A DNA stretch of 64,000 nt from Shouchella oshimensis (lineage in GTDB: Bacteria > Bacillota > Bacilli > Bacillales > Bacillaceae_D), in contig NZ_KV917380.1 in NCBI RefSeq assembly GCF_002019765.1, positions 3,955,836-4,019,835 of the forward strand, read 5' to 3'. The translations under genes and the position numbers were made by a program. The notes under the pieces were generated by a model. It saw only the letters and a program-made list of their open reading frames with translations. It made no database searches and was not told the origin of the DNA. Shown piece after piece: positions 1 to 64,000 of the stretch. The number at the start of each line of letters is the position of its first letter. The first letter of the stretch is position 1.

Positions 1-283
1 TAGGTGCAAAGTTAGGTACCTTTTGTATGACGTAGTGATAAGCTGACACAAAAATACCTGTTATAGACAACGGAAGGACATACTTTTTTATCTTTGTATC
101 TTGGTTGTAAGCTGCAATTCCTAAAAAGATAGCTATAGGATACATTAGGATGCGTTGATACCAGCACATTTTACACGGTACAAACCCTCTAATCTCGCTA
201 AAATAAAGACTTCCTAGAGTAGCTATTAACGCAACCACCCAAGCAAAATAAAGCAATATAACACTCTTCTGTTTCTTCCTCAT
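1..283 (-). CDS. bdbC: Disulfide bond formation protein BdbC/DsbB family (3' end cut by window)
   Basis: Membrane thiol oxidase that re-oxidises its partner BdbD. Reading from the ATG at 283, the frame gives a basic start (MRKKQK), a first membrane segment, then a PCKMCWYQR stretch holding the CxxC quinone-coupled cysteine pair and the arginine typical of DsbB/BdbC, then further hydrophobic segments. The frame runs off the window at base 1, so about 94 residues are visible. The ATG overlaps the bdbD stop by one base (TAATG), so the two are translationally coupled. BdbC-BdbD pairs oxidise exported proteins and often sit in accessory regions; here the pair ends a metal/thiol operon. Family call is strong; the C-terminus is not visible. 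Confidence 0.85.
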
Positions 284-948
284 TAGTTATTCTCCATTTC
301 AATTAATTCGACAAGCGCATTGTAATCAAACGGGTTATTCATTTTATAGTTATTAATCATAATGGTCGGTGTTTGAGAAACTTCAAATGCCTCAATCAAA
401 TTAATATCCGTTTCTATCTCATCCATGAATGCCCTAGCTTGCAAGTGGCTTTCTAACTGCTCCAGATTAATGGTAGATTCTATGGAATTTGCTATTTCTA
501 AAAGCCTTTCCTCTGTTACCCATAGGTCATCATGTTGTTGAGTCTCAGGTTGACTTTGATAAATCTCCTTATGAAAATCCCAAAACGAATCAGGGTTATT
601 TTGCCAAACTGACTCGCTGGCTTGAGCCGCTAATAACGACTCTTCACCATGAAAAGGTGTATTAATATGCACAAATTTAACTACGCCATTATCTATATAC
701 TCTTCTTTTAATTGCGGAAAGACTGTTTCATCCCACGACTTACAAGAAGGACATTTATAATCACCAAATTCAATAACAACTACTGGGGCTCCTGCTTTCT
801 CTAAGTATGGCTGACCGTCAATTGCTGGTGTTTCATCAAACTCTCTAGCTACTTCTTCGTCAACATTAGAAGAATTGTTTATAACAACCCAAATAACGAC
901 AATGATTGCTACTACTAACGTAAGGACAACAAGTAATTTATTTCGCAC
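283..948 (-). CDS. bdbD: Thiol-disulfide oxidoreductase BdbD (DsbA-like, membrane anchored)
   Basis: Extracytoplasmic thiol oxidase, 221 aa. It has one N-terminal membrane anchor (about residues 5-24) and a DsbA/thioredoxin-4 domain with the active site [11 protein letters not shown] near residue 65 (CPSC). The helical insertion and a cis-Pro-type loop (SQTPTIMIN) near residue 195 fit the fold. The start is GTG at 948; an ATG at 955 lies closer to the GAGGAG ribosome site but opens a 5-codon dead-end frame. The gene is followed by bdbC with a one-base overlap. Upstream neighbours are a SCO-type protein and a metal ATPase, so copper or thiol handling at the membrane is the likely theme (inference). 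Confidence 0.85.
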
Positions 949-967
949 GATTCATAAACTCTCCTCA

Positions 968-1566
968 TCATTGGACTGTTTTTATCATATCTTCTTTAAT
1001 TTCTGTTAAATTAGTAGACATTCCATCGTAAAAACGTATAACATTCCCTTTCTCATCTATTAAAAAGAACCTTGTACTATGAACAAAATCATTTTCCACT
1101 TGTTGAACTGGAGACCTAAATGATTCTAAAGCAAACTCTGTTATCTCCTCTAAATCATACCCTGTAAGAAAACTCCAATAGTCATCGTTTGAGCCGATGT
1201 TTGTTGTATATTGTTTTAATCGTTCTACTGTATCATTTTCAGGATCAACCGTGAACGATACAAATTTCATGTTTAATCCTTCTTCAATTGCCGTGTCTTG
1301 TAACTCCTTCATATTTGGTGTCATAACGGGACATACAGTTGGGCAGTTTGTAAAGACCATATCCGCAAGCCCATATTCCCCTTTTAAATCAACCAGTGAC
1401 ACAGTTTCATTATTCTGATTTACATATTCAAATTCAGTTATAGACATATTTGCTTCCGTTGCATCGAATTCACTAGTAGCTTTAGTACCTATCTCGTAAA
1501 TCCATGAGCATGATGCAGCAACAATGCTGATAAAATAAAGACAGATCCTTTTTTTATGTATTTCAT
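968..1566 (-). pseudogene. SCO1/SenC-family lipoprotein, frameshifted near its start
   Basis: SCO proteins are thioredoxin-fold copper chaperones for cytochrome oxidase or redox partners. The uninterrupted part (1447 down to 968) has the CPTVCP metal/redox motif and the distal histidine in a VHSTRFFLID-type segment. It lacks a membrane anchor and a good ribosome site. Immediately upstream, an ATG at 1566 with a GGAG site opens MKYIKK in another frame. If the 7-A run (bases 1551-1557 as T on the plus strand) had one more A, the two parts would fuse into a lipoprotein with signal ICLYFISIVAASC and lipid-attachment Cys. The gene is therefore broken by one base, or the assembly has a homopolymer error, or slippage restores the frame. 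Operon with bdbD/bdbC. Confidence 0.7.
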
Positions 1567-1586
1567 GTGTAGTCTCCTTAAATCAT

Positions 1587-2627
1587 TCAATTGTTTTTTA
1601 TGAGAACTTCCGTAATCTTTTCTGCATCTTCTGTGACGCCATATAATAGAGCTGATCCTCTTTTTGATTGCCAACTTAATCCCACGTAATAAAGACCTTT
1701 TACAGTTGAAATACCTAATTGATGGACTGGTTGACCCTGTTCATCTATTGCTTCCTTAATATTAATCCATGAATAATCATTACGGTAACCTGTTGCCCAA
1801 ATTAGAGCTTTAAACTGTTTTCTAAATGTGTTTTGGAAGTATGCGTTTTTATTTGATACTCTCGTTAGCCTCGGTAACAGTGTTCCTTTTCTTTTAATTA
1901 CGCTAATGTCATTTCCTATTAAAGGATCATTATCTTTTAACCTTTTACCTATAAAAGAATTTGGAGAGGCGTTCAATATTTTGAATTGATCTAACCACCA
2001 AAACAAACTATTTCCTAGGATTGTCTTTGGTAAGCGCTTTAACTTCTTACTCCTAGAAAGATATGCATGATGCTTTAGGCTTTTACTAAGTTCGGCAGCT
2101 ATTTGAATTCCTGTATTGCCTCCCCCAACAATTAAAACATCACCTTCCGGAATCTGATCAGGATTCTTATAGTCAGCAGAGTGAATCATAAATGGAATAG
2201 ATGAATCATGAATAGCTGGTATAAAAGGGGTATAAAAAGCTCCCGTGGCAACAATGACATTCTTTGCTGTATACTTCCTATTTTCAGTGCAAAGAGTAAA
2301 CATTTGATCATCATTTTTTGAAAGATTTATGACTTTTTCATTAACCTTAATAGGGAGGTTGTATTTGTCTTGAAATTTACTTAAATAATCAGCCACTTCA
2401 TCTCTAGAAGGAAATTCCTTTTCATCACCTTGGTAAAGATCGTTAAATAGATGACTATAATTTTTAGGTGTAAAGAGTTTAAGAGAGTCATATCTTTTTT
2501 TCCACGACCAACCCGCTTCCTCGTTTTCGTCAAGTATTAGAAAGGGCGAATTTTTAATCTGAAGCGCTCGCCCCACAGCTAAACCAGCTTGACCAGCACC
2601 AATCACAATGGTTTGATAAGCATTCAT
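1587..2627 (-). CDS. FAD/NAD(P)-dependent oxidoreductase, CzcO/flavin-monooxygenase-like
   Basis: Flavoprotein of 346 aa. It shows an N-terminal FAD-binding GAGQAG (about residue 11), a second dinucleotide-binding VGGGNTG (about residue 168) for NAD(P)H, and a C-terminal ATGYRNDYSW stretch typical of the family. This family includes flavin-containing monooxygenases and CzcO, which is often found near cation-efflux genes. No substrate can be read from sequence. The start ATG at 2627 follows a GGAGGG ribosome site. It lies between cadA and the SCO/bdbDC genes on the same strand, with a hairpin terminator just upstream that may reduce read-through from cadA. Association with metal stress is inferred from context only. 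Confidence 0.75.
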   Translation of the reverse strand: MNAYQTIVIGAGQAGLAVGRALQIKNSPFLILDENEEAGWSWKKRYDSLKLFTPKNYSHLFNDLYQGDEKEFPSRDEVADYLSKFQDKYNLPIKVNEKVINLSKNDDQMFTLCTENRKYTAKNVIVATGAFYTPFIPAIHDSSIPFMIHSADYKNPDQIPEGDVLIVGGGNTGIQIAAELSKSLKHHAYLSRSKKLKRLPKTILGNSLFWWLDQFKILNASPNSFIGKRLKDNDPLIGNDISVIKRKGTLLPRLTRVSNKNAYFQNTFRKQFKALIWATGYRNDYSWINIKEAIDEQGQPVHQLGISTVKGLYYVGLSWQSKRGSALLYGVTEDAEKITEVLIKNN

Positions 2628-2641
2628 AATATCCCTCCTAG

Positions 2642-2669
2642 AAAAAAGCGCTCATAAGTAATGAACGCT
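2642..2669 (-). terminator. Rho-independent terminator after cadA
   Basis: Reading the minus strand, AGCGTTCAT pairs with ATGAGCGCT (one G-T wobble) around a 5-base loop and is followed by six Ts. It lies between the cadA stop and the flavoprotein ribosome site, so it may end or attenuate transcription from the cad promoter. Confidence 0.6.
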
Positions 2670-2692
2670 ATTAAAAATAAAGCTCTACTTAT

Positions 2693-4825
2693 TTATTTCT
2701 TAATTCTTAATAATCGAAGGCTATTCAAGGTCACTAATAATGTAGCTCCCATGTCTGAGAGTATTGCGATCCATAAAGTCAGCCAACCAGGGATGACTAG
2801 AAGCAAAGCAATTGCTTTTAAGCCTAAGGATAAAGCAATATTTTGTTTAATGATGTTTAGAGCTCTTCGACTTAATGAAATGGTATATGGTAATTTCTCT
2901 AATTCATCTCCCATCAAAGCGACGTCTGCTGTTTCCAAAGCAGTATCCGTTCCAGCACTACCCATAGCAATTCCTACATTTGATGATGCGAGAGCTGGTG
3001 CATCGTTTACTCCGTCACCAACCATTGCTACGCTACCATATTGAGCATTTACCTCTTTAATTGCAGACAATTTTTCATCAGGTAATAATTCTGCTTTCAC
3101 CAGATCTATGCCAAGTTTTTCACCGATTGCGTCCCCTGTCCGCTGATCGTCACCAGTAAGCATCACCGTGTGCTTAATACCTATCTCCTTTAAAGATTGT
3201 AAGACACGAACACTTTGTTCTCTCAATTCGTCTGCAACAGCTAACAACGAAAGAATATTGTTTTCATTACCAACAAGCATGATCGTATTGCCTTTATTTT
3301 GTAAACTGTTTAAGACTGTTTTAAAGTCTTCAGAGAAGACAAGCTGTAAATCTTCTTCAAATAGATGACGGTTACCAATCCAATAGGTTGAATAATCAAT
3401 TGTCGCCTTAATTCCTTTCCCCATCATGGAAGAAAAATTAGTAATCTCTAATTGCTTGTAATCAAGACTTTTGTTATCGGCATTTTGAAGAATTGCACCA
3501 GCAAGAGGATGCTGGGAATAAGCTTCAATGGCTGCGACAATGGTTAACATTTGATCGTCGGTAAAGTTAGAGTAATTAATAAATTCGGTGACAACAGGCT
3601 CTCCTTTAGTTAGCGTGCCTGTTTTATCAAAAGCAACAGCATTTAATCTTCCCATTTCTTCTAGATAAACCCCGCCTTTAATAAGAACACCTTGTTTTGC
3701 GGCATTACCAATCGCCGTGACAATGGCTACAGGGGTTGAAATAACTAAAGCACATGGACACCCAACGACGAGAACAGCTAACCCTTGATAAATCCAAGCT
3801 TCCCAACCTGCACCAAACAGTAATGGAGGAATAATGGCTACTAATAGAGCAATTACCATAATTACTGGAGTATAATATCTTGCAAATCGATCAATAAAGC
3901 TTTGAGAGGGAGCTTTTTCTGCCTGTGATTCTTCTACTAAATGAATAATTTTTTGTAGTGTTGTATCTTTTACTAATTTAGTTACCTCTATTTCTAGGTA
4001 ACCCTCTGTATTTAATGTTCCCGCATAAACAATGTCTCCGGCGTTCTTCTCGACAGGAATTGATTCCCCAGTAATAGCACTTTGATTAATTGATGAATGT
4101 CCAGTCGTTACCTTTCCATCCATTGCAAGCTTTTCACCTGGCTTCACAATTAAGCAATCACCGATCACAACATCTTTTACTGACAGAGTGAATTCTTCTC
4201 CATCACGACGAATACGGGCTTTGCGTGGTGCAATATTCATTAATGCTTTTATACTTTGTCGCGCTTTGTCCATCGAGAAACGTTCAAGCTGTTCACTTAT
4301 AGCAAATAAAATGACGACAATTGCACCTTCTGACCACTCACCAATAATTGCTGCACCAATCACAGCAACTGTCATAAGTGTCTTCATATCGAACTGCGCA
4401 CGTAACAGGTTGTTAAATCCTGTTTTAAACAGTGAATAACCACCAATAACAATTGATAGTAGGTATGCTCCAAACGAATAAACATGTTCTTCTCCAAATT
4501 GCCATTGATTTATTAAACCGACAATGAAAAAGACCATAGCAATGAGGACATTTTGATATTTTTTTATAAAAGTAAAAGATGGCTGGTCATTACCTTCTTC
4601 AGCGTCATCTTCTAGTGATCTTACTTTTAAATTCTCAAACGCTCCTGCTTTTTCAAGTTCATTTATTGATGCAGTTCCTTTTACAGTAATTTTAGATGCT
4701 AGGAAATTAACCTCAGCATTGGTGACACCCGGAATACGCTTTACATTTTTTTCAAACGTTCCTGCACAACCTGCACACGAAAAGCCCTCCACACGGTAAA
4801 TGTTTTCTTGCTCATTTTTTTCCAT
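2693..4825 (-). CDS. cadA: Heavy-metal P1B-type ATPase CadA (Cd/Zn/Pb efflux)
   Basis: Exports divalent soft metals across the membrane using ATP. The 710-aa protein has an N-terminal metal-binding HMA domain with CAGC at residues 17-20, paired membrane segments, the actuator TGES motif, the ion-channel CPC ([11 protein letters not shown]), the phosphorylation site DKTGTLT, the SQHPLAGAI histidine-proline motif and the [10 protein letters not shown] hinge. CPC together with HP and a single N-terminal CxxC fits the Cd/Zn/Pb (CadA) branch rather than copper. It starts three bases after the cadC stop, so cadC and cadA form one operon from the promoter at about 5234-5263. Full length for the family; cargo-type gene. 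Confidence 0.93.
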
Positions 4826-4828
4826 ACC

Positions 4829-5188
4829 TTACTCCTGACTGTGAGTCATTGCCATAGTGATTAGCGTTGTTACATGCGGATCATCCAATGAATAGAAAAC
4901 CAATTTTCCTTCTTTTCTACTTTTCGCTAGACGTAGATTACGCAAATGTCTTAAATGGTGAGAGGCAGTAGCTTTTGTAACGCCAATAATATTCGCGATA
5001 TCACAGACGCATAACTCATTTTCTTGGGTTAATGTATACGCAACCTTTAATCGTGTTTCATCAGATAAAGCTTTAAACATATCTGCCACATTCGTAAATT
5101 TTTGCTTTTCAAGGCGAGCGGATATACGGTTTACCTTCGTTTCATCAAAACAAAAAACTTCGCATGTATCTTTTTTCTCAGTTAACAA
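4829..5188 (-). CDS. cadC: ArsR/SmtB-family metal-sensing repressor CadC
   Basis: Winged-helix repressor that releases DNA on binding Cd/Pb/Zn. It has the N-terminal metal cysteines (DTCEVFC), the ELCVCDI cysteine pair in the DNA-recognition region, and the recognition helix TKATASHHLRHL. That arrangement matches CadC of the cad operon. I prefer TTG at 5188 as the start (119 aa) because an AGGTGG ribosome site ends just upstream; an in-frame GTG at 5197 would overlap that site. It is co-transcribed with cadA. Autoregulation at the overlapping promoter is expected from the family, though no perfect operator dyad is visible. Confidence 0.9.
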   Translation of the reverse strand: MLTEKKDTCEVFCFDETKVNRISARLEKQKFTNVADMFKALSDETRLKVAYTLTQENELCVCDIANIIGVTKATASHHLRHLRNLRLAKSRKEGKLVFYSLDDPHVTTLITMAMTHSQE

Positions 5189-5233
5189 CAGAACCACCTC
5201 AGTCTTACAATATTATGATCATTTGATTATTAT

Positions 5234-5263
5234 ATTATATGAACCGATTATAGTGTATGTCAA
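5234..5263 (-). promoter_or_regulatory. SigA-type promoter of cadC-cadA
   Basis: Minus-strand TTGACA (5263-5258) and TATAAT (5239-5234) are separated by 18 bases, ending about 45 bases upstream of cadC. The AT-rich sequence over and downstream of the -10 box holds imperfect dyads (ATCAAATGAT and TTCATATAA-type half sites) where CadC would be expected to bind; I could not define one clean operator. Confidence 0.7.
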
Positions 5264-5408
5264 ATCGAAGTAATTAAAAGTGAGGAATGAATAGTTAGAA
5301 GTTTAGAAAAGAAAATCAAAAGTGTATCGGTAGCAAATTACGAAGTTAATTACTTCGGAAGCATTCTAAACTGAACTGAGGTGTTCTACTTGATTATTCT
5401 ATAGCATT

Positions 5409-5579
5409 CTATATGTTTGCTTTTGCCAGTAAAGCTACAGTTTCTGTATAGTTAACACCATATTGCACCGATTTAACGTAATAAAGGTTTGCATTTTCTT
5501 TTTGATTAAAGAAAAAGAATCTCTCATTCTTAAAAAAGCCTAATGTGACAGCACTTACGAGCCTGTTAAAAATAGCAAA
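5409..5579 (-). pseudogene. Decayed coding remnant, unknown family
   Basis: An open minus-strand frame with natural-looking codon use ends in residues NYTETVALLAKANI and a stop at 5411-5409. It has no start codon or ribosome site and is closed upstream by a stop, so it looks like the C-terminal scrap of a lost gene. The rest of 5270-5900 holds no convincing gene apart from the repeat described separately. Confidence 0.25.
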
Positions 5580-5687
5580 TTACTGAGCACCACCATTCTA
5601 ATACCTTACCATTTCTGTATCAGAGGTTTTGCACAGGCTTTACTTTTCCGTAAAGCCCATGAGTATAGGATTGTTGGTGTCACTCGC

Positions 5688-5768
5688 CCCTGTTCGAACT
5701 CATTCAATCCGTCTATTTGTAATTAGTTTGTTAGCAATTTGGTTTGCAAATTAGTTAGCACCGTAAAA
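5688..5768. repeat. Imperfect repeat, copy A (upstream of the DUF421 gene)
   Basis: About 80 bases containing CTGTTCgAA, TTGTAATTAGTTTG and GCAATTTGGTTTGCAAA. A diverged direct copy lies at 6843-6930, on the other side of the DUF421 gene. The shared core is TTTGTTAnCAATTTGGnTTGCAAA. These could be old recombination or attachment sites, or remnants of a repeated noncoding element. Confidence 0.45.
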
Positions 5769-5922
5769 GAAATAGAGACATTCATATCAAGGAACTTTTT
5801 TATATTTTGTTACCAATGCTAAGTGCTCTATAGATCGGTTCATTTTTCAGGAATTACCTTGACCGAATAACTCTTTGACTATGTGGATATTCTAGTAATA
5901 AAAAATGAATTGGAGAATGATC

Positions 5923-6630
5923 ATGTCTGAACACGTCGAAATAATCATTCGCTCTTTTTTAGCATTTTCGATTCTACTAGTGGGAGCTCGTTTACTTGGT
6001 AAGCAAACAATCTCTCAAATGAACGTTCTTGATTTTATTATTGCCATTTCAATTGGGGCTATCACGGCTAATTTATCTTTCAATTTATCAGTAAAAATTC
6101 ATCATTCCATATTAGCTTTTAGTATTTTCGTAACAGTTAGTATATTAACTTCATACATTTCTTTAAAGTCATATCGTGCAAGAAATTGGATTACAGGAAA
6201 CCCTACTGTGGTCATTGAAAACGGAAAGATACTCGAAAAGAATATGCGAAAGGCAAGATACAATCTAAATGAGTTAAATCAGCTTTTAAGAGAGCGCGAA
6301 ATTTTTAATATCGAAGAAGTTCTCTACGCGATTGTAGAGACCAATGGAAAGATGAATGTATTAAAAAAACCGGAATATCAAGGTGTAACTAAGCAAGATA
6401 TTAAGGCTCCTTTAATAAAAAATCGATTACCCATAGAATTAATTATGGATGGAAAAATATTAGACAAAAATTTAACAGACAACCATATTCAAGAAAAATG
6501 GCTATTGAGAGAACTAAATAAGAGAAACCTTAAACAAACGGATGTGTTTTACGCGGTCATTTCAGCTACAAATAAACTATTCATCAACACTTATCATAAC
6601 CAAGTGCAACAACCTGCTAATGTAGAGTGA
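5923..6630 (+). CDS. DUF421 (YetF/YcaP-type) membrane protein
   Basis: Protein of about 235 aa with three N-terminal hydrophobic segments, including a GARLLGKQTISQMNVLDF-type conserved region and an AISIGAIT stretch, followed by a cytoplasmic C-terminal domain with a repeated GKILxxN motif (ENGKILEKNMRKA and MDGKILDKNLTDN). This is the DUF421 layout (Bacillus YetF, YdfR, YrbG and others); the molecular role is not established. I chose ATG 5923 because GGAG sits seven bases upstream; two earlier in-frame ATGs (5905, 5917) lie before or against that site. It is flanked by imperfect repeats at 5688 and 6843 and stands alone. Confidence 0.8.
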   Translation: MSEHVEIIIRSFLAFSILLVGARLLGKQTISQMNVLDFIIAISIGAITANLSFNLSVKIHHSILAFSIFVTVSILTSYISLKSYRARNWITGNPTVVIENGKILEKNMRKARYNLNELNQLLREREIFNIEEVLYAIVETNGKMNVLKKPEYQGVTKQDIKAPLIKNRLPIELIMDGKILDKNLTDNHIQEKWLLRELNKRNLKQTDVFYAVISATNKLFINTYHNQVQQPANVE

Positions 6631-6842
6631 ATTTTTTCTAATACTGTTATTAATTTATGACGGGAAAGTGAGAGTATTATGGGTCATTGACTGGGTGATT
6701 ATATGCTAACTCCCACTGAATCTTTTCTAATCAAAAGAGACTTATCAAAAGAGACTTATATTTTTTAAGAGAAATGATAAGTCGAATTGATCAGTCCTCG
6801 TGTTCAGTTAATTTAAGTTTAGATGAACAAATTGCTGAACTT

Positions 6843-6930
6843 TGATACTTCTCTCCCCTGTTCAATCTCTTTAATTCCACCTAGTTGTTATAAGTTTGTT
6901 ATCAATTTGGATTGCAAATAAGCCATTGTC
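6843..6930. repeat. Imperfect repeat, copy B (downstream of the DUF421 gene)
   Basis: Diverged partner of copy A at 5688, in the same orientation about 1.15 kb away. Matching blocks are CCCCTGTTC, AGTTTGTTA, CAATTTGG and TTGCAAAT. The surrounding 6631-7111 interval shows no gene. Confidence 0.4.
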
Positions 6931-7111
6931 ATTAATACATAGCAGCCCAGCCCCTCACAATAAAACCAATAATAGAATTTATATAGAATAGAAAGAGCAT
7001 ATAATATAAGTACTAAGGTTTTATAAAGCATATTTTAGTCATGAACATACTTCATAAACATCGTAATTTAATAAATTATATTGGAGTAATTAATTGTTTT
7101 CATCAGAATTC

Positions 7112-7270
7112 CTAAGGTAAGTTACAAAATACCCAGAACTCTGTATCTTTAATCAAAATATCTTTAGCCAACTCCTTATCAATACGGATCTCAGATTTAA
7201 ACCACTGTTGTAATGACTCATGAATGTTACCGCGAAAATTTTTTGTTCTAACTTCTATTTTAGATTCGTA
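7112..7270 (-). pseudogene. Decayed coding remnant, unknown family
   Basis: A minus-strand frame without a start reads as a plausible protein end (ESLQQWFKSEIRIDKELAKD ... FWVFCNLP, stop at 7114-7112). It is closed upstream by a stop and lacks a ribosome site. I do not recognise the family. It faces away from the small plus-strand gene at 7303. Confidence 0.25.
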
Positions 7271-7302
7271 TTAATTAGTTAGGGAAAAAAGGAGGGGTAA
7301 GT

Positions 7303-7596
7303 TTGGAAATGAAAATATTTTTATTAAAAAAACTGTATACTGAAAATTTCAAGCATGCTTTAAACAGTTGGGAAAAGCAAGTAAAAGAAGAAGACATTGA
7401 TTTAAAATCTTCAACAATTGAAATTACATTCAATGATGGATCACCAGACCCAATAACATGGAATATGCCTATTATCCCTGATTTACAACTGCCCGATCAC
7501 TTGGGAGGGAATGAAATAAATGAGAACTTAAAAAAACTAAACAATAATATCTTAGATGTTGTAGAAAAAATATCTAAGAATAAAGGAAAAAATTAA
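7303..7596 (+). CDS. Small acidic protein of unknown function
   Basis: Predicted 97-aa cytoplasmic protein with no signal peptide or membrane segment. A strong GGAGGGG ribosome site lies five bases before TTG 7303; ATG 7309 is a possible alternative start. The C-terminal third (NEINENLKKLNNNILDVVEK) looks helical and possibly coiled. I do not recognise a family. It ends just before a perfect hairpin shared with the converging ferritin-like gene. Confidence 0.55.
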   Translation: MEMKIFLLKKLYTENFKHALNSWEKQVKEEDIDLKSSTIEITFNDGSPDPITWNMPIIPDLQLPDHLGGNEINENLKKLNNNILDVVEKISKNKGKN

Positions 7597-7621
7597 AACA
7601 GAGCTGCTGTGCAGCTCTGTT
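7597..7621. terminator. Bidirectional hairpin terminator
   Basis: A perfect 11-bp stem (AACAGAGCTGC / GCAGCTCTGTT) with a 3-base loop lies exactly between the stops of two converging genes. The flanks are A-rich on the left and T-poor on the right, so it should work better for the minus-strand gene. Confidence 0.6.
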
Positions 7622-7623
7622 CG

Positions 7624-8262
7624 TTACTGATTTAAAAAATATAGAAACCACACAGCATGGTTTTGTTCATCTTTAGCCGCTCTTTCAAATGTTGCTTTTA
7701 AATCTGGATATTGGCTTATACGATCAGCAACACTTAAATATTCATCAACAGTCGCTTGTTCATCCATAAAAGCGCTCTCTACTCCAGCACGATATTGATT
7801 AGGACAGTTGTTGACCTGAGACACATTAGGCTGTTGACCAAAAATATCTTGATAAAAATTTAGAAACGCATTGTAGTGCCTAATTTCATCTTGGCGGATC
7901 TCAAGAATCTTGTTTTTAATTTGGTCGTTCGGAGCAATTTGTGCTAATTGCTCATAACAAACAATAGCATTGTGTTCACCGTTTATTGCTTTAGTTAGTG
8001 CTGCATTAAGCTGTTGGCTCGTTAGTTCCATTTCTCTGTGATGAGTAAAATGATGAGTAAAGATATATGGCAGTAATTCTGAGACGCCGTCTTGATTTTG
8101 CTGCATTTGTTGATATTGATAAGGGTACTGCTGTCCATAAGGGTATTGGTATTGAGTATACTGCGGTGCTTGATAATACTGCTGTGGATATCCATAAGGG
8201 GCATACCCTTGATATGGATATCCATATGAGTAACGATCGTTTTCTATTTGATTGTTTTCCAT
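7624..8262 (-). CDS. Ferritin-like (rubrerythrin-type) di-iron protein with Tyr/Pro/Gln-rich N-terminus
   Basis: About 212 aa. Residues 1 to about 60 are a low-complexity Y/Q/P/G tail (YPYQGYAPYGYPQQYY and similar), like that of spore-coat-associated proteins. The rest is a four-helix ferritin-like domain with the carboxylate and histidine pattern GEHNAIVCYE, EIRQDEIRHY, DEQATVDEY and KDEQNHAVW (two ExxH motifs), consistent with a di-iron site. I chose ATG 8262 because GGAGG precedes it at good spacing; a longer reading from 8304 adds 14 residues before that site. No operon partner is visible. A role in oxidative protection or the spore coat is an inference from the tail and the fold. Confidence 0.75.
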   Translation of the reverse strand: MENNQIENDRYSYGYPYQGYAPYGYPQQYYQAPQYTQYQYPYGQQYPYQYQQMQQNQDGVSELLPYIFTHHFTHHREMELTSQQLNAALTKAINGEHNAIVCYEQLAQIAPNDQIKNKILEIRQDEIRHYNAFLNFYQDIFGQQPNVSQVNNCPNQYRAGVESAFMDEQATVDEYLSVADRISQYPDLKATFERAAKDEQNHAVWFLYFLNQ

Positions 8263-8395
8263 TAATATTCCTCCGTTCTTAAAAGTACACTCTAGCCTAT
8301 GCAAAAGAAATAAAGATGTGTATTTTTATGGTTCCTTCACCTTTTTAGATTATTTTCATATTGTGGATTAGGATTAAAATGCCCAGGAGGAAAAT

Positions 8396-8533
8396 ATGAG
8401 CGAAAATTCTTCTTTAAAAAGAAATGTAGTTTTTATTGTTGCGATTATTTTGTTCGGAATATTTAGCCTAGGTTCTAATAGAACAAGAGAATCGGAACGT
8501 ACAGCCGGAAGTGGTCAAATTCTATCAACATAA
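8396..8533 (+). CDS. 45-aa single-pass membrane protein
   Basis: ATG 8396 follows a textbook AGGAGG site. The product is MSENSSLKRN, then one hydrophobic segment (VVFIVAIILFGIFSLG), then a polar tail rich in Arg/Ser/Thr. Function is unknown. It is the first of three tiny consecutive genes on the plus strand that end at the terminator at 8992. Confidence 0.55.
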   Translation: MSENSSLKRNVVFIVAIILFGIFSLGSNRTRESERTAGSGQILST

Positions 8534-8550
8534 TTAGGTAGGTGAATGTT

Positions 8551-8808
8551 TTGACAAGAGAATACAATCATTTTGATGGTCTATTTAAAAAATATAGTTT
8601 ATCCCCCCAGCAAATTGCTGTAGTGACAGGTATTTTATTAGATGCACTGATCGTGCAGGCAGTGTTAGTAGATAATGATCAGCGAGTTGAGATAATACTA
8701 GAGGGCGATTTATCGGATAGTGGTAAAGTAAACACTGTTGTTAAAGATATATATAATATGAAATTTGGAGAAGTATTCGATCATTTCGGTAGAAATGATA
8801 AAGGATAG
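8551..8808 (+). CDS. Small cytoplasmic protein of unknown function
   Basis: About 85 aa from TTG 8551, placed six bases after an AGGTGA ribosome site; an in-frame GTG at 8542 would overlap that site. The mixed alpha/beta sequence (QQIAVVTGILLDALIVQAVL, then charged beta-type strands) has no recognised motif. It lies between two very small membrane-protein genes and is probably co-transcribed with them. Confidence 0.55.
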   Translation: MTREYNHFDGLFKKYSLSPQQIAVVTGILLDALIVQAVLVDNDQRVEIILEGDLSDSGKVNTVVKDIYNMKFGEVFDHFGRNDKG

Positions 8809-8823
8809 GAGCTTATAAGACTC

Positions 8824-8955
8824 ATGTTATCTGAAATTGATACTTTAGCCATCTCCTCAAGAATATTAGCCTTAATAGGCGGAATCCTTATCGTTATTGC
8901 GTCCTTTATATCGCTTAAGGTTGAATTAAGCCGAATTGATGTTGGTATTTTTTAA
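8824..8955 (+). CDS. 43-aa membrane protein
   Basis: ATG 8824 with GATAGGAG upstream, ending at TAA 8953-8955. One hydrophobic segment (RILALIGGILIVIASFISL) is flanked by short polar ends. It is the last gene of a three-gene unit of tiny proteins. Function is unknown. Confidence 0.5.
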   Translation: MLSEIDTLAISSRILALIGGILIVIASFISLKVELSRIDVGIF

Positions 8956-8991
8956 GCATTTTTTTGCACGTCAAAAGTATATTTAATCCAT

Positions 8992-9016
8992 ACCTACCCT
9001 AACAGGTAGGTTTTTT
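8992..9016 (+). terminator. Rho-independent terminator of the small-gene unit
   Basis: ACCTACC/GGTAGGT stem with a 5- to 6-base loop, followed by six Ts, about 40 bases after the 43-aa gene. The following 9017-9236 interval shows no gene. The ICE transfer operon arrives from the right and ends at about 9237. Confidence 0.75.
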
Positions 9017-9236
9017 AGTGAATTGAATTAACCAAAAATGAGCGTAATTTAATGAAAGCAATATTACCACCATCCTCTTCATGTATAAATGTAATTTTAA
9101 TTGCAAAGGCAAAAAGGCTACATGAAGTTTGATCCTGTATTTTATTTGTTGCACGCCCTAATTGATTTTGTACAGGAGTCTTCTTAACGTTTCTAAATTC
9201 AGCGATAGTCGAAAGTGAGAGTCGGATTTCTATAGT

Positions 9237-9605
9237 TTAATGTACCAAGCTTTGTCTTTCATGGTAATCTGGCTCTCGATCTATCAAACCCAATCGATCA
9301 TCCGTTTGATTCATTCTAGGCAACCATTCATAACTATCTCCGTTTTTCTCATAAAACTCATAACGAACGGTCTTTTCCTCATCCTCTAAATCAAAGAAGC
9401 CAATTCTAATATACCGACCTCCTTCATAAACACTTATATCTGCATTCTCACGAGTGACCTGCTCTTCATCCATCCACATCATAGCAGTGTCGTCATTCTT
9501 ATATAAATCAATCACCTCTTCAATCTCAGCGTCATATTCACTTCCACCACAAGCTGCTAACAACAAACCTACTAAAGAAACAACACTTAACAAGCTCTTT
9601 TTCAA
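9237..9605 (-). CDS. Lipoprotein in the yddJ position of an ICEBs1-type element
   Basis: A signal peptide of the lipoprotein type (KKSLLSVVSLVGLLLAACGG, Cys at the lipobox) is followed by an acidic domain of about 100 residues. I favour TTG 9605 because the ATG at 9614 abuts the GGAGG site. It is the last gene of the transfer operon, the place held in ICEBs1 by yddJ, a lipoprotein that blocks redundant transfer into cells already carrying the element. Sequence similarity to YddJ was not tested, so the exclusion role is inferred from position, size and lipidation only. Confidence 0.55.
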   Translation of the reverse strand: MKKSLLSVVSLVGLLLAACGGSEYDAEIEEVIDLYKNDDTAMMWMDEEQVTRENADISVYEGGRYIRIGFFDLEDEEKTVRYEFYEKNGDSYEWLPRMNQTDDRLGLIDREPDYHERQSLVH

Positions 9606-9691
9606 TTTCCTCATCCTCCTTTGATTTTGGTTCATCCTAACATCTATCCACTTAAATTCTAAGAGGTTCATAGATTTTCCCAACCAATTTT

Positions 9692-10210
9692 CTATTGCTG
9701 TGTAAAAGTGAAGTTGGCAACCTTCCATTGGTCCTCCTCTACTATCATTTCTAACGTTAGTATGGTCATTGCTACACTTGATAGATCATTCACTTCAATT
9801 CGATTATCAAACAAAGCAACAACCTCCACACGATCATCTAGTGATTGCCCTTCATAGATACTTAGGTTTTCCACGCTAGAATGAATCTTTTCTATATCGG
9901 TATCGCCATAAATTTCCTCTAAACCCTCTGCACCGTCAAACTGTAACTGTCCCAAGGCTTCGTTTGTGGCATAACTTTCTACATCTTGCTTTGCTGGTTT
10001 GTCTTGGTAGTTAAAATAGCCATTGATAAAATCATTAGCTACTTCCTTCGCCTGTTCGTTTGTCTCAACTTCAATAACGTTTTCATTTTTAAGCTGTTCG
10101 TTTTGCTCCACCAATGTTAGATTCTCGTTTTTTAAGCTGCTGTTTTGAAAGATAAAAAATAGCATCGTTCCAAGCAACAACACAATTATCGCTTTCATTT
10201 TCTTTTGCAT
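9692..10210 (-). CDS. Membrane-anchored accessory protein in the yddI position
   Basis: Protein of 172 aa. An N-terminal membrane anchor (IIVLLLGTMLFFIF) is followed by a short coiled-coil-like stretch (residues about 25-50, LVEQNEQLKNEN) and an extracellular alpha/beta domain of NTF2-like appearance. It starts 19 bases after the wall hydrolase gene and precedes the lipoprotein, exactly as yddI follows cwlT in ICEBs1. The domain resembles those of TcpC/VirB8-type accessory proteins in overall pattern only. No function can be assigned. Confidence 0.6.
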   Translation of the reverse strand: MQKKMKAIIVLLLGTMLFFIFQNSSLKNENLTLVEQNEQLKNENVIEVETNEQAKEVANDFINGYFNYQDKPAKQDVESYATNEALGQLQFDGAEGLEEIYGDTDIEKIHSSVENLSIYEGQSLDDRVEVVALFDNRIEVNDLSSVAMTILTLEMIVEEDQWKVANFTFTQQ

Positions 10211-10228
10211 GTATACCGCCCTTTCTTA

Positions 10229-11263
10229 TTAAAGTCCCAAAGTCTCTTTTGGATCGATTTTGTCTTGATGTGCTTGACCAAGTTCCGTCATATGCTCCAA
10301 GTGAAGGTGGTTGCCTGTACTTGAACCTGTTGTGCCACATTTACCTAATGCTTCTCCCTGATTTACTTCCTGACCGTTTGATACACCTATAGAAGATAAG
10401 TGCGCATAACGGGAAAACTCGTTTTCCCCATGCTGAACAGTTACATAATTGCCATAGCCTACATTGCTATGTTTTGCCTCAACAACTCTGCCATCTGCCA
10501 CGCTTAAAATAGAATCTGCTGGTGTACAGCCAAAGTCGAGCCCCCCATGGAATGTATTCCTTTCTCCAGTAACGGGATGTGTTCGCCATCCAAATTCGCT
10601 TGTGATGCGTATATCTCTTAATGGCAATGCCCAATCTGCATCTCCTGCTGCGTATTCGGGTTCAGTTTTATCTAAATAACGCATGACATTATCAACGTAG
10701 TTTGGGTCTCCATAAACACTCCATCCTAAGCGCTCTCTCATATGATTGGAGAATTGTTGTGCCAGTTCTTTGCTATAGTTACCATTGTTATGTTCATTTG
10801 CGTAATCAATAAAACCGTGCCCCATGTTGTAGCTTTGTAAGGCTAATTCTGTATTACCACCAGCACTTTCTAGTACATTTGCAAAATAGCTCACACCTTG
10901 TTTAATAGATAGCTCTGGATCGGTGATTGTATTAACAGGCAGTCCAAGTGATTCAGATGATTGCATGACATCGGCTAGGCGACCACCACTTTCTTGCATG
11001 GTCATTGCCATTAAAATTTCAATATGATCTTCAATGCCATTTTCTTTCGCATAACGTTCAAAGTAACTGCGGTACCGCTCAATCTCTGGGCCTACTCCAT
11101 TAAACGTATAGTCCGAATTAATATCACTTTCGATTTCAGAATGGGCATCATTCCCTGTTGTGTTGCTTTCTCCTGTAATAACCATGACAACGCCCATTAG
11201 AATCAATGCCACAAACATAAATGGAATGGTCACTAGAACTAAACCACATCCTAGCTTTTTCAT
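10229..11263 (-). CDS. cwlT: CwlT-like bifunctional cell-wall hydrolase (lysozyme-like + M23 peptidase)
   Basis: Opens the peptidoglycan for the conjugation channel. The 344-aa protein has an N-terminal membrane anchor (about residues 8-30), a CwlT/SLT lysozyme-like domain (catalytic Glu in AMTMQESGG, then SYNMGHGFIDYA) and a C-terminal M23/LytM metallopeptidase domain from about residue 215 (EFGWRTHPVTG, zinc ligands in FHGGLDFG and HLHLEH). ICEBs1 CwlT instead carries an NlpC/P60 peptidase at this place, so the peptidase module differs. It lies between conG and the yddI-like gene in the transfer operon. Confidence 0.85.
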   Translation of the reverse strand: MKKLGCGLVLVTIPFMFVALILMGVVMVITGESNTTGNDAHSEIESDINSDYTFNGVGPEIERYRSYFERYAKENGIEDHIEILMAMTMQESGGRLADVMQSSESLGLPVNTITDPELSIKQGVSYFANVLESAGGNTELALQSYNMGHGFIDYANEHNNGNYSKELAQQFSNHMRERLGWSVYGDPNYVDNVMRYLDKTEPEYAAGDADWALPLRDIRITSEFGWRTHPVTGERNTFHGGLDFGCTPADSILSVADGRVVEAKHSNVGYGNYVTVQHGENEFSRYAHLSSIGVSNGQEVNQGEALGKCGTTGSSTGNHLHLEHMTELGQAHQDKIDPKETLGL

Positions 11264-11294
11264 GTCGTCCTCCCTTCACGACAAAAAGGAACGT

Positions 11295-13451
11295 CTATTT
11301 AGACGCTCCCTTTGCTCTACGTGTATGCCGATCTTCTTCTTTTTCAATTGCTTCTAAATCTCTTTTTTCATTGTACTGTGCGGTTCTGGTAAGTTCTGTA
11401 TTCGGTTGATCATGGCGTTCATTGACCCTTTTAGTTGGTTGAACTCCTTGTTTTTCTTTGTTTTGAATCCATTGAGGTTCGTTTTGTGAAGGTTTTTGTT
11501 CCATTCGATTATTAGCAGAATTTATACCTTTTGTGTGACGTAATTGATTGTCTCTCTCTGATTTATCTACCGAACGCAACGCTCGATGATCGTCTAAGTA
11601 CGTCACATCACCTTGTTTGATAGACGGACGATACGATGGTTCCTGATGTTCACGTGGCTGTGGTTGTTTCGTTCGTTCGTGTTCTCTTTGATTGATTTCT
11701 TGTCTTGGCGCATGCCGTTCATCTTTTTGATAAGCCGTAACTGGGCTTAAATCTTCTGTTGGTTGCTTCTGTTCTTTTTGCTCTTGTTTAGACGCTTGTT
11801 TTTCCGCTTTCTTCTTCCGCTTCTCTGCTTTCTTTTCTTCACGTTTTTGTTGGGGCGTCCGTTCAGTACGCTTTATTTGGTCATTGTGTGCGACAGCCGA
11901 AGACGGGCTTTCTAGTTTCCCATCAGTTTGTGGTGTTCGTGCTTCTGCTAATTGAGCAGTGTTTCGACCTTCTTTCACACTCGTACGATCACTTTTAGGT
12001 GGTGCTTGATGCTCGGTTTGTTGAATAGGCGATTCCCGTAAACCTGCCGGGCGTGGTTTTATTGCGTTAACAGCCGGATTGACCATTTCATTCCGTACTT
12101 GATTAAGCATGTTGTTATCAACCGACGTAACTTTCCCAGCTGTCACCATTTTAATTAACGCATCTCGTTTCCAGATCATTAAAAGCAAGACGGCAATTAA
12201 CACAGTCAGATTGACTAAATACATCGCAAATCCTTCTGGAGGCAAGACCGCATCGACGATGAAGCAAAGCACATAGACAAACAAAACAAGGATACCAAGC
12301 ATTACTTTTAAAACGAACACACTTAATAGCTTGCCGATGCTTACAAAACCTGAATATGCCAATTGAGGAATGTACGACATGATGAACGAAAATGGGATAA
12401 AAAACGCAAGCGCCAACGCGATAAGCTGCAAGAGGAAATTTAGCAATGCTAGTAGCAAGAACGGTATACCGAGCAGAATGGAACCAAATAAAGCGATTAA
12501 GGATTGCCCCATTTGTTGAAAGACATTTCCTCCACCCATGTTTTCGTTGTTATACTCGTCTATTTCACCATCTACATAGCTTTGCCTATCCTTTTCGCCA
12601 TCACTCGTTAACTGAAACGACAACATGCGATCTACTCTGTTGAAATGGCTTCCGCCCGGAAAATCTTCTGGATCAGCGTGGTCATTCTCATTAATTGCGT
12701 TCTCACTTGTCGTGCCGTAATTTACAATGAGATAAGGCTTTTTCATTGCCAAATCAAAGTAGACATTTCTCATGATTGAGATGGTACCATCCATTTTGTT
12801 TTCAGGATCAATTTGACTCGTATCGGCATAAACGCCTTCACCTTCAGCCACATTAATTAATCCATTCCCCGCTTCAAGCATGTAACCTTGTGCTTCAACA
12901 GACAATGCATTTAATGACTTCATAAAGTAGCCAGCATTAAGCATCCAGTAGCCACCTACAACAAGCACCAAAAAGAATAAAACGGATCTTCTCAAAGCTT
13001 CTTGGACGCTTCCCTTTGCAATAAACAAATAGACAATGTAGCCTACCGCAAATACAAAAAGCAACTCGCCGAAGTGTTCTTTCAACGTATCATATACGGT
13101 AGTTGAAATTATTGTTAATGTATCCGCAAATTCATCAATCGGCTCTAATGAATACAATTTATCCATTGCTGTATCTACGACTAGAACAACGTTCCCAGCT
13201 AGAGAAAAAATGACATTCGTAAAGCCTACGAATGCCCCCTTAATTCGACCGTCAGCATCTTCATTGTTGGCTACGTATCTTGATATGGGAAAGCGTTTAA
13301 TGGAAAGCTCAACACCCCCTTTTTCTTCTATCTTTGGTTCGGTCATATTCTCTTGGTCATTCGCAAAAACGATTGTATGAGAACCAAAAAAGAGCAGGGC
13401 AATGAGCGCTGCTCCAATACTTATCCAAATCGCTTTTTGTTTCCAGTTCAT
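11295..13451 (-). CDS. conG: ConG-like polytopic conjugation channel protein
   Basis: Core membrane component of the type IV secretion apparatus (ConG/TcpH/VirB6-like). The 718-aa protein has a signal/anchor segment, an extracellular loop region, several membrane segments clustered at about residues 130-180 and 325-440 (FLLLALLNFLLQLIALALAF and neighbours) and a long hydrophilic, Gln/Lys/Arg-rich cytoplasmic tail from about residue 480 (KKAEKRKKKAEKQASK and similar). That layout fits the family. It follows yddF by 15 bases and precedes the cwlT-like gene, as in ICEBs1. Confidence 0.85.
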   Translation of the reverse strand: MNWKQKAIWISIGAALIALLFFGSHTIVFANDQENMTEPKIEEKGGVELSIKRFPISRYVANNEDADGRIKGAFVGFTNVIFSLAGNVVLVVDTAMDKLYSLEPIDEFADTLTIISTTVYDTLKEHFGELLFVFAVGYIVYLFIAKGSVQEALRRSVLFFLVLVVGGYWMLNAGYFMKSLNALSVEAQGYMLEAGNGLINVAEGEGVYADTSQIDPENKMDGTISIMRNVYFDLAMKKPYLIVNYGTTSENAINENDHADPEDFPGGSHFNRVDRMLSFQLTSDGEKDRQSYVDGEIDEYNNENMGGGNVFQQMGQSLIALFGSILLGIPFLLLALLNFLLQLIALALAFFIPFSFIMSYIPQLAYSGFVSIGKLLSVFVLKVMLGILVLFVYVLCFIVDAVLPPEGFAMYLVNLTVLIAVLLLMIWKRDALIKMVTAGKVTSVDNNMLNQVRNEMVNPAVNAIKPRPAGLRESPIQQTEHQAPPKSDRTSVKEGRNTAQLAEARTPQTDGKLESPSSAVAHNDQIKRTERTPQQKREEKKAEKRKKKAEKQASKQEQKEQKQPTEDLSPVTAYQKDERHAPRQEINQREHERTKQPQPREHQEPSYRPSIKQGDVTYLDDHRALRSVDKSERDNQLRHTKGINSANNRMEQKPSQNEPQWIQNKEKQGVQPTKRVNERHDQPNTELTRTAQYNEKRDLEAIEKEEDRHTRRAKGASK

Positions 13452-13465
13452 CCTCTCCCTCCTTT

Positions 13466-13792
13466 CTAGTCCATTCTTGTTAGAAGAAAGAAATCATAGT
13501 TGACGCTTTGTAGTTCTTTTTCTGTCAGCTTCTTGTATTCGATGTAGCGGTCATACAACTTGAAACAAAGGGCTTTCTGGTATTTCTCTTGCCTAAATCG
13601 GATACGGTTAACTGGGACTGGAAAACCAAGTAGTTCTTCTAAGACAAGTGATGAGGACTCGTGCCCGACATAGCTTTGATAGTTTGTTTCATGTGCGAAC
13701 ATCATTTTTCGTGCTTCCATTAAGGTGATTTTTTCTGCCTTATACAAGCCTTGATTGGTAATAACCAATGAATTTAATATCGCTAACTTCAT
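13466..13792 (-). CDS. yddF: YddF, DUF1874 (AcrIII-1/ring-nuclease-fold) protein
   Basis: 108-aa soluble protein that I recognise as YddF of ICEBs1, a member of DUF1874. Visible family features are the N-terminal AILNS strand, a helix (LMEARKMM), the conserved YVGHESSS loop with His at about residue 44, LLGFPVPVNR, and the C-terminal YDFFLLTR motif. DUF1874 includes the viral anti-CRISPR AcrIII-1, which degrades the cyclic tetra-adenylate messenger of type III CRISPR systems through an active-site His in this loop. Whether the ICE member has that activity is not shown here. It sits tightly between conE and conG. Confidence 0.88.
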   Translation of the reverse strand: MKLAILNSLVITNQGLYKAEKITLMEARKMMFAHETNYQSYVGHESSSLVLEELLGFPVPVNRIRFRQEKYQKALCFKLYDRYIEYKKLTEKELQSVNYDFFLLTRMD

Positions 13793-13806
13793 CCTCTACC
13801 TCCCTT

Positions 13807-16305
13807 CTATAAATACTTTTCTTCTGCCGTTGCCACTGAAGACGTCTCAACGGTTTCTAGCGCTCCATACCATTCGTCGAATAAGCACTCAATGCTCATT
13901 TTTGCTGTTCGACCATAATAGTCTTTAAAAAGGCATTGTCCTTGGAACATGTTTTCCATCATGTCTTCGTTCTCTTCACTCGGCTCCATATTCATCCACT
14001 TAAGCACTTCTTTTCGCTCTGTTGGTTCATCGAACGCAAATGCTACACCGAAGTTTCCCGATTCTTCTTCACGCAATGCGTCTTTCGTGCTTTGTGAAAT
14101 AAAGACGAGGGCATTATTATAACTCCGTCCTACACGACGCATTTGTTTTTCTACTTTTCTTCCTTGTTGGCTGGATGTAATAACCCATGCTTCGTCCATA
14201 AATTCCATTGTCCGTTCTTCCTTGTTCATACCAAATAGCTCGCAAAACTTTCCAAGCGCAAACATAACGGCACTTGATTTTAGTTGTGAGTTTGTGTAGC
14301 TTTCGATTGGATCGGTCGCTTCTGGTAGATCAAGGTTTTCGATTTCAACGATACTAATACGCTTGTTTAACGAAAGTGCTTGATTTGAACCATCATGAAC
14401 ACATAGTTTCATAATCGAATCGGCTACGACTTCATATAAAAAATCCCCAGCCTTTTGGACTGCGGAATCATCGTGGTTTCTCATCTGTTCAATAATTGTC
14501 AGAGAGCCAACTTGCTCCCCGTTTTGCTTTTGCTCCAATACGTTGGTAATGGCACGTAGAAAAGCCGTATGCACATCGTCTTTGCCCTTAAAATCGTAAA
14601 CTTGAGCAAAGATGACTTGCACCATTTCCTTTGCTTGCATTGGTGGAAGAAATACAACTGGATCAAGTGCTCCCCAATTGTCTTCATCCGCTGCATCGAG
14701 CGTTGTAAAATGGAACTTCTCAAGATGCTGTGTGAATAGCGGATACTCTTGTTGCACTCTTGGGTTTTGCTTTACCTTATCAATCCATTTCCGTAATTCT
14801 TTCTTGGGATCAATGTACAAAGATTTCACGTTTAGCATACTGACATAGATAAACAACAGCTTTGCTAAAAAGGATTTACCCGTGCCTGTATCCCCCGTAA
14901 TTAGAACATGGGGCGAACGTGTCTTTGACCCTTTGAGCTGTTGGTTAGCTAAGAACATATGGTACAAAACAGGAAATCGACTTGCTGAAATCGCGCCTTG
15001 TAAATCAGCATGCTTCACAAACGGATCAATCCAACCAATAAAAAAGCCAATCTTTGAACCAACATCAGCTGATACGCCAAATAACCCTTCTGCCAAACCA
15101 TCTTGAGTAGTCTTTTGCAGCCAATTTCGGTTTGTTACATCTAATCGTTCCCCGGGAAGAAACTTATAGAACAAAGGCAATTGATCCGCGACTGGAATAC
15201 GACACGTTATGCCTGCTGACTTCATATGTCTTGTCACAAGCTTTGCCCGATTTTTACATTCCTTCTTGGTCTCCCCTTGTACGACAATGACCGCTAACCA
15301 GTTCAACATGTCTACATCATCTTTTTTTATTTCGTTTTGTAAGTGTCTCACTAAATAAGCACTCGCACTTACCGATGAATCTTCTTGATCGCCAACACGG
15401 TTTTGTTCCAGCGTTGATTCTTTTAGCTGCTGCTTCTTTAAATTCAAATCCATCTTCGTTTTTGATTTGCTTTCGACTTGCACTTTCATCTCAATCTCTA
15501 CTGAAAAAGGAAGCGTTTGCGCCTCGTAGAACAGCTCACTCTCCGCCATATTATGTCGAAACTCGTCGATCACCACAAATGACATATAGCCTTCCGATTC
15601 ATCGCTCGTTAGTTTCAACACTCCAGAAGAGGTTGGATCAATTAACGTGTTTGTTATCGCATCTACAGAGGCATTTTCAATCTCTTCCCCTACTTGATGG
15701 TCTAAGCCTCGTAAGAAGTTATAGCGATTTACATAGATTAATTCGTCTTCTCTTAAACGAATTCCATTCACCATTGCACATAGACTGGCGGTTGTTTCCT
15801 CTGCCTCTTCGTACTGTTGAAAGAAAGAGGTGGAAACGCTTTGTTCCCACCCTAATAGATTTACAATTGTATCTGTTGCCGTTGAAAACATCGACATCAT
15901 GTTTTCCTTAAGTTCAGCATCACTATTGACTAAGTTCTGCTTTAATTTCACCCCTAATATAAAATCATTCTTTGTGACTTTTCCTAAGCGTTGATTAAGC
16001 AATCGTACTGTTTCTTCTGTATAGTACTCTGCCATTTGCTTTGCGTCTTCTGCGAGATCTTGTTCCAAGTCAGCAAATCGTTCTTCTAGCCGATATTCTT
16101 GTGGGTACATCATTAGATGAAAATCCTTATGCGTGGTTAGCTCTTCAAAGAAGGCTTTCCAGTTCCGTTTGTAGCTGTTTACTACTTTTTTATTTTGCAT
16201 GGGAATGGACTGACTCTTGATTCGGTAATACGCCCACACGTCGCCCGTTCTCGTTAACAGTAGATTGTTCCTCATCGTTTTCATTGGTGTTTTCAATGTA
16301 CTCAC
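13807..16305 (-). CDS. conE: ConE, VirB4-family conjugation ATPase
   Basis: Membrane-associated ATPase that powers the conjugation machine. The 832-aa length is essentially that of ICEBs1 ConE. The Walker A motif is ITGDTGTGKSF (about residue 475) and Walker B is MEFMDEAWVI (about residue 705), followed by a conserved ISQSTKDALREEE-type segment. The N-terminal half is the VirB4-type domain. Its start lies inside the end of conD (116-base overlap in another frame), implying translational coupling. Gene order conB-conC-conD-conE-yddF-conG is kept. Confidence 0.93.
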   Translation of the reverse strand: MSTLKTPMKTMRNNLLLTRTGDVWAYYRIKSQSIPMQNKKVVNSYKRNWKAFFEELTTHKDFHLMMYPQEYRLEERFADLEQDLAEDAKQMAEYYTEETVRLLNQRLGKVTKNDFILGVKLKQNLVNSDAELKENMMSMFSTATDTIVNLLGWEQSVSTSFFQQYEEAEETTASLCAMVNGIRLREDELIYVNRYNFLRGLDHQVGEEIENASVDAITNTLIDPTSSGVLKLTSDESEGYMSFVVIDEFRHNMAESELFYEAQTLPFSVEIEMKVQVESKSKTKMDLNLKKQQLKESTLEQNRVGDQEDSSVSASAYLVRHLQNEIKKDDVDMLNWLAVIVVQGETKKECKNRAKLVTRHMKSAGITCRIPVADQLPLFYKFLPGERLDVTNRNWLQKTTQDGLAEGLFGVSADVGSKIGFFIGWIDPFVKHADLQGAISASRFPVLYHMFLANQQLKGSKTRSPHVLITGDTGTGKSFLAKLLFIYVSMLNVKSLYIDPKKELRKWIDKVKQNPRVQQEYPLFTQHLEKFHFTTLDAADEDNWGALDPVVFLPPMQAKEMVQVIFAQVYDFKGKDDVHTAFLRAITNVLEQKQNGEQVGSLTIIEQMRNHDDSAVQKAGDFLYEVVADSIMKLCVHDGSNQALSLNKRISIVEIENLDLPEATDPIESYTNSQLKSSAVMFALGKFCELFGMNKEERTMEFMDEAWVITSSQQGRKVEKQMRRVGRSYNNALVFISQSTKDALREEESGNFGVAFAFDEPTERKEVLKWMNMEPSEENEDMMENMFQGQCLFKDYYGRTAKMSIECLFDEWYGALETVETSSVATAEEKYL

Positions 16306-16714
16306 GTTTTTTCGCCACCACCTTTACACAGCGTTTAAACTGGATTGTTGAAGCACTCATCCATTCGACCTCTCGATCATTACAGAAACGCTTTTTTGGA
16401 AGTTTTATTTGAACGTAGTATTTGGCTACATCCAAAAAATATAAATAAATGTTCTTACCTTCAGGTTTAATTTTCGTTACGAGTATGGTTAACGCTAGGG
16501 GTAAACCAATTAACCACATCACAAAGGTTCGTTCAAACGTATGAGGAAACCCCATACGAATAATCTGTCCTATCAGAAATGTCATCGTCATAAAAATAAA
16601 AAAGTTGATAACTGGGATCAACTCAAACGGGATTGGTAGACTATATGAAGCCGTCAGCTGCTGTACTTTTTTAGGTTCTCTTAATGCTTTTCGGTAGTTA
16701 AAAACGGTTCGCAA
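16190..16714 (-). CDS. conD: ConD-like conjugation membrane protein
   Basis: 174 aa with two adjacent membrane segments (about residues 32-50 and 60-82), a basic N-terminus (NYRKALREPKKVQQLTASYS) and a cytoplasmic tail. This matches ConD/TcpD-PrgI-type small channel proteins next to VirB4 in ICEBs1-like elements. It follows conC by 12 bases. Its last 38 codons overlap the start of conE; whether the whole tail is retained or conE starts later cannot be decided from sequence alone. Confidence 0.8.
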   Translation of the reverse strand: MRTVFNYRKALREPKKVQQLTASYSLPIPFELIPVINFFIFMTMTFLIGQIIRMGFPHTFERTFVMWLIGLPLALTILVTKIKPEGKNIYLYFLDVAKYYVQIKLPKKRFCNDREVEWMSASTIQFKRCVKVVAKKREYIENTNENDEEQSTVNENGRRVGVLPNQESVHSHAK

Positions 16715-16726
16715 CCTCTCACCTCC

Positions 16727-16984
16727 TTAGAATGTATCAATGAATGCTTCAATCCACCCGCTCACTTGAGACCAATTTTGCACAACAAATGTGGCGATTC
16801 CACCGACAATGCATGTCATAATAATTCCACCTATCTTAAATCGAGCTAAGTGTTTTGCGATCAAGAAGAAAACAAACAACCCTATTACTTGAGCTACAAC
16901 AACAAGCCCCCAATTCTCTACGCCATCTAGTGTCGGTAATCCACTAGGAACTGACCCTACCGTTAATTTATTTAATAGATTCAT
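16727..16984 (-). CDS. conC: ConC-like small membrane protein
   Basis: 85 aa with two membrane segments (LVVVAQVIGLFVFFLIA and IIMTCIVGGIATFVV). It has the size, topology and place of ConC between conB and conD. ConC in ICEBs1 is required for transfer. GGAGG precedes the ATG. The family is defined by context rather than catalytic motifs. Confidence 0.8.
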   Translation of the reverse strand: MNLLNKLTVGSVPSGLPTLDGVENWGLVVVAQVIGLFVFFLIAKHLARFKIGGIIMTCIVGGIATFVVQNWSQVSGWIEAFIDTF

Positions 16985-16999
16985 ATTCTTTTCCTCCTT

Positions 17000-18046
17000 C
17001 TATTGATAGTCCATTGATTCAATGTAGTAATTTCCTTCATGTCGATTAATCTCTAATTCCATAAAAGCAGGCTGTGGAATGTTCGTCCCTTTCCCTCTGA
17101 ACATCACGGCTACCTCTGCTTTAAATCCATTGTCCACTTCAATGAGTTTTACATCTTGAATCTCTTCAAATGAAAGAGCACCGTTTAAACTTTCCGGCTC
17201 CTTCATCATGTAAGCCAATTCTTCTTTTGGCTCAGCAGCATATCGTTCAAAGAAAGAATGTAAAAACTCTTGAACCGCTGATTGTTCCTCCCCGACATAA
17301 GGATCAATGTGTGATTTCTCTTCCTCTATTCTTATAGTTCCATTTAAGGAATACACTTCTGAAAAATACGGAGTACCTGCAATGGCGAAAGTACTTTCTT
17401 CTGCAATCACTGGAATGTTTAATAGTAACGTTTGTTTCGCCTCTTCATTTTCAATGACAATTTCAGTATCTGGTTCATCGTCATCATCTTCCGGCTCGAT
17501 CTCTACCTCTTTTTCTTTTGGAACTTGATTTGTGAACGTGACTTTATATTGAAATAAGGTTTCTTCTTCTTTCTCTCTCATGTTAAACAAGGAATGGTTT
17601 TCTAAAATTCTATTACCTTGTAAATCTGACAGTTGATAAAGCGGATGTTTGTCATCCTGTAAAGTAGCTGATTGAGCCATGTAATTTTTCAGCGTTTGTT
17701 TTCTTTCTTCTAGTGTTTCATGGGTGTTTTCAACATTGATGAACACATCAATAAATCCTGAAAGATACTGTTCAGCAGCAGGTAATGAAATAGAGGGCGA
17801 CTCTTCCTCATTTGCTTCACTCGAGAGATGCGCATTGGTTTCATTTAAAGCAGACCTTGTATTTACTGAAAGCAAAATAGTTAATAGTGAGAGGACAACA
17901 ATGCTCCCTAATAATGACCACACAGCCGTTGCTGTTCTCTTTGAATGATCTTTACGAATCATGCTTCTTTGCTTGGCTGGTTTCTTGATTCGTTTAAAGC
18001 GGTGTTTAAGGCGCTCGATTATCGAGTGCCCACCGGATTTAGCCAT
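17000..18046 (-). CDS. conB: ConB (TcpC/VirB8-like) conjugation protein
   Basis: 348-aa bitopic membrane protein with a basic cytoplasmic N-terminus (residues 1-45, HRFKRIKKPAKQRSMIRK), one membrane segment (about 45-68) and two extracellular NTF2-like domains joined by an acidic linker (EPEDDDDEPDTE). This is the TcpC/ConB layout; ConB helps place other channel proteins at the membrane. Its start overlaps the end of the yddA-like gene by eight bases. It is part of the transfer operon upstream of conC-conD-conE. Confidence 0.85.
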   Translation of the reverse strand: MAKSGGHSIIERLKHRFKRIKKPAKQRSMIRKDHSKRTATAVWSLLGSIVVLSLLTILLSVNTRSALNETNAHLSSEANEEESPSISLPAAEQYLSGFIDVFINVENTHETLEERKQTLKNYMAQSATLQDDKHPLYQLSDLQGNRILENHSLFNMREKEEETLFQYKVTFTNQVPKEKEVEIEPEDDDDEPDTEIVIENEEAKQTLLLNIPVIAEESTFAIAGTPYFSEVYSLNGTIRIEEEKSHIDPYVGEEQSAVQEFLHSFFERYAAEPKEELAYMMKEPESLNGALSFEEIQDVKLIEVDNGFKAEVAVMFRGKGTNIPQPAFMELEINRHEGNYYIESMDYQ

Positions 18047-18341
18047 CCTTTAACCCTCCTTGATCTAGTTCGATATAAGCTAAAAAAGATGCTACTCGTC
18101 GTAACACCTTTTTCGCTGAAACATCTTTCTCGTATACTTTTAAACGCCTTTGACCACCTCCGGGCAAGCACGTCATTTTATAGAACGTATATCGATAGGT
18201 GGAATAGCCCTTTTTTCTAACGCCTTCGACAACAAGCATAGAACGTTTACTTAAATCCATTACATACACTTGCGAACCAATGCCTACCGTAAACCCTAAC
18301 AACTTAAATCGTTCATCCAACGTCTTGTAGTGAGCTAACAT
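18039..18341 (-). CDS. YddA-like small ICE protein
   Basis: 100-aa soluble, basic protein in the yddA position just before conB. It has a beta-rich first half (GIGSQVYVMDLSKRSMLVVE, RYTFYKMTCLPGGGQRRLKV) and a helical end. The ATG at 18341 directly follows a hairpin with a T-run, so its translation and transcription could be limited by that structure. Function is unknown; conserved position is the only clue. Confidence 0.6.
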   Translation of the reverse strand: MLAHYKTLDERFKLLGFTVGIGSQVYVMDLSKRSMLVVEGVRKKGYSTYRYTFYKMTCLPGGGQRRLKVYEKDVSAKKVLRRVASFLAYIELDQGGLKDG

Positions 18342-18379
18342 AAAAAATCACTAAACCTCTTTTAGTGGGCTTAGTGATT
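18342..18379 (-). terminator. Intra-operon hairpin with T-run before the transfer genes
   Basis: Minus-strand stem AATCACTAAGCC / GGTTTAGTGATT (nine plus two pairs) is followed immediately by TTTTTT and then the ATG of the yddA-like gene. The stem overlaps the stop of the upstream gene at 18351. It has the form of a rho-independent terminator between the DNA-processing genes and the transfer genes, so it probably attenuates the second set. Confidence 0.6.
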
Positions 18380-18644
18380 CGAATTCAACATATTTAATTG
18401 GATCAGTCCCACCATCTTCTGATGCGTCTTCATAGTCGTATACAGCAAATCGAGCAATAATCGTTTTCACAGCATTGTTTACAACCATCTTTGCATCGAT
18501 AACCACTTGTTCAAATACATGTTTGCTCATATAACGAACATGTTCTTTCATGCGTTCGATTAATTGATCAGCAAGATCTAAAATACCTTGATTCTCTAGC
18601 TCTGTTTCTAGTTGTCCTCGGTTTAGTAATTCAACATGTTTCAT
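18351..18644 (-). CDS. Small ICE protein of unknown function (ydcT region)
   Basis: 97-aa soluble acidic protein, mostly helical (ELENQGILDLADQLIERMKE, VIDAKMVVNNAVKTIIARF). It overlaps the previous gene by four bases (ATGA) and ends within a terminator-like hairpin. It lies between nicK and conB, where ICEBs1 has ydcS, ydcT and yddA. I do not recognise a domain. Confidence 0.6.
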   Translation of the reverse strand: MKHVELLNRGQLETELENQGILDLADQLIERMKEHVRYMSKHVFEQVVIDAKMVVNNAVKTIIARFAVYDYEDASEDGGTDPIKYVEFESLSPLKEV

Positions 18645-18898
18645 AATGATTCTTCCTCCTTTATTTTTTGATGTAGCCGTTCAAACTCCTGAAGATCTTT
18701 TTCTAAGTCAGATTCAAGACAATGTTTTGAGTACCAGTCTAAAGCCTCCTTTACTTCTTCATACATTTTTAAGTCGTAACTTTTCATGAAACGTTGCTGT
18801 GACTCAATGATCGCTGTTGCTCGTGCAATTAAGAAATCGATATTGTTTCCTATACCAGTGTGCAAACAAGACCGAACGCCCTCAGGCACAACTTCCAA
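18641..18898 (-). CDS. Small ICE protein of unknown function (ydcS region)
   Basis: 85 aa from TTG 18898, which lies seven bases after a perfect AGGAGG site; an upstream in-frame TTG at 18940 has no such site. It is helical with a coiled-coil-like end (DLEKDLQEFERLHQKIKEEE). It overlaps the next gene by four bases. It occupies the ydcS position after nicK and a noncoding gap. Function is unknown. Confidence 0.55.
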   Translation of the reverse strand: MEVVPEGVRSCLHTGIGNNIDFLIARATAIIESQQRFMKSYDLKMYEEVKEALDWYSKHCLESDLEKDLQEFERLHQKIKEEESL

Positions 18899-19176
18899 GT
18901 AATCACCTCCTTGTTTTAATAAACCTTGGACGCTGTCCAAACCAGCAAGCTAAACTAGCTTGACCGTGATTATTTAATCCCCCAACCCCCGGTTTCATTC
19001 GGGGGCTCCCTCGCCGGTAGGCAAGAAGAAAAATAGGTTTTTCTTCAATGCCAAGAGGGTCTTGGTTATGAGAATCTATCAACTCCTTAAATTCCTTTCA
19101 TTCCATTCCAGTCAGCCATTTACCGTTGACAGATGCCATAGTGAGCTTATCTTCTACTATAAGAGCCATTCCTTGT
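18899..19176 (-). other. Noncoding gap after nicK; candidate single-strand origin
   Basis: 278 bases with no gene and several stem-loops: TTGGAC/GTCCAA (about 18926-18940), CAAGCTA/TAGCTTG (18946-18962) and a GC-rich CCCCCG/CGGGGG stem (18986-19005). ICEBs1 has a single-strand origin (Sso1) downstream of nicK for lagging-strand start in rolling-circle replication, so the same role is plausible. I cannot confirm similarity to known sso sequences. Confidence 0.4.
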
Positions 19177-20238
19177 TTAACAGACCATATCTTGTGGACT
19201 TGCTAGTAGCACATCAAGCATTTTTTCCTGTTTATCTGATAGCTCGGCGTTGACGACCATATCCGATAAATCTTGTCGCCCTAAGACCTGATCCGCTTCA
19301 AGCACCATTTTCATCGTTGGTGCACATGAATTCTGCAACCACCTCCTCGATTTCTCGTAAAACTCATCTTCTGGCTGCATAAACAGGCTTAGCTTGCCGA
19401 CATCACCTATGAACACTTTCCAAAATCCACTTGTTTTCCATTTTTCTCTTGAAGCATCTTCATCGGCATCAACAAATCGAATGTAGTTGTTAATAATCTG
19501 CATAGCGATATCAAGTAAATCTTGTGACTGAATTAATGATTGAACAGCTCCTTGCGCTCGATCATTTTTAAGCCTTAGCTCGTAGCGATTCCAGTCGCCA
19601 AGATCTTCAAGAGGAATATTATATTTGTCAGCTTGTTCGTGGTTCTTCTCATAGAAGCAAAGATAAGCTTCTGATTTTTTCGACCCAAAGTATAGTGTCG
19701 TTCCCCCATTCGATCCGTCTGCAATATCAAGCGAGCCATTAAAATCTGACTTACGAAACCGTGAAATGGCTTCGCCCTTCTTCACTTTTTCTAACAGCAT
19801 GGGGATTTCAAAGTATGTTTCTTGATCATCAATCGCTAAGTCAAAGCGACTGAACTTGCCACCATGGTTAATGCAGTCTTTGAAGAAATCAAACCACGTT
19901 TTCTTGCGAGCATCCAAGAAGCTTTCAAACTGTCGGCATCCTTGACCAGACATCTCCACCAATACGCCTCGATTGTCACCTTCTTTCGAATAAAAGACTT
20001 TAATATGATCAAGCTGATAGGTACCGATGTAACCATAAAAGCCTGACTCCTTTTCCTGCATGTATGCTTTCTTCAAATGGACGATATGTTCTAGGATGAA
20101 ATTAACATCATGTGTTTTAAAAGATACTCGCAAGTAGTCAACCATTGCTGTTAAAGGGTTTTGGACTGCTTCCGGTTCTTTTTCTACGATTACTACCCCC
20201 CTGTTAGCTAGGGGGGGTTGGTGTTTTGTGGTCGTCAT
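19177..20238 (-). CDS. nicK: NicK relaxase (Rep_trans family)
   Basis: Nicks oriT and stays bound to the 5' end for transfer and rolling-circle replication. The 353-aa length is typical. Motifs visible are the VDYLRVSF start of the Rep_trans domain, the FSRFDLAIDD stretch with catalytic acidic residues, and a RYELRLK segment. The ATG overlaps the conQ stop by four bases. The oriT lies inside its own codons 7-15, as in ICEBs1. The following gap may hold a single-strand origin. Part of the DNA-processing module helP-conQ-nicK. Confidence 0.92.
   Translation of the reverse strand: MTTTKHQPPLANRGVVIVEKEPEAVQNPLTAMVDYLRVSFKTHDVNFILEHIVHLKKAYMQEKESGFYGYIGTYQLDHIKVFYSKEGDNRGVLVEMSGQGCRQFESFLDARKKTWFDFFKDCINHGGKFSRFDLAIDDQETYFEIPMLLEKVKKGEAISRFRKSDFNGSLDIADGSNGGTTLYFGSKKSEAYLCFYEKNHEQADKYNIPLEDLGDWNRYELRLKNDRAQGAVQSLIQSQDLLDIAMQIINNYIRFVDADEDASREKWKTSGFWKVFIGDVGKLSLFMQPEDEFYEKSRRWLQNSCAPTMKMVLEADQVLGRQDLSDMVVNAELSDKQEKMLDVLLASPQDMVC
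20195..20218 (-). other. oriT: oriT inside nicK
   Basis: A 24-base site with arms ACCCCCCC and GGGGGGT flanking TAGCTAACA (minus strand). From memory, the ICEBs1 oriT has the same C7/G6 arms and the same GCTAACAGGGGGGT half, and also lies at the 5' end of nicK. The nick is expected in the GCTAACAG region (family knowledge). Confidence 0.85.
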
Positions 20239-21704
20239 TCGCTTCGCTCACTCCTCCCGCTCGTTCCCGTTTCTGTCGCTACGCTGCCGCTGGCGACTGC
20301 CGTCGCCGACGCTCCATTCACTCCCACTTGTGCTCGCTTGATTTCTTCCATAAAGTCATATCCTTTCGTGACGAGTGGGCTATAAAATTCTGATATGGTT
20401 GATGTGCCTGTGTCGGCATAGCCACGACCCTTTATGCTTTTATTTAAAAAAGTTTTATCGACATCACCAAACATCATGCCGTAACCAGATTCCGACATCT
20501 TCCCTAGCGCCACTCGAAAATTAAATTGGTCACGGATACCATCAGCTAAGTACTTGGCATCTGGTCGTTGCGCTCCGAGAACCAAAAAATAACCCATCTG
20601 CCTTCCGAGCATGACGAGCTGTTTCATATAGCCTAACGCTTCCATTCGTTCTTGTGGTTCCAACAAATCCATAAACGCTACATACTCATCAAAAAAGATA
20701 AACATGGGAGGCAATCCAAGGTAGGCGTAGTTCTCACCTGTCTTGTAATTTGGCATCTGTTTCATTTCATCTGAACGATTCATCATGCCCTCCACCGATT
20801 TACGCAAACACATCATAATGCCGTTTTTCTTTGAATACACCACTCCTTTTGGAAGAACCGCTTCTAAATCTGCCAAGTCCGCGTTTTTTGGATCAAGTAT
20901 ACTAATTTCGGCATTCGATTTAAGCACGGCTTGAATAATCGTTAAGATGAAGTATGTTTTTCCTCCACCTGTTCCACCAGCAATTAACATATGTGGCAGC
21001 TTATCAAATTCCCAATACACGTTCTTCATTAAGCTCATCGAACCGTTTTTTACTTGTACTTCTTGAATCGGAATACGATTCTTTTTTACATCGTACAGAA
21101 GCTTAAAAACCACAAATCCTTCTTCGACTTCACGATCAACTAAATCACAAAATAAGCCATTCTCTAAGTCTGTACCTAGTTCTAAATAACGCGCTTGAAA
21201 TCTGCTTAAATCAAGAGCAACACGGACATAGATATGACCATTCTTCACTTGATAATAGGCACGAGGAAAATAGGTAATCTTTCTTTTTGTAACGGTCTTA
21301 TTTGTCCATCCCGACTCTGTTTGGAAGTTTTCTTGTTCGTAAAAGCGATTTGAAAAAAACATGCGTGCAATTTTTTGCTTGTGAAGCAACTGTTTGAACT
21401 GATCAAATGCAACAAGATAGACAATACCTACAACTGCTGCTGCGATAAGAAAAGATACAGCGAATCTTGATAACAAGAACGACCAATTCCAGCTCTCATA
21501 CTCAATAAATACCTTGTATTGTTCCCAATCATTCCATTGGAAAATTGGAAACGAATCTTTAAAGCTATAAAAAAGGACAGCTAGGAAAACGGGTACAAAT
21601 ACGCCCAATCCTGCTGTCCAAACTGCATTTCTCATGTGAGGGGTGATTCGATGACCGCGGTATTTCCAAAGGCGGCGTTTAATTGCTTCTATAATCTTTA
21701 ACAC
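20235..21704 (-). CDS. conQ: ConQ, FtsK/SpoIIIE-type coupling ATPase
   Basis: Couples the relaxase-DNA complex to the transfer channel. The 489-aa protein has two N-terminal membrane segments (about 28-48 and 80-102), then an FtsK/SpoIIIE P-loop domain: Walker A LIAGGTGGGKTYF (about residue 248) and Walker B MFIFFDEYVAF (about residue 345), with VLGAQRPDA further on. The C-terminal tail is low complexity (Ala/Ser/Gly/Thr). It overlaps nicK by four bases and follows helP, as in ICEBs1 (ydcQ). Confidence 0.92.
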   Translation of the reverse strand: MLKIIEAIKRRLWKYRGHRITPHMRNAVWTAGLGVFVPVFLAVLFYSFKDSFPIFQWNDWEQYKVFIEYESWNWSFLLSRFAVSFLIAAAVVGIVYLVAFDQFKQLLHKQKIARMFFSNRFYEQENFQTESGWTNKTVTKRKITYFPRAYYQVKNGHIYVRVALDLSRFQARYLELGTDLENGLFCDLVDREVEEGFVVFKLLYDVKKNRIPIQEVQVKNGSMSLMKNVYWEFDKLPHMLIAGGTGGGKTYFILTIIQAVLKSNAEISILDPKNADLADLEAVLPKGVVYSKKNGIMMCLRKSVEGMMNRSDEMKQMPNYKTGENYAYLGLPPMFIFFDEYVAFMDLLEPQERMEALGYMKQLVMLGRQMGYFLVLGAQRPDAKYLADGIRDQFNFRVALGKMSESGYGMMFGDVDKTFLNKSIKGRGYADTGTSTISEFYSPLVTKGYDFMEEIKRAQVGVNGASATAVASGSVATETGTSGRSERSE

Positions 21705-21713
21705 TCCTTTGAG

Positions 21714-21748
21714 AAAAAATTAGAGCGCACCAGTCTTAACTAGCACGC
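21714..21748 (-). terminator. Weak hairpin before conQ
   Basis: Minus-strand GCGTGCTAGT / ACTGGTGCGC pairs with several G-T wobbles around a 4-base loop. A six-T run follows after five bases. It lies in the helP-conQ gap and might attenuate read-through, but the stem-to-T distance is long. Confidence 0.3.
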
Positions 21749-21758
21749 ATAAAAATAC

Positions 21759-22163
21759 TTATTTTTTATCTGAACCAGCTGTTACAGGTTCTTTTTGCTC
21801 TTTGGCTTTCGGTTCAAAGTTAGAATTAGATTTATGTCCAGTTTCCACGATATCTTCTGCGAGTAACGTATAAATGATATTGGCAAAGTTCCCATTCGCT
21901 TGGGCTCTTGCTGTAATTCTTGGATTCACTAGCTCAACTGGTTTATTAAAATCAATTTCTTTTAAGTCGACATAATCAGGCAATGTTACTTCTATTTGTC
22001 CTTGCTGAACACTTGATGCTACGTTATAAATGCGTGCTTCCAACTTATCTGTACGCTCTCCCTTTTCACGGTCAAAGTACATTTTCTCTCTGTTTAATCC
22101 CATAAAAATCATGTTTCCAAATGTCTCTTGTGGTTCTGGCTTAATTCCATTTTTTAAATTCAT
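21759..22163 (-). CDS. helP: HelP helicase processivity factor (DUF961, YdcP)
   Basis: Helps the host helicase PcrA unwind ICE DNA during replication and transfer. About 134 aa; the DUF961 core covers residues 1-105 (ETFGNMIFMGLNREKMYFDR, GQIEVTLPDYVDLKEIDFN, NPRITARAQANGNFANIIYT). The C-terminal tail is charged and low complexity. I set the start at ATG 22163, after GAGGAA; a longer reading from 22217 adds residues with no ribosome site. It lies first in the helP-conQ-nicK module, preceded by a long noncoding leader. Confidence 0.88.
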   Translation of the reverse strand: MNLKNGIKPEPQETFGNMIFMGLNREKMYFDREKGERTDKLEARIYNVASSVQQGQIEVTLPDYVDLKEIDFNKPVELVNPRITARAQANGNFANIIYTLLAEDIVETGHKSNSNFEPKAKEQKEPVTAGSDKK

Positions 22164-22583
22164 TATAAATTCCTCTTTTCGTTTTAGTAGTTTTATTTTC
22201 CAAAGACTTCTCATCAATTTTCATCGCAACAATTTATAGAAACCGCTCAGGTTCTGTATCCATCATGGCGCTTGTCAGTCGCTCCAGAACTTTCTGTCTT
22301 TCTTGGCAACGTTAGTAGGTTATTGTATAACCATCAAGCTGTATACAGCTATGGCGCACGTATCTTCTTACCTGCTACAGCATTTAAACAAGTGTTAGCT
22401 GTGTCCACTTAATACTCACGCCTAGTGACATAACGAAGAAAGTACGCTACAATAAAATTTCCTAGGTTTTACTGGCGTATCTGACTTCTGTCAGGTGCGC
22501 TTTCTTTCTATATGTAATTATCAATGTACTCACTCATTTCATTCGCTTATAAGATCGTTAATAGTGGTCTATACTCACACTAT
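22164..22583 (-). other. Long structured noncoding leader upstream of helP
   Basis: 420 bases without a credible gene. The minus strand can fold CTGAC-agaa-GTCAG, a perfect AGCTGTATACAGCT palindrome, GGTTAT-aca-ATAACC and a GAACC...GGTTTC pairing. Two short frames (15 and 27 codons) lack ribosome sites. It may be a regulatory leader or a second single-strand origin. Function cannot be read from the sequence. Confidence 0.4.
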
Positions 22584-22826
22584 TTATTGCCTCTCTATTG
22601 CAGTAATATCGCTTCGTCCAACTTTATAATTTCGAGAAATGCGACGATACGATACTCCGTGTTTAAGCAATTCATTGATAGTTCCTTTTGAAATTGGTTG
22701 GCTCATAAAGTAATTGATCTTTACAGACCTCATTGCCAGCTTCATTCTTGCTTGCCAATCACCTTCCATCTTCTTAGCTAGTGGTACAGCTTCTTTCATC
22801 AAATCGCTCATTATTTGGAAAGTCAT
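22584..22826 (-). CDS. YdcO-like small DNA-binding-type protein
   Basis: 80 aa from ATG 22826, preceded by GGGGAA; a longer frame from 22862 would overlap the upstream gene further. Sequence shows MSDLMKEAVPLAKKMEGDWQ, then a helical C-terminus resembling a helix-turn-helix (LLKHGVSYRRISRNYKVG). It sits between the xis-like gene and helP, the ydcO place in ICEBs1. Role unknown. Confidence 0.6.
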   Translation of the reverse strand: MTFQIMSDLMKEAVPLAKKMEGDWQARMKLAMRSVKINYFMSQPISKGTINELLKHGVSYRRISRNYKVGRSDITAIERQ

Positions 22827-22839
22827 GATTGATTCCCCA

Positions 22840-23124
22840 TTACATGACCACTTCTTTTTCACTTAGCTTTTCACGTTGGTATTGATCTAAGCCTTTTTTA
22901 GATATAAGAACTCTGCGCCCTTCTCGCCAGGATGGAAAATCATGATGCTGAGATAATTCGTACATTTTAGATTTTCCCATTCTTAAATATTCAGCTGCCT
23001 CTTGCACTGTTAAAACATCTGGCATTGAATCAGACTGAGAATAATTTAATGCGTCTTTAACCTTTTGCAGGAATTCTTCGTTTTCTTCTCGAACAATTTG
23101 CCTTATAGTCTCTTCAAAGGACAT
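22840..23124 (-). CDS. xis: Excisionase-like helix-turn-helix protein
   Basis: 94 aa. The C-terminal half is a MerR/HTH_17-type winged helix typical of small excisionases (LTVQEAAEYLRMGKSKMYEL, then WREGRRVLISKKGLDQY). The N-terminal 40 residues are an acidic helix. It lies early in the leftward operon driven by the promoter at 23404-23432, as xis does in ICEBs1. Excisionases direct Int toward excision; direct homology to ICEBs1 Xis was not tested. Confidence 0.65.
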   Translation of the reverse strand: MSFEETIRQIVREENEEFLQKVKDALNYSQSDSMPDVLTVQEAAEYLRMGKSKMYELSQHHDFPSWREGRRVLISKKGLDQYQREKLSEKEVVM

Positions 23125-23141
23125 TCTTAGTCACTCCTTAC

Positions 23142-23375
23142 TTAGATTTTCATTTCAGTTCTCTTTTTAAATATTGACTCTGGACTAACTTTAAACAACT
23201 TAGCTATTGCTATTGCCACGTTCAAGCTCGGAAATCTCGAACCCTGTTCAATCATTCCATAATAACTTTCACTGATACTAACACTGTATCTAATATTTAA
23301 GAGCTCAATCACATCCCTTTGAGACCAATTTTTGTTATTACGTAAAAGAATAAGTTCATCTCTTTTTCGAATCAT
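23142..23375 (-). CDS. Cro/XRE-type HTH regulator
   Basis: 77-aa single-domain helix-turn-helix protein (NWSQRDVIELLNIRYSVSIS, SLNVAIAIAKLFKVSPESIF). It is the first gene of the leftward ICE operon, divergent from immR, so it probably acts as a Cro-like or Xis-associated regulator. The ATG at 23375 has a GGTGG site. This gene has no counterpart I recall in ICEBs1 at this exact place. Confidence 0.7.
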   Translation of the reverse strand: MIRKRDELILLRNNKNWSQRDVIELLNIRYSVSISESYYGMIEQGSRFPSLNVAIAIAKLFKVSPESIFKKRTEMKI

Positions 23376-23383
23376 TTTTCACC

Positions 23384-23486
23384 ACCCAACGTTTTGTAGT
23401 GTTATCTTACCCAACATTTAATTGGGTGTCAACACTTTTACCAGATTTTTTGATGGGTTTTTTATTGAAAACTTTATTTACCCAAC
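23384..23486. promoter_or_regulatory. ACCCAAC operator array between immR and the leftward operon
   Basis: ACCCAAC occurs at 23384-23390, 23409-23415 (paired with TTGGGT at 23422-23427) and 23480-23486 (followed by AGTTG, making CAACT-aaa-AGTTG). These are the likely ImmR binding sites controlling both divergent transcripts. For immR, TTTATT and TACAAT at 17-base spacing overlap the last site. Confidence 0.6.
23404..23432 (-). promoter_or_regulatory. Leftward ICE promoter with repressor palindrome in its spacer
   Basis: Minus-strand TTGACA (23432-23427) and TAAGAT (23409-23404) with a 17-base spacer. The spacer is a palindrome CCCAA...TTGGG, so a bound repressor would cover the promoter core. 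It should drive the HTH-xis-ydcO-helP-conQ-nicK and transfer genes. Confidence 0.75.
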
Positions 23487-23533
23487 TAAAAGTTGTACAA
23501 TTAATAAATATAGAGTACTGAAAGGATCTTGAT

Positions 23534-23890
23534 ATGGCAGAACTTAAGGATCGTTTGCGCGAACTAAGAAAAGAGAACAATTTTACCCAACAAGAAGTTG
23601 CCAAGTTTCTCGATATTACTGAAAGTGCATATGGTTTTTATGAACAAGGTAGAAATGAACCATCTGTTCAAAGACTTAAATTGTTAGCAAAAAAATACAA
23701 CGTCTCCATGAGCTACCTTACAGGAGAAACGAATGATAAAAATAGCAACACATCCTCTAACACAAATACAAACTCTGCATTCTATAATTACAAAGACCTT
23801 GATAATGAAGAAGTAGAATTCTTAAATGAACAACTTGAAGTATTTAGAAGAATACGGCAGAATAAGATTAATAGAGAAAACAAAAAATAA
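23534..23890 (+). CDS. immR: ImmR-like repressor (XRE family)
   Basis: 118 aa. The N-terminal HTH_XRE domain (RLRELRKENNFTQQEVAKFL, TESAYGFYEQGRNEPS) is followed by an Asn/Ser/Thr-rich linker (NSNTSSNTNTNS) and a short helical end. In ICEBs1, ImmR keeps the element silent and is cleaved by ImmA on induction. Gene order immR-immA-int, and divergence from the xis operon, match. GAAAGG ribosome site just upstream. Autoregulation through the ACCCAAC sites is inferred. Confidence 0.88.
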   Translation: MAELKDRLRELRKENNFTQQEVAKFLDITESAYGFYEQGRNEPSVQRLKLLAKKYNVSMSYLTGETNDKNSNTSSNTNTNSAFYNYKDLDNEEVEFLNEQLEVFRRIRQNKINRENKK

Positions 23891-23960
23891 CGTCCAACAT
23901 TTTTGCTGGACGTTTTTATTTACCATAACACCGAACATATATTCTTATAGAGGTGATTCT

Positions 23961-24592
23961 TTGCTACGCTTATATTCAAGAACTCCTATAGAACAGTGGT
24001 TAGAACTATTTTATAAAGAACATCATATTCTTTCTCCAGAGGATCTTAATATTAATAAGATAGCCGACACCCTTAATATTTGTATTAAGGAAAGTCCGGG
24101 ACCTGACAGAGCTATATGGGATGATGAACATAACGTTGCCATTATTTTTTACATAAAGATCATTCAGCTATTGAAAAAAGAGAAATTTTCTTTCATGAGC
24201 TTTGTCACCCTCTTCGTCACTGTGGCTCTCAAGAAAATATGTATAGTAAAGAATTCACCATGATGCAGGAAGTACAAGCAGACCAATTTCAGCTATATGC
24301 TTCAATGCCATTCTTTATGGTCGAGAAATGCTGTAATTACTGCGACCACCTATCGTCTACTTTAGCTAGTGAATTTCATGTCTCTAAGGAATTAGCTGAA
24401 AGTCGATTACAGCAAATTGAAGCAAGAATACGTAGTGCTGAGTCATTACAAAGATTTAATGATGTTATAAGAGAACAGCCGACACCTAATTCTTATAAAT
24501 CTGTTCCCAAAAAAGATATTCCGATTCACGCACAGTCTCTAGTAGAAAAAGCACTTCTTCAAAAACAGAAAAAGGAGATGACTGGACTATGA
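23961..24592 (+). pseudogene. immA: ImmA-like metalloprotease, frameshifted
   Basis: ImmA cleaves the ImmR repressor. From TTG 23961 (GAGGTGA site upstream) the frame encodes RTPIEQWLELFYKEHHILSP and continues to about 24150. The zinc motif HELCH and the downstream HCGSQENMYSK...EVQADQFQ region then appear in the +1 frame. One extra T in the T6 run near 24146-24151 would give one continuous protein (IIFLHKDHSAIEKREIFFHE). As written, translation ends at 24263 without the HExxH, so no protease is made. It is either a true lesion or a homopolymer error. The gene after it starts within the stop (ATGA). Confidence 0.8.
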
Positions 24593-24933
24593 TTTCTTAC
24601 AAAGTATATTATGACTATCACGAGGGCACTAAAGCGCCTATATGGATCGTTTTAAATGTACGTAATCAAATAATCGACTGGGATCATAAAACACTTACAA
24701 TAGCTGTACAAGCTCCTTTTGATATGCATCCAGCAGAAGAATTTGATCAAGACGCCATGAATGTAACTATATTAATAGATGATTTACTTTTAACAACCTC
24801 TGAGAATGTGTTTGGAATTAACTTAACTAACGTTGAACATCGCTTGAATTTACACGGCGTTGATCGAACAGAGGTTGATAATTTCGTCATTCAAGTTGCA
24901 GATTTAGAAGATATGCTGCAATTCACTCTGTAA
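24589..24933 (+). CDS. Unknown 114-aa protein between immA and int
   Basis: Soluble, acidic (about 18 Asp/Glu), beta-rich sequence with aromatic residues at the start (YKVYYDYHEG) and no recognised motif. It is coupled to immA by an ATGA overlap and followed by int after a short gap, so it belongs to the immunity/integration unit. ICEBs1 has no gene at this place that I recall. A modulator of repressor cleavage or integration is possible but untested. Confidence 0.65.
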   Translation: MISYKVYYDYHEGTKAPIWIVLNVRNQIIDWDHKTLTIAVQAPFDMHPAEEFDQDAMNVTILIDDLLLTTSENVFGINLTNVEHRLNLHGVDRTEVDNFVIQVADLEDMLQFTL

Positions 24934-24957
24934 ATAACACATAACGGAGGTCTTAAG

Positions 24958-26073
24958 ATGAAAGGACACATACGTAAACGAGGAAATAAATATGTTATCG
25001 TTGTAGATTTAGAAAGAGATCATAACAACGAAAGACGTCAAAAATGGTTCTCAGGCTATGATACGAAGAAAGCAGCACAAAAAGACATGCCCCGCATACT
25101 TAATGAAATCAACACGGGAAATTTCATTGAACCCTCTAAAGAGTCTTTTGCTGCTTATTTAGAAAAGTGGATTCTAAATAAACGAAGTAGATTGAAAGCT
25201 TCTACCTTCCAAGTTTATAAAACCCACCTTCGTATCCATATCATACCTAAGCTTGGGAATTACAAGTTAGAAAAGCTTAATAGACTCCATCTTAAAACAT
25301 TCTTTTCTTATTTAGAGAATGATCTTGGATTAGCTCCCGCTACTATTAAAAAAGTTCATACCGTTATTAGCTCTGCTTTGTCAGAGGCTGTAGAAGATGG
25401 AATTGTTGGGAAGAACGTAGCAGCTGGTTTAAAAACTGCACGTATCGAACGAAAAGAAATTCATGTATGGGATGAAAAACAGCTTTTACAGTTTCTCAAT
25501 TCTAGTAAAAACGATCCTCTTTATATTGCTTTTCATTTAGCAGCTATGACAGGTATGCGTCGTAGTGAGGTTCTTGGACTTCGTTGGAAGGACGTCGACT
25601 TTGAAAATAGTCTATTACGCACAGTTGTCACACATACACCTTATGGGGCTTCAGATGGAAAAACAAAAGCTAGTTTTAATCGTACAATTGATTTAGATGA
25701 AGTAACTATTAATGAATTAAAAAAGCGGAAAGAACGGGTAGATTATGAGAAAAAACGAGCTGGAAGAGGATATAAAAATAATGATTTAGTTGTTTGCACT
25801 AGCCTAGGCACACATGTAACGCCTCGTAATTTGAACCGTAAATGGTATCAATTGAAAGAAGATGCGAATGTACCCTCTATTCGCTTTCACGATCTAAGGC
25901 ACACGCATGCTACCCTAATGCTCTTGCAAGGAATACCAGTTAAAGTAGTAGCTGAGAGATTAGGACATTCAAGTATTACGACGACTTTAGATACTTACAA
26001 TCATTTGTTACCTTCAATTCAGAGGGAAGCAATTGCGATGTTTAGTAAGAATTTATACAAGGAATTATACTAA
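24958..26073 (+). CDS. int: Tyrosine-recombinase integrase of the ICE
   Basis: Integrates and excises the element. 371 aa: N-terminal AP2-like arm-binding domain (MKGHIRKRGNKYVIVVDLER), a SAM-like core-binding domain (about residues 60-155) and a catalytic domain with Arg in TGMRRSEVLGLRW, HDLRHTHATLML (His-x-x-Arg), the second His in LGHSS, and the nucleophile Tyr in TLDTYNHL. Full length. GGAGG precedes the ATG. It is the last gene on this side, so the attachment site should lie within a few hundred bases downstream; I could not identify the direct repeat. Confidence 0.95.
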   Translation: MKGHIRKRGNKYVIVVDLERDHNNERRQKWFSGYDTKKAAQKDMPRILNEINTGNFIEPSKESFAAYLEKWILNKRSRLKASTFQVYKTHLRIHIIPKLGNYKLEKLNRLHLKTFFSYLENDLGLAPATIKKVHTVISSALSEAVEDGIVGKNVAAGLKTARIERKEIHVWDEKQLLQFLNSSKNDPLYIAFHLAAMTGMRRSEVLGLRWKDVDFENSLLRTVVTHTPYGASDGKTKASFNRTIDLDEVTINELKKRKERVDYEKKRAGRGYKNNDLVVCTSLGTHVTPRNLNRKWYQLKEDANVPSIRFHDLRHTHATLMLLQGIPVKVVAERLGHSSITTTLDTYNHLLPSIQREAIAMFSKNLYKELY

Positions 26074-26287
26074 ATTATTAATTGGGGAGAGTAATTAGAA
26101 ATATACTATTGCATTTGGGAATGCAGTCAATATAGCTTTTGCAAACACTGATCTTTTTAAATCTTTTATAAGTGAGAACTGGTCTTTAGATTCTCTTTAT
26201 ATCCATCTCTTAATTGAGACACAAAAAAATATATTGGTTTTTTAAATGACTAACGTGACGTTGATAAAAATGAAAGGCTTGGTAGTG

Positions 26288-26317
26288 GTTAAACCAATAT
26301 TGGCTTAACTTTTTTTC
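26288..26317 (+). terminator. Terminator downstream of int
   Basis: GTTAA-a-CCAA / TTGG-c-TTAAC stem with a two-base loop, then seven or more Ts. It is oriented to end the immR-immA-int transcript about 215 bases after the int stop. Confidence 0.7.
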
Positions 26318-26529
26318 CTTAGTGCCTGAAGAGATAAATATTTTTTTTGGTGGAATGTCTTAGTAATAATAAAGCAATTTATTATTTAGGTGAGCATGGT
26401 TTACATGCTCCTTTTCTATATTTCACTTTATACCTTACCATTTCACCGCAAGATTATTTATATCAATTTGTTTCTCTTCAATTTCATGCCATTAGTATTC
26501 ATGATCTAATAAGGAGCTTGCCATAAGAT

Positions 26530-26588
26530 GTACTCTCCTTTATAGCCAATAAGGTTACGGAGCAACAGGTCTATAAAAAAGGGAGTAC
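26530..26588. repeat. Near-perfect inverted repeat
   Basis: Arm GTACTC-t-CC-TTTATAG (26530-26545) pairs with CTATAAAAAAGGGAGTAC (26571-26588) around a 25-base centre containing GGTTACGGAGCAACAGG. It could be a structured RNA, a small transposon remnant or a recombination site. Confidence 0.5.
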
Positions 26589-26725
26589 CCCTCCAGTATT
26601 TTATGGTTTTTCGTCAATTATCACTATATAAGATTTTTTGGGAGGGGACTTCTTGTTTAACTCTTGTTATCCTTATCACGCAAGGGGTTAGAATTTTGAT
26701 ATTCACTCACTTAACAAGTTATGGG

Positions 26726-27955
26726 TTAACTTGTTACTTCAGCAGCATGGGATTCTGTAACATAACCTTCTTTGCCTGAACCAATCCCAACAATAAACAA
26801 AACAATAGATATAAGAATAAGTAAAAGGAGCGGAGCCGTCCAACCATCAGTCATGTCATGTAAAGCTCCAACTAGTACTGGACCGACTGCTGCTAATAAA
26901 TAACCGAAAGATTGAGCCATGCCAGATAACTCTGCTGCTTCCTTTCCATTTTTTGATCTCAGTGTAAAAAACATCATAGAAAGACTGAACGCACTTCCGC
27001 TGGCAATACCCAAAAGGATTGCCCAAAATGGAAACAATGTGGAGCTTCCTTGTAATAACCCTGCAAATCCAATTAAGAATAGAGAAGCTGTTACAATACT
27101 TAAAACGACTTGGTTTTTCATTTTTCCTGCAATAACCGGTACAATAAAAGTAACTGGAATGACTGCAAACTGCATTAAAAATACTATCCATCCAGCAGTA
27201 TTTGAATTATAACCATTCGAGTTTAAAATATCTGGTAACCATGTTATTAATGTATAAAACATTAATGATTGTCCTCCCATAAATATTGTAATCTTCCATG
27301 CGAGTGGAGAACGCCATAAACTGTTTTTCTTCTCTATTTTCACATTTATTTTTTCATTTTTATTATTCTTACGAAGTTGTGGTAGCCAAATAATTAAAGA
27401 AACGAAGGTTAGTATTCCCCATATACCTAATGCACCTTGCCATCCAAAATTACCAATAGATGAAATATGAACACTAATTCCTGATCCGAGAGCACCGAAT
27501 AAATTCATGAATATCGCATATATACCAGTCATTAAACCAATTTTTAAGGGGAAGTTCATTTTTACAATTCCAGGAATCAGGACATTACCGAAAGCAATTG
27601 CCAATCCAATTAAAATTGTACCAGCAAATAAAAAAAGACTGCCTGAAAATGAGCGAATCACAATCCCAATAATAAGTAATATTAAGGATAATGCAATTGT
27701 TAATTCCATACCGATCCAATTGGCTATTTTAGGAGCAAATGGTGAGAGTAAAGCAAATGCAAGTAATGGCAATGTTGTAATCGTACCTATCAAAGCATTA
27801 CTAATACCTAAATCATCACGTATTAAGGGAATTAAAGCACCAGCAGAAGTTAATGGTACTCTTAAGTTAGACCCTACTAAGACTATGCCGACCAGCAATA
27901 ATAGACCGTATTTTTTATTATTATTTATAGTTGCTGAAAGTGTTCCATCACTCAT
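26726..27955 (-). CDS. MFS transporter, CynX/NimT family
   Basis: 409-aa major-facilitator protein with about 12 membrane segments. The N-terminal GIVLVGSNLRVPLTSAGALI stretch and the long AFALLSPFAPKIA loop are typical of the CynX/NimT group (cyanate or 2-nitroimidazole transporters, usually of unknown substrate in Bacillus). A break with a basic linker (residues about 195-215, NNKNEKINVKIEKKN) separates the two six-helix halves. It overlaps the regulator gene upstream by eight bases, so the two form one operon. Substrate unknown. Confidence 0.82.
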   Translation of the reverse strand: MSDGTLSATINNNKKYGLLLLVGIVLVGSNLRVPLTSAGALIPLIRDDLGISNALIGTITTLPLLAFALLSPFAPKIANWIGMELTIALSLILLIIGIVIRSFSGSLFLFAGTILIGLAIAFGNVLIPGIVKMNFPLKIGLMTGIYAIFMNLFGALGSGISVHISSIGNFGWQGALGIWGILTFVSLIIWLPQLRKNNKNEKINVKIEKKNSLWRSPLAWKITIFMGGQSLMFYTLITWLPDILNSNGYNSNTAGWIVFLMQFAVIPVTFIVPVIAGKMKNQVVLSIVTASLFLIGFAGLLQGSSTLFPFWAILLGIASGSAFSLSMMFFTLRSKNGKEAAELSGMAQSFGYLLAAVGPVLVGALHDMTDGWTAPLLLLILISIVLFIVGIGSGKEGYVTESHAAEVTS

Positions 27956-28652
27956 GTTGTTGTTTCTCCTCTATCATTTCAACGATCTCTTGTCTTAATA
28001 TTTCCATATAATTTTCTACATATGCGGCAGCAGCCACTTTATCCTGATTACGTATCGCTTTAAATAATTCAATGTGCAGTTCTTCCTCGTATTTGTATGG
28101 GACATTCATTTTCATTAAATCTTGAACAAAACTATAAATTATTTCTACTAGTGGCTCATATAAGTCTATTAAAAGTTGGTTATTAGAAGATGATACAACA
28201 GCTTGGTGAAAGCGAATATCTAATTCAATAAGCGATTCATAATCGTTATTTTTAACAGCTTGTTGAGATTCTTGAATATAACCTTCTAATTTTAATAAAT
28301 CTGCTTCTGTTCTATTGTCTGAAGCCAATTGAGCAGCCTGTTTTTCTAAAGCTAAACGAACATCAAGTATCTCCATTAATTCAGATTTTTTCACATAGCG
28401 TTTTAAAGCAGCTTCAAGAGCATTAGTAGAATGTACAACTGTTCCACTCCCTTGTTTTGTTTCAAGTAAACCCGCGTGAACTAGAGCACGAATGGCTTCT
28501 CGTAGAGTATTACGACTCACACCAAATTGTTCCATAAGTTCCATTTCCGGTGGAAGTCTGTCTCCTACTTTCCAATGCTCAGATTTAATTAATTGTTCAA
28601 TCTGGTTAGCAACCTGTTCTACAAGATTTATTCGGTTTGTTTTCTTAATCAT
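27948..28652 (-). CDS. GntR-family regulator (FadR subfamily)
   Basis: 234 aa. N-terminal winged helix (VEQVANQIEQLIKSEHWKVG, RLPPEMELMEQFGVSRNTLR, TKQGSGTVV) and a C-terminal all-helical FCD ligand domain from about residue 90 with the metal-site residues DVR, DIRFHQAV and a late His (ELHIELFKAI). It lies immediately upstream of and overlaps the MFS gene, so it probably regulates that transporter in response to a small carboxylate-type ligand (inference). The ATG at 28652 follows an AAGGGGA site. Confidence 0.85.
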   Translation of the reverse strand: MIKKTNRINLVEQVANQIEQLIKSEHWKVGDRLPPEMELMEQFGVSRNTLREAIRALVHAGLLETKQGSGTVVHSTNALEAALKRYVKKSELMEILDVRLALEKQAAQLASDNRTEADLLKLEGYIQESQQAVKNNDYESLIELDIRFHQAVVSSSNNQLLIDLYEPLVEIIYSFVQDLMKMNVPYKYEEELHIELFKAIRNQDKVAAAAYVENYMEILRQEIVEMIEEKQQHE

Positions 28653-28986
28653 AATTAAATCCCCTTTTAATTTGTAGGATGAATGGTATATAGGATATAT
28701 TATCTTTTATAAATAGAATTGTCAACGTTATTTACCTCATCACTATAAAATTAAGATAATTGAACAAATAGAAAAACAAAAAACCTAACCCGAGAAGAAA
28801 TAACCAAGGGCTTCTCCTCACCGAGAGATCTCAATGTATGCAAAATAGTATTAATATAAATCCCATAAACAGTTTTATAGTGGCAATATTCGATTAATAA
28901 GACGAATAATTAATGAACTAAAAGAAGAAATAAATTACCAATAGTAAAGTAGACTACATTTCCCTTTTAACGCTTTAACAAGATAA
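28653..28986. other. Intergenic region left of the rRNA operon
   Basis: Promoter side of the GntR gene plus about 250 bases without a gene. A GAGAAG...CTTCTC stem and a GAGAtcTCTC dyad lie at about 28790-28835. A short start-less frame at about 28870-28941 is not convincing as a gene. Confidence 0.3.
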
Positions 28987-29017
28987 AGGTTTGCGATTTG
29001 TTTGCAAACCTCTTTTT
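28987..29017 (+). terminator. Plus-oriented hairpin with T-run
   Basis: AGGTTTGC / GCAAACCT stem with a nine-base loop, then TCTTTTT. No plus-strand gene ends nearby, so it may protect against transcription entering the rRNA operon from the left. Its GCGATTTG-TTTGCAAA core resembles the repeats at 5688 and 6843. Confidence 0.5.
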
Positions 29018-29021
29018 AAAC

Positions 29022-29056
29022 AAAAAAATAAGCCTCTCCATCATCGGAGAAACCTT
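29022..29056 (-). terminator. Terminator of the rRNA-tRNA operon
   Basis: Minus-strand AAGGTTTCTCC / GGAGAGGCTT stem with a six-base loop followed by seven Ts, 23 bases after tRNA-Thr. Confidence 0.8.
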
Positions 29057-29078
29057 AATGTACCAGTACTTATACGAA

Positions 29079-29151
29079 AGCTTCCAAGCGGACTTGAACC
29101 GCTGACCCCCACCTTACCATGGTGGTGCTCTACCGGCTGAGCTATGGAAGC
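29079..29151 (-). tRNA. tRNA-Thr (GGT)
   Basis: Cloverleaf with acceptor GCTTCCA/TGGAAGC, D-loop AGCCGGTAGA, anticodon loop ATGGTAA (anticodon GGT) between CCACC/GGTGG, and T-arm AGCGG-TTCAAGT-CCGCT. The CCA end is not encoded. It is the last gene of the rRNA operon. Confidence 0.95.
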
Positions 29152-29158
29152 AAAAAAA

Positions 29159-29233
29159 TGGCTCCACAGGCAGGATTCGAACCTGCGACCGATCGGTTAA
29201 CAGCCGATAGCTCTACCACTGAGCTACTGTGGA
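29159..29233 (-). tRNA. tRNA-Asn (GTT)
   Basis: Acceptor TCCACAG/CTGTGGA, D-loop with AGTGGTAGA, anticodon loop CTGTTAA (anticodon GTT) and T-arm GCAGG-TTCGAAT-CCTGC, with an encoded GCCA end. It lies between 5S rRNA and tRNA-Thr. Confidence 0.95.
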
Positions 29234-29251
29234 ACGCAAAAAAATATGTAA

Positions 29252-29368
29252 GCCTGGCAACGTCCTACTCTCACAGGGGGAAGCCCCCAACTACCATCGG
29301 CGCAAAAGAGCTTAACGACCGTGTTCGGCATGGGAACGGGTGTGACCTCTTTGCTATTGCCACCAGAC
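29252..29368 (-). rRNA. rrf: 5S ribosomal RNA
   Basis: About 117 bases. It begins GTCTGGTGGCAATAGC on the minus strand, has the conserved CCCGTTCCCATGCCGAACAC block, and ends GGACGTTGCCAGGC, which pairs with the 5' end. Confidence 0.95.
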
Positions 29369-29531
29369 TTATTTTGACGTCAGATCAACGGTGAATCTCT
29401 TCGTCCTATTTGTGTCTTTCTGTCAGTCACGTACGCAAGTACGCTCCTTCCTTCAAGCACTTCTAGTCCTCGATCTTCTTGTTGCTCTTTGTCAAAGGAA
29501 TGAAATCCTTCTTGTTAAAAAGAATCGGTGA

Positions 29532-29552
29532 TTCTTTCAAAACTAAATCATA
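29532..29552 (-). other. 3' arm of the 23S precursor processing stem
   Basis: This sequence just after 23S (TATGATTTAGTTTTGAAAG on the minus strand) is complementary, with one mismatch, to the block at about 32624-32643 just before 23S. The two arms would close the precursor stem used for 23S maturation. Confidence 0.6.
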
Positions 29553-29579
29553 TCATCATACTCAAACTCAAGAAATTTA

Positions 29580-34366
<4,787 letters not shown>

Positions 34367-34452
34367 AGTGTTTGACTTGCTCATTTGCACAATTTAAAGC
34401 TGTGTCTAACTTCATTGACGAGATACCTTGTATCTCTTTTTACGCTTGGCTT

Positions 34453-34473
34453 TTGTTCAGTTTTCAAAGAACT
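34453..34473 (-). promoter_or_regulatory. rrn leader boxA-type antitermination/processing motif
   Basis: AGTTCTTTGAAAACTGAACAA on the minus strand, about 90 bases before 16S, matches the TTTGAAAACT leader motif common to Bacillus rrn operons. A related block recurs before 23S. Confidence 0.55.
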
Positions 34474-34508
34474 CGTTTGCGCCTCAATCTCTCTTGGCGA
34501 CTCTTAGT

Positions 34509-34537
34509 ACTTTACACGACCGCAAGCGAAAAGTCAA
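34509..34537 (-). promoter_or_regulatory. rRNA operon promoter
   Basis: TTGACT (34537-34532) and TAAAGT (34514-34509) with a 17-base spacer on the minus strand, about 140 bases before 16S. An A/T-rich stretch upstream could act as an UP element. A second upstream promoter was not resolved. Confidence 0.75.
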
Positions 34538-34633
34538 ATCTTTTTTTGAAAAAGTTTTTTTGTTTTTTCTAGAAGATATTGGTTTCTCTAACGCGGTATT
34601 GACTACTATATCATCAATAATCTACAAAATCAA

Positions 34634-34873
34634 CTACATTTGGTTATTTTTTTTCATGACATGATTCAACTGAATAACGTATTCTTTTTGATCACACGGT
34701 AAAGCAACGCGTTTATATAAATTCAGGACAATTTCATATTTCTCAACCATTAACTGTTTAACAACCCGATCAATTCGATCATCCGTTAAATCAAGAAGCA
34801 ATTCTTCTAGTTCTCTTTTTAATATGTACTCAAGTTCCTTTGTTTCTTTCTCTGAAATCAGTAATCCTCTCAT
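34634..34873 (-). CDS. 79-aa protein of unknown function between rrn and pdaB
   Basis: Small helical acidic protein (KETKELEYILKRELEELLLD, RVVKQLMVEKYEIVLNLYKR) with AGGAGG before its ATG, divergent from pdaB. No membrane segment or motif. Its good ribosome site and clean codon use support a real gene. Function unknown. Confidence 0.6.
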   Translation of the reverse strand: MRGLLISEKETKELEYILKRELEELLLDLTDDRIDRVVKQLMVEKYEIVLNLYKRVALPCDQKEYVIQLNHVMKKNNQM

Positions 34874-34934
34874 GGCGTTCCTCCTATCACTCTAATACCT
34901 AATAAAATAGTCTTTTCAAACCGTAGCAATTTTA

Positions 34935-34964
34935 TTCATAATTTTTTTTTGACAGACATATCTT
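34935..34964 (+). promoter_or_regulatory. Possible sporulation-sigma promoter of pdaB
   Basis: TTCATA and CATATCT lie 16 bases apart, about 35 bases before pdaB, loosely resembling SigG/SigE boxes. PdaB expression in B. subtilis is sporulation-controlled. The match is weak. Confidence 0.25.
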
Positions 34965-34999
34965 TTCTATAAGAGGACGAGTTTAAAGGAGCGAATGCA

Positions 35000-35761
35000 G
35001 TGAAAGGTATTTGGGTCATTAACTTAACGAAGTGGAAGCCGGTTTTGTTTATTTGCGTAGCGGCTTTATTTGTAGCAAGTTGGCTAGTTATACAGCGGGA
35101 TTATGTTCCTGTGTTTTCAACACCAGATGGCCCTCAAGCATTTTATAAAGCGGAGGATAGTGACCAAAAGGTCGCTCTTACTTTCAATATCAGTTGGGGG
35201 GAGCATAATGTTTCACCAATCGTAGACATTCTTGAGCAGGAGAATGTTGAGCATGCAACCTTCTTTCTGTTAGCGTCTTGGGCAGAGACGTATCCAAATT
35301 TAGTGAAAGAAATTGCCGATGCAGGTTACACCATCGGTAGCCATGGCTATCAATATAAGAATTATACGTCGTTAAACGAGGATCAAGTGGTTCAAGATAT
35401 GAGAAGAAGTAAACAAGTACTGGAAGAAATAACAGGAGAAGTTCCAACCTTATTACGACCACCGAATGGGGCATTTTCAAAACAAACGTTGCAACTTGCA
35501 GAAGAACAAAATCTTGATATTATTCATTGGAGCATTAATTCTTACGACTATGAAAATCCAGGTACAGAAGCGATTATTAAAAACAGTACCGATCAAACCG
35601 GTTCAGGAGATGTGTTATTGTTCCATGCGTCTGATACGGTAAAACAAACAGCTGCCGCTTTGCCAAACGTGTTGAAAGAGTTAAAACGGGAAGGCTTCAA
35701 ATTTTCAAGCATCGAAGAGTTAATGTCGAACACAGATGCTGATAACACCGAAGTAGAATAG
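35000..35761 (+). CDS. pdaB: PdaB, sporulation polysaccharide deacetylase-like protein
   Basis: 253 aa, NodB-fold protein needed for stable spores in B. subtilis. One N-terminal anchor (about residues 15-32) is followed by the deacetylase domain. The usual TFDD motif is TFNISWG here, the PdaB form; the His motif GSHGYQYKNY and the RPPNGAFSK stretch are present. Start is GTG 35000 after AAAGGAG; the ATG five bases earlier is closed by a stop. Next to kbaA and gerD, as in B. subtilis. Confidence 0.92.
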   Translation: MKGIWVINLTKWKPVLFICVAALFVASWLVIQRDYVPVFSTPDGPQAFYKAEDSDQKVALTFNISWGEHNVSPIVDILEQENVEHATFFLLASWAETYPNLVKEIADAGYTIGSHGYQYKNYTSLNEDQVVQDMRRSKQVLEEITGEVPTLLRPPNGAFSKQTLQLAEEQNLDIIHWSINSYDYENPGTEAIIKNSTDQTGSGDVLLFHASDTVKQTAAALPNVLKELKREGFKFSSIEELMSNTDADNTEVE

Positions 35762-35771
35762 AAATTATAAA

Positions 35772-35801
35772 ACCTGATCTGTAAAAAGATCAGGTTTTTT
35801 T
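35772..35801 (+). terminator. Terminator between pdaB and kbaA
   Basis: ACCTGATC / GATCAGGT stem with an eight-base loop, then seven Ts on the plus strand. The kbaA stop lies in the stem, so it serves both converging genes. Confidence 0.8.
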
Positions 35802-36389
35802 ATGTAGCCGATGCAAGAGAAGCAGTTGATACGTGTTCCCTACCAATAGAGGTGTAAGGTATAAAATAAGCCAATTGGGATCATCTGCAACGATAGCCGG
35901 TATCCATTCAATCGTTGTAATGACAAACATAAAGAATAGCGCAGGTACAAACGCTCCTTTATTCGTTTCTCTTGCTTTAATTGTTGCAATGATAACTGCA
36001 TAAAGAAAAAGAGCCGTCGGGATAATAAAATACCCCCAGAAAGAATTGTTTTCGCCAAACGCGATATAGCGAAAATAAACTAAGTCAAAAAAGACGAACG
36101 CAATCAGTATCCACTGGATGCGGTTCCATAATTTATGCGATCGAGACAAACCAAGACCAAAACGATGTATAAATAAATATGCAAAAAAGCCCATTTGCGA
36201 TACAAGTGTAAATGCAGCACTAATGCCAAGCATCCAAACAAGTCCAATCAAAAAATTCTCAGCACCATCACCGAGATACCGGTCTAGATTCGTCAAAACG
36301 CCAACAATCCCGCCGGATAAACTTCCAAGAAGCAACGTCGACCAAAATATAAAAACAACTTTCCTGCTGTTCACGAGCAAATCCCCCAT
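35790..36389 (-). CDS. kbaA: KbaA, KinB-signalling activation protein
   Basis: 199-aa polytopic membrane protein with about six membrane segments, the same length as B. subtilis KbaA, which is needed to activate the sporulation kinase KinB. Recognised by sequence style (SSGGIVGVLTNLDRYL-like start, FGLGLSRSHKLWNRIQW loop) and by its place between gerD and pdaB. It is divergent from gerD and convergent with pdaB. Confidence 0.9.
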   Translation of the reverse strand: MGDLLVNSRKVVFIFWSTLLLGSLSGGIVGVLTNLDRYLGDGAENFLIGLVWMLGISAAFTLVSQMGFFAYLFIHRFGLGLSRSHKLWNRIQWILIAFVFFDLVYFRYIAFGENNSFWGYFIIPTALFLYAVIIATIKARETNKGAFVPALFFMFVITTIEWIPAIVADDPNWLILYLTPLLVGNTYQLLLLHRLHKKT

Positions 36390-36508
36390 TTTTAGAATCC
36401 ACTATTAATTGTAGCAACCTTAGTAAAGAAACACCAGCTTGTTTATGCATATTTTCTTAAGCACGGCAAACACTAAAAGCAAATTCAAGACAGAAAGGAT
36501 TCCACATT

Positions 36509-37093
36509 ATGCGTATGAAGAACTATACGTTTGCCATAATCATATCTATATCCTTCCTATTCGTTACGCTAAGTGGCTGTGCCCAAACAGAAGCACAACA
36601 GAACACCGATTACGAAGGTACGAAAAAAATGGTAATTGATCTATTGAAAACAGACGAAGGAAAAAAAGCGTTACACGAGTTAATTGCAGAAGAAGATATG
36701 CGAGAAGAAATCGTCATGGATAGTGCTTTCGTTAAAGAAACCATTCAAGACACATTAACATCTGATGAAGGCAAAAAGTATTGGCAAGAAGTCATGAAAG
36801 ACCCTGAATTTGCAAAAGCTTTTGCAGAAAGTATGCAAGGGGAAAATGAGAAAATCCTTAAATCATTAATGAAAGACCCTGACTATCAACAAATGATGAT
36901 GGATATACTCAAAGATCCACAAATGGGTGAGCAAGCGTTGGAACTAATGAAATCAAAAGAATACCGCGAACAAATTATGGGGATTATGAGTGAAGCGTTA
37001 GAGAGTCCTTATTTTGCAGCGAAAATGGCAGGTCTAATGAATGAAGCCATTGAGAAGCAGAGTAAAGACTCAGAAGATAATTCAAACGAATAA
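36509..37093 (+). CDS. gerD: GerD spore germination lipoprotein
   Basis: 194 aa. Lipoprotein signal ending in TLSGC, then an acidic helical domain with repeated KDPxxxxxM-type segments (MKDPEFAKAF, MKDPDYQQMM, LKDPQMGEQA). GerD gathers germination receptors in the inner spore membrane. GAAAGG ribosome site. A possible SigG promoter (GCATA ... CACTA) lies about 50 bases upstream, weakly supported. Ends in a strong bidirectional terminator facing salA. Confidence 0.93.
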   Translation: MRMKNYTFAIIISISFLFVTLSGCAQTEAQQNTDYEGTKKMVIDLLKTDEGKKALHELIAEEDMREEIVMDSAFVKETIQDTLTSDEGKKYWQEVMKDPEFAKAFAESMQGENEKILKSLMKDPDYQQMMMDILKDPQMGEQALELMKSKEYREQIMGIMSEALESPYFAAKMAGLMNEAIEKQSKDSEDNSNE

Positions 37094-37130
37094 GAGACTG
37101 AACCCCCTCGGGCTCAGTCTCTTATTTTTT
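37090..37130. terminator. Bidirectional terminator between gerD and salA
   Basis: AATAAGAGACTGA ... TCAGTCTCTTATT stem with an inner CCC/GGG pairing and T-runs on both strands. Confidence 0.85.
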
Positions 37131-38181
37131 ATCGTTCTACCTTAAAAGCAATGGCTTGGGCTAGTTCTTGATAAATTTCGCCGATTGGGTGATCTTCTCC
37201 ATAGATAGATGGAGCAAAATCGTTTTCATCAACGACAGGTTGTCCTAATGGAATTTGCGCTAATAGGTCTGTCTTCAGCTCTTCCGCTAATCGAGGACCG
37301 CCACCTTGACCAAATACATATTCTTTTTCCCCTGTTGTTTGGCTCTCGAAATATGCCATATTCTCAACAACACCAAGCATTTCATGGTTTGTTTTAATCG
37401 CCATCGCCCCTGCACGTGCAGCAACAAATGCAGCGGTAGCGTGAGGAGTTGTGACAAGAAGCTCTTTTGAATCAGGCAACATGGAGTGCAGATCAAGGGC
37501 TACGTCACCAGTGCCAGGTGGTAAATCTAAGACAAGGTAATCGAGCTCGCCCCATTCGCATTCGGAGAAAAATTGGTTGATCATCTTTCCGAGCATTGGC
37601 CCTCTCCATATGACAGGTGCATTGTCTTCAACAAAGAAGCCCATTGAAATCACTTTTACCCCAAATCGTTCAACAGGATAAATGCGTTTATCAACGACTT
37701 TCGGTCGTTCTTCAATGCCCATCATATCCGGTACACTAAATCCATAAATATCCGCGTCAATGATGCCGACTTTCTTTCCAATACGCGCTAATGCAACTGC
37801 TGTGTTTACCGTTACAGTCGATTTTCCAACTCCACCTTTTCCACTTGCTACAGTTATAAAGGTGGTTTTACTATCTGGCGCAAGTAATGCAGGGCCTTTA
37901 AAAGGCTCTTCTTTTGCTCCACCTAGTGATTGAATTTCTTCATCTGTTAATGTATCAAAACGCAGACCTACCGAAGCAGCACCTTCGCTTTTTAAAACAT
38001 TTACAATTTCTTGTTGTACTTGCATTTGTTCAGACGTTCCTGTACGTGCCAAAGCTATTTTTAAGCTTAGATTTCCGTTTTTATTTTTTATTTCACGCAC
38101 GCCACCTGTATCCACTATGCTTTTATCTAAATCCCGGTCTTTTACCCGTTTTAGCGCTTCCAATATTTCTTGATCCGTCAT
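37129..38181 (-). CDS. salA: SalA/Mrp-type P-loop ATPase (ApbC family)
   Basis: 350 aa. N-terminal DUF59/MIP18 domain (ILEALKRVKDRDLDKSIVD), then a deviant Walker A VASGKGGVGKST and ADIYGFSVPDMMG, and LVLDLPPGTGDVAL. Members load Fe-S clusters; B. subtilis SalA also represses scoC. The CxxC often present near the C-terminus of Mrp is absent here, as in the Bacillus form. Convergent with gerD, same neighbourhood as B. subtilis. Confidence 0.92.
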   Translation of the reverse strand: MTDQEILEALKRVKDRDLDKSIVDTGGVREIKNKNGNLSLKIALARTGTSEQMQVQQEIVNVLKSEGAASVGLRFDTLTDEEIQSLGGAKEEPFKGPALLAPDSKTTFITVASGKGGVGKSTVTVNTAVALARIGKKVGIIDADIYGFSVPDMMGIEERPKVVDKRIYPVERFGVKVISMGFFVEDNAPVIWRGPMLGKMINQFFSECEWGELDYLVLDLPPGTGDVALDLHSMLPDSKELLVTTPHATAAFVAARAGAMAIKTNHEMLGVVENMAYFESQTTGEKEYVFGQGGGPRLAEELKTDLLAQIPLGQPVVDENDFAPSIYGEDHPIGEIYQELAQAIAFKVER

Positions 38182-38248
38182 TCCTCTGCACCATCCTTTG
38201 AAACAAACACGTAATTCCTTTTAGTATAGCATAGATAAAATAAAGAAA

Positions 38249-38277
38249 GAACTAGAGCGCATTGCACTCTAGTTCCA
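38249..38277 (-). terminator. Terminator of ptsG
   Basis: Minus-strand GAACTAGAGTGC / GCGCTCTAGTTC stem with a short loop, followed by a T-rich stretch, just after the ptsG stop. Confidence 0.65.
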
Positions 38278-38283
38278 CTTGTT

Positions 38284-40329
38284 TTACTTATTTATTTGTA
38301 TCTTATTCTCGTCGCCAGCTTTTACTGACCCTGTTCTTACTTGAACCGTTTCACCTTCTGCTAAGTTAGTGAAAACAATTGGTGTAACAGTAGATTTTGC
38401 GTTTTCTGAGATATAGGCTACATCAAATTCAACTAACTTATCTCCAAGATGAACGGATTGTCCTTCTTCAACGTATACCGTAAAGCCTTCTCCACCTAAC
38501 TTCACTGTATCAATTCCAATATGGATCAACACTTCTCGGCCAGTTACAGAGGTAATCCCAATCGCATGTTTTGTAGGAAAGACCGTTGTAATTTTTCCTT
38601 CTACTGGGGAGACCACCGTTCCGTCCGTTGGTTCAATCGCGAAGCCATCGCCCATCATTTTCTCAGCAAACACTTGGTCTGGTACCTCATTAATTGAAAG
38701 GAGTCTTCCTGTCATTGGTGAAGCTATGTGTGATTCCTGCTCTTGCTGTAACGCTTCTGGCTGAGCCTCTTCTACTTGCTTGTTCACTTCATCTTCAGGC
38801 TTTCTTTCAACCGTTCGAGGCGTTTTACCAGACATAATGTCTTGCATTTGTCCTTTTATCGTCTCAGAGCGTGGTCCAAAGATGGCTTGAATGTTATCTC
38901 CTACTTCAAGTACACCTGCGGCACCAAGGTTTTTTAGTTCTTTCTTATCGACTGCTTTAATGTCGTTAACAGACACACGTAATCGTGTAATACAGGCATC
39001 TAAATGAGCAATATTCTCTTTTCCACCCATTGCTGTTAAAATGTGACCAGCTAAAGCACCTTTGTCTTTTGCTTTTTCATTTGTTGCTTCTTCCACTTCA
39101 CGTCCTGGTGTTTTTAAATTGAACTTTACAATAGCAAAGCGGAATACAGTGTAGTAAATAACGGCAAAAATGAGACCAACAATAATGGTTATCCACCAAC
39201 CGTCTTGATTTGGCAATATCCCAAATAAGAAGAAGTCAATAGCCCCTCCAGAGAATGTGTACCCTATGTTAACGCTAAAGTACGTCATAATAACAAACGA
39301 TATCCCATCTAGAAAAGCATGAATGACAAATAATACAGGCGCTACAAAAAGGAACATAAATTCAAGTGGTTCTGTAATTCCTGTTAAAAAAGAAGTCAGT
39401 GCTGCGGATACCATTAATCCAGCAACAATTTTCTTTTTCTCCGGTTTTGCTGCGTGGTACATGGCTAGTGCTGCTGCAGGCAAACCGAACATCATAATTG
39501 GGTATTCCCCTGCCATAAAATTACCAGCAGTAATTTCAACGCCATCACGGAGCTGCGCAAAGAAAATGAGCTGATCGCCTCGAACAATCTCTCCTGCTGC
39601 ATTTGTGTATTGTCCAAATTCAAACCAAAACGGCGCATGGAAAATATGGTGCAAACCAAACGGAATAAGGAGACGTTTAATAAAGCCAAAGAAAAAAACT
39701 GCAAAGTATTGCCCTGTTTCCAATAAGAAAACCGATACTTCATTTAAGCCCGTCTGGATTGGCGGCCAAACGATTAATAACAGTAAGGCTACAATAAATG
39801 TCATAGCACCTGTGACAATCGGCACAAACCGCTTACCTGCGAAGAATCCAAGAAATGCCGGCATTTCAATATCATGAAAACGGTTGTAACAAACGGCGGC
39901 AATAATTCCGACTAAGATTCCTCCAAACACACCTGTTTGTAAGGTAGGGATTCCTAAGACGTGTGCAAGACCAGGATCACCTGCCACCATCTCAGATGTA
40001 ACACCGAGCCATTCTCCCATTACCGTATTCATGACAAGATATCCGACTAGCGCTGCAAGTGCTGCTGCACCATCCCCAGCTAAGCCAATCGCGACCCCAA
40101 CCGCAAAGATTAATGCAAGGTTATCAAAAATAATCCCACCGGCTGCTTCCATAACCCCTGCAGTATGTTGAATCCACTCTGCTCCTAAAAACGGTAAGTA
40201 CGAAATAGTATCTTCAGTTTGTAAAGCAAAACCAATACCTAGTAGTAAACCAGCTACTGGTAGCATAGCCACTGGCAACATTAAAGCTTTCCCGATTTTT
40301 TGCAGGTTCCCAAAAAGTTTTTTGAACAT
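38284..40329 (-). CDS. ptsG: PTS glucose-type transporter EIICBA
   Basis: 681 aa from ATG 40329 (GGGAGAG site; six more codons upstream lack one). Imports and phosphorylates a hexose. Domain order: EIIC (residues about 1-400, [20 protein letters not shown], about ten membrane segments), EIIB with phospho-Cys in [10 protein letters not shown] (about 450), Q/E-rich linker, EIIA with phospho-His in [10 protein letters not shown] (about 590). It sits after glcT behind an RNA antiterminator, like the B. subtilis glcT-ptsG pair. Glucose is likely; related sugars are not excluded. Confidence 0.92.
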
Positions 40330-40386
40330 GTCTCTCCCAACTTTCATTATAGTGAAGCAAACGAAAACGGTTTTATGTGAGCAAAC

Positions 40387-40468
40387 AAAAAAGGCATGAG
40401 GAAAAATAGACTATCCCTAGTATGGACAGTACACATTTACCTCATGCCTGATCGAATCAGTCACACGA
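40387..40468 (-). promoter_or_regulatory. GlcT-controlled antiterminator (RAT)/terminator switch in the ptsG leader
   Basis: The minus strand starts with the RAT-like ACTGATTCGATCAGGCATGAG, then a terminator made by GGCATGAGG (40448-40440) pairing with CCTCATGCC (40401-40393), followed by TTTTTT. The RAT and terminator share GGCATGAG, so they exclude each other; GlcT bound to RAT would let transcription reach ptsG. The RAT begins at the glcT stop. Confidence 0.85.
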
Positions 40469-41308
40469 CTATTTATATTTATGTTGAACTCGTTGTAAGT
40501 GCATTGTTAAATAAACCGCTTCTGCATCAAAAACAGGCTTCCCTAAGGAGTGCTGCATAATTTTGATGAGCTTCCAAGACAGATTATAGCATAGCGGATA
40601 CTCTTGTTTCAAGAGGGTATCAATGGCTTTTGCCTCTTCCACTTCTTCGTTATTTTCAACCCGTTCAATCGTAAACCGAAGATGGCGAACAAGCCGCATA
40701 TAATCAATGCTTTCTTTATCCAAAACAATATCAAGTTGCTCTTCTATAATGCCCAGCAGTTTTGAAACAAGCTGCGAATGAGCGTTTACCGTTCCAAGAT
40801 CTTTGTTTTTAACAGCGCTATGGATATGCAGGGCGATAAATCCAGCTTCTTCCGGTTGCATCTTCATATGTAACCGTTCCTCGATTAAATGAAGCACTTC
40901 TACTGCAATCGCATACTCATTTGGATAAAGCAATTTTGTTTCTGTTAAAAAAGGGTTGCTAATGTGCAGTCCAGCCGCCGTTCTGGATTGTGCAAATGAA
41001 AGGTGATCCATTAGACCAACATGAATATGCTCGTTTAAAGGAGCTCCTAACCGTTTTGAAATGAGTTCAATTGCTTCTATCGTTACATCGAGTAAAGACT
41101 TTTCTACATTCGGTAAAAGGGTCAAATAGCTTCTTTGTTCTTTTTCATTTTTAAGAACAAATACTTTTTCTGCTTCCGTACTTGGAACGGTGCTATCCTT
41201 TTTCCTATTAAAGCCGATGCCTTTTCCAATTAGTATGACTTCTTCTTCATCTATAATCGCTATAAGAACATTATTATTTAACACCTTTTTTACACGATAA
41301 GCTTCCAT
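40469..41308 (-). CDS. glcT: GlcT transcription antiterminator (BglG/LicT family)
   Basis: 279 aa. N-terminal RNA-binding CAT domain (VKKVLNNNVLIAIIDEEEVI, GKGIGFNRK), PRD1 (about residues 70-170, HVGLMDHLSFA) and PRD2 (about 175-279, VRHLRFTIER, LTMHLQRV), with the phosphorylatable His residues. It binds the RAT directly downstream and is controlled by EII-mediated phosphorylation in B. subtilis. A glcT-ptsG pair between salA and cwlD is not part of the B. subtilis order. Confidence 0.92.
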   Translation of the reverse strand: MEAYRVKKVLNNNVLIAIIDEEEVILIGKGIGFNRKKDSTVPSTEAEKVFVLKNEKEQRSYLTLLPNVEKSLLDVTIEAIELISKRLGAPLNEHIHVGLMDHLSFAQSRTAAGLHISNPFLTETKLLYPNEYAIAVEVLHLIEERLHMKMQPEEAGFIALHIHSAVKNKDLGTVNAHSQLVSKLLGIIEEQLDIVLDKESIDYMRLVRHLRFTIERVENNEEVEEAKAIDTLLKQEYPLCYNLSWKLIKIMQHSLGKPVFDAEAVYLTMHLQRVQHKYK

Positions 41309-41374
41309 TACATATCATCACTCCACCTCTTATCCTACTTGAGGGGAGCGCCTACCGTCAAACAAAGAATCCAT

Positions 41375-42103
41375 TTATTCATAGGGATTTGCAGCTGGTG
41401 CTTTTTCACCTGAAGCAAAGCGAAGAATTCCCTCATAAATTGAAGCGGCCATTTTCTGCTGATAGTCATCTGTCTCAAGTAATAATGCTTCTTCAGGGTT
41501 TGATAAAAAGCCTGCTTCAATAAGTGCGCCTGGAATCGTCGCTTGTTTTAATAAATAAACGTGATGGATTGGCTTGGCATAGCGATTCGTATTTTCAAGG
41601 TTCCGCTTCATTTCTTCTTGTATAAAAACAGCTAAATCTTCATTTTGCTTATTTTTTAAGTGGTAGAAGGTTTGAGCACCACGCCATTTAGGAGATGGAA
41701 TGGCATTCATATGCACGGAAATAAAAAAATCTGCGTCGCTTTCATTCACCATTTCTACTCGCTTTTTTAAATCTTCGGTTTTCCGGTGTTTAATCTTTTT
41801 TGTTCCTTCATTTGCTAAATCCACATCTTCTTCACGTGTCATTAATACGAGGGCACCAGCTTCTTGTAAATAATCACGTAGCTTTATTGACACTTCAAGG
41901 GTGACTTCTTTCTCTAAGACACCTTCTTTAGAACTGGCGCCACCATCCATTCCCCCATGACCAGGGTCTAGCACGATCACTTTTCCAGATAGCGGCAAGT
42001 GCCACGTAGTCGAATCCTCTGTACCTGCGTCAAAACGCGCCCATAAAAGAATAATGGCCATCATCAATCCCGTTGTGATTAAAATGATCTGATATCGTTT
42101 CAT
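41375..42103 (-). CDS. cwlD: CwlD N-acetylmuramoyl-L-alanine amidase
   Basis: 242 aa from ATG 42103 (AAGGGGGAG site). N-terminal anchor, then an amidase_3 domain with zinc ligands in DPGHGGMDGG, Glu in the following helix, SVHMNA, and a catalytic Glu in ALIEAGFLSN. CwlD makes muramic-delta-lactam in spore cortex together with PdaA. In the conserved ybaK-cwlD-salA neighbourhood. Confidence 0.93.
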   Translation of the reverse strand: MKRYQIILITTGLMMAIILLWARFDAGTEDSTTWHLPLSGKVIVLDPGHGGMDGGASSKEGVLEKEVTLEVSIKLRDYLQEAGALVLMTREEDVDLANEGTKKIKHRKTEDLKKRVEMVNESDADFFISVHMNAIPSPKWRGAQTFYHLKNKQNEDLAVFIQEEMKRNLENTNRYAKPIHHVYLLKQATIPGALIEAGFLSNPEEALLLETDDYQQKMAASIYEGILRFASGEKAPAANPYE

Positions 42104-42160
42104 CCCGTCTCCCCCTTGTCTCACTTTATATATACGTGGACAAGAAGAAGATATGAATGA

Positions 42161-42592
42161 TTACACTAAACGCATTTTATGGGCCTTGTAAGATTCGTTA
42201 AATCCTTTTTCCCACCAAGAGCCAATAAGCATGTCTGTTGCTATAACAGTTGATTCCTCAATTCCTTTATTGCCCCATCCTGACAAGGTAGCAGCTAAAT
42301 CGTGAGACAGATGCGCTAACACATCAAAACATCTCCCTTTCGACTGGTGCAGAGGCTCTCCTTTAAATCCGTATTTACCGTACTCAGTTCCAAGTAAAAA
42401 CGCATCTATGACCACATCCATACATTGATCAATTAAGAAGGGATACGCCTGTAAATGAAAGGGCATAATTGGCTTGATCCATTCTTGTATATTTTTCTCC
42501 ATTTTACGGATATCAATTTTACGCAACATCTTTCTTTCAAAGTCCCATTTCTTCTCCCGCCGTTTATCGGCTATTGAAACAACCTGACTCAT
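42161..42592 (-). CDS. ybaK: YbaK (DUF2521) protein of unknown function
   Basis: 143-aa soluble protein with a basic N-terminus (DKRREKKWDFERKMLRK) and the conserved central HLQAYPFLIDQCMDVVIDAF region. Recognised as YbaK by place before cwlD and by size (close to the B. subtilis protein). Function unknown; conserved in spore formers. Confidence 0.85.
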   Translation of the reverse strand: MSQVVSIADKRREKKWDFERKMLRKIDIRKMEKNIQEWIKPIMPFHLQAYPFLIDQCMDVVIDAFLLGTEYGKYGFKGEPLHQSKGRCFDVLAHLSHDLAATLSGWGNKGIEESTVIATDMLIGSWWEKGFNESYKAHKMRLV

Positions 42593-42738
42593 GTTCCATT
42601 TCCCCTTTTTTCAACTAGTATGAGCTCGGGGAGCTGACCCATACATAAGTTAGCACAGCAATTCCTTCATGTATTGTTAATGATTTCTGCCCGTTCTTGC
42701 AATAAATAAAAACAAATTGTGCACACTAGAAAAGACTG

Positions 42739-44331
42739 TTATCGTTTCCCTATTATGACCCTTACAGGATGATCTGCTCGAACAATTCTTAATTCAGTGG
42801 GTGAAATCACATCCATAATGATTCTGCCATTTGCCGTTTCGACATTGATCACATCATCTCCTCTACGAAACCCATTATTGTAAAACCCTCTTGCTATAGA
42901 ATGGGTTGTTTCTTTACGACTGACGATCCCTGATCCAACAATAATGGACGTATAGTTATTAATATCGTCGTTTAAACGAATGGTTTGACCGACTCCGCTA
43001 ACATTTAGTAGCTCTGTTAAATACGTTTCACCGTCGACACGATTTCCATTATTTATAGCAATGTTCACCCTTCCGCTTGATCCCTTATCTATTCTGTTCT
43101 CAAATGTATTAATGTTGTGACTCGTGCTCGTCACTTGTATGCCGTTTGCATAATTCGTGGAATGACCTTTATTGGATACATCTAAACCAGATAGTTGACC
43201 ACCTGAAACACCACTTAATCGTACGCCATTAAAACGACCATTGCCTGTTGTTGAAGCGTTTTTCACATCACAGTTCATAAAGCGAATCATGTCACTATCC
43301 GTAGCGCTTAAGCCGTCTTCTCCACTATTAATTGCTTTCACTTGTGTCACATCAATGCCTTTTCCTCTTACAATGCGTACAGCTGATCGCCCACAATTAA
43401 ATATGCGCGATCCATGGACGATGGAGGTAGCAGCAGGATAGCTGGTTCCACCAATGCCTTTATCAACAAGACAAATACCGTGTTCTTTTATATCTTTTAG
43501 ATAATTGGCACCAATGAAGTTGCCTTTACCCCCAATAACATAAATGCCATGTTGACCAGTGCCATCAATGTAATTTCCCTCAATATAGGCTCCTTCATAA
43601 CTGTCTAGCCGAATACCGTGATCGTTCATGTTATAAAATGCACAGTTCGTTATGCGAATCGCGTTATACATAATTTGTTTCCCATCAACTACTCTAGATG
43701 CGTGACTACCTACGCCAATCGCAACGTTACGGAAAGTGCACCGATCGACAACACAGTCATAACTCGGTTTATTATCCGTCGCCCCGAAATGTGGAAAAGC
43801 AGAATTTGTCGACATATCAATCTGTAGTGCTTCATACACATTGCCACCTGTAATGGTCATATCTTTAAAGACACAATTGATGTAGCTTGATCGCCTAACA
43901 GCTGTCATATCGACAAAGTGATTATTGTACCCACCTGTAAACGTTACGTTCTCCATGTGAATGTTTTCCGCATGAGCCCACCCACAAGCAATAGGCCCAT
44001 ACCCTGTCGCACCAGAAGGGATTTCGCCTAAGTCAATGATCCCTCCTTGAAAATAGATGTTCCCATCACCACTATATCCAGAAATCCCTGTATTCCCATA
44101 CTCCCCATTTAAAAAAACGCATCGATTGGCACGACCTCTCCAACGAATGACAGCACCATTTTCCATGACGACTGACGTATTTTCATACACCCTAATGGTT
44201 TCATCGATATGATATATTCCTCTCGGTACATAGATCTCTCGTTCTTCAGCAAACATTTTCTGAAATGCCTTTGTATCATTGGTTTGATTACCTATCGCTC
44301 CATAATCTTTCACTGTTACTGATTGTTTCAT
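42739..44331 (-). CDS. Right-handed beta-helix protein, pectate-lyase superfamily
   Basis: 530 aa. N-terminal pectate_lyase_3-type segment (VTVKDYGAIGNQTNDTKAFQ, YVPRGIYHIDETIRV), then repeated parallel beta-helix coils with N/G/I-rich turns (IEGNYIDGTGQHGIYVIGG, FIGANYLKDIKEHGICLVD). No signal peptide is visible. Such proteins act on polysaccharides or are phage-tail spike-like. It lies between ybaK and rpsI, not part of the conserved order, and is followed by a terminator-like hairpin. Substrate unknown. Confidence 0.78.
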   Translation of the reverse strand: MKQSVTVKDYGAIGNQTNDTKAFQKMFAEEREIYVPRGIYHIDETIRVYENTSVVMENGAVIRWRGRANRCVFLNGEYGNTGISGYSGDGNIYFQGGIIDLGEIPSGATGYGPIACGWAHAENIHMENVTFTGGYNNHFVDMTAVRRSSYINCVFKDMTITGGNVYEALQIDMSTNSAFPHFGATDNKPSYDCVVDRCTFRNVAIGVGSHASRVVDGKQIMYNAIRITNCAFYNMNDHGIRLDSYEGAYIEGNYIDGTGQHGIYVIGGKGNFIGANYLKDIKEHGICLVDKGIGGTSYPAATSIVHGSRIFNCGRSAVRIVRGKGIDVTQVKAINSGEDGLSATDSDMIRFMNCDVKNASTTGNGRFNGVRLSGVSGGQLSGLDVSNKGHSTNYANGIQVTSTSHNINTFENRIDKGSSGRVNIAINNGNRVDGETYLTELLNVSGVGQTIRLNDDINNYTSIIVGSGIVSRKETTHSIARGFYNNGFRRGDDVINVETANGRIIMDVISPTELRIVRADHPVRVIIGKR

Positions 44332-44406
44332 TTCGGCTCCCTCTTCTCATTTATTTAGTGTAATCACTTTTCAAAGAGAACATTAAGCGTGGAAATCAAA
44401 CATACA

Positions 44407-44445
44407 AAAAGAAACGCCCAAACAAGGTTTGAGCGTTTCTTTTGG
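44407..44445. terminator. Hairpin terminator upstream of the beta-helix gene
   Basis: AAAAGAAACGC / GCGTTTCTTTT stem with an inner AAAC/GTTT pairing, A/T runs both sides, so active in either direction. A start-less frame at 44525-44638 (minus) encodes a membrane-segment scrap (FNLLAFLGMLFASIPALFLA) of an unknown lost gene. No other gene in 44332-44953. Confidence 0.6.
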
Positions 44446-44953
44446 CGCTATTAGCGAGTGAGAACCGATGTATCATGTATAGTTTATGCTTTTTTACAGC
44501 TATGCAAAGGAACTACTTTCATTATCAGCATAGGTTGTTTACCGACCCTCTCTCAAGCCTACGATAGATTAAAGCAAGAAATAATGCTGGAATAGAAGCA
44601 AAAAGCATACCTAGAAAAGCCAAAAGGTTGAAACGGATTCAATCAAATGAAGCTTAACTCCAATTTTCACGAAGGCACACCGCCGTATGGGTTTACGACA
44701 TGCATCCATTACCTCAAAACCAGTTAGATTAACGCCACTATGGTTCATTTCCACTACATATAAAACATTTTTGTCCTGTCCTCTGTCTTATAGATCATTT
44801 GGGCAAACACGCATTTTACGCTGTCTAATGAAATAAATGTTTACCCACAAAGTTGTAAGGGTATGTAAATTGCTTATATCTCTATCATTATTCGTTTCCC
44901 TATGAGACAATTGCTTTACAGCTTACATATTGGCTGTCAAAGGAGAGTGCCCC

Positions 44954-45121
44954 ATGTACAGAGTAGTACGGTACGTTGACGGGATTGCTGAAACCTCAAA
45001 GGATTTACACTATAAGGACAAAACGTTTGCTAATTTAGCTTCTGCGAAAATAGAAGCTAAAAAGTTAAATTTAGATTTAATTCTTTTGGATAATGATGTT
45101 TGGAGAATAGAAGATCTATAA
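44954..45121 (+). CDS. Small protein of unknown function (55 aa)
   Basis: ATG 44954 follows GGAGAG at good spacing; a longer frame from 44930 has no site. MYRVVRYVDGIAETSKDLHY ... ILLDNDVWRIEDL. No motif, likely a small alpha/beta fold. Ends at a clean terminator. Confidence 0.5.
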   Translation: MYRVVRYVDGIAETSKDLHYKDKTFANLASAKIEAKKLNLDLILLDNDVWRIEDL

Positions 45122-45147
45122 GTAGGCTTCTGCCTGCTTATTTTTTT
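45119..45147 (+). terminator. Terminator of the 55-aa gene
   Basis: AAGTAGGC-ttct-GCCTGCTT stem followed by seven Ts. Confidence 0.8.
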
Positions 45148-45184
45148 ATGCCCTCTATCTAAGCTGTAAGACCAAGAATGTAAA

Positions 45185-45212
45185 AAAGACCTGCTTTTAA
45201 GCAGACCTTTAA
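45185..45212 (-). terminator. Terminator after the 84-aa membrane protein gene
   Basis: Minus-strand AAAGGTCTGCTT / AGCAGGTCTTT stem (two G-T wobbles) followed by a six-T run. Confidence 0.6.
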
Positions 45213-45463
45213 AAAACTGATATTACATTCACTATTCCTTCAACTAGAAACAGCAACACACAAAATCCAATTATCACAATCTGCCATCGGCTATTCTTTC
45301 GCTCTTCATATAACATGTCAACCGCTACAAAAGTTAACGTTATTCCAACTGAAAAATTAAACAGGATGTCTAGCCAAATGGATTCTGTAAAGAAACGCAT
45401 AACCACTGCTGCTAGACCCAATAATGCAAATAACGGCCAGATCCTTCGCGCTACAATCTTCAT
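45209..45463 (-). CDS. 84-aa membrane protein (possible partner of the secreted protein upstream)
   Basis: ATG 45463 follows GAGGTGGGGGAG. Three hydrophobic segments (LFALLGLAAVVMRFF, LDILFNFSVGITLTFVAV, IVIIGFCVLLFLVEGIV). A small membrane protein downstream of a secreted protein gene suggests an immunity or partner role, but nothing in the sequence proves that. Confidence 0.55.
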   Translation of the reverse strand: MKIVARRIWPLFALLGLAAVVMRFFTESIWLDILFNFSVGITLTFVAVDMLYEERKNSRWQIVIIGFCVLLFLVEGIVNVISVF

Positions 45464-45548
45464 TTCTCCCCCACCTCTTGCGAAAATCTTATCATATAAA
45501 AAGCGCATAAGGCTATTAAGCTCGTACACGCTTTTTTCAAGTTTGAAA

Positions 45549-45980
45549 TTATCTAGGGTAAGAAAGATTATTTGATTCATATATACCTACAACCCTACCG
45601 TTTTTAGAGAATCTTGCCCAAAGTGGTCCTGCTGCTGGGCGAACATTAATCGTTTGTAGTCTTGCTTTCTTTACAGGCGTGCGGAAAGAAAAAGATCCAC
45701 TTTCCGTAGAGGATACCGCATGCATTCCGCCGCCATAATTAGCATTAGCATTTGCTATATAGCTTAGAGTGCCACAGTTCCCTCTAGATTCAAGATAGAA
45801 GTCAACCGAAGTAGCTCTTGTTGAATAACTCATGTAATCAGTCCACGCTCTTACTTCACATGTACTACCTGCTTGAGGGAGTTTTTTCCAAGGGTGCATT
45901 GCAGCTTCGGCAATATCACTTTTAGCGAAACCCAAAGATAAAAATAATAATAAAGACAGAAATAATACTTTTTTCTTCAT
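45549..45980 (-). CDS. Secreted protein of unknown function (143 aa, two cysteines)
   Basis: Clear signal peptide (KKKVLFLSLLLFLSLGFA ... AEAA, cleavage near residue 27). Mature part about 115 aa, basic, beta-rich, with one Cys pair (STCEV and RGNCG) and Gly/Ser/Asn-rich strands. AGGAGG ribosome site. No family recognised; the fold could be a small beta-sandwich. Followed on the same strand by a small membrane protein. Confidence 0.65.
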   Translation of the reverse strand: MKKKVLFLSLLLFLSLGFAKSDIAEAAMHPWKKLPQAGSTCEVRAWTDYMSYSTRATSVDFYLESRGNCGTLSYIANANANYGGGMHAVSSTESGSFSFRTPVKKARLQTINVRPAAGPLWARFSKNGRVVGIYESNNLSYPR

Positions 45981-46242
45981 TTTCTTAACCTCCTAATAAT
46001 TATGAAACACAAGATCAATAATAACATAATTCTCCATAAAAAAATTATGCTTTTTGATATTCTTTAAAAGGAGGTTGGTTTGCTATACGGTACGTGATAG
46101 TACAGGGCACTCTTCTGCTTATGTGTTTTTAATGACGGAACTAATCAGACCCGACAGGTGAGTAAGATTAACGTATTGGGTATTCTCTCATACTTGCATT
46201 ATATAACGACATTAAGACTGACACCTGAAACTATACTATAAA

Positions 46243-46503
46243 TCAATATCTTTTCGTTTTTTTGTCTCCATCTTTCCACTCAAAAAACACAACTAACAAA
46301 TAAGATAATGTCGCTAACGGAATAGTAACCATTAATCCCATGGTGCCGAACACATAAGTCCAAAATAATGCATTTCCACCTTGTTTAGTAAGAACATATA
46401 CTTCATAAATGTCAGCCGCTAAAAACACTACATACATAGGAACTATAGTAAATATTACAGTCCAAAACAAAACTTTTAATAGCCTTCTTAAAAAATTTTT
46501 CAA
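46243..46503 (-). CDS. 86-aa two-pass membrane protein
   Basis: Two membrane segments (VLFWTVIFTIVPMYVVFLAA and TYVFGTMGLMVTIPLATLSYLL), basic ends, no motif. TAAGGTGA site upstream. Function unknown; a lone small gene in the accessory island. Confidence 0.55.
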   Translation of the reverse strand: MKNFLRRLLKVLFWTVIFTIVPMYVVFLAADIYEVYVLTKQGGNALFWTYVFGTMGLMVTIPLATLSYLLVVFFEWKDGDKKTKRY

Positions 46504-47017
46504 GTCACCTTACCTCACTTGTTAGAAAGATGCATTGAATCTCTAATTCCCGTGGATTGGTGCTACATTAAGCCCTTAATTGTCTCTGATATAAACAAAA
46601 AAGTTTGTACCTGATTCAAGAACATAGACAACTATTTCATGTGCTGAGGCCAAATCATATGTATTTAGAAATACTACCAGAGCAATTAGAAGTCGTTTGC
46701 TAAATAATCATAATTAATATTAGGTGATAACCCATAAAAGAATAGGATTCCAACAGAATGGTTTAAATTCGAAGAATCTTTACTAGAGTTAATACTAGAA
46801 TTTAATCAGAAAAAGTATCTGCTTCAGCCAGCTTTTCATTTACAAGCCTCTTAATACTATTCTATCTAACAGTAACATTCATTGCTAAACCTTGGCTATC
46901 AATGTAAGGCAGAGCTCCATCTGCTTCAACACGGTTGTGGTAAAATCCCGCTCTGATTGGCGCTTCCTCTCCTTGAAATAAATTTCTTTTCTCTTTAAAA
47001 TTAATCTAGGGGTGTAA
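46504..47017. other. Gene-free interval in the accessory island
   Basis: About 510 AT-rich bases. The only frame of note, on the minus strand at 46885-47094, runs antisense to the small gene at 47018 and is not credible. I see no structured element. Confidence 0.3.
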
Positions 47018-47176
47018 ATGTCAGTACTTTTACTAATAATTGCTTTACTATCAAGCATAATAATACTCAGCCCTTCCTTCATTAAGATGAGCAAAAGTAA
47101 GGCAAGTGCAATATTTATTGGAGCTAGTTTTTCTTTGTTCTGTTCAGGATTTTTTCTCTTTTATGGACTGCTTTAA
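47018..47176 (+). CDS. 52-aa membrane protein
   Basis: ATG 47018 after TAGGGGTG. MSVLLLIIALLSSIIILSPS, a short basic loop (FIKMSKSKAS) and a second segment (AIFIGASFSLFCSGFFLFYG). Typical small two-pass membrane protein. Overlaps the end of the minus-strand frame at 47144. Function unknown. Confidence 0.5.
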   Translation: MSVLLLIIALLSSIIILSPSFIKMSKSKASAIFIGASFSLFCSGFFLFYGLL

Positions 47177-47362
47177 AGGGTACGTTACATCATCCCATGA
47201 ACAAACAATTCCGTTATTTTGACTTGAATCGTTCCCTGCTGTGTCAACCTTATCAAAGGGTTCTGTACCATCTATAATTTCATTGTGATTAATATAGGCT
47301 TCAAACTCAAAAAGCTCATGGTCCTTTATTTCACCTTCATTCCCTTTGACCGGGTAAACCAA
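47144..47362 (-). CDS. Uncertain small acidic protein or gene remnant
   Basis: A 72-codon frame from TTG 47362 (FEFEAYINHNEIIDGTEPFD and so on) has protein-like composition but a weak start and no ribosome site. It may be the C-terminal remnant of a longer lost protein. It overlaps the plus-strand gene ending at 47176 by 33 bases. Confidence 0.3.
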   Translation of the reverse strand: MVYPVKGNEGEIKDHELFEFEAYINHNEIIDGTEPFDKVDTAGNDSSQNNGIVCSWDDVTYPLKQSIKEKKS

Positions 47363-47617
47363 GAAACATTGTAAAGATAAAACCGTACAGTCCTTTTTTT
47401 CGGATAGAAATCATGAATTAACACCCCTTTCCGAAATTTTTACGTACATTGTCTGTCACCTTCCTCTATTTATCACACCCGTGATCAGATGTCCTTTTAT
47501 TATACAAAAATTACCAATTACTTATATACATAAATTATTTGACATGTCTCTGCAATCAACCCATTTTTTAATATTTATGAGTAGTTCGAAAAGCGGATCG
47601 GAGTAGTTATCAAAAAA

Positions 47618-47643
47618 AAGAAGTAGACATACGTCTACTTCTC
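47618..47643 (-). terminator. Terminator of the bacteriocin-like unit
   Basis: Minus-strand GAAGTAGAC-gtat-GTCTACTTC stem followed by eight Ts. Confidence 0.85.
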
Positions 47644-47651
47644 AATGCTTT

Positions 47652-47849
47652 CTATTCTTTTTCATGATTTAATCGACGACGTAACGTTAATATCATAATG
47701 CAAAATATAACAAATACTGTAGTTGATCCTGCAACCACCATTTTTAATCCATTTCCATATGGCGGATCAAACAAGAAAGGTGTCGCTATAATTAGAACAG
47801 CTGCCGCTAAACTCATCCCTAAAATGGAAAAAGCTAAGACTTTATTCAT
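47652..47849 (-). CDS. 65-aa two-pass membrane protein (possible immunity partner)
   Basis: MNKVLAFSILGMSLAAAVLI, a short loop (FLFDPPYGNGLK) and a second segment (MVVAGSTTVFVIFCIMILTL) with a basic end. GAGGTG precedes the ATG, which lies nine bases after the stop of the secreted precursor gene; both end at one terminator. Small membrane proteins next to bacteriocin genes often give immunity, but that is inference. Confidence 0.6.
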   Translation of the reverse strand: MNKVLAFSILGMSLAAAVLIIATPFLFDPPYGNGLKMVVAGSTTVFVIFCIMILTLRRRLNHEKE

Positions 47850-47858
47850 TTAAACACC

Positions 47859-48557
47859 TCACAGGAAATTGAAGCAATTAACTACTGCAGTAACACCAGC
47901 ACCACCAACAACCGCGAAACCACCAATACATGCTGCGCAAATTGGTGCCGTTACGGCAGTAGGTGCTACACAAGAACCACCGCAACCAACTGCGATAAGA
48001 TATGAAGCCGCACTACCGACACCTAACACCGCTCCAATGCAAGCTGCTACTGCGCCTACACCCATTACTTCTACTTCAGATGGGTCTACAGTGTTTTCTG
48101 AAAGTAATTCTTCATCATCCATATAAGCAAGATCTGTATCGACAGACTTCAAAAGTGACCCGTCTAGATACGTTTCAACTTTGAAGTTACCCTCATCATT
48201 CTGACTCACTAACATCTCATTTGTCTGTAATACATTATTATGCTCATCGATGAATACCGTTACATTACTAATTATAGCATATTCACCCTGTACCGGTAAT
48301 GTAACCACCGTAACACCACCACCAACTGTATACACAACTGATCCTTCAAGATCATAAGTCGATGCATCTGCAATGTTCTCGATTTCGCCTTCTTGTACTG
48401 CGTTAAGTGTCACATCAACAAATTCTTGAGCTGCACTCCCTGTAAGTACTTCCATCTCGTCGTTAGTCTGGGCCACAGCAGCATTTTGCGAGAACCCCAT
48501 ACTTACCATCGCGATTGCCAACAATATAGGCAAGAACGACTTTTTAACTTTCGACAA
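47859..48557 (-). CDS. Secreted precursor with Cys-rich hydrophobic C-terminus (bacteriocin-like)
   Basis: About 232 aa. Signal peptide KKSFLPILLAIAMVSMGFSQ with cleavage near AVA-Q, an acidic pro-region of about 135 residues, then a C-terminal domain of about 65 residues rich in Gly/Ala/Val with seven Cys (AACIGAVLG, VGCGGSCVAP, PICAACIGG, VNCFNFL). This precursor plan resembles large peptide bacteriocins with a C-terminal toxin domain such as halocin-C8-like proteins; the resemblance is by eye. TTG 48557 is the best start but lacks a ribosome site, so the 5' end may be altered by rearrangement. Confidence 0.6.
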   Translation of the reverse strand: MSKVKKSFLPILLAIAMVSMGFSQNAAVAQTNDEMEVLTGSAAQEFVDVTLNAVQEGEIENIADASTYDLEGSVVYTVGGGVTVVTLPVQGEYAIISNVTVFIDEHNNVLQTNEMLVSQNDEGNFKVETYLDGSLLKSVDTDLAYMDDEELLSENTVDPSEVEVMGVGAVAACIGAVLGVGSAASYLIAVGCGGSCVAPTAVTAPICAACIGGFAVVGGAGVTAVVNCFNFL

Positions 48558-48825
48558 CAGTGTTAAGGAGTCTTTACAACTTAGCGGACTAACGAAAGAA
48601 TGGGAAAAAGAGAAGTTAGTAGTTAACCGATACAAGAAAGCTTGTTCTTTCGCTACAGAATGGTTGCAGGATGCCAACTGTATCATGAAAGAAGATGATG
48701 TATCAATATCAGGAGCTACAAGGCTTGCTTTTGATTTATGGTTAGAGGACGCTAAGGTGCTCACTAAACCAGTTTATTATCCTAGTAAATATATAGATTT
48801 TACAGATACAAACTGGTTGCGTTAG
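48558..48825 (+). pseudogene. Coding remnant on the plus strand (unknown family)
   Basis: A start-less plus-strand frame reads as natural protein (SLQLSGLTKEWEKEKLVVNR, then GATRLAFDLWLEDAKVL and NWLR, stop at 48823-48825). It begins where the precursor gene loses its ribosome site, suggesting a rearrangement junction near 48555. Family unknown. Confidence 0.3.
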
Positions 48826-48989
48826 GTCTTCTTTTATCCAGCTGGTTGATGCTTTTTGGAAGCACCTTTCTTAACCAATGGACATTTAACGTTGACTGGT
48901 TACGCTTTAATGGTACACCAAAGGATGTAGTCAGCATCGTTTTCGCAACCATCTTTTCTTTATGCGCTGGATTTTTTTATATCTTCTAA
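48789..48989 (+). pseudogene. Membrane-protein remnant without clear start
   Basis: A plus-strand frame with two hydrophobic segments (LVALGLLLSSWLMLFGS and VVSIVFATIFSLCAGFFYIF) ends at TAA 48987-48989. The first in-frame ATG (48849) lies inside the first segment, and there is no ribosome site. Confidence 0.3.
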
Positions 48990-49155
48990 ATTATGTGTGA
49001 TGTGTGATGCATACTGTTTCTTACGCACCTTTTTTTATAGAAGGAATACTAGCGAGCCTCTATCTGAATAAATAGATATCTATACTAATGTGACCGATGA
49101 AACAAAGGAGAAAACAGCAGAGATGTTCCAGAAGTACATGAATTTTTAGCTCGGG

Positions 49156-49185
49156 GTATTCAATGGGTATTCAATGGGTATTCAA
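49156..49185. repeat. 11-bp tandem repeat, 2.7 copies
   Basis: Unit GTATTCAATGG repeated in a gene-free stretch between the island and the rpsI terminator. Confidence 0.6.
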
Positions 49186-49202
49186 CTCTAAAATTGAACA
49201 TG

Positions 49203-49238
49203 AAAAAACCCTCTCTGCTCCAGAAGGGCAAAGAGGGT
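49203..49238 (-). terminator. Terminator of rplM-rpsI
   Basis: Minus-strand ACCCTCTTTGC / GCAGAGAGGGT stem followed by six Ts, just after rpsI. Confidence 0.85.
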
Positions 49239-49260
49239 AAACATTGATATAGCAAGTATA

Positions 49261-49653
49261 TTAACGTTTTGAGAACTGAGGCGCACGACGTGCTGCTTTA
49301 AGACCGTATTTTTTACGTTCTTTCATACGTGCATCACGCGTTAAGAAGCCAGCAGCTTTTAACGATGGACGGTTATCAGGATCTACTTGAAGTAGCGCAC
49401 GTGCTACGCCATGACGGATCGCACCAGCTTGACCTGTAAAGCCGCCTCCTTGTACATTTACATGGACATTGTATTGACCAGTAACACCTGTTTCAACAAG
49501 TGGTTGTTTTACGATAAGCTTTAATGTGTCAAGACCGAAATATTCGTCAAGTGAACGACCGTTTACAACGATTGTTCCGTCACCAGGAACGAGACGAACA
49601 CGTGCTACAGAATGCTTACGACGACCTGTGCCGTAGTATTGTACTTGAGCCAT
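49261..49653 (-). CDS. rpsI: Ribosomal protein uS9
   Basis: Small-subunit protein of 130 aa. [20 protein letters not shown] start, [19 protein letters not shown] core and the C-terminal SKR that reaches the P-site tRNA. Follows rplM by 20 bases in the usual two-gene unit and ends before a strong terminator. Confidence 0.97.
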
Positions 49654-49673
49654 AATCCATTACCTCCTAAAGA

Positions 49674-50111
49674 TTAACCGCGAAGCTCGTACGCTTCTGG
49701 TTTTTGTGCTTGATGATTGTGTTCAGAACCTGCATATACGTGAAGCTTCATACCTTGCTTACGACCTAAAGTATTCTTTGGAAGCATTCCTTTGATCGCT
49801 AGCTCAAGCATACGCTCAGGCTTGTTTGCACGCATTTCGTGTGCAGCTGTTTGCTTTAATCCACCTGGGTGGTTTGTGTGACGATAGTAGATCTTATCTT
49901 GAAGCTTGTTACCCGTTAATTGGATTTTGCTTGCATTCAAGATGATCACGTGATCACCAGTGTCTACATGTGGTGTAAATGTTGGTTTGTGTTTTCCGCG
50001 TAGGATTGAAGCAACTTCTGAAGAAAGACGACCAAGCGTTTGACCTTCAGCGTCGACAACGTACCACTTACGCTCAACTTCGTTTGGCTTTGCCATATAT
50101 GTTGTACGCAT
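49674..50111 (-). CDS. rplM: Ribosomal protein uL13
   Basis: Large-subunit protein of 145 aa ([51 protein letters not shown]). Two ATGs lie in tandem; the second (50111) is better spaced after AGGAGG. Expressed from its own promoter at 50261-50289, with a long leader that may autoregulate. Confidence 0.97.
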
Positions 50112-50114
50112 CAT

Positions 50115-50255
50115 TAAACCTCCTAATAATAAAACATAGTGTTTTGTCTTGCTCTATTTGTGCTTGTGTTTTTTAAGCTGGCTGTTCAAGAAACACAAAG
50201 CGTAATATGTGATCTCATTCCGCAACCCGGGGCAGTGGGTCTTTAGAATTACCAT
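50115..50255 (-). promoter_or_regulatory. rplM leader (candidate L13 leader)
   Basis: About 140 transcribed bases before rplM. A GC-rich GACCCACTGCCCCGGGTTGC stretch and later pairings suggest structure. Firmicutes often have an autoregulatory L13 leader here. Not confirmed by alignment. Confidence 0.4.
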
Positions 50256-50260
50256 CTAAC

Positions 50261-50289
50261 ATCATACAATAATTAAGCGATAAAGTCAA
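50261..50289 (-). promoter_or_regulatory. Promoter of rplM-rpsI
   Basis: TTGACT (50289-50284) and TATGAT (50266-50261) with a 17-base spacer on the minus strand. Confidence 0.75.
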
Positions 50290-50326
50290 TTTAATTTAAA
50301 AAAACTTATCCGGGTGTTTCCTCTTT

Positions 50327-51079
50327 TTAAAATGGATTATTTTCATAATCAACTTGCCATAAATACAACCCTTGTGCTGGTGCTGTTTTTCCTGCGAACG
50401 CTCGATCTTTGCTTGCCAAAATGGTCTCCATTTCCCTTGCGTCTCGCTTACCGGATCCAACTTCAATGAGGGTGCCAACGATAATACGCACCATATTGTA
50501 AAGAAATCCATTACCAGCAATCGTAAATTCTAATTCTCCACCATTTGGGTGAAGGGATACACTTGCTATCGTTCGAACTTTATCAACTATGGCTGTATTA
50601 GATGCACAAAATGCAGAAAAGTCGTGCGTACCAAGTAGATACTGAGCAGCCGTCTGCATAGCAGGCACGTCTAAAGGTTGTTTAATGTGCAAGGCATGAT
50701 GACGGCGGAACACATTCGGCACCTCGCCATGATGGATATAATAGCGATATTCTTTACCCGTTGTGTGGAATCGCGCATGAAAATCCTCTGCCACTTCACT
50801 CACTTCTTCCACTACAACATCGTTTGGCAAATGAACATTTAATGCTTGTATCCAATTAGAAGGAGCCATTTGGAGGTGAGAATCAAAATGGATGACCTGC
50901 GCCTTCGCATGTACACCGGCATCCGTTCTTCCTGATGCCGTTACAGAGATATGCTCCCCCTTATGAATGTTCGTTAACGCTTGCTCAATAACAGCTTGCA
51001 CGGTTCTTTTTTGAGGCTGCACTTGGTAGCCACTGTATTCTGTCCCGTCGTACGCAAGCTTACATGCATACCTTGCCAT
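50327..51079 (-). CDS. truA: tRNA pseudouridine(38-40) synthase TruA
   Basis: 250 aa from ATG 51079 (GGAGAG site; upstream codons belong to a longer frame without one). Contains the catalytic Asp motif ASGRTDAGVHA, the KEYRYYIHHG segment and NMVRIIVGTLIEVGSG. Modifies positions 38-40 of tRNA anticodon arms. Last gene after the ecf cluster, as in B. subtilis. Confidence 0.96.
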   Translation of the reverse strand: MARYACKLAYDGTEYSGYQVQPQKRTVQAVIEQALTNIHKGEHISVTASGRTDAGVHAKAQVIHFDSHLQMAPSNWIQALNVHLPNDVVVEEVSEVAEDFHARFHTTGKEYRYYIHHGEVPNVFRRHHALHIKQPLDVPAMQTAAQYLLGTHDFSAFCASNTAIVDKVRTIASVSLHPNGGELEFTIAGNGFLYNMVRIIVGTLIEVGSGKRDAREMETILASKDRAFAGKTAPAQGLYLWQVDYENNPF

Positions 51080-51098
51080 GATTTCTCTCCTTTTTTGC

Positions 51099-51893
51099 TT
51101 AAAGCGATAAAATGAGGCATGCCAGTACAATACTAAGAGAGAGCGCGAAGGTATCGTTCCTTTGCCACTGTTTCTTTTTCCAAGTTGTATAGGTGCCCCG
51201 ACTTTGATAGCCTCTTGCTTCCATCGCTTCTCCTAACTCTTCCGCTCGTTTAAGCGCACGAATAAATAACGGTACGAATAATGGAATAAAAAGCTTTATA
51301 CGATTTTTTAATGATTTTTTAAAACGACCATACCCTCTTGCTCGCTGTGCTTGTTGAATGAGTAATAGTTCATCCCGTAAGATTGGAATAAATCGTAATG
51401 CAATTGAAACCATTGTAGCCACGTCCCTAACTGGAAAACGCACTTTATTCAATGGACTTAATAAAGTTTCAATTGCTTGTGTAATATGATAAGAACTGGT
51501 TGTTGCTGTCATTATAATAGCGATAAGAAAAAGCATAATGGTGCGCCAGAAGACAATAAATGCCATGGTCATCCCTTCGTCATAAATCGTTATTGGCCCG
51601 ATTGAAAACAATGGTTTTCCATCTTGAATCACGATAAGTTGAATAAGGGAAAAGACGAGTAAAAAGACAAAAACGGGCGCTAATGATTGCAGAACCGCTC
51701 TTATTGGCAAACGGCTACTTAACAGCAAAAGTAAAATAAGAATCGAACTTAAACTAAATGAGCCGATTGATGACACAGTGAAAAAGACGATCGCAAAGAG
51801 AAACGTACTAATCAGCTTTACTTTTGCATCTAGAGTATGAATAAATGAGTGGCCCTCAATGTAATCGCCAATGACGACAGATCTTCTAGCCAT
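51099..51893 (-). CDS. ecfT: ECF transporter transmembrane protein EcfT
   Basis: 264 aa with about five membrane segments and the coupling motif region (LIQQAQRARGYGRF and LGEAMEARGYQSRG, Ala-Arg-Gly type). Forms the energising module with EcfA1/A2 for vitamin and metal uptake with various S components. Start ATG 51893 is preferred; it overlaps ecfA2 by eight bases. Confidence 0.94.
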   Translation of the reverse strand: MARRSVVIGDYIEGHSFIHTLDAKVKLISTFLFAIVFFTVSSIGSFSLSSILILLLLLSSRLPIRAVLQSLAPVFVFLLVFSLIQLIVIQDGKPLFSIGPITIYDEGMTMAFIVFWRTIMLFLIAIIMTATTSSYHITQAIETLLSPLNKVRFPVRDVATMVSIALRFIPILRDELLLIQQAQRARGYGRFKKSLKNRIKLFIPLFVPLFIRALKRAEELGEAMEARGYQSRGTYTTWKKKQWQRNDTFALSLSIVLACLILSL

Positions 51894-52731
51894 TATGCTC
51901 ATTCTCCTTCTCTTTCAGCCACGATGACGTGATCCATCCTACAAGCTCTTCTGTATTCTTTAAAAAAGGCGGTTGATGTTGATGTTTCATAAGCGCTTTT
52001 GCAAAAGCCATCGTGTGAGGTAATGGTACATCTCCACTTTGAAGTACATCACATGTTTTACCTGCTCGAACAAGCAGACCTGCTTCAAGAGCAATACAAT
52101 GATCACTATAAAGAGCGACATCATTCATGGAATGAGTGACCATCCAAACCGTCGCATGTTCTTGCTTTTTATAGCGTTGAAAGACCTTCATCATTCCTTC
52201 TTTTAATTGTGGATCAAGCCCTGCTGTCGGTTCATCAATTAGTAAGAGCTTCGGCTTCATCATGAGAATAGCAGCGATGGCCACTCTTCTCATTTGCCCC
52301 CCTGATAAGTGAAAGGGGGAACGTTGTAAAATCTCAGACTCTAGCTCTACTACTTTCATGATTTCTTCTATTCTTTGTTCAATTTGCTCTTTCTGCTTAC
52401 CTGCCAACTTTAAACCAAAGGCAAGCTCTTCATAGACTGTTTCGGCAAATAGTTGATGTTCAGGGTATTGAAACACGTAGCCAATGTGATTGCGGATCAA
52501 CTGATTCTGATCTTCATGTAGGGTGTGTCCATTGAGAAGCACAGCACCTGTAGTTGGTTTAAGTAACCCAGCGAGCAACTGAACAAGGGTAGATTTTCCT
52601 GAGCCCGTTTTTCCTATTACAGCGGTAAAACTACCGTCTGGTATGGAAAAGGAAACCTCTTGCAATGCCTTATAGGAGGTTGCTTGATTTGTCTCATATT
52701 GATAGCTTACATCTTTAAAGCAAACGTCCAT
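51886..52731 (-). CDS. ecfA2: ECF transporter ATPase EcfA2
   Basis: 281-aa ABC ATPase with Walker A IGKTGSGKST, Q-loop FQYPEHQLF, signature LSGGQMRR and Walker B LLLIDEPTAGLDPQ. Pairs with EcfA1. Overlaps ecfA1 by 25 bases and ecfT by eight, so the three are coupled. Confidence 0.95.
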   Translation of the reverse strand: MDVCFKDVSYQYETNQATSYKALQEVSFSIPDGSFTAVIGKTGSGKSTLVQLLAGLLKPTTGAVLLNGHTLHEDQNQLIRNHIGYVFQYPEHQLFAETVYEELAFGLKLAGKQKEQIEQRIEEIMKVVELESEILQRSPFHLSGGQMRRVAIAAILMMKPKLLLIDEPTAGLDPQLKEGMMKVFQRYKKQEHATVWMVTHSMNDVALYSDHCIALEAGLLVRAGKTCDVLQSGDVPLPHTMAFAKALMKHQHQPPFLKNTEELVGWITSSWLKEKENEHNG

Positions 52732-53501
52732 AATGCCTCACATAACTCTTCATCCGACGTAATGATTGTTTCATTCACACCAATTCCCTGTTCCTTTAAC
52801 ATGGCGATGACTTCATAGCGGAAGGGCTTTACGCATCCCAGTTCTTGCATAACGTCCTCTTGATGCATTAATTGGGTGAATGACCCATCAAAAATAACTT
52901 CACCGTTTGCCAAACCAATAATACGATTGCACTTGGCCATTTCCTCTACGTCGTGAGTAATGGTTACAAGTGTTTTAGACTCTTGATGCATAGACTCTAA
53001 TTGCTCTAGCACCTCATGTCGTCCTTCTGGATCAAGCATAGACGTTGCTTCGTCAAGTATAATAAGTTCGGGTTCAAGAACAAGTAAACCCGCTAACGCC
53101 ACACGCTGCTTTTGACCACCAGAAAGCTCATTAATAGATCGCTTCCGTAAGTGATCAATCCCAAGCTTCTTTGCATAACGTTCCATTCGTTCTTCCATAA
53201 GAGACGGATTCACTGCAGCATTCTCTAAGCCAAAAGCAAGGTCATCTTCAACAATCGTTCGTACCATCTGGTTATCTGGGTTTTGAAACAAGAACCCGAT
53301 GTTTTCTTTCTCTTGATGATAAGTAATGGAACCTGAAGTGGGTTTTACTAACCCTTTTATCAGCTTACCAAGAGTAGATTTCCCTGATCCACTTTTCCCA
53401 ATAATGGCAATGTATTCTCCTTTCGAAATGGAGAAAGAAACATTTATTAGGACCGGTTCACTCTCTTTAAAATGATAGCTAGCGTTGTTTAGCTGCAGCA
53501 T
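52707..53501 (-). CDS. ecfA1: ECF transporter ATPase EcfA1
   Basis: 264-aa ABC ATPase with Walker A IGKSGSGKST, Q-loop FQNPDNQMV, signature LSGGQKQRV and Walker B LIILDEATSMLDPEG. First of the ecfA1-ecfA2-ecfT-truA block, separated from rplQ by a terminator-like hairpin. Confidence 0.95.
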   Translation of the reverse strand: MLQLNNASYHFKESEPVLINVSFSISKGEYIAIIGKSGSGKSTLGKLIKGLVKPTSGSITYHQEKENIGFLFQNPDNQMVRTIVEDDLAFGLENAAVNPSLMEERMERYAKKLGIDHLRKRSINELSGGQKQRVALAGLLVLEPELIILDEATSMLDPEGRHEVLEQLESMHQESKTLVTITHDVEEMAKCNRIIGLANGEVIFDGSFTQLMHQEDVMQELGCVKPFRYEVIAMLKEQGIGVNETIITSDEELCEALWTFALKM

Positions 53502-53521
53502 CGACTCATTTCCTTCCTAAA

Positions 53522-53576
53522 ACAAAAAAGGGCATAGAGTGAAGAAAGCTCTTGCTTCCATAATCTCCTGCCCTTA
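53522..53576 (-). terminator. Terminator-like hairpin between rplQ and ecfA1
   Basis: Minus-strand AAGGGCA ... TGCCCTT with a long inner loop containing a GAAGCAAGAGC...TTCACTC pairing, then six Ts. Confidence 0.55.
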
Positions 53577-53597
53577 ATCGCCGCTTACATGAGTTAC

Positions 53598-53960
53598 TTA
53601 AACAAACTCAATAATTGCCATTGGTGCTCCGTCTCCACGACGAGGACCAACTTTAAGAATGCGTGTATATCCACCTTGACGCTCTTCAAAGCGAGGCGCA
53701 ATCTCAGCAAAAAGCTTTTGGATTGCGTCTTGACCATTTTCTTCGTTTGCTACTTCTTTACGTACGAAAGAAGCAACTTGACGACGAGAATGAAGGTCTC
53801 CACGTTTACCTAATGTCACCATTTTTTCAACGAGTGGACGCAATTCCTTTGCTTTAGCTTCAGTCGTTTCAATACGCTCATTAATAATTAAGTCTGTTAC
53901 TAAATCACGTAGTAACGCTTTACGTTGTGAACTTGTACGACCAAGTTTTGCGTATGCCAT
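53598..53960 (-). CDS. rplQ: Ribosomal protein bL17
   Basis: 120 aa ([60 protein letters not shown]). Last gene of the alpha cluster after rpoA. Confidence 0.97.
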
Positions 53961-53991
53961 GCTATATTCCCTCCTTTAACCCAAAAAACAA

Positions 53992-54936
53992 TTATTCTTC
54001 GTTACGAAGCCCGAGTCCTAACTCGCCTAGCTTCTCTTGTACTTCTTCTAAAGACTTACGTCCAAGGTTACGAACTTTCATCATGTCTTCTTCTGTTTTA
54101 TGCGTAAGCTCTTGTACCGTGTTGATACCAGCGCGCTTTAAACAGTTGTAAGAACGAACCGAAAGATCAAGCTCTTCAATTGTCATTTCCAAGACTTTTT
54201 CTTTTTGGTCTTCTTCTTTTTCAACCATGATTTCCGCGTTTTGCGCTTGATCCGTTAAGCCTACGAAAATATTTAAATGCTCTGTTAAGATTTTCGCTCC
54301 AAGAGATACTGCTTCTTCAGGGCGAGTGCTTCCATCGGTCCACACATCAAGGGTTAGTTTATCATAGTTTGTGACTTGCCCAACACGTGTATTCTCAACT
54401 TGATAGTTTACACGCGCTACCGGTGTATAGATCGAGTCAATCGGAAGAACGCCAATTGGCTGGTCGTCGCTTTTATTCCCGTCAGCAAGGATATAACCCC
54501 GACCGCGTTTTGCCTGAAGGCGCATGCGGAACGATGCTCCTTTTGTAAGCGTAGCGATATGAAGCTCAGGATTTAAAATTTCTACATCACTATCATGTGT
54601 TAAGTCTCCAGCAGTAACATCGCCTTCGCCTTGAACATCAATCTCTAGTGTTTTCTCATCGTCTGAATAAATCTTTAAAGCTAGTTTCTTTAAGTGCAAA
54701 ATGATTGTCGTTACATCTTCCACAACACCCTCAATAGTAGAGAATTCGTGTAGAACACCATCAATTTGAACTGAAGATACTGCTGCACCAGGAAGCGATG
54801 ATAGTAGAATGCGACGTAAGGAGTTTCCTAGTGTTGTTCCATAACCACGTTCAAGAGGCTCAACAACAAACTTGCCGTATGTTGCATCTTCGCTAACTTC
54901 AACCGTCTCAATATTCGGCTTTTCAATTTCAATCAT
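53992..54936 (-). CDS. rpoA: RNA polymerase alpha subunit
   Basis: 314 aa. N-terminal dimerisation domain ([40 protein letters not shown]), flexible linker ([14 protein letters not shown]) and the C-terminal domain that contacts UP elements and activators ([20 protein letters not shown]). Length normal. Between rpsK and rplQ. Confidence 0.98.
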
Positions 54937-55108
54937 TAAACAAACCCTCCTTCAAAACGTCGAACTCTGGCAAACACAAGGATTGCCCAAAGGACAATCA
55001 CTAAGCCTTCCCATGAGCAATGCCTATTAGTCTAACCTTCATTGTCTAATAGATCTCGTCTTATCCATTATAGACACTACTAAGAAATCTATACAATGAT
55101 TGATCTTA
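54937..55108 (-). other. rpsK-rpoA gap with two hairpins
   Basis: 172 bases. Minus-strand CTATTAG...CTAATAG and GATTG...CAATC stems lie in tandem without T-runs. They may tune rpoA expression or mRNA processing; no promoter is clear. Confidence 0.35.
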
Positions 55109-55501
55109 TTACACTCTACGACGTTTCGGCGGGCGACAGCCGTTATGAGGAACAGGCGTTACGTCTTTAATCATGTTTACCTCTAAACCAACTGCTTGTA
55201 ATGAACGGATAGCCGCTTCACGACCAGCTCCAGGACCTTTAACAGAAACTTCGATGGTTTTCATGCCATGCTCCATTGCTGTTTTCGCAGCAGTCTCAGC
55301 CGCCATTTGCGCAGCGAAAGGAGTAGACTTACGAGAACCTTTAAATCCTAAAGCACCAGCACTTGCCCAAGAGATTGCATTACCATGCGTATCAGTGATC
55401 GTCACGATTGTATTATTGAAAGTCGAGCGAATGTGAGCCATTCCTGTATCAATATTTTTCTTTTGACGACGCTTTGGACGAGTATTCGTTTTTTTAGCCA
55501 T
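55109..55501 (-). CDS. rpsK: Ribosomal protein uS11
   Basis: 130 aa ([55 protein letters not shown] end). In the rpmJ-rpsM-rpsK-rpoA order. Confidence 0.97.
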
Positions 55502-55519
55502 AGATTTGTTCCCTCCTAT

Positions 55520-55885
55520 CTATTTTTTCTTGTTCGCTACTGTACGAGCTGGACCTTTGCGCGTACGAGCGTTATTCTTAGAGTTTTGACCACGAACGGG
55601 CAATCCACGACGATGACGGATTCCACGGTAGCTTCCAATCTCAATTAGACGCTTAATGTTAAGGGATACTTCACGACGAAGATCACCTTCAACTTGATAT
55701 GCTTCAACAGCTTCACGGATACGACCAAGTTCTTCTTCAGTCAAATCGCGCACACGTGTATTCTGGTCAATACCAGCAGTTTCAAGAATCTTCGCTGCTG
55801 TAGATTTACCAATACCGAATACGTACGTAAGTGAAATTACAACGCGCTTATCGCGAGGAATATCAACACCTGCAACACGTGCCAT
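55520..55885 (-). CDS. rpsM: Ribosomal protein uS13
   Basis: 121 aa ([38 protein letters not shown], basic C-terminal tail). Contacts the subunit bridge and tRNA. Confidence 0.97.
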
Positions 55886-55907
55886 AGGCTCGGCACCTCC
55901 TTATCGA

Positions 55908-56272
<365 letters not shown>

Positions 56273-56345
56273 GGGTAGTTTCCTCCCTTCGAGTTAGATG
56301 CTAACAAATCCAGAACTACACAGACATTCTATCTTACCTGAAAAT

Positions 56346-59120
<2,775 letters not shown>

Positions 59121-59121
<1 letters not shown>

Positions 59122-59561
59122 TAAACCACCTCTGTTTTTCCGCCAGCAGCTTCAATTGCTTTTACTGCAGATGCAGAGAACTTGTTTGCTTTAACAGTCA
59201 AGTTTTTATCTAAGCTGCCATTTCCTAACACTTTAATACCGTGTTTTACGTTCTTAACTGCTTTTGATTCAATTAAGAGTTCAGGAGTAACTTCTGCTCC
59301 TGCTTCAAAACGGTTTAATACATCAAGGCTAACAACCGTATATTCTTTACGGTGAATGTTCGTAAAGCCACGTTTCGGTAAACGACGATAAAGTGGGTTT
59401 TGACCACCTTCGAAACCAAGTCTTACGCCACCACCTGAGCGGGCTTTTTGACCTTTGTGTCCTCTACCAGAAGTTTTTCCGTTACCAGAACCAATTCCGC
59501 GACCTACACGATTACGGACTTTGCGTGAACCTTCTGCTGGTTGTAACTCATGAAGTTTCAT
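59121..59561 (-). CDS. rplO: Ribosomal protein uL15
   Basis: 146 aa ([40 protein letters not shown]). Assembly protein of the large subunit, between rpmD and secY. Confidence 0.97.
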
Positions 59562-59597
59562 GCTTCCTACACCTCCTCGTTGCTAAAAATCATCTAT

Positions 59598-59786
59598 TTA
59601 CGCGTCAATTTCGTTTACAGTAACTAAGTGCTTTACTTTGTTAACCATACCACGAATTGCTACGTTATCTTCTTGTACTACAGTTTGATGCATTTTACGT
59701 AAACCAAGTGTGTTTACTGTCACGCGTTGATCGCTAGGACGGCCGATCAAGCTACGTGTAAGGGTGATTTCTAACTTCTTCGCCAT
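59598..59786 (-). CDS. rpmD: Ribosomal protein uL30
   Basis: 62 aa ([34 protein letters not shown]). Between rpsE and rplO. Confidence 0.97.
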
Positions 59787-59799
59787 CGTAATCCCTCCC

Positions 59800-60300
59800 T
59801 TAACCTAACAGTTCTTCTACGGATTTACCACGTAGTTTTGCTACTTCTTCAGCACGCTTAAGATTCGTTAAGCCTGTGATTGTAGCACGAACCATGTTAA
59901 TTGGGTTGCTTGAACCAAGAGACTTAGAAAGAACATCGCCAACACCAGATAGTTCAAGTACAGCACGTACAGGACCACCAGCGATAACTCCAGTACCTTC
60001 TGAAGCCGGCTTTAGAAATACGCGTCCAGCACCAAAACGTCCAACAATTTGGTGTGGGATTGTTGTATTAACAAGCGGTACTTCAATTAAGTTTTTCTTT
60101 GCATCTTCAACAGCTTTACGGATTGCTTCAGGTACCTCCTGAGCTTTCCCCATTCCAAAGCCGACGTGACCATTTTTATCCCCTACTACAACAAGTGCAG
60201 CAAAGCGGAAGCGACGACCACCTTTAACAACCTTTGCGACACGGTTGATCGTAACGACTTTTTCTTCAAGTTCCAAAGTATTTGGATCGATTGAACGCAT
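59800..60300 (-). CDS. rpsE: Ribosomal protein uS5
   Basis: 166 aa ([60 protein letters not shown]). Decoding-fidelity protein, site of spectinomycin resistance; the loop around residues 20-30 has no obvious resistance change. Confidence 0.97.
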
Positions 60301-60323
60301 AAAAAGGTTTCCCTCCTTCGTTT

Positions 60324-60686
60324 TTAGAATTTCAGACCTGCTTCGCGAGCTGCATCTGCAAGCTCAGCAACGCGTCCGTGATATAGATATCCTCCACGGT
60401 CAAACACGATAACTTCGTGTCCCGCTTCGATCGCACGTTTTGCAACTGCTTCACCAACTTGGCGAGCTGCTTCTTTATTTGAACCCTTTTCGATCTTCAA
60501 TTCTTTATCAAGTGATGAAGCTTGAGCAAGAGTGACACCATTCACGTCATCAATTAATTGAGCGTAAATGTGCTTAGAAGAACGGAATACGTTTAAACGT
60601 GGACGCTGCGGCGTACCGCTTAAATTGCGGCGTACGTGAGCGTGTCTTTTCTTACGGCCTGTATTTGAGTTAGGCTTCGTAATCAT
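60324..60686 (-). CDS. rplR: Ribosomal protein uL18
   Basis: 120 aa ([40 protein letters not shown]). Binds 5S rRNA. Confidence 0.97.
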
Positions 60687-60717
60687 GAGACGTCATTCCT
60701 TTCTTTGTCGATACTAA

Positions 60718-61254
60718 TTATTTACCAGTTTTACCTTCTTTACGACGCACATACTCGCCTTCATAACGAATACCTTTACCTTTGTAAGGCTCAGGCTGAC
60801 GTACAGCGCGAATGTTAGAAGCAAGTGCACCAACACGTTCTTTGTTAATTCCTTTAACAATAACTTTCGTGTTAGATGGTACTTCGATTTCAAGACCTTC
60901 TTCAGGTGTGATTTCAACTGGGTGAGAATAACCAACGTTAAGCACAAGCTTATTGCCAGATTTAGAAGCACGGTAACCGACACCGTTCAGTTCAAGTGCG
61001 CGCTCAAATCCTTTTGTTACTCCCTCAACCATGTTGTTTACGTTCGCACGCATTGTACCATGTAGAGCACGATGCTCTTTATGATCTGATGGACGAGCGA
61101 AACTCATTTCGTTGTTTTCTAAGTTTACTTTAATAGCAGGGTGAAGCTCACGGCTTAATTCACCTTTAGGACCTTTAACAGTACAAAGGTTACCATCTAA
61201 AGAAACTGTAACTCCCTCAGGAATTGTAATAGGTTTTAATCCTACTCGAGACAT
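60718..61254 (-). CDS. rplF: Ribosomal protein uL6
   Basis: 178 aa with two similar domains ([40 protein letters not shown] end). Near the factor-binding site. Confidence 0.97.
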
Positions 61255-61286
61255 TTGTAGTACACCTCCATTTCAATTAAGCTTTA

Positions 61287-61685
61287 TTACCAAACGTAAG
61301 CGAGTACTTCGCCACCGATTTGTTGTTGACGCGCTTCTTTATCAGTTAATAAACCTTTAGAAGTCGATACGATCGCAATACCAAGACCACCAAGTACACG
61401 AGGTAGTTCAGTTGATTTTGCGTAGACACGTAGTCCTGGCTTAGAAATACGTTTAAGACCAGTAATTACACGCTCGTTAGATGTTCCGTACTTTAAGAAG
61501 ATACGAATAACACCTTGTTTGTTATCTTCAATGTACTCATAATCGCGAACAAAACCTTCACGCTTAAGAATTTCAGCGATTTCCTTCTTCACCATAGAAG
61601 CAGGAAGCTCTAATTTCTCGTGACGTACAAGGTTCGCGTTACGAATACGAGTTAGCATATCTGCAATTGGATCCGTCATGACCAT
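61287..61685 (-). CDS. rpsH: Ribosomal protein uS8
   Basis: 132 aa ([40 protein letters not shown]). Central-domain binding protein; in other bacteria the target of spc translational control. Confidence 0.97.
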
Positions 61686-61711
61686 AATTAATTACCTCCT
61701 TCCCAATCGAT

Positions 61712-61915
<204 letters not shown>

Positions 61916-61923
61916 TTAAGAGA

Positions 61924-62463
61924 TTATTTTTGGAACGGCATGCCTACTTGAGTAAGTAATTCACGCGCTTCTTCATCTGTCTGAGCAGTTGTAACGATTA
62001 CGATATCCATACCACGGACTTTATCAACTTTATCATAGTCGATTTCCGGGAAAATTAGCTGTTCTTTCACGCCAAGCGTGTAGTTTCCACGACCGTCAAA
62101 TGCTTTCTTTGAGATCCCACGGAAGTCACGTACACGTGGAAGAGAAACAGAAACCAATTTATCCAAGAAGTCATACATACGCTCACCGCGTAATGTAACT
62201 TTTGCACCGATTGGCATACCTTCACGTAATTTAAAGCCAGCGATTGATTTCTTTGCTTTTGTTACAACAGGCTTTTGACCAGTGATTTGTTGAAGTTCTT
62301 CAACCGCTTTATCCAAAACTTTTGCGTTTTGAACAGCTTCACCAACACCCATGTTCACAACAATCTTTTCAATCTTTGGCACAGCCATTACAGAAGAATA
62401 GTTAAATTTCTCTGTTAGAGATGAAACAATCTCAGTCTGATACTTTTCTTTCAAACGATTCAT
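61924..62463 (-). CDS. rplE: Ribosomal protein uL5
   Basis: 179 aa ([60 protein letters not shown]). Binds 5S rRNA and P-site tRNA. Confidence 0.97.
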
Positions 62464-62492
62464 TTAGAGTGGTCCTCCTTTCACCTGACTGA

Positions 62493-62801
62493 CTACTTGA
62501 TGATTTCGCCAGATTTTTTCGCTACACGTACTTTTTTACCATCTTCTTCTTTAAATCCAACACGAGTACGTTCTCCTGTTTTTGGATCAACTAGCATAAC
62601 GTTAGAAGAATGAATCGGTGCTTCTTGATCAAGAATTCCACCTTGTGGATTATCTTGTGAAGGTTTCGCGTGTTTCTTTACCATGTTAATTCCTTCAACA
62701 AGCACACGGCTCTTTTTCGGGTAAGCTTCAAGGATCGTCCCTTGCTTCCCTTTGTCTTTACCAGCAATAACGATTACTGTATCGCCTTTTTTGACATGCA
62801 T
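62493..62801 (-). CDS. rplX: Ribosomal protein uL24
   Basis: 102 aa from ATG 62801 (GGGAGGTG site; a longer frame from 62828 includes that site). [23 protein letters not shown] motif. Assembly initiator of the large subunit. Confidence 0.96.
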
Positions 62802-62856
62802 CACTTTTGCACCTCCCTGAGTAAACATCCATTGATCTCTTTATCCAAAACGAACC

Positions 62857-63225
62857 TTATAGTACCTCAGGAGCTAGAGAAACAATTTTCATAAACTGTT
62901 TGTCTCGAAGTTCACGTGCTACCGGACCGAAGATACGAGTTCCGCGAGGACCCTTATCGTCACGTACGATTACAGCTGCGTTCTCATCAAACTTGATATA
63001 TGACCCGTCGTTACGGCGAACACCGCTCTTAGAGCGAACAATTACCGCGCGAACAACGTCACCTTTCTTAACAACGCCACCTGGTGTTGCTTGTTTTACC
63101 GAACAAACAATAACATCACCAATGTTAGCTGTCTTACGTCCAGAACCACCAAGTACTTTAATACAAAGAACTTCACGCGCTCCAGAGTTGTCAGCAACTT
63201 TTAAACGGCTTTCTTGTTGAATCAT
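62857..63225 (-). CDS. rplN: Ribosomal protein uL14
   Basis: 122 aa ([40 protein letters not shown]). At the subunit interface. Confidence 0.97.
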
Positions 63226-63254
63226 ACTGTTTACCTCCTTTCAACCGTAGCCTA

Positions 63255-63515
63255 TTAGATAATAATAGCTTCTTCTACAACTTCTACTAAACGAAAACGT
63301 TTATCTTTTGAAAGTGGGCGAGTTTCCATAATACGAACGATGTCGCCAACTTTTGCAGTATTTTCTTCATCATGTGTTTTGAACTTCTTTGAGTACTTTA
63401 CACGTTTACCATAAAGGCGATCGACCTTGTATGTTTCAACAAGTACGCTAATCGTTTTGTCCATTTTGTCAGAAACGACACGACCTTGGTAAACTTTACG
63501 CTGATTGCGGTCCAT
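63255..63515 (-). CDS. rpsQ: Ribosomal protein uS17
   Basis: 86 aa ([40 protein letters not shown]). OB-fold 16S binder. Confidence 0.97.
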
Positions 63516-63532
63516 GCAGCAAACCTCCTTTT

Positions 63533-64000
<468 letters not shown>

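Follow-up and report, generated by a model that had tools for sequence, protein, structure and literature searches.

The yddF gene of an ICEBs1-like element in Shouchella oshimensis encodes a predicted DUF1874 ring nuclease and is probably an anti-type III CRISPR cargo gene

The stretch of Shouchella oshimensis DNA analysed here (64,000 nucleotides, hereafter the window) carries an integrative and conjugative element (ICE) with an intact yddF gene at positions 13466–13792 of the minus strand. Judged by its sequence, the product, YddF, is very likely a DUF1874 ring nuclease, and yddF is probably an anti-type III CRISPR cargo gene. The best explanation, to which we assign a probability of about two in three, is that YddF is a cyclic tetra-adenylate (cA4) ring nuclease of the AcrIII-1/Crn2 (DUF1874) family that protects the ICE in recipients with cA4-signalling type III CRISPR systems.

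According to the list of open reading frames, yddF starts with ATG, lacks inner stops and encodes 108 amino acids. YddF residues 3–100 match the Pfam profile PF08960 (STIV_B116-like) with E = 4.4e-25 and 88.2 bits against a cut-off of 26, and cover profile positions 1–100 of 101, i.e. the DUF1874 assignment extends across the whole protein. A phmmer search of solved structures returned AFV3-109 (2J6B) as the best relative (2.8e-9), with weak matches to STIV B116 (2J85, 0.05), 2X4I (0.052) and the CRISPR-associated protein 8Y7F (0.19). The PF08960 and 2J6B scores place the family match far above chance. Membership in DUF1874, as claimed in the first-pass annotation of this DNA, is upheld by them, and the three motifs it had named are found at residues 4–8 (AILNS), 41–45 (YVGHE, including His44) and 99–106 (YDFFLLTR). 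The gene is the sole PF08960 match in its 4.06-Mb genome. None of the NCBIfam models matched YddF at E 0.01, and the PHROG comparison led to PHROG 5063, which is listed with function unknown. The PADLOC model PDLC01147, labelled Csx16, matched YddF at 4.5e-12 as well as all four other DUF1874 proteins scanned (one from an archaeal virus, one from an ICE and two from other Bacillota). The label looks like a naming overlap, with PDLC01147 acting as a DUF1874 model here; as it matched all five proteins scanned, annotation under the Csx16 label may mix families. Comparison of the window YddF with its nearest kin gave a dN/dS of 0.079, a weak value as it derives from two amino-acid changes, and dN/dS was saturated in eight of ten YddF pairs.

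Alignment with 2J6B equates His45, Arg64, Gly44, Glu86 and Arg83 of AFV3-109 with H44, R63, G43, E85 and R82 of YddF. PMC1796864 describes a cradle formed by the AFV3-109 dimer, where His45 lies close to Arg64 and bonds Glu86 of the other subunit, while Arg64 bonds the carbonyl of Gly44 and Arg83 that of Ala42. The codon of His44, the predicted general acid, was counted from the start of the reading frame and occupies positions 13661–13663 (minus strand). Conservation was followed over the 23 DUF1874 proteins that also served for the tree (six from ICEs, four from bacterial phages, three from archaeal viruses and ten from other Bacillota genomes). This set excludes a frame-broken Geomicrobium copy, the other phage records, and the copies of genomes G049 and G170, which closely resemble L025 and L026; the phiBB and Rostov7 proteins were read from the open frame covering the match instead of from the annotated start, and the SIRV1 gp29 and THSA-485A proteins are absent from the tree. 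N7, S40, G43, R63 and R82 are invariant over the set. H44 and E85 are each found in 22 of the 23 proteins, and it is the protein of locus L112 that deviates at both sites. The histidine expected at about residue 44 is thereby confirmed, and it is well supported by the alignment that YddF keeps the catalytic and dimer-contact residues. The exceptional L112 protein (2144–2479) has Tyr for the catalytic His and Asp for the Glu, with terminase-like genes nearby as read by eye, and may bind without cleaving. Elsewhere in the family, paper passages available in part are the source for the inactivity of the H47A mutant of SIRV1 gp29, altered in the equivalent histidine, and of the H495A mutant of a Csx1-Crn2 fusion.

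Taken from the family, YddF would be a small, dimeric and metal-independent enzyme whose two subunits enclose cA4, with His44 acting as general acid while the 2'-hydroxyl of the substrate attacks the neighbouring phosphate. Cleavage would proceed from cA4 via A2>P to A2-P, and Csx1-type effectors would hence stay inactive. Fold, cA4 cleavage, anti-CRISPR effect and the timing proposed below are what we infer for YddF. AFV3-109 was itself interpreted in 2007 as a nucleic-acid binding protein or transcription factor, and a corresponding role of YddF has been considered. In the accessible parts of PMC1796864, interaction of AFV3-109 with dsDNA was detected by fluorescence quenching and the dimer was likened to viral DNA-binding modules; a strong positive surface patch is absent, though one lies inside the cavity. 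As ring nuclease activity was later shown for the family, according to literature available in part, and the conserved residues line the cavity, we regard DNA binding as the role of YddF as very improbable.

The genes around yddF belong to an ICEBs1-like element. Upstream lies conE (13807–16305, minus strand), a gene for a VirB4-like ATPase (PF12846, 7.6e-122) with 42–81% identity to ConE of ten other elements. The downstream neighbour, conG (11295–13451, minus strand), gave no match in the Pfam search; it was identified by the same-place gene, which is 28–51% identical in ten other elements (46.9% in Bacillus velezensis) and 94% identical in L118, with L113 being a second copy of L028 in this comparison. 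A cwlT-like gene for a cell-wall hydrolase with lysozyme-like and M23 domains (PF13702, PF01551) follows at 10229–11263 (minus strand). The same operon includes homologues of conD, conC, conB and yddA (16190–18341, minus strand), assigned through PF12648 (TcpE, conD), PF12642 (TpcC, conB) and blastp against B. velezensis ICE copies, and homologues of nicK, conQ and helP/ydcP are found at 19177–22217 (minus strand), with 70%, 64% and 50% identity to the B. velezensis element. An integrase gene at 24958–26073 (plus strand) was read by eye from the ORF list as a tyrosine recombinase; an annotated site-specific integrase occupies the same end of L007. The resulting order, helP-conQ-nicK-yddA-conB-conC-conD-conE-yddF-conG-cwlT, was established by blastp against B. 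velezensis and kin and recurs in a 20,007-base circle of B. velezensis deposited as plasmid pVTX9_1 (L007, NZ_CP074686.1), which resembles an ICEBs1-type element in excised, circular form. Thus, the position between conE and conG of a transferable element, as first proposed, is correct for the window. A 13-base word common to 26050–26760 and 7550–9300 that could mark the ICE ends (attL/attR) was not found, nor was a terminator-like site in 13300–14000. Outside the con genes, a P-type metal ATPase and an ArsR-type regulator were noted by eye at 2693–5197. Owing to its location inside the conjugation operon, yddF is expected to be expressed when the ICE is induced or has newly entered a cell; YddF would then be made upon induction or just after entry, and would shield the ICE in recipients whose type III CRISPR signals with cA4. 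The operon in B. subtilis offers a parallel, as PMC9605947, available in part, places yddF among the induced ICEBs1 operon genes.

The first-pass annotation had further described yddF as fixed between conE and conG, and in this respect it does not hold for the ICE family. ConE was detected at E <= 1e-60 in 18 of 397 genomes of the order, and at >=60% identity in nine: the window's own genome, G267, G049, G170, G035, G341, G305, G164 and G240. The first five of these carry a PF08960 gene and the other four do not, and PF08960 was absent from all other genomes of the 397-genome sample. In the elements of these four genomes, the gap between conE and conG measures 138 bases (L114), 11 bases (L115) or 6 bases (L117, by longest frame); L116 has a gap of about 970 bases with no YddF match, and the more distant element L119 has a lipoprotein gene in place of yddF. 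L115, without yddF, and Bacillus sp. SD075 (L027), with an intact copy, share 94% identity in ConE. Decay of single genes was observed as well. In the Geomicrobium sediminis ICE yddF lies in two pieces in different frames (L028, about 9983–10323; L113, about 10053–10253), with open con genes next to it, and the PF08960 gene of G035 is likewise split between frames. G267, the nearest relative, has an intact yddF and a conE in two frames (L118, 10343–12837), so that this ICE may not transfer. Mapping the presence of an intact yddF onto a tree of 11 ConE proteins requires three changes. Because elements with matching con operons differ in the presence of yddF, the gene came or went without harm to the operon, and it behaves as dispensable cargo rather than as core of the ICE. 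Its benefit, judging by the frame-broken Geomicrobium copy and the elements devoid of yddF, is not constant. A role of YddF in the workings or the regulation of conjugation, with yddF retained through its position, would agree with the identical place of yddF in six intact elements and with a YddF tree that follows the ConE tree over five common rows; the matching con operons of L114, L115, L116 and L117 without yddF, and the lipoprotein gene of L119, make this reading improbable.

In the sequence collections searched the gene is rare. DUF1874 genes were found in one of 72,556 plasmid records and, at <60% identity throughout, in 23 of 50,697 phage records. A scan of genome contigs with two patterns gave four DUF1874 loci, with records near the window's genome possibly excluded, and a scan of viral contigs with the window YddF alone matched the pattern in two stretches, neither of which encodes a relative. 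In the 23-protein tree the six ICE copies form one group (100/100). Together with six chromosomal copies and the proteins of phages FNU1, phiBB and Rostov7 they make up a larger group (98/97), outside which the archaeal virus proteins fall. Both the relation to phage proteins and the cargo-like distribution of yddF are in line with counter-defence. The branch to the ICE group is long (1.16 changes per column), which leaves room for changed specificity. The six chromosomal genes (L103, L104, L105, L107, L108 and L109), from Bacillota of other classes, make up a well-supported group of their own (99/97) in ordinary-looking chromosomal surroundings; the fetched stretches contained no matches to the other ICE genes of the window, and their genomes no clear Cas10.

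Cas10 was not found in the host genome (99.98% complete), and yddF could therefore matter only in other recipients; a crude finder detected no CRISPR array within the window. By location YddF is not a Crn2. It shares the family with Crn2, and a Crn2-like enzyme tuning the type III CRISPR of its own host was weighed on that ground, but in a host and window of this composition we give it next to no chance. Potential recipients were surveyed with PF22335, the Pfam model of the Cas10 palm, which also matches diguanylate cyclases, and matches of >=46 bits were counted as Cas10. Among seven such hits checked, four (L037, L039, L040 and the Cmr2 of L096) exceeded the curated cut-off of an NCBIfam Cas10 model, and three (L041–L043) matched Cas10 models below cut-off only, with GGDEF models unmatched. 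Hits at 35.5–38.6 bits were rejected, as four out of four checked were GGDEF proteins. With this threshold, Cas10 occurs in 15 of the 397 genomes of the order, three weaker ones resting on below-cut-off matches, and none of the five DUF1874 carriers is among them. A phylum sample yielded PF08960 in 11 of 398 genomes, including the window's own; one of the ten others, G511, has a clear Cas10, on a different contig from its DUF1874 gene. Altogether, clear Cas10 is absent from 13 of the 14 other carriers searched (four in the order, ten in the phylum); L007, L025–L028 and the phage hosts lay outside the Cas10 search as such. It should be noted that with five carriers and 15 Cas10 genomes among 397 only about 0.2 joint occurrences are expected, and with so few carriers the co-occurrence says little either way. 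Csx1-type genes (TIGR02221) were present in seven of 16 fetched Cas10 loci, from six of the 15 genomes; candidates were preselected by an RxxxxH pattern, so others may be missed. PADLOC assigned all four scanned TIGR02221 proteins to Csx1/CARF2-HEPN. By analogy to the Csx1 proteins of PMC7213978 and PMC7371418, which these papers, available in part, describe as activated by cA4, the proteins of the order would respond to the same signal. Csx1-type genes near Cas10 thus suggest that plausible cA4 recipients exist in the order.

Contact between CRISPR and the ICE family is suggested by one array. A crude array finder, run on the 16 Cas10 loci, yielded 465 distinct candidate spacers, which came from 14 of them. 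One spacer of L096 (G383:C57:6001-22003) is present twice, at about 15541 and 15673, beside a type III-B Cmr1-6 operon, and reads RMRHVFEKYARK against CwlT RLRHVFEKYARK of L117, an ICE of the same genus, with agreement of 30 of 40 bases and 11 of 12 residues in frame; the corresponding site of L027 and of L115 agrees in 29 of 40 bases. The match scores 61; the highest score reached by 930 shuffled spacers is 42, and that reached by 465 reversed ones is 39. Assuming the usual ATTGAAA-type handle, the guide is presumably antisense to the cwlT mRNA, as type III needs. An exact protospacer was not found: at <=3 mismatches the spacer occurs in one of 44 genomes of the genus, twice and only in its own array. 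Spacers with weak likeness to ConQ, NicK or another L117 ORF scored 41–45 against the null maximum of 42 and were left uncounted. The repeat of the array resembles the type I-C repeat, and the array may therefore serve another system. The gene beside the Cmr operon is NucC (PADLOC 4.1e-79), instead of a known cA4 effector. NucC is activated by cA3. L117, the best-matched ICE, has no yddF, and the best matches do not include the cwlT of the window. Taken together, the spacer suggests that the ICE family is under CRISPR pressure, but not that this pressure works through cA4.

The NucC gene at this locus, the divergence of the ICE group and the shortage of clear Cas10 in most carriers searched would also suit a ring nuclease or cyclic-nucleotide binder for another signal, e.g. 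in CBASS, in which case YddF would be anti-defence but not directed against type III CRISPR. We judge this unlikely, as YddF retains the residues that have been linked to the activity of cA4 enzymes and the DUF1874 enzymes described in the literature, as available in part, cleave cA4.

The known systems closest to YddF include AcrIII-1. With the AcrIII-1 proteins of SIRV1 (gp29) and Thermoanaerobacterium phage THSA-485A, YddF has in common the family, the length, the active-site histidine with its partner residues, and a location on a mobile element, outside CRISPR loci; PDB 6SCF, the complex of gp29 with cA4, is listed in PMC7293037 as a structure of AcrIII-1. YddF differs in being located on an ICE, within the conjugation operon, in a separate long-branched group known by sequence. 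AFV3-109 shares the aligned His45, Arg64, Arg83 and Glu86 but is an archaeal virus protein, distant from YddF in sequence. Crn2 and the Csx1-Crn2 fusion of Marinitoga piezophila share the domain and the catalytic histidine (His495 in the latter, according to a source available in part), but Crn2 resides within type III CRISPR loci, unlike the window yddF. YddF of B. subtilis ICEBs1 matches in element type and gene place (cwlT, conG, yddF and conE in order in the available parts of PMC9605947) and belongs to another host lineage; the B. subtilis control genome matches PF08960, and the aligned stand-in was the B. velezensis copy, which is 51% identical to the window protein.

Several of these relations are already in print. 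PMC1796864 (2007) placed B. subtilis yddF in an integrated element of 24 genes and named it an orthologue of AFV3-109. An eLife 2020 paper noted that AcrIII-1 occurs in integrative and conjugative elements in general. PMC12409355, which makes the case for a viral origin, reports AcrIII-1 from 36 of 28,114 phage genomes; its count of type III loci with Crn2 is seven. Our literature search, over partly available texts, returned no paper that connects AcrIII-1 with the names yddF or ICEBs1, and the accessible portions of PMC11318856 and PMC11984713 contain nothing on yddF. The window yddF is a well-placed further member of a published family, and since family and ICE location were both published the surprise is limited. 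New here are the evidence on presence and absence of yddF, the YddF tree, the cwlT spacer and the observation on Cas10 in the other carriers.

A broader reading, to which we give an even chance, treats the conE-conG gap as a cargo slot: a phage-like ring nuclease would have been acquired there once, and kept or lost by lineage as recipients with or without cA4-signalling type III CRISPR were met, with at least one type III-bearing member of the order having recorded the ICE conjugation operon on the type III-guide strand through the match to CwlT. If this holds, YddF would be an anti-CRISPR of conjugation, not of phage infection. Anti-CRISPRs are best known from phages; if a well-studied model ICE carries a ring nuclease in its conjugation operon, counter-defence by signal destruction would serve conjugative transfer too.
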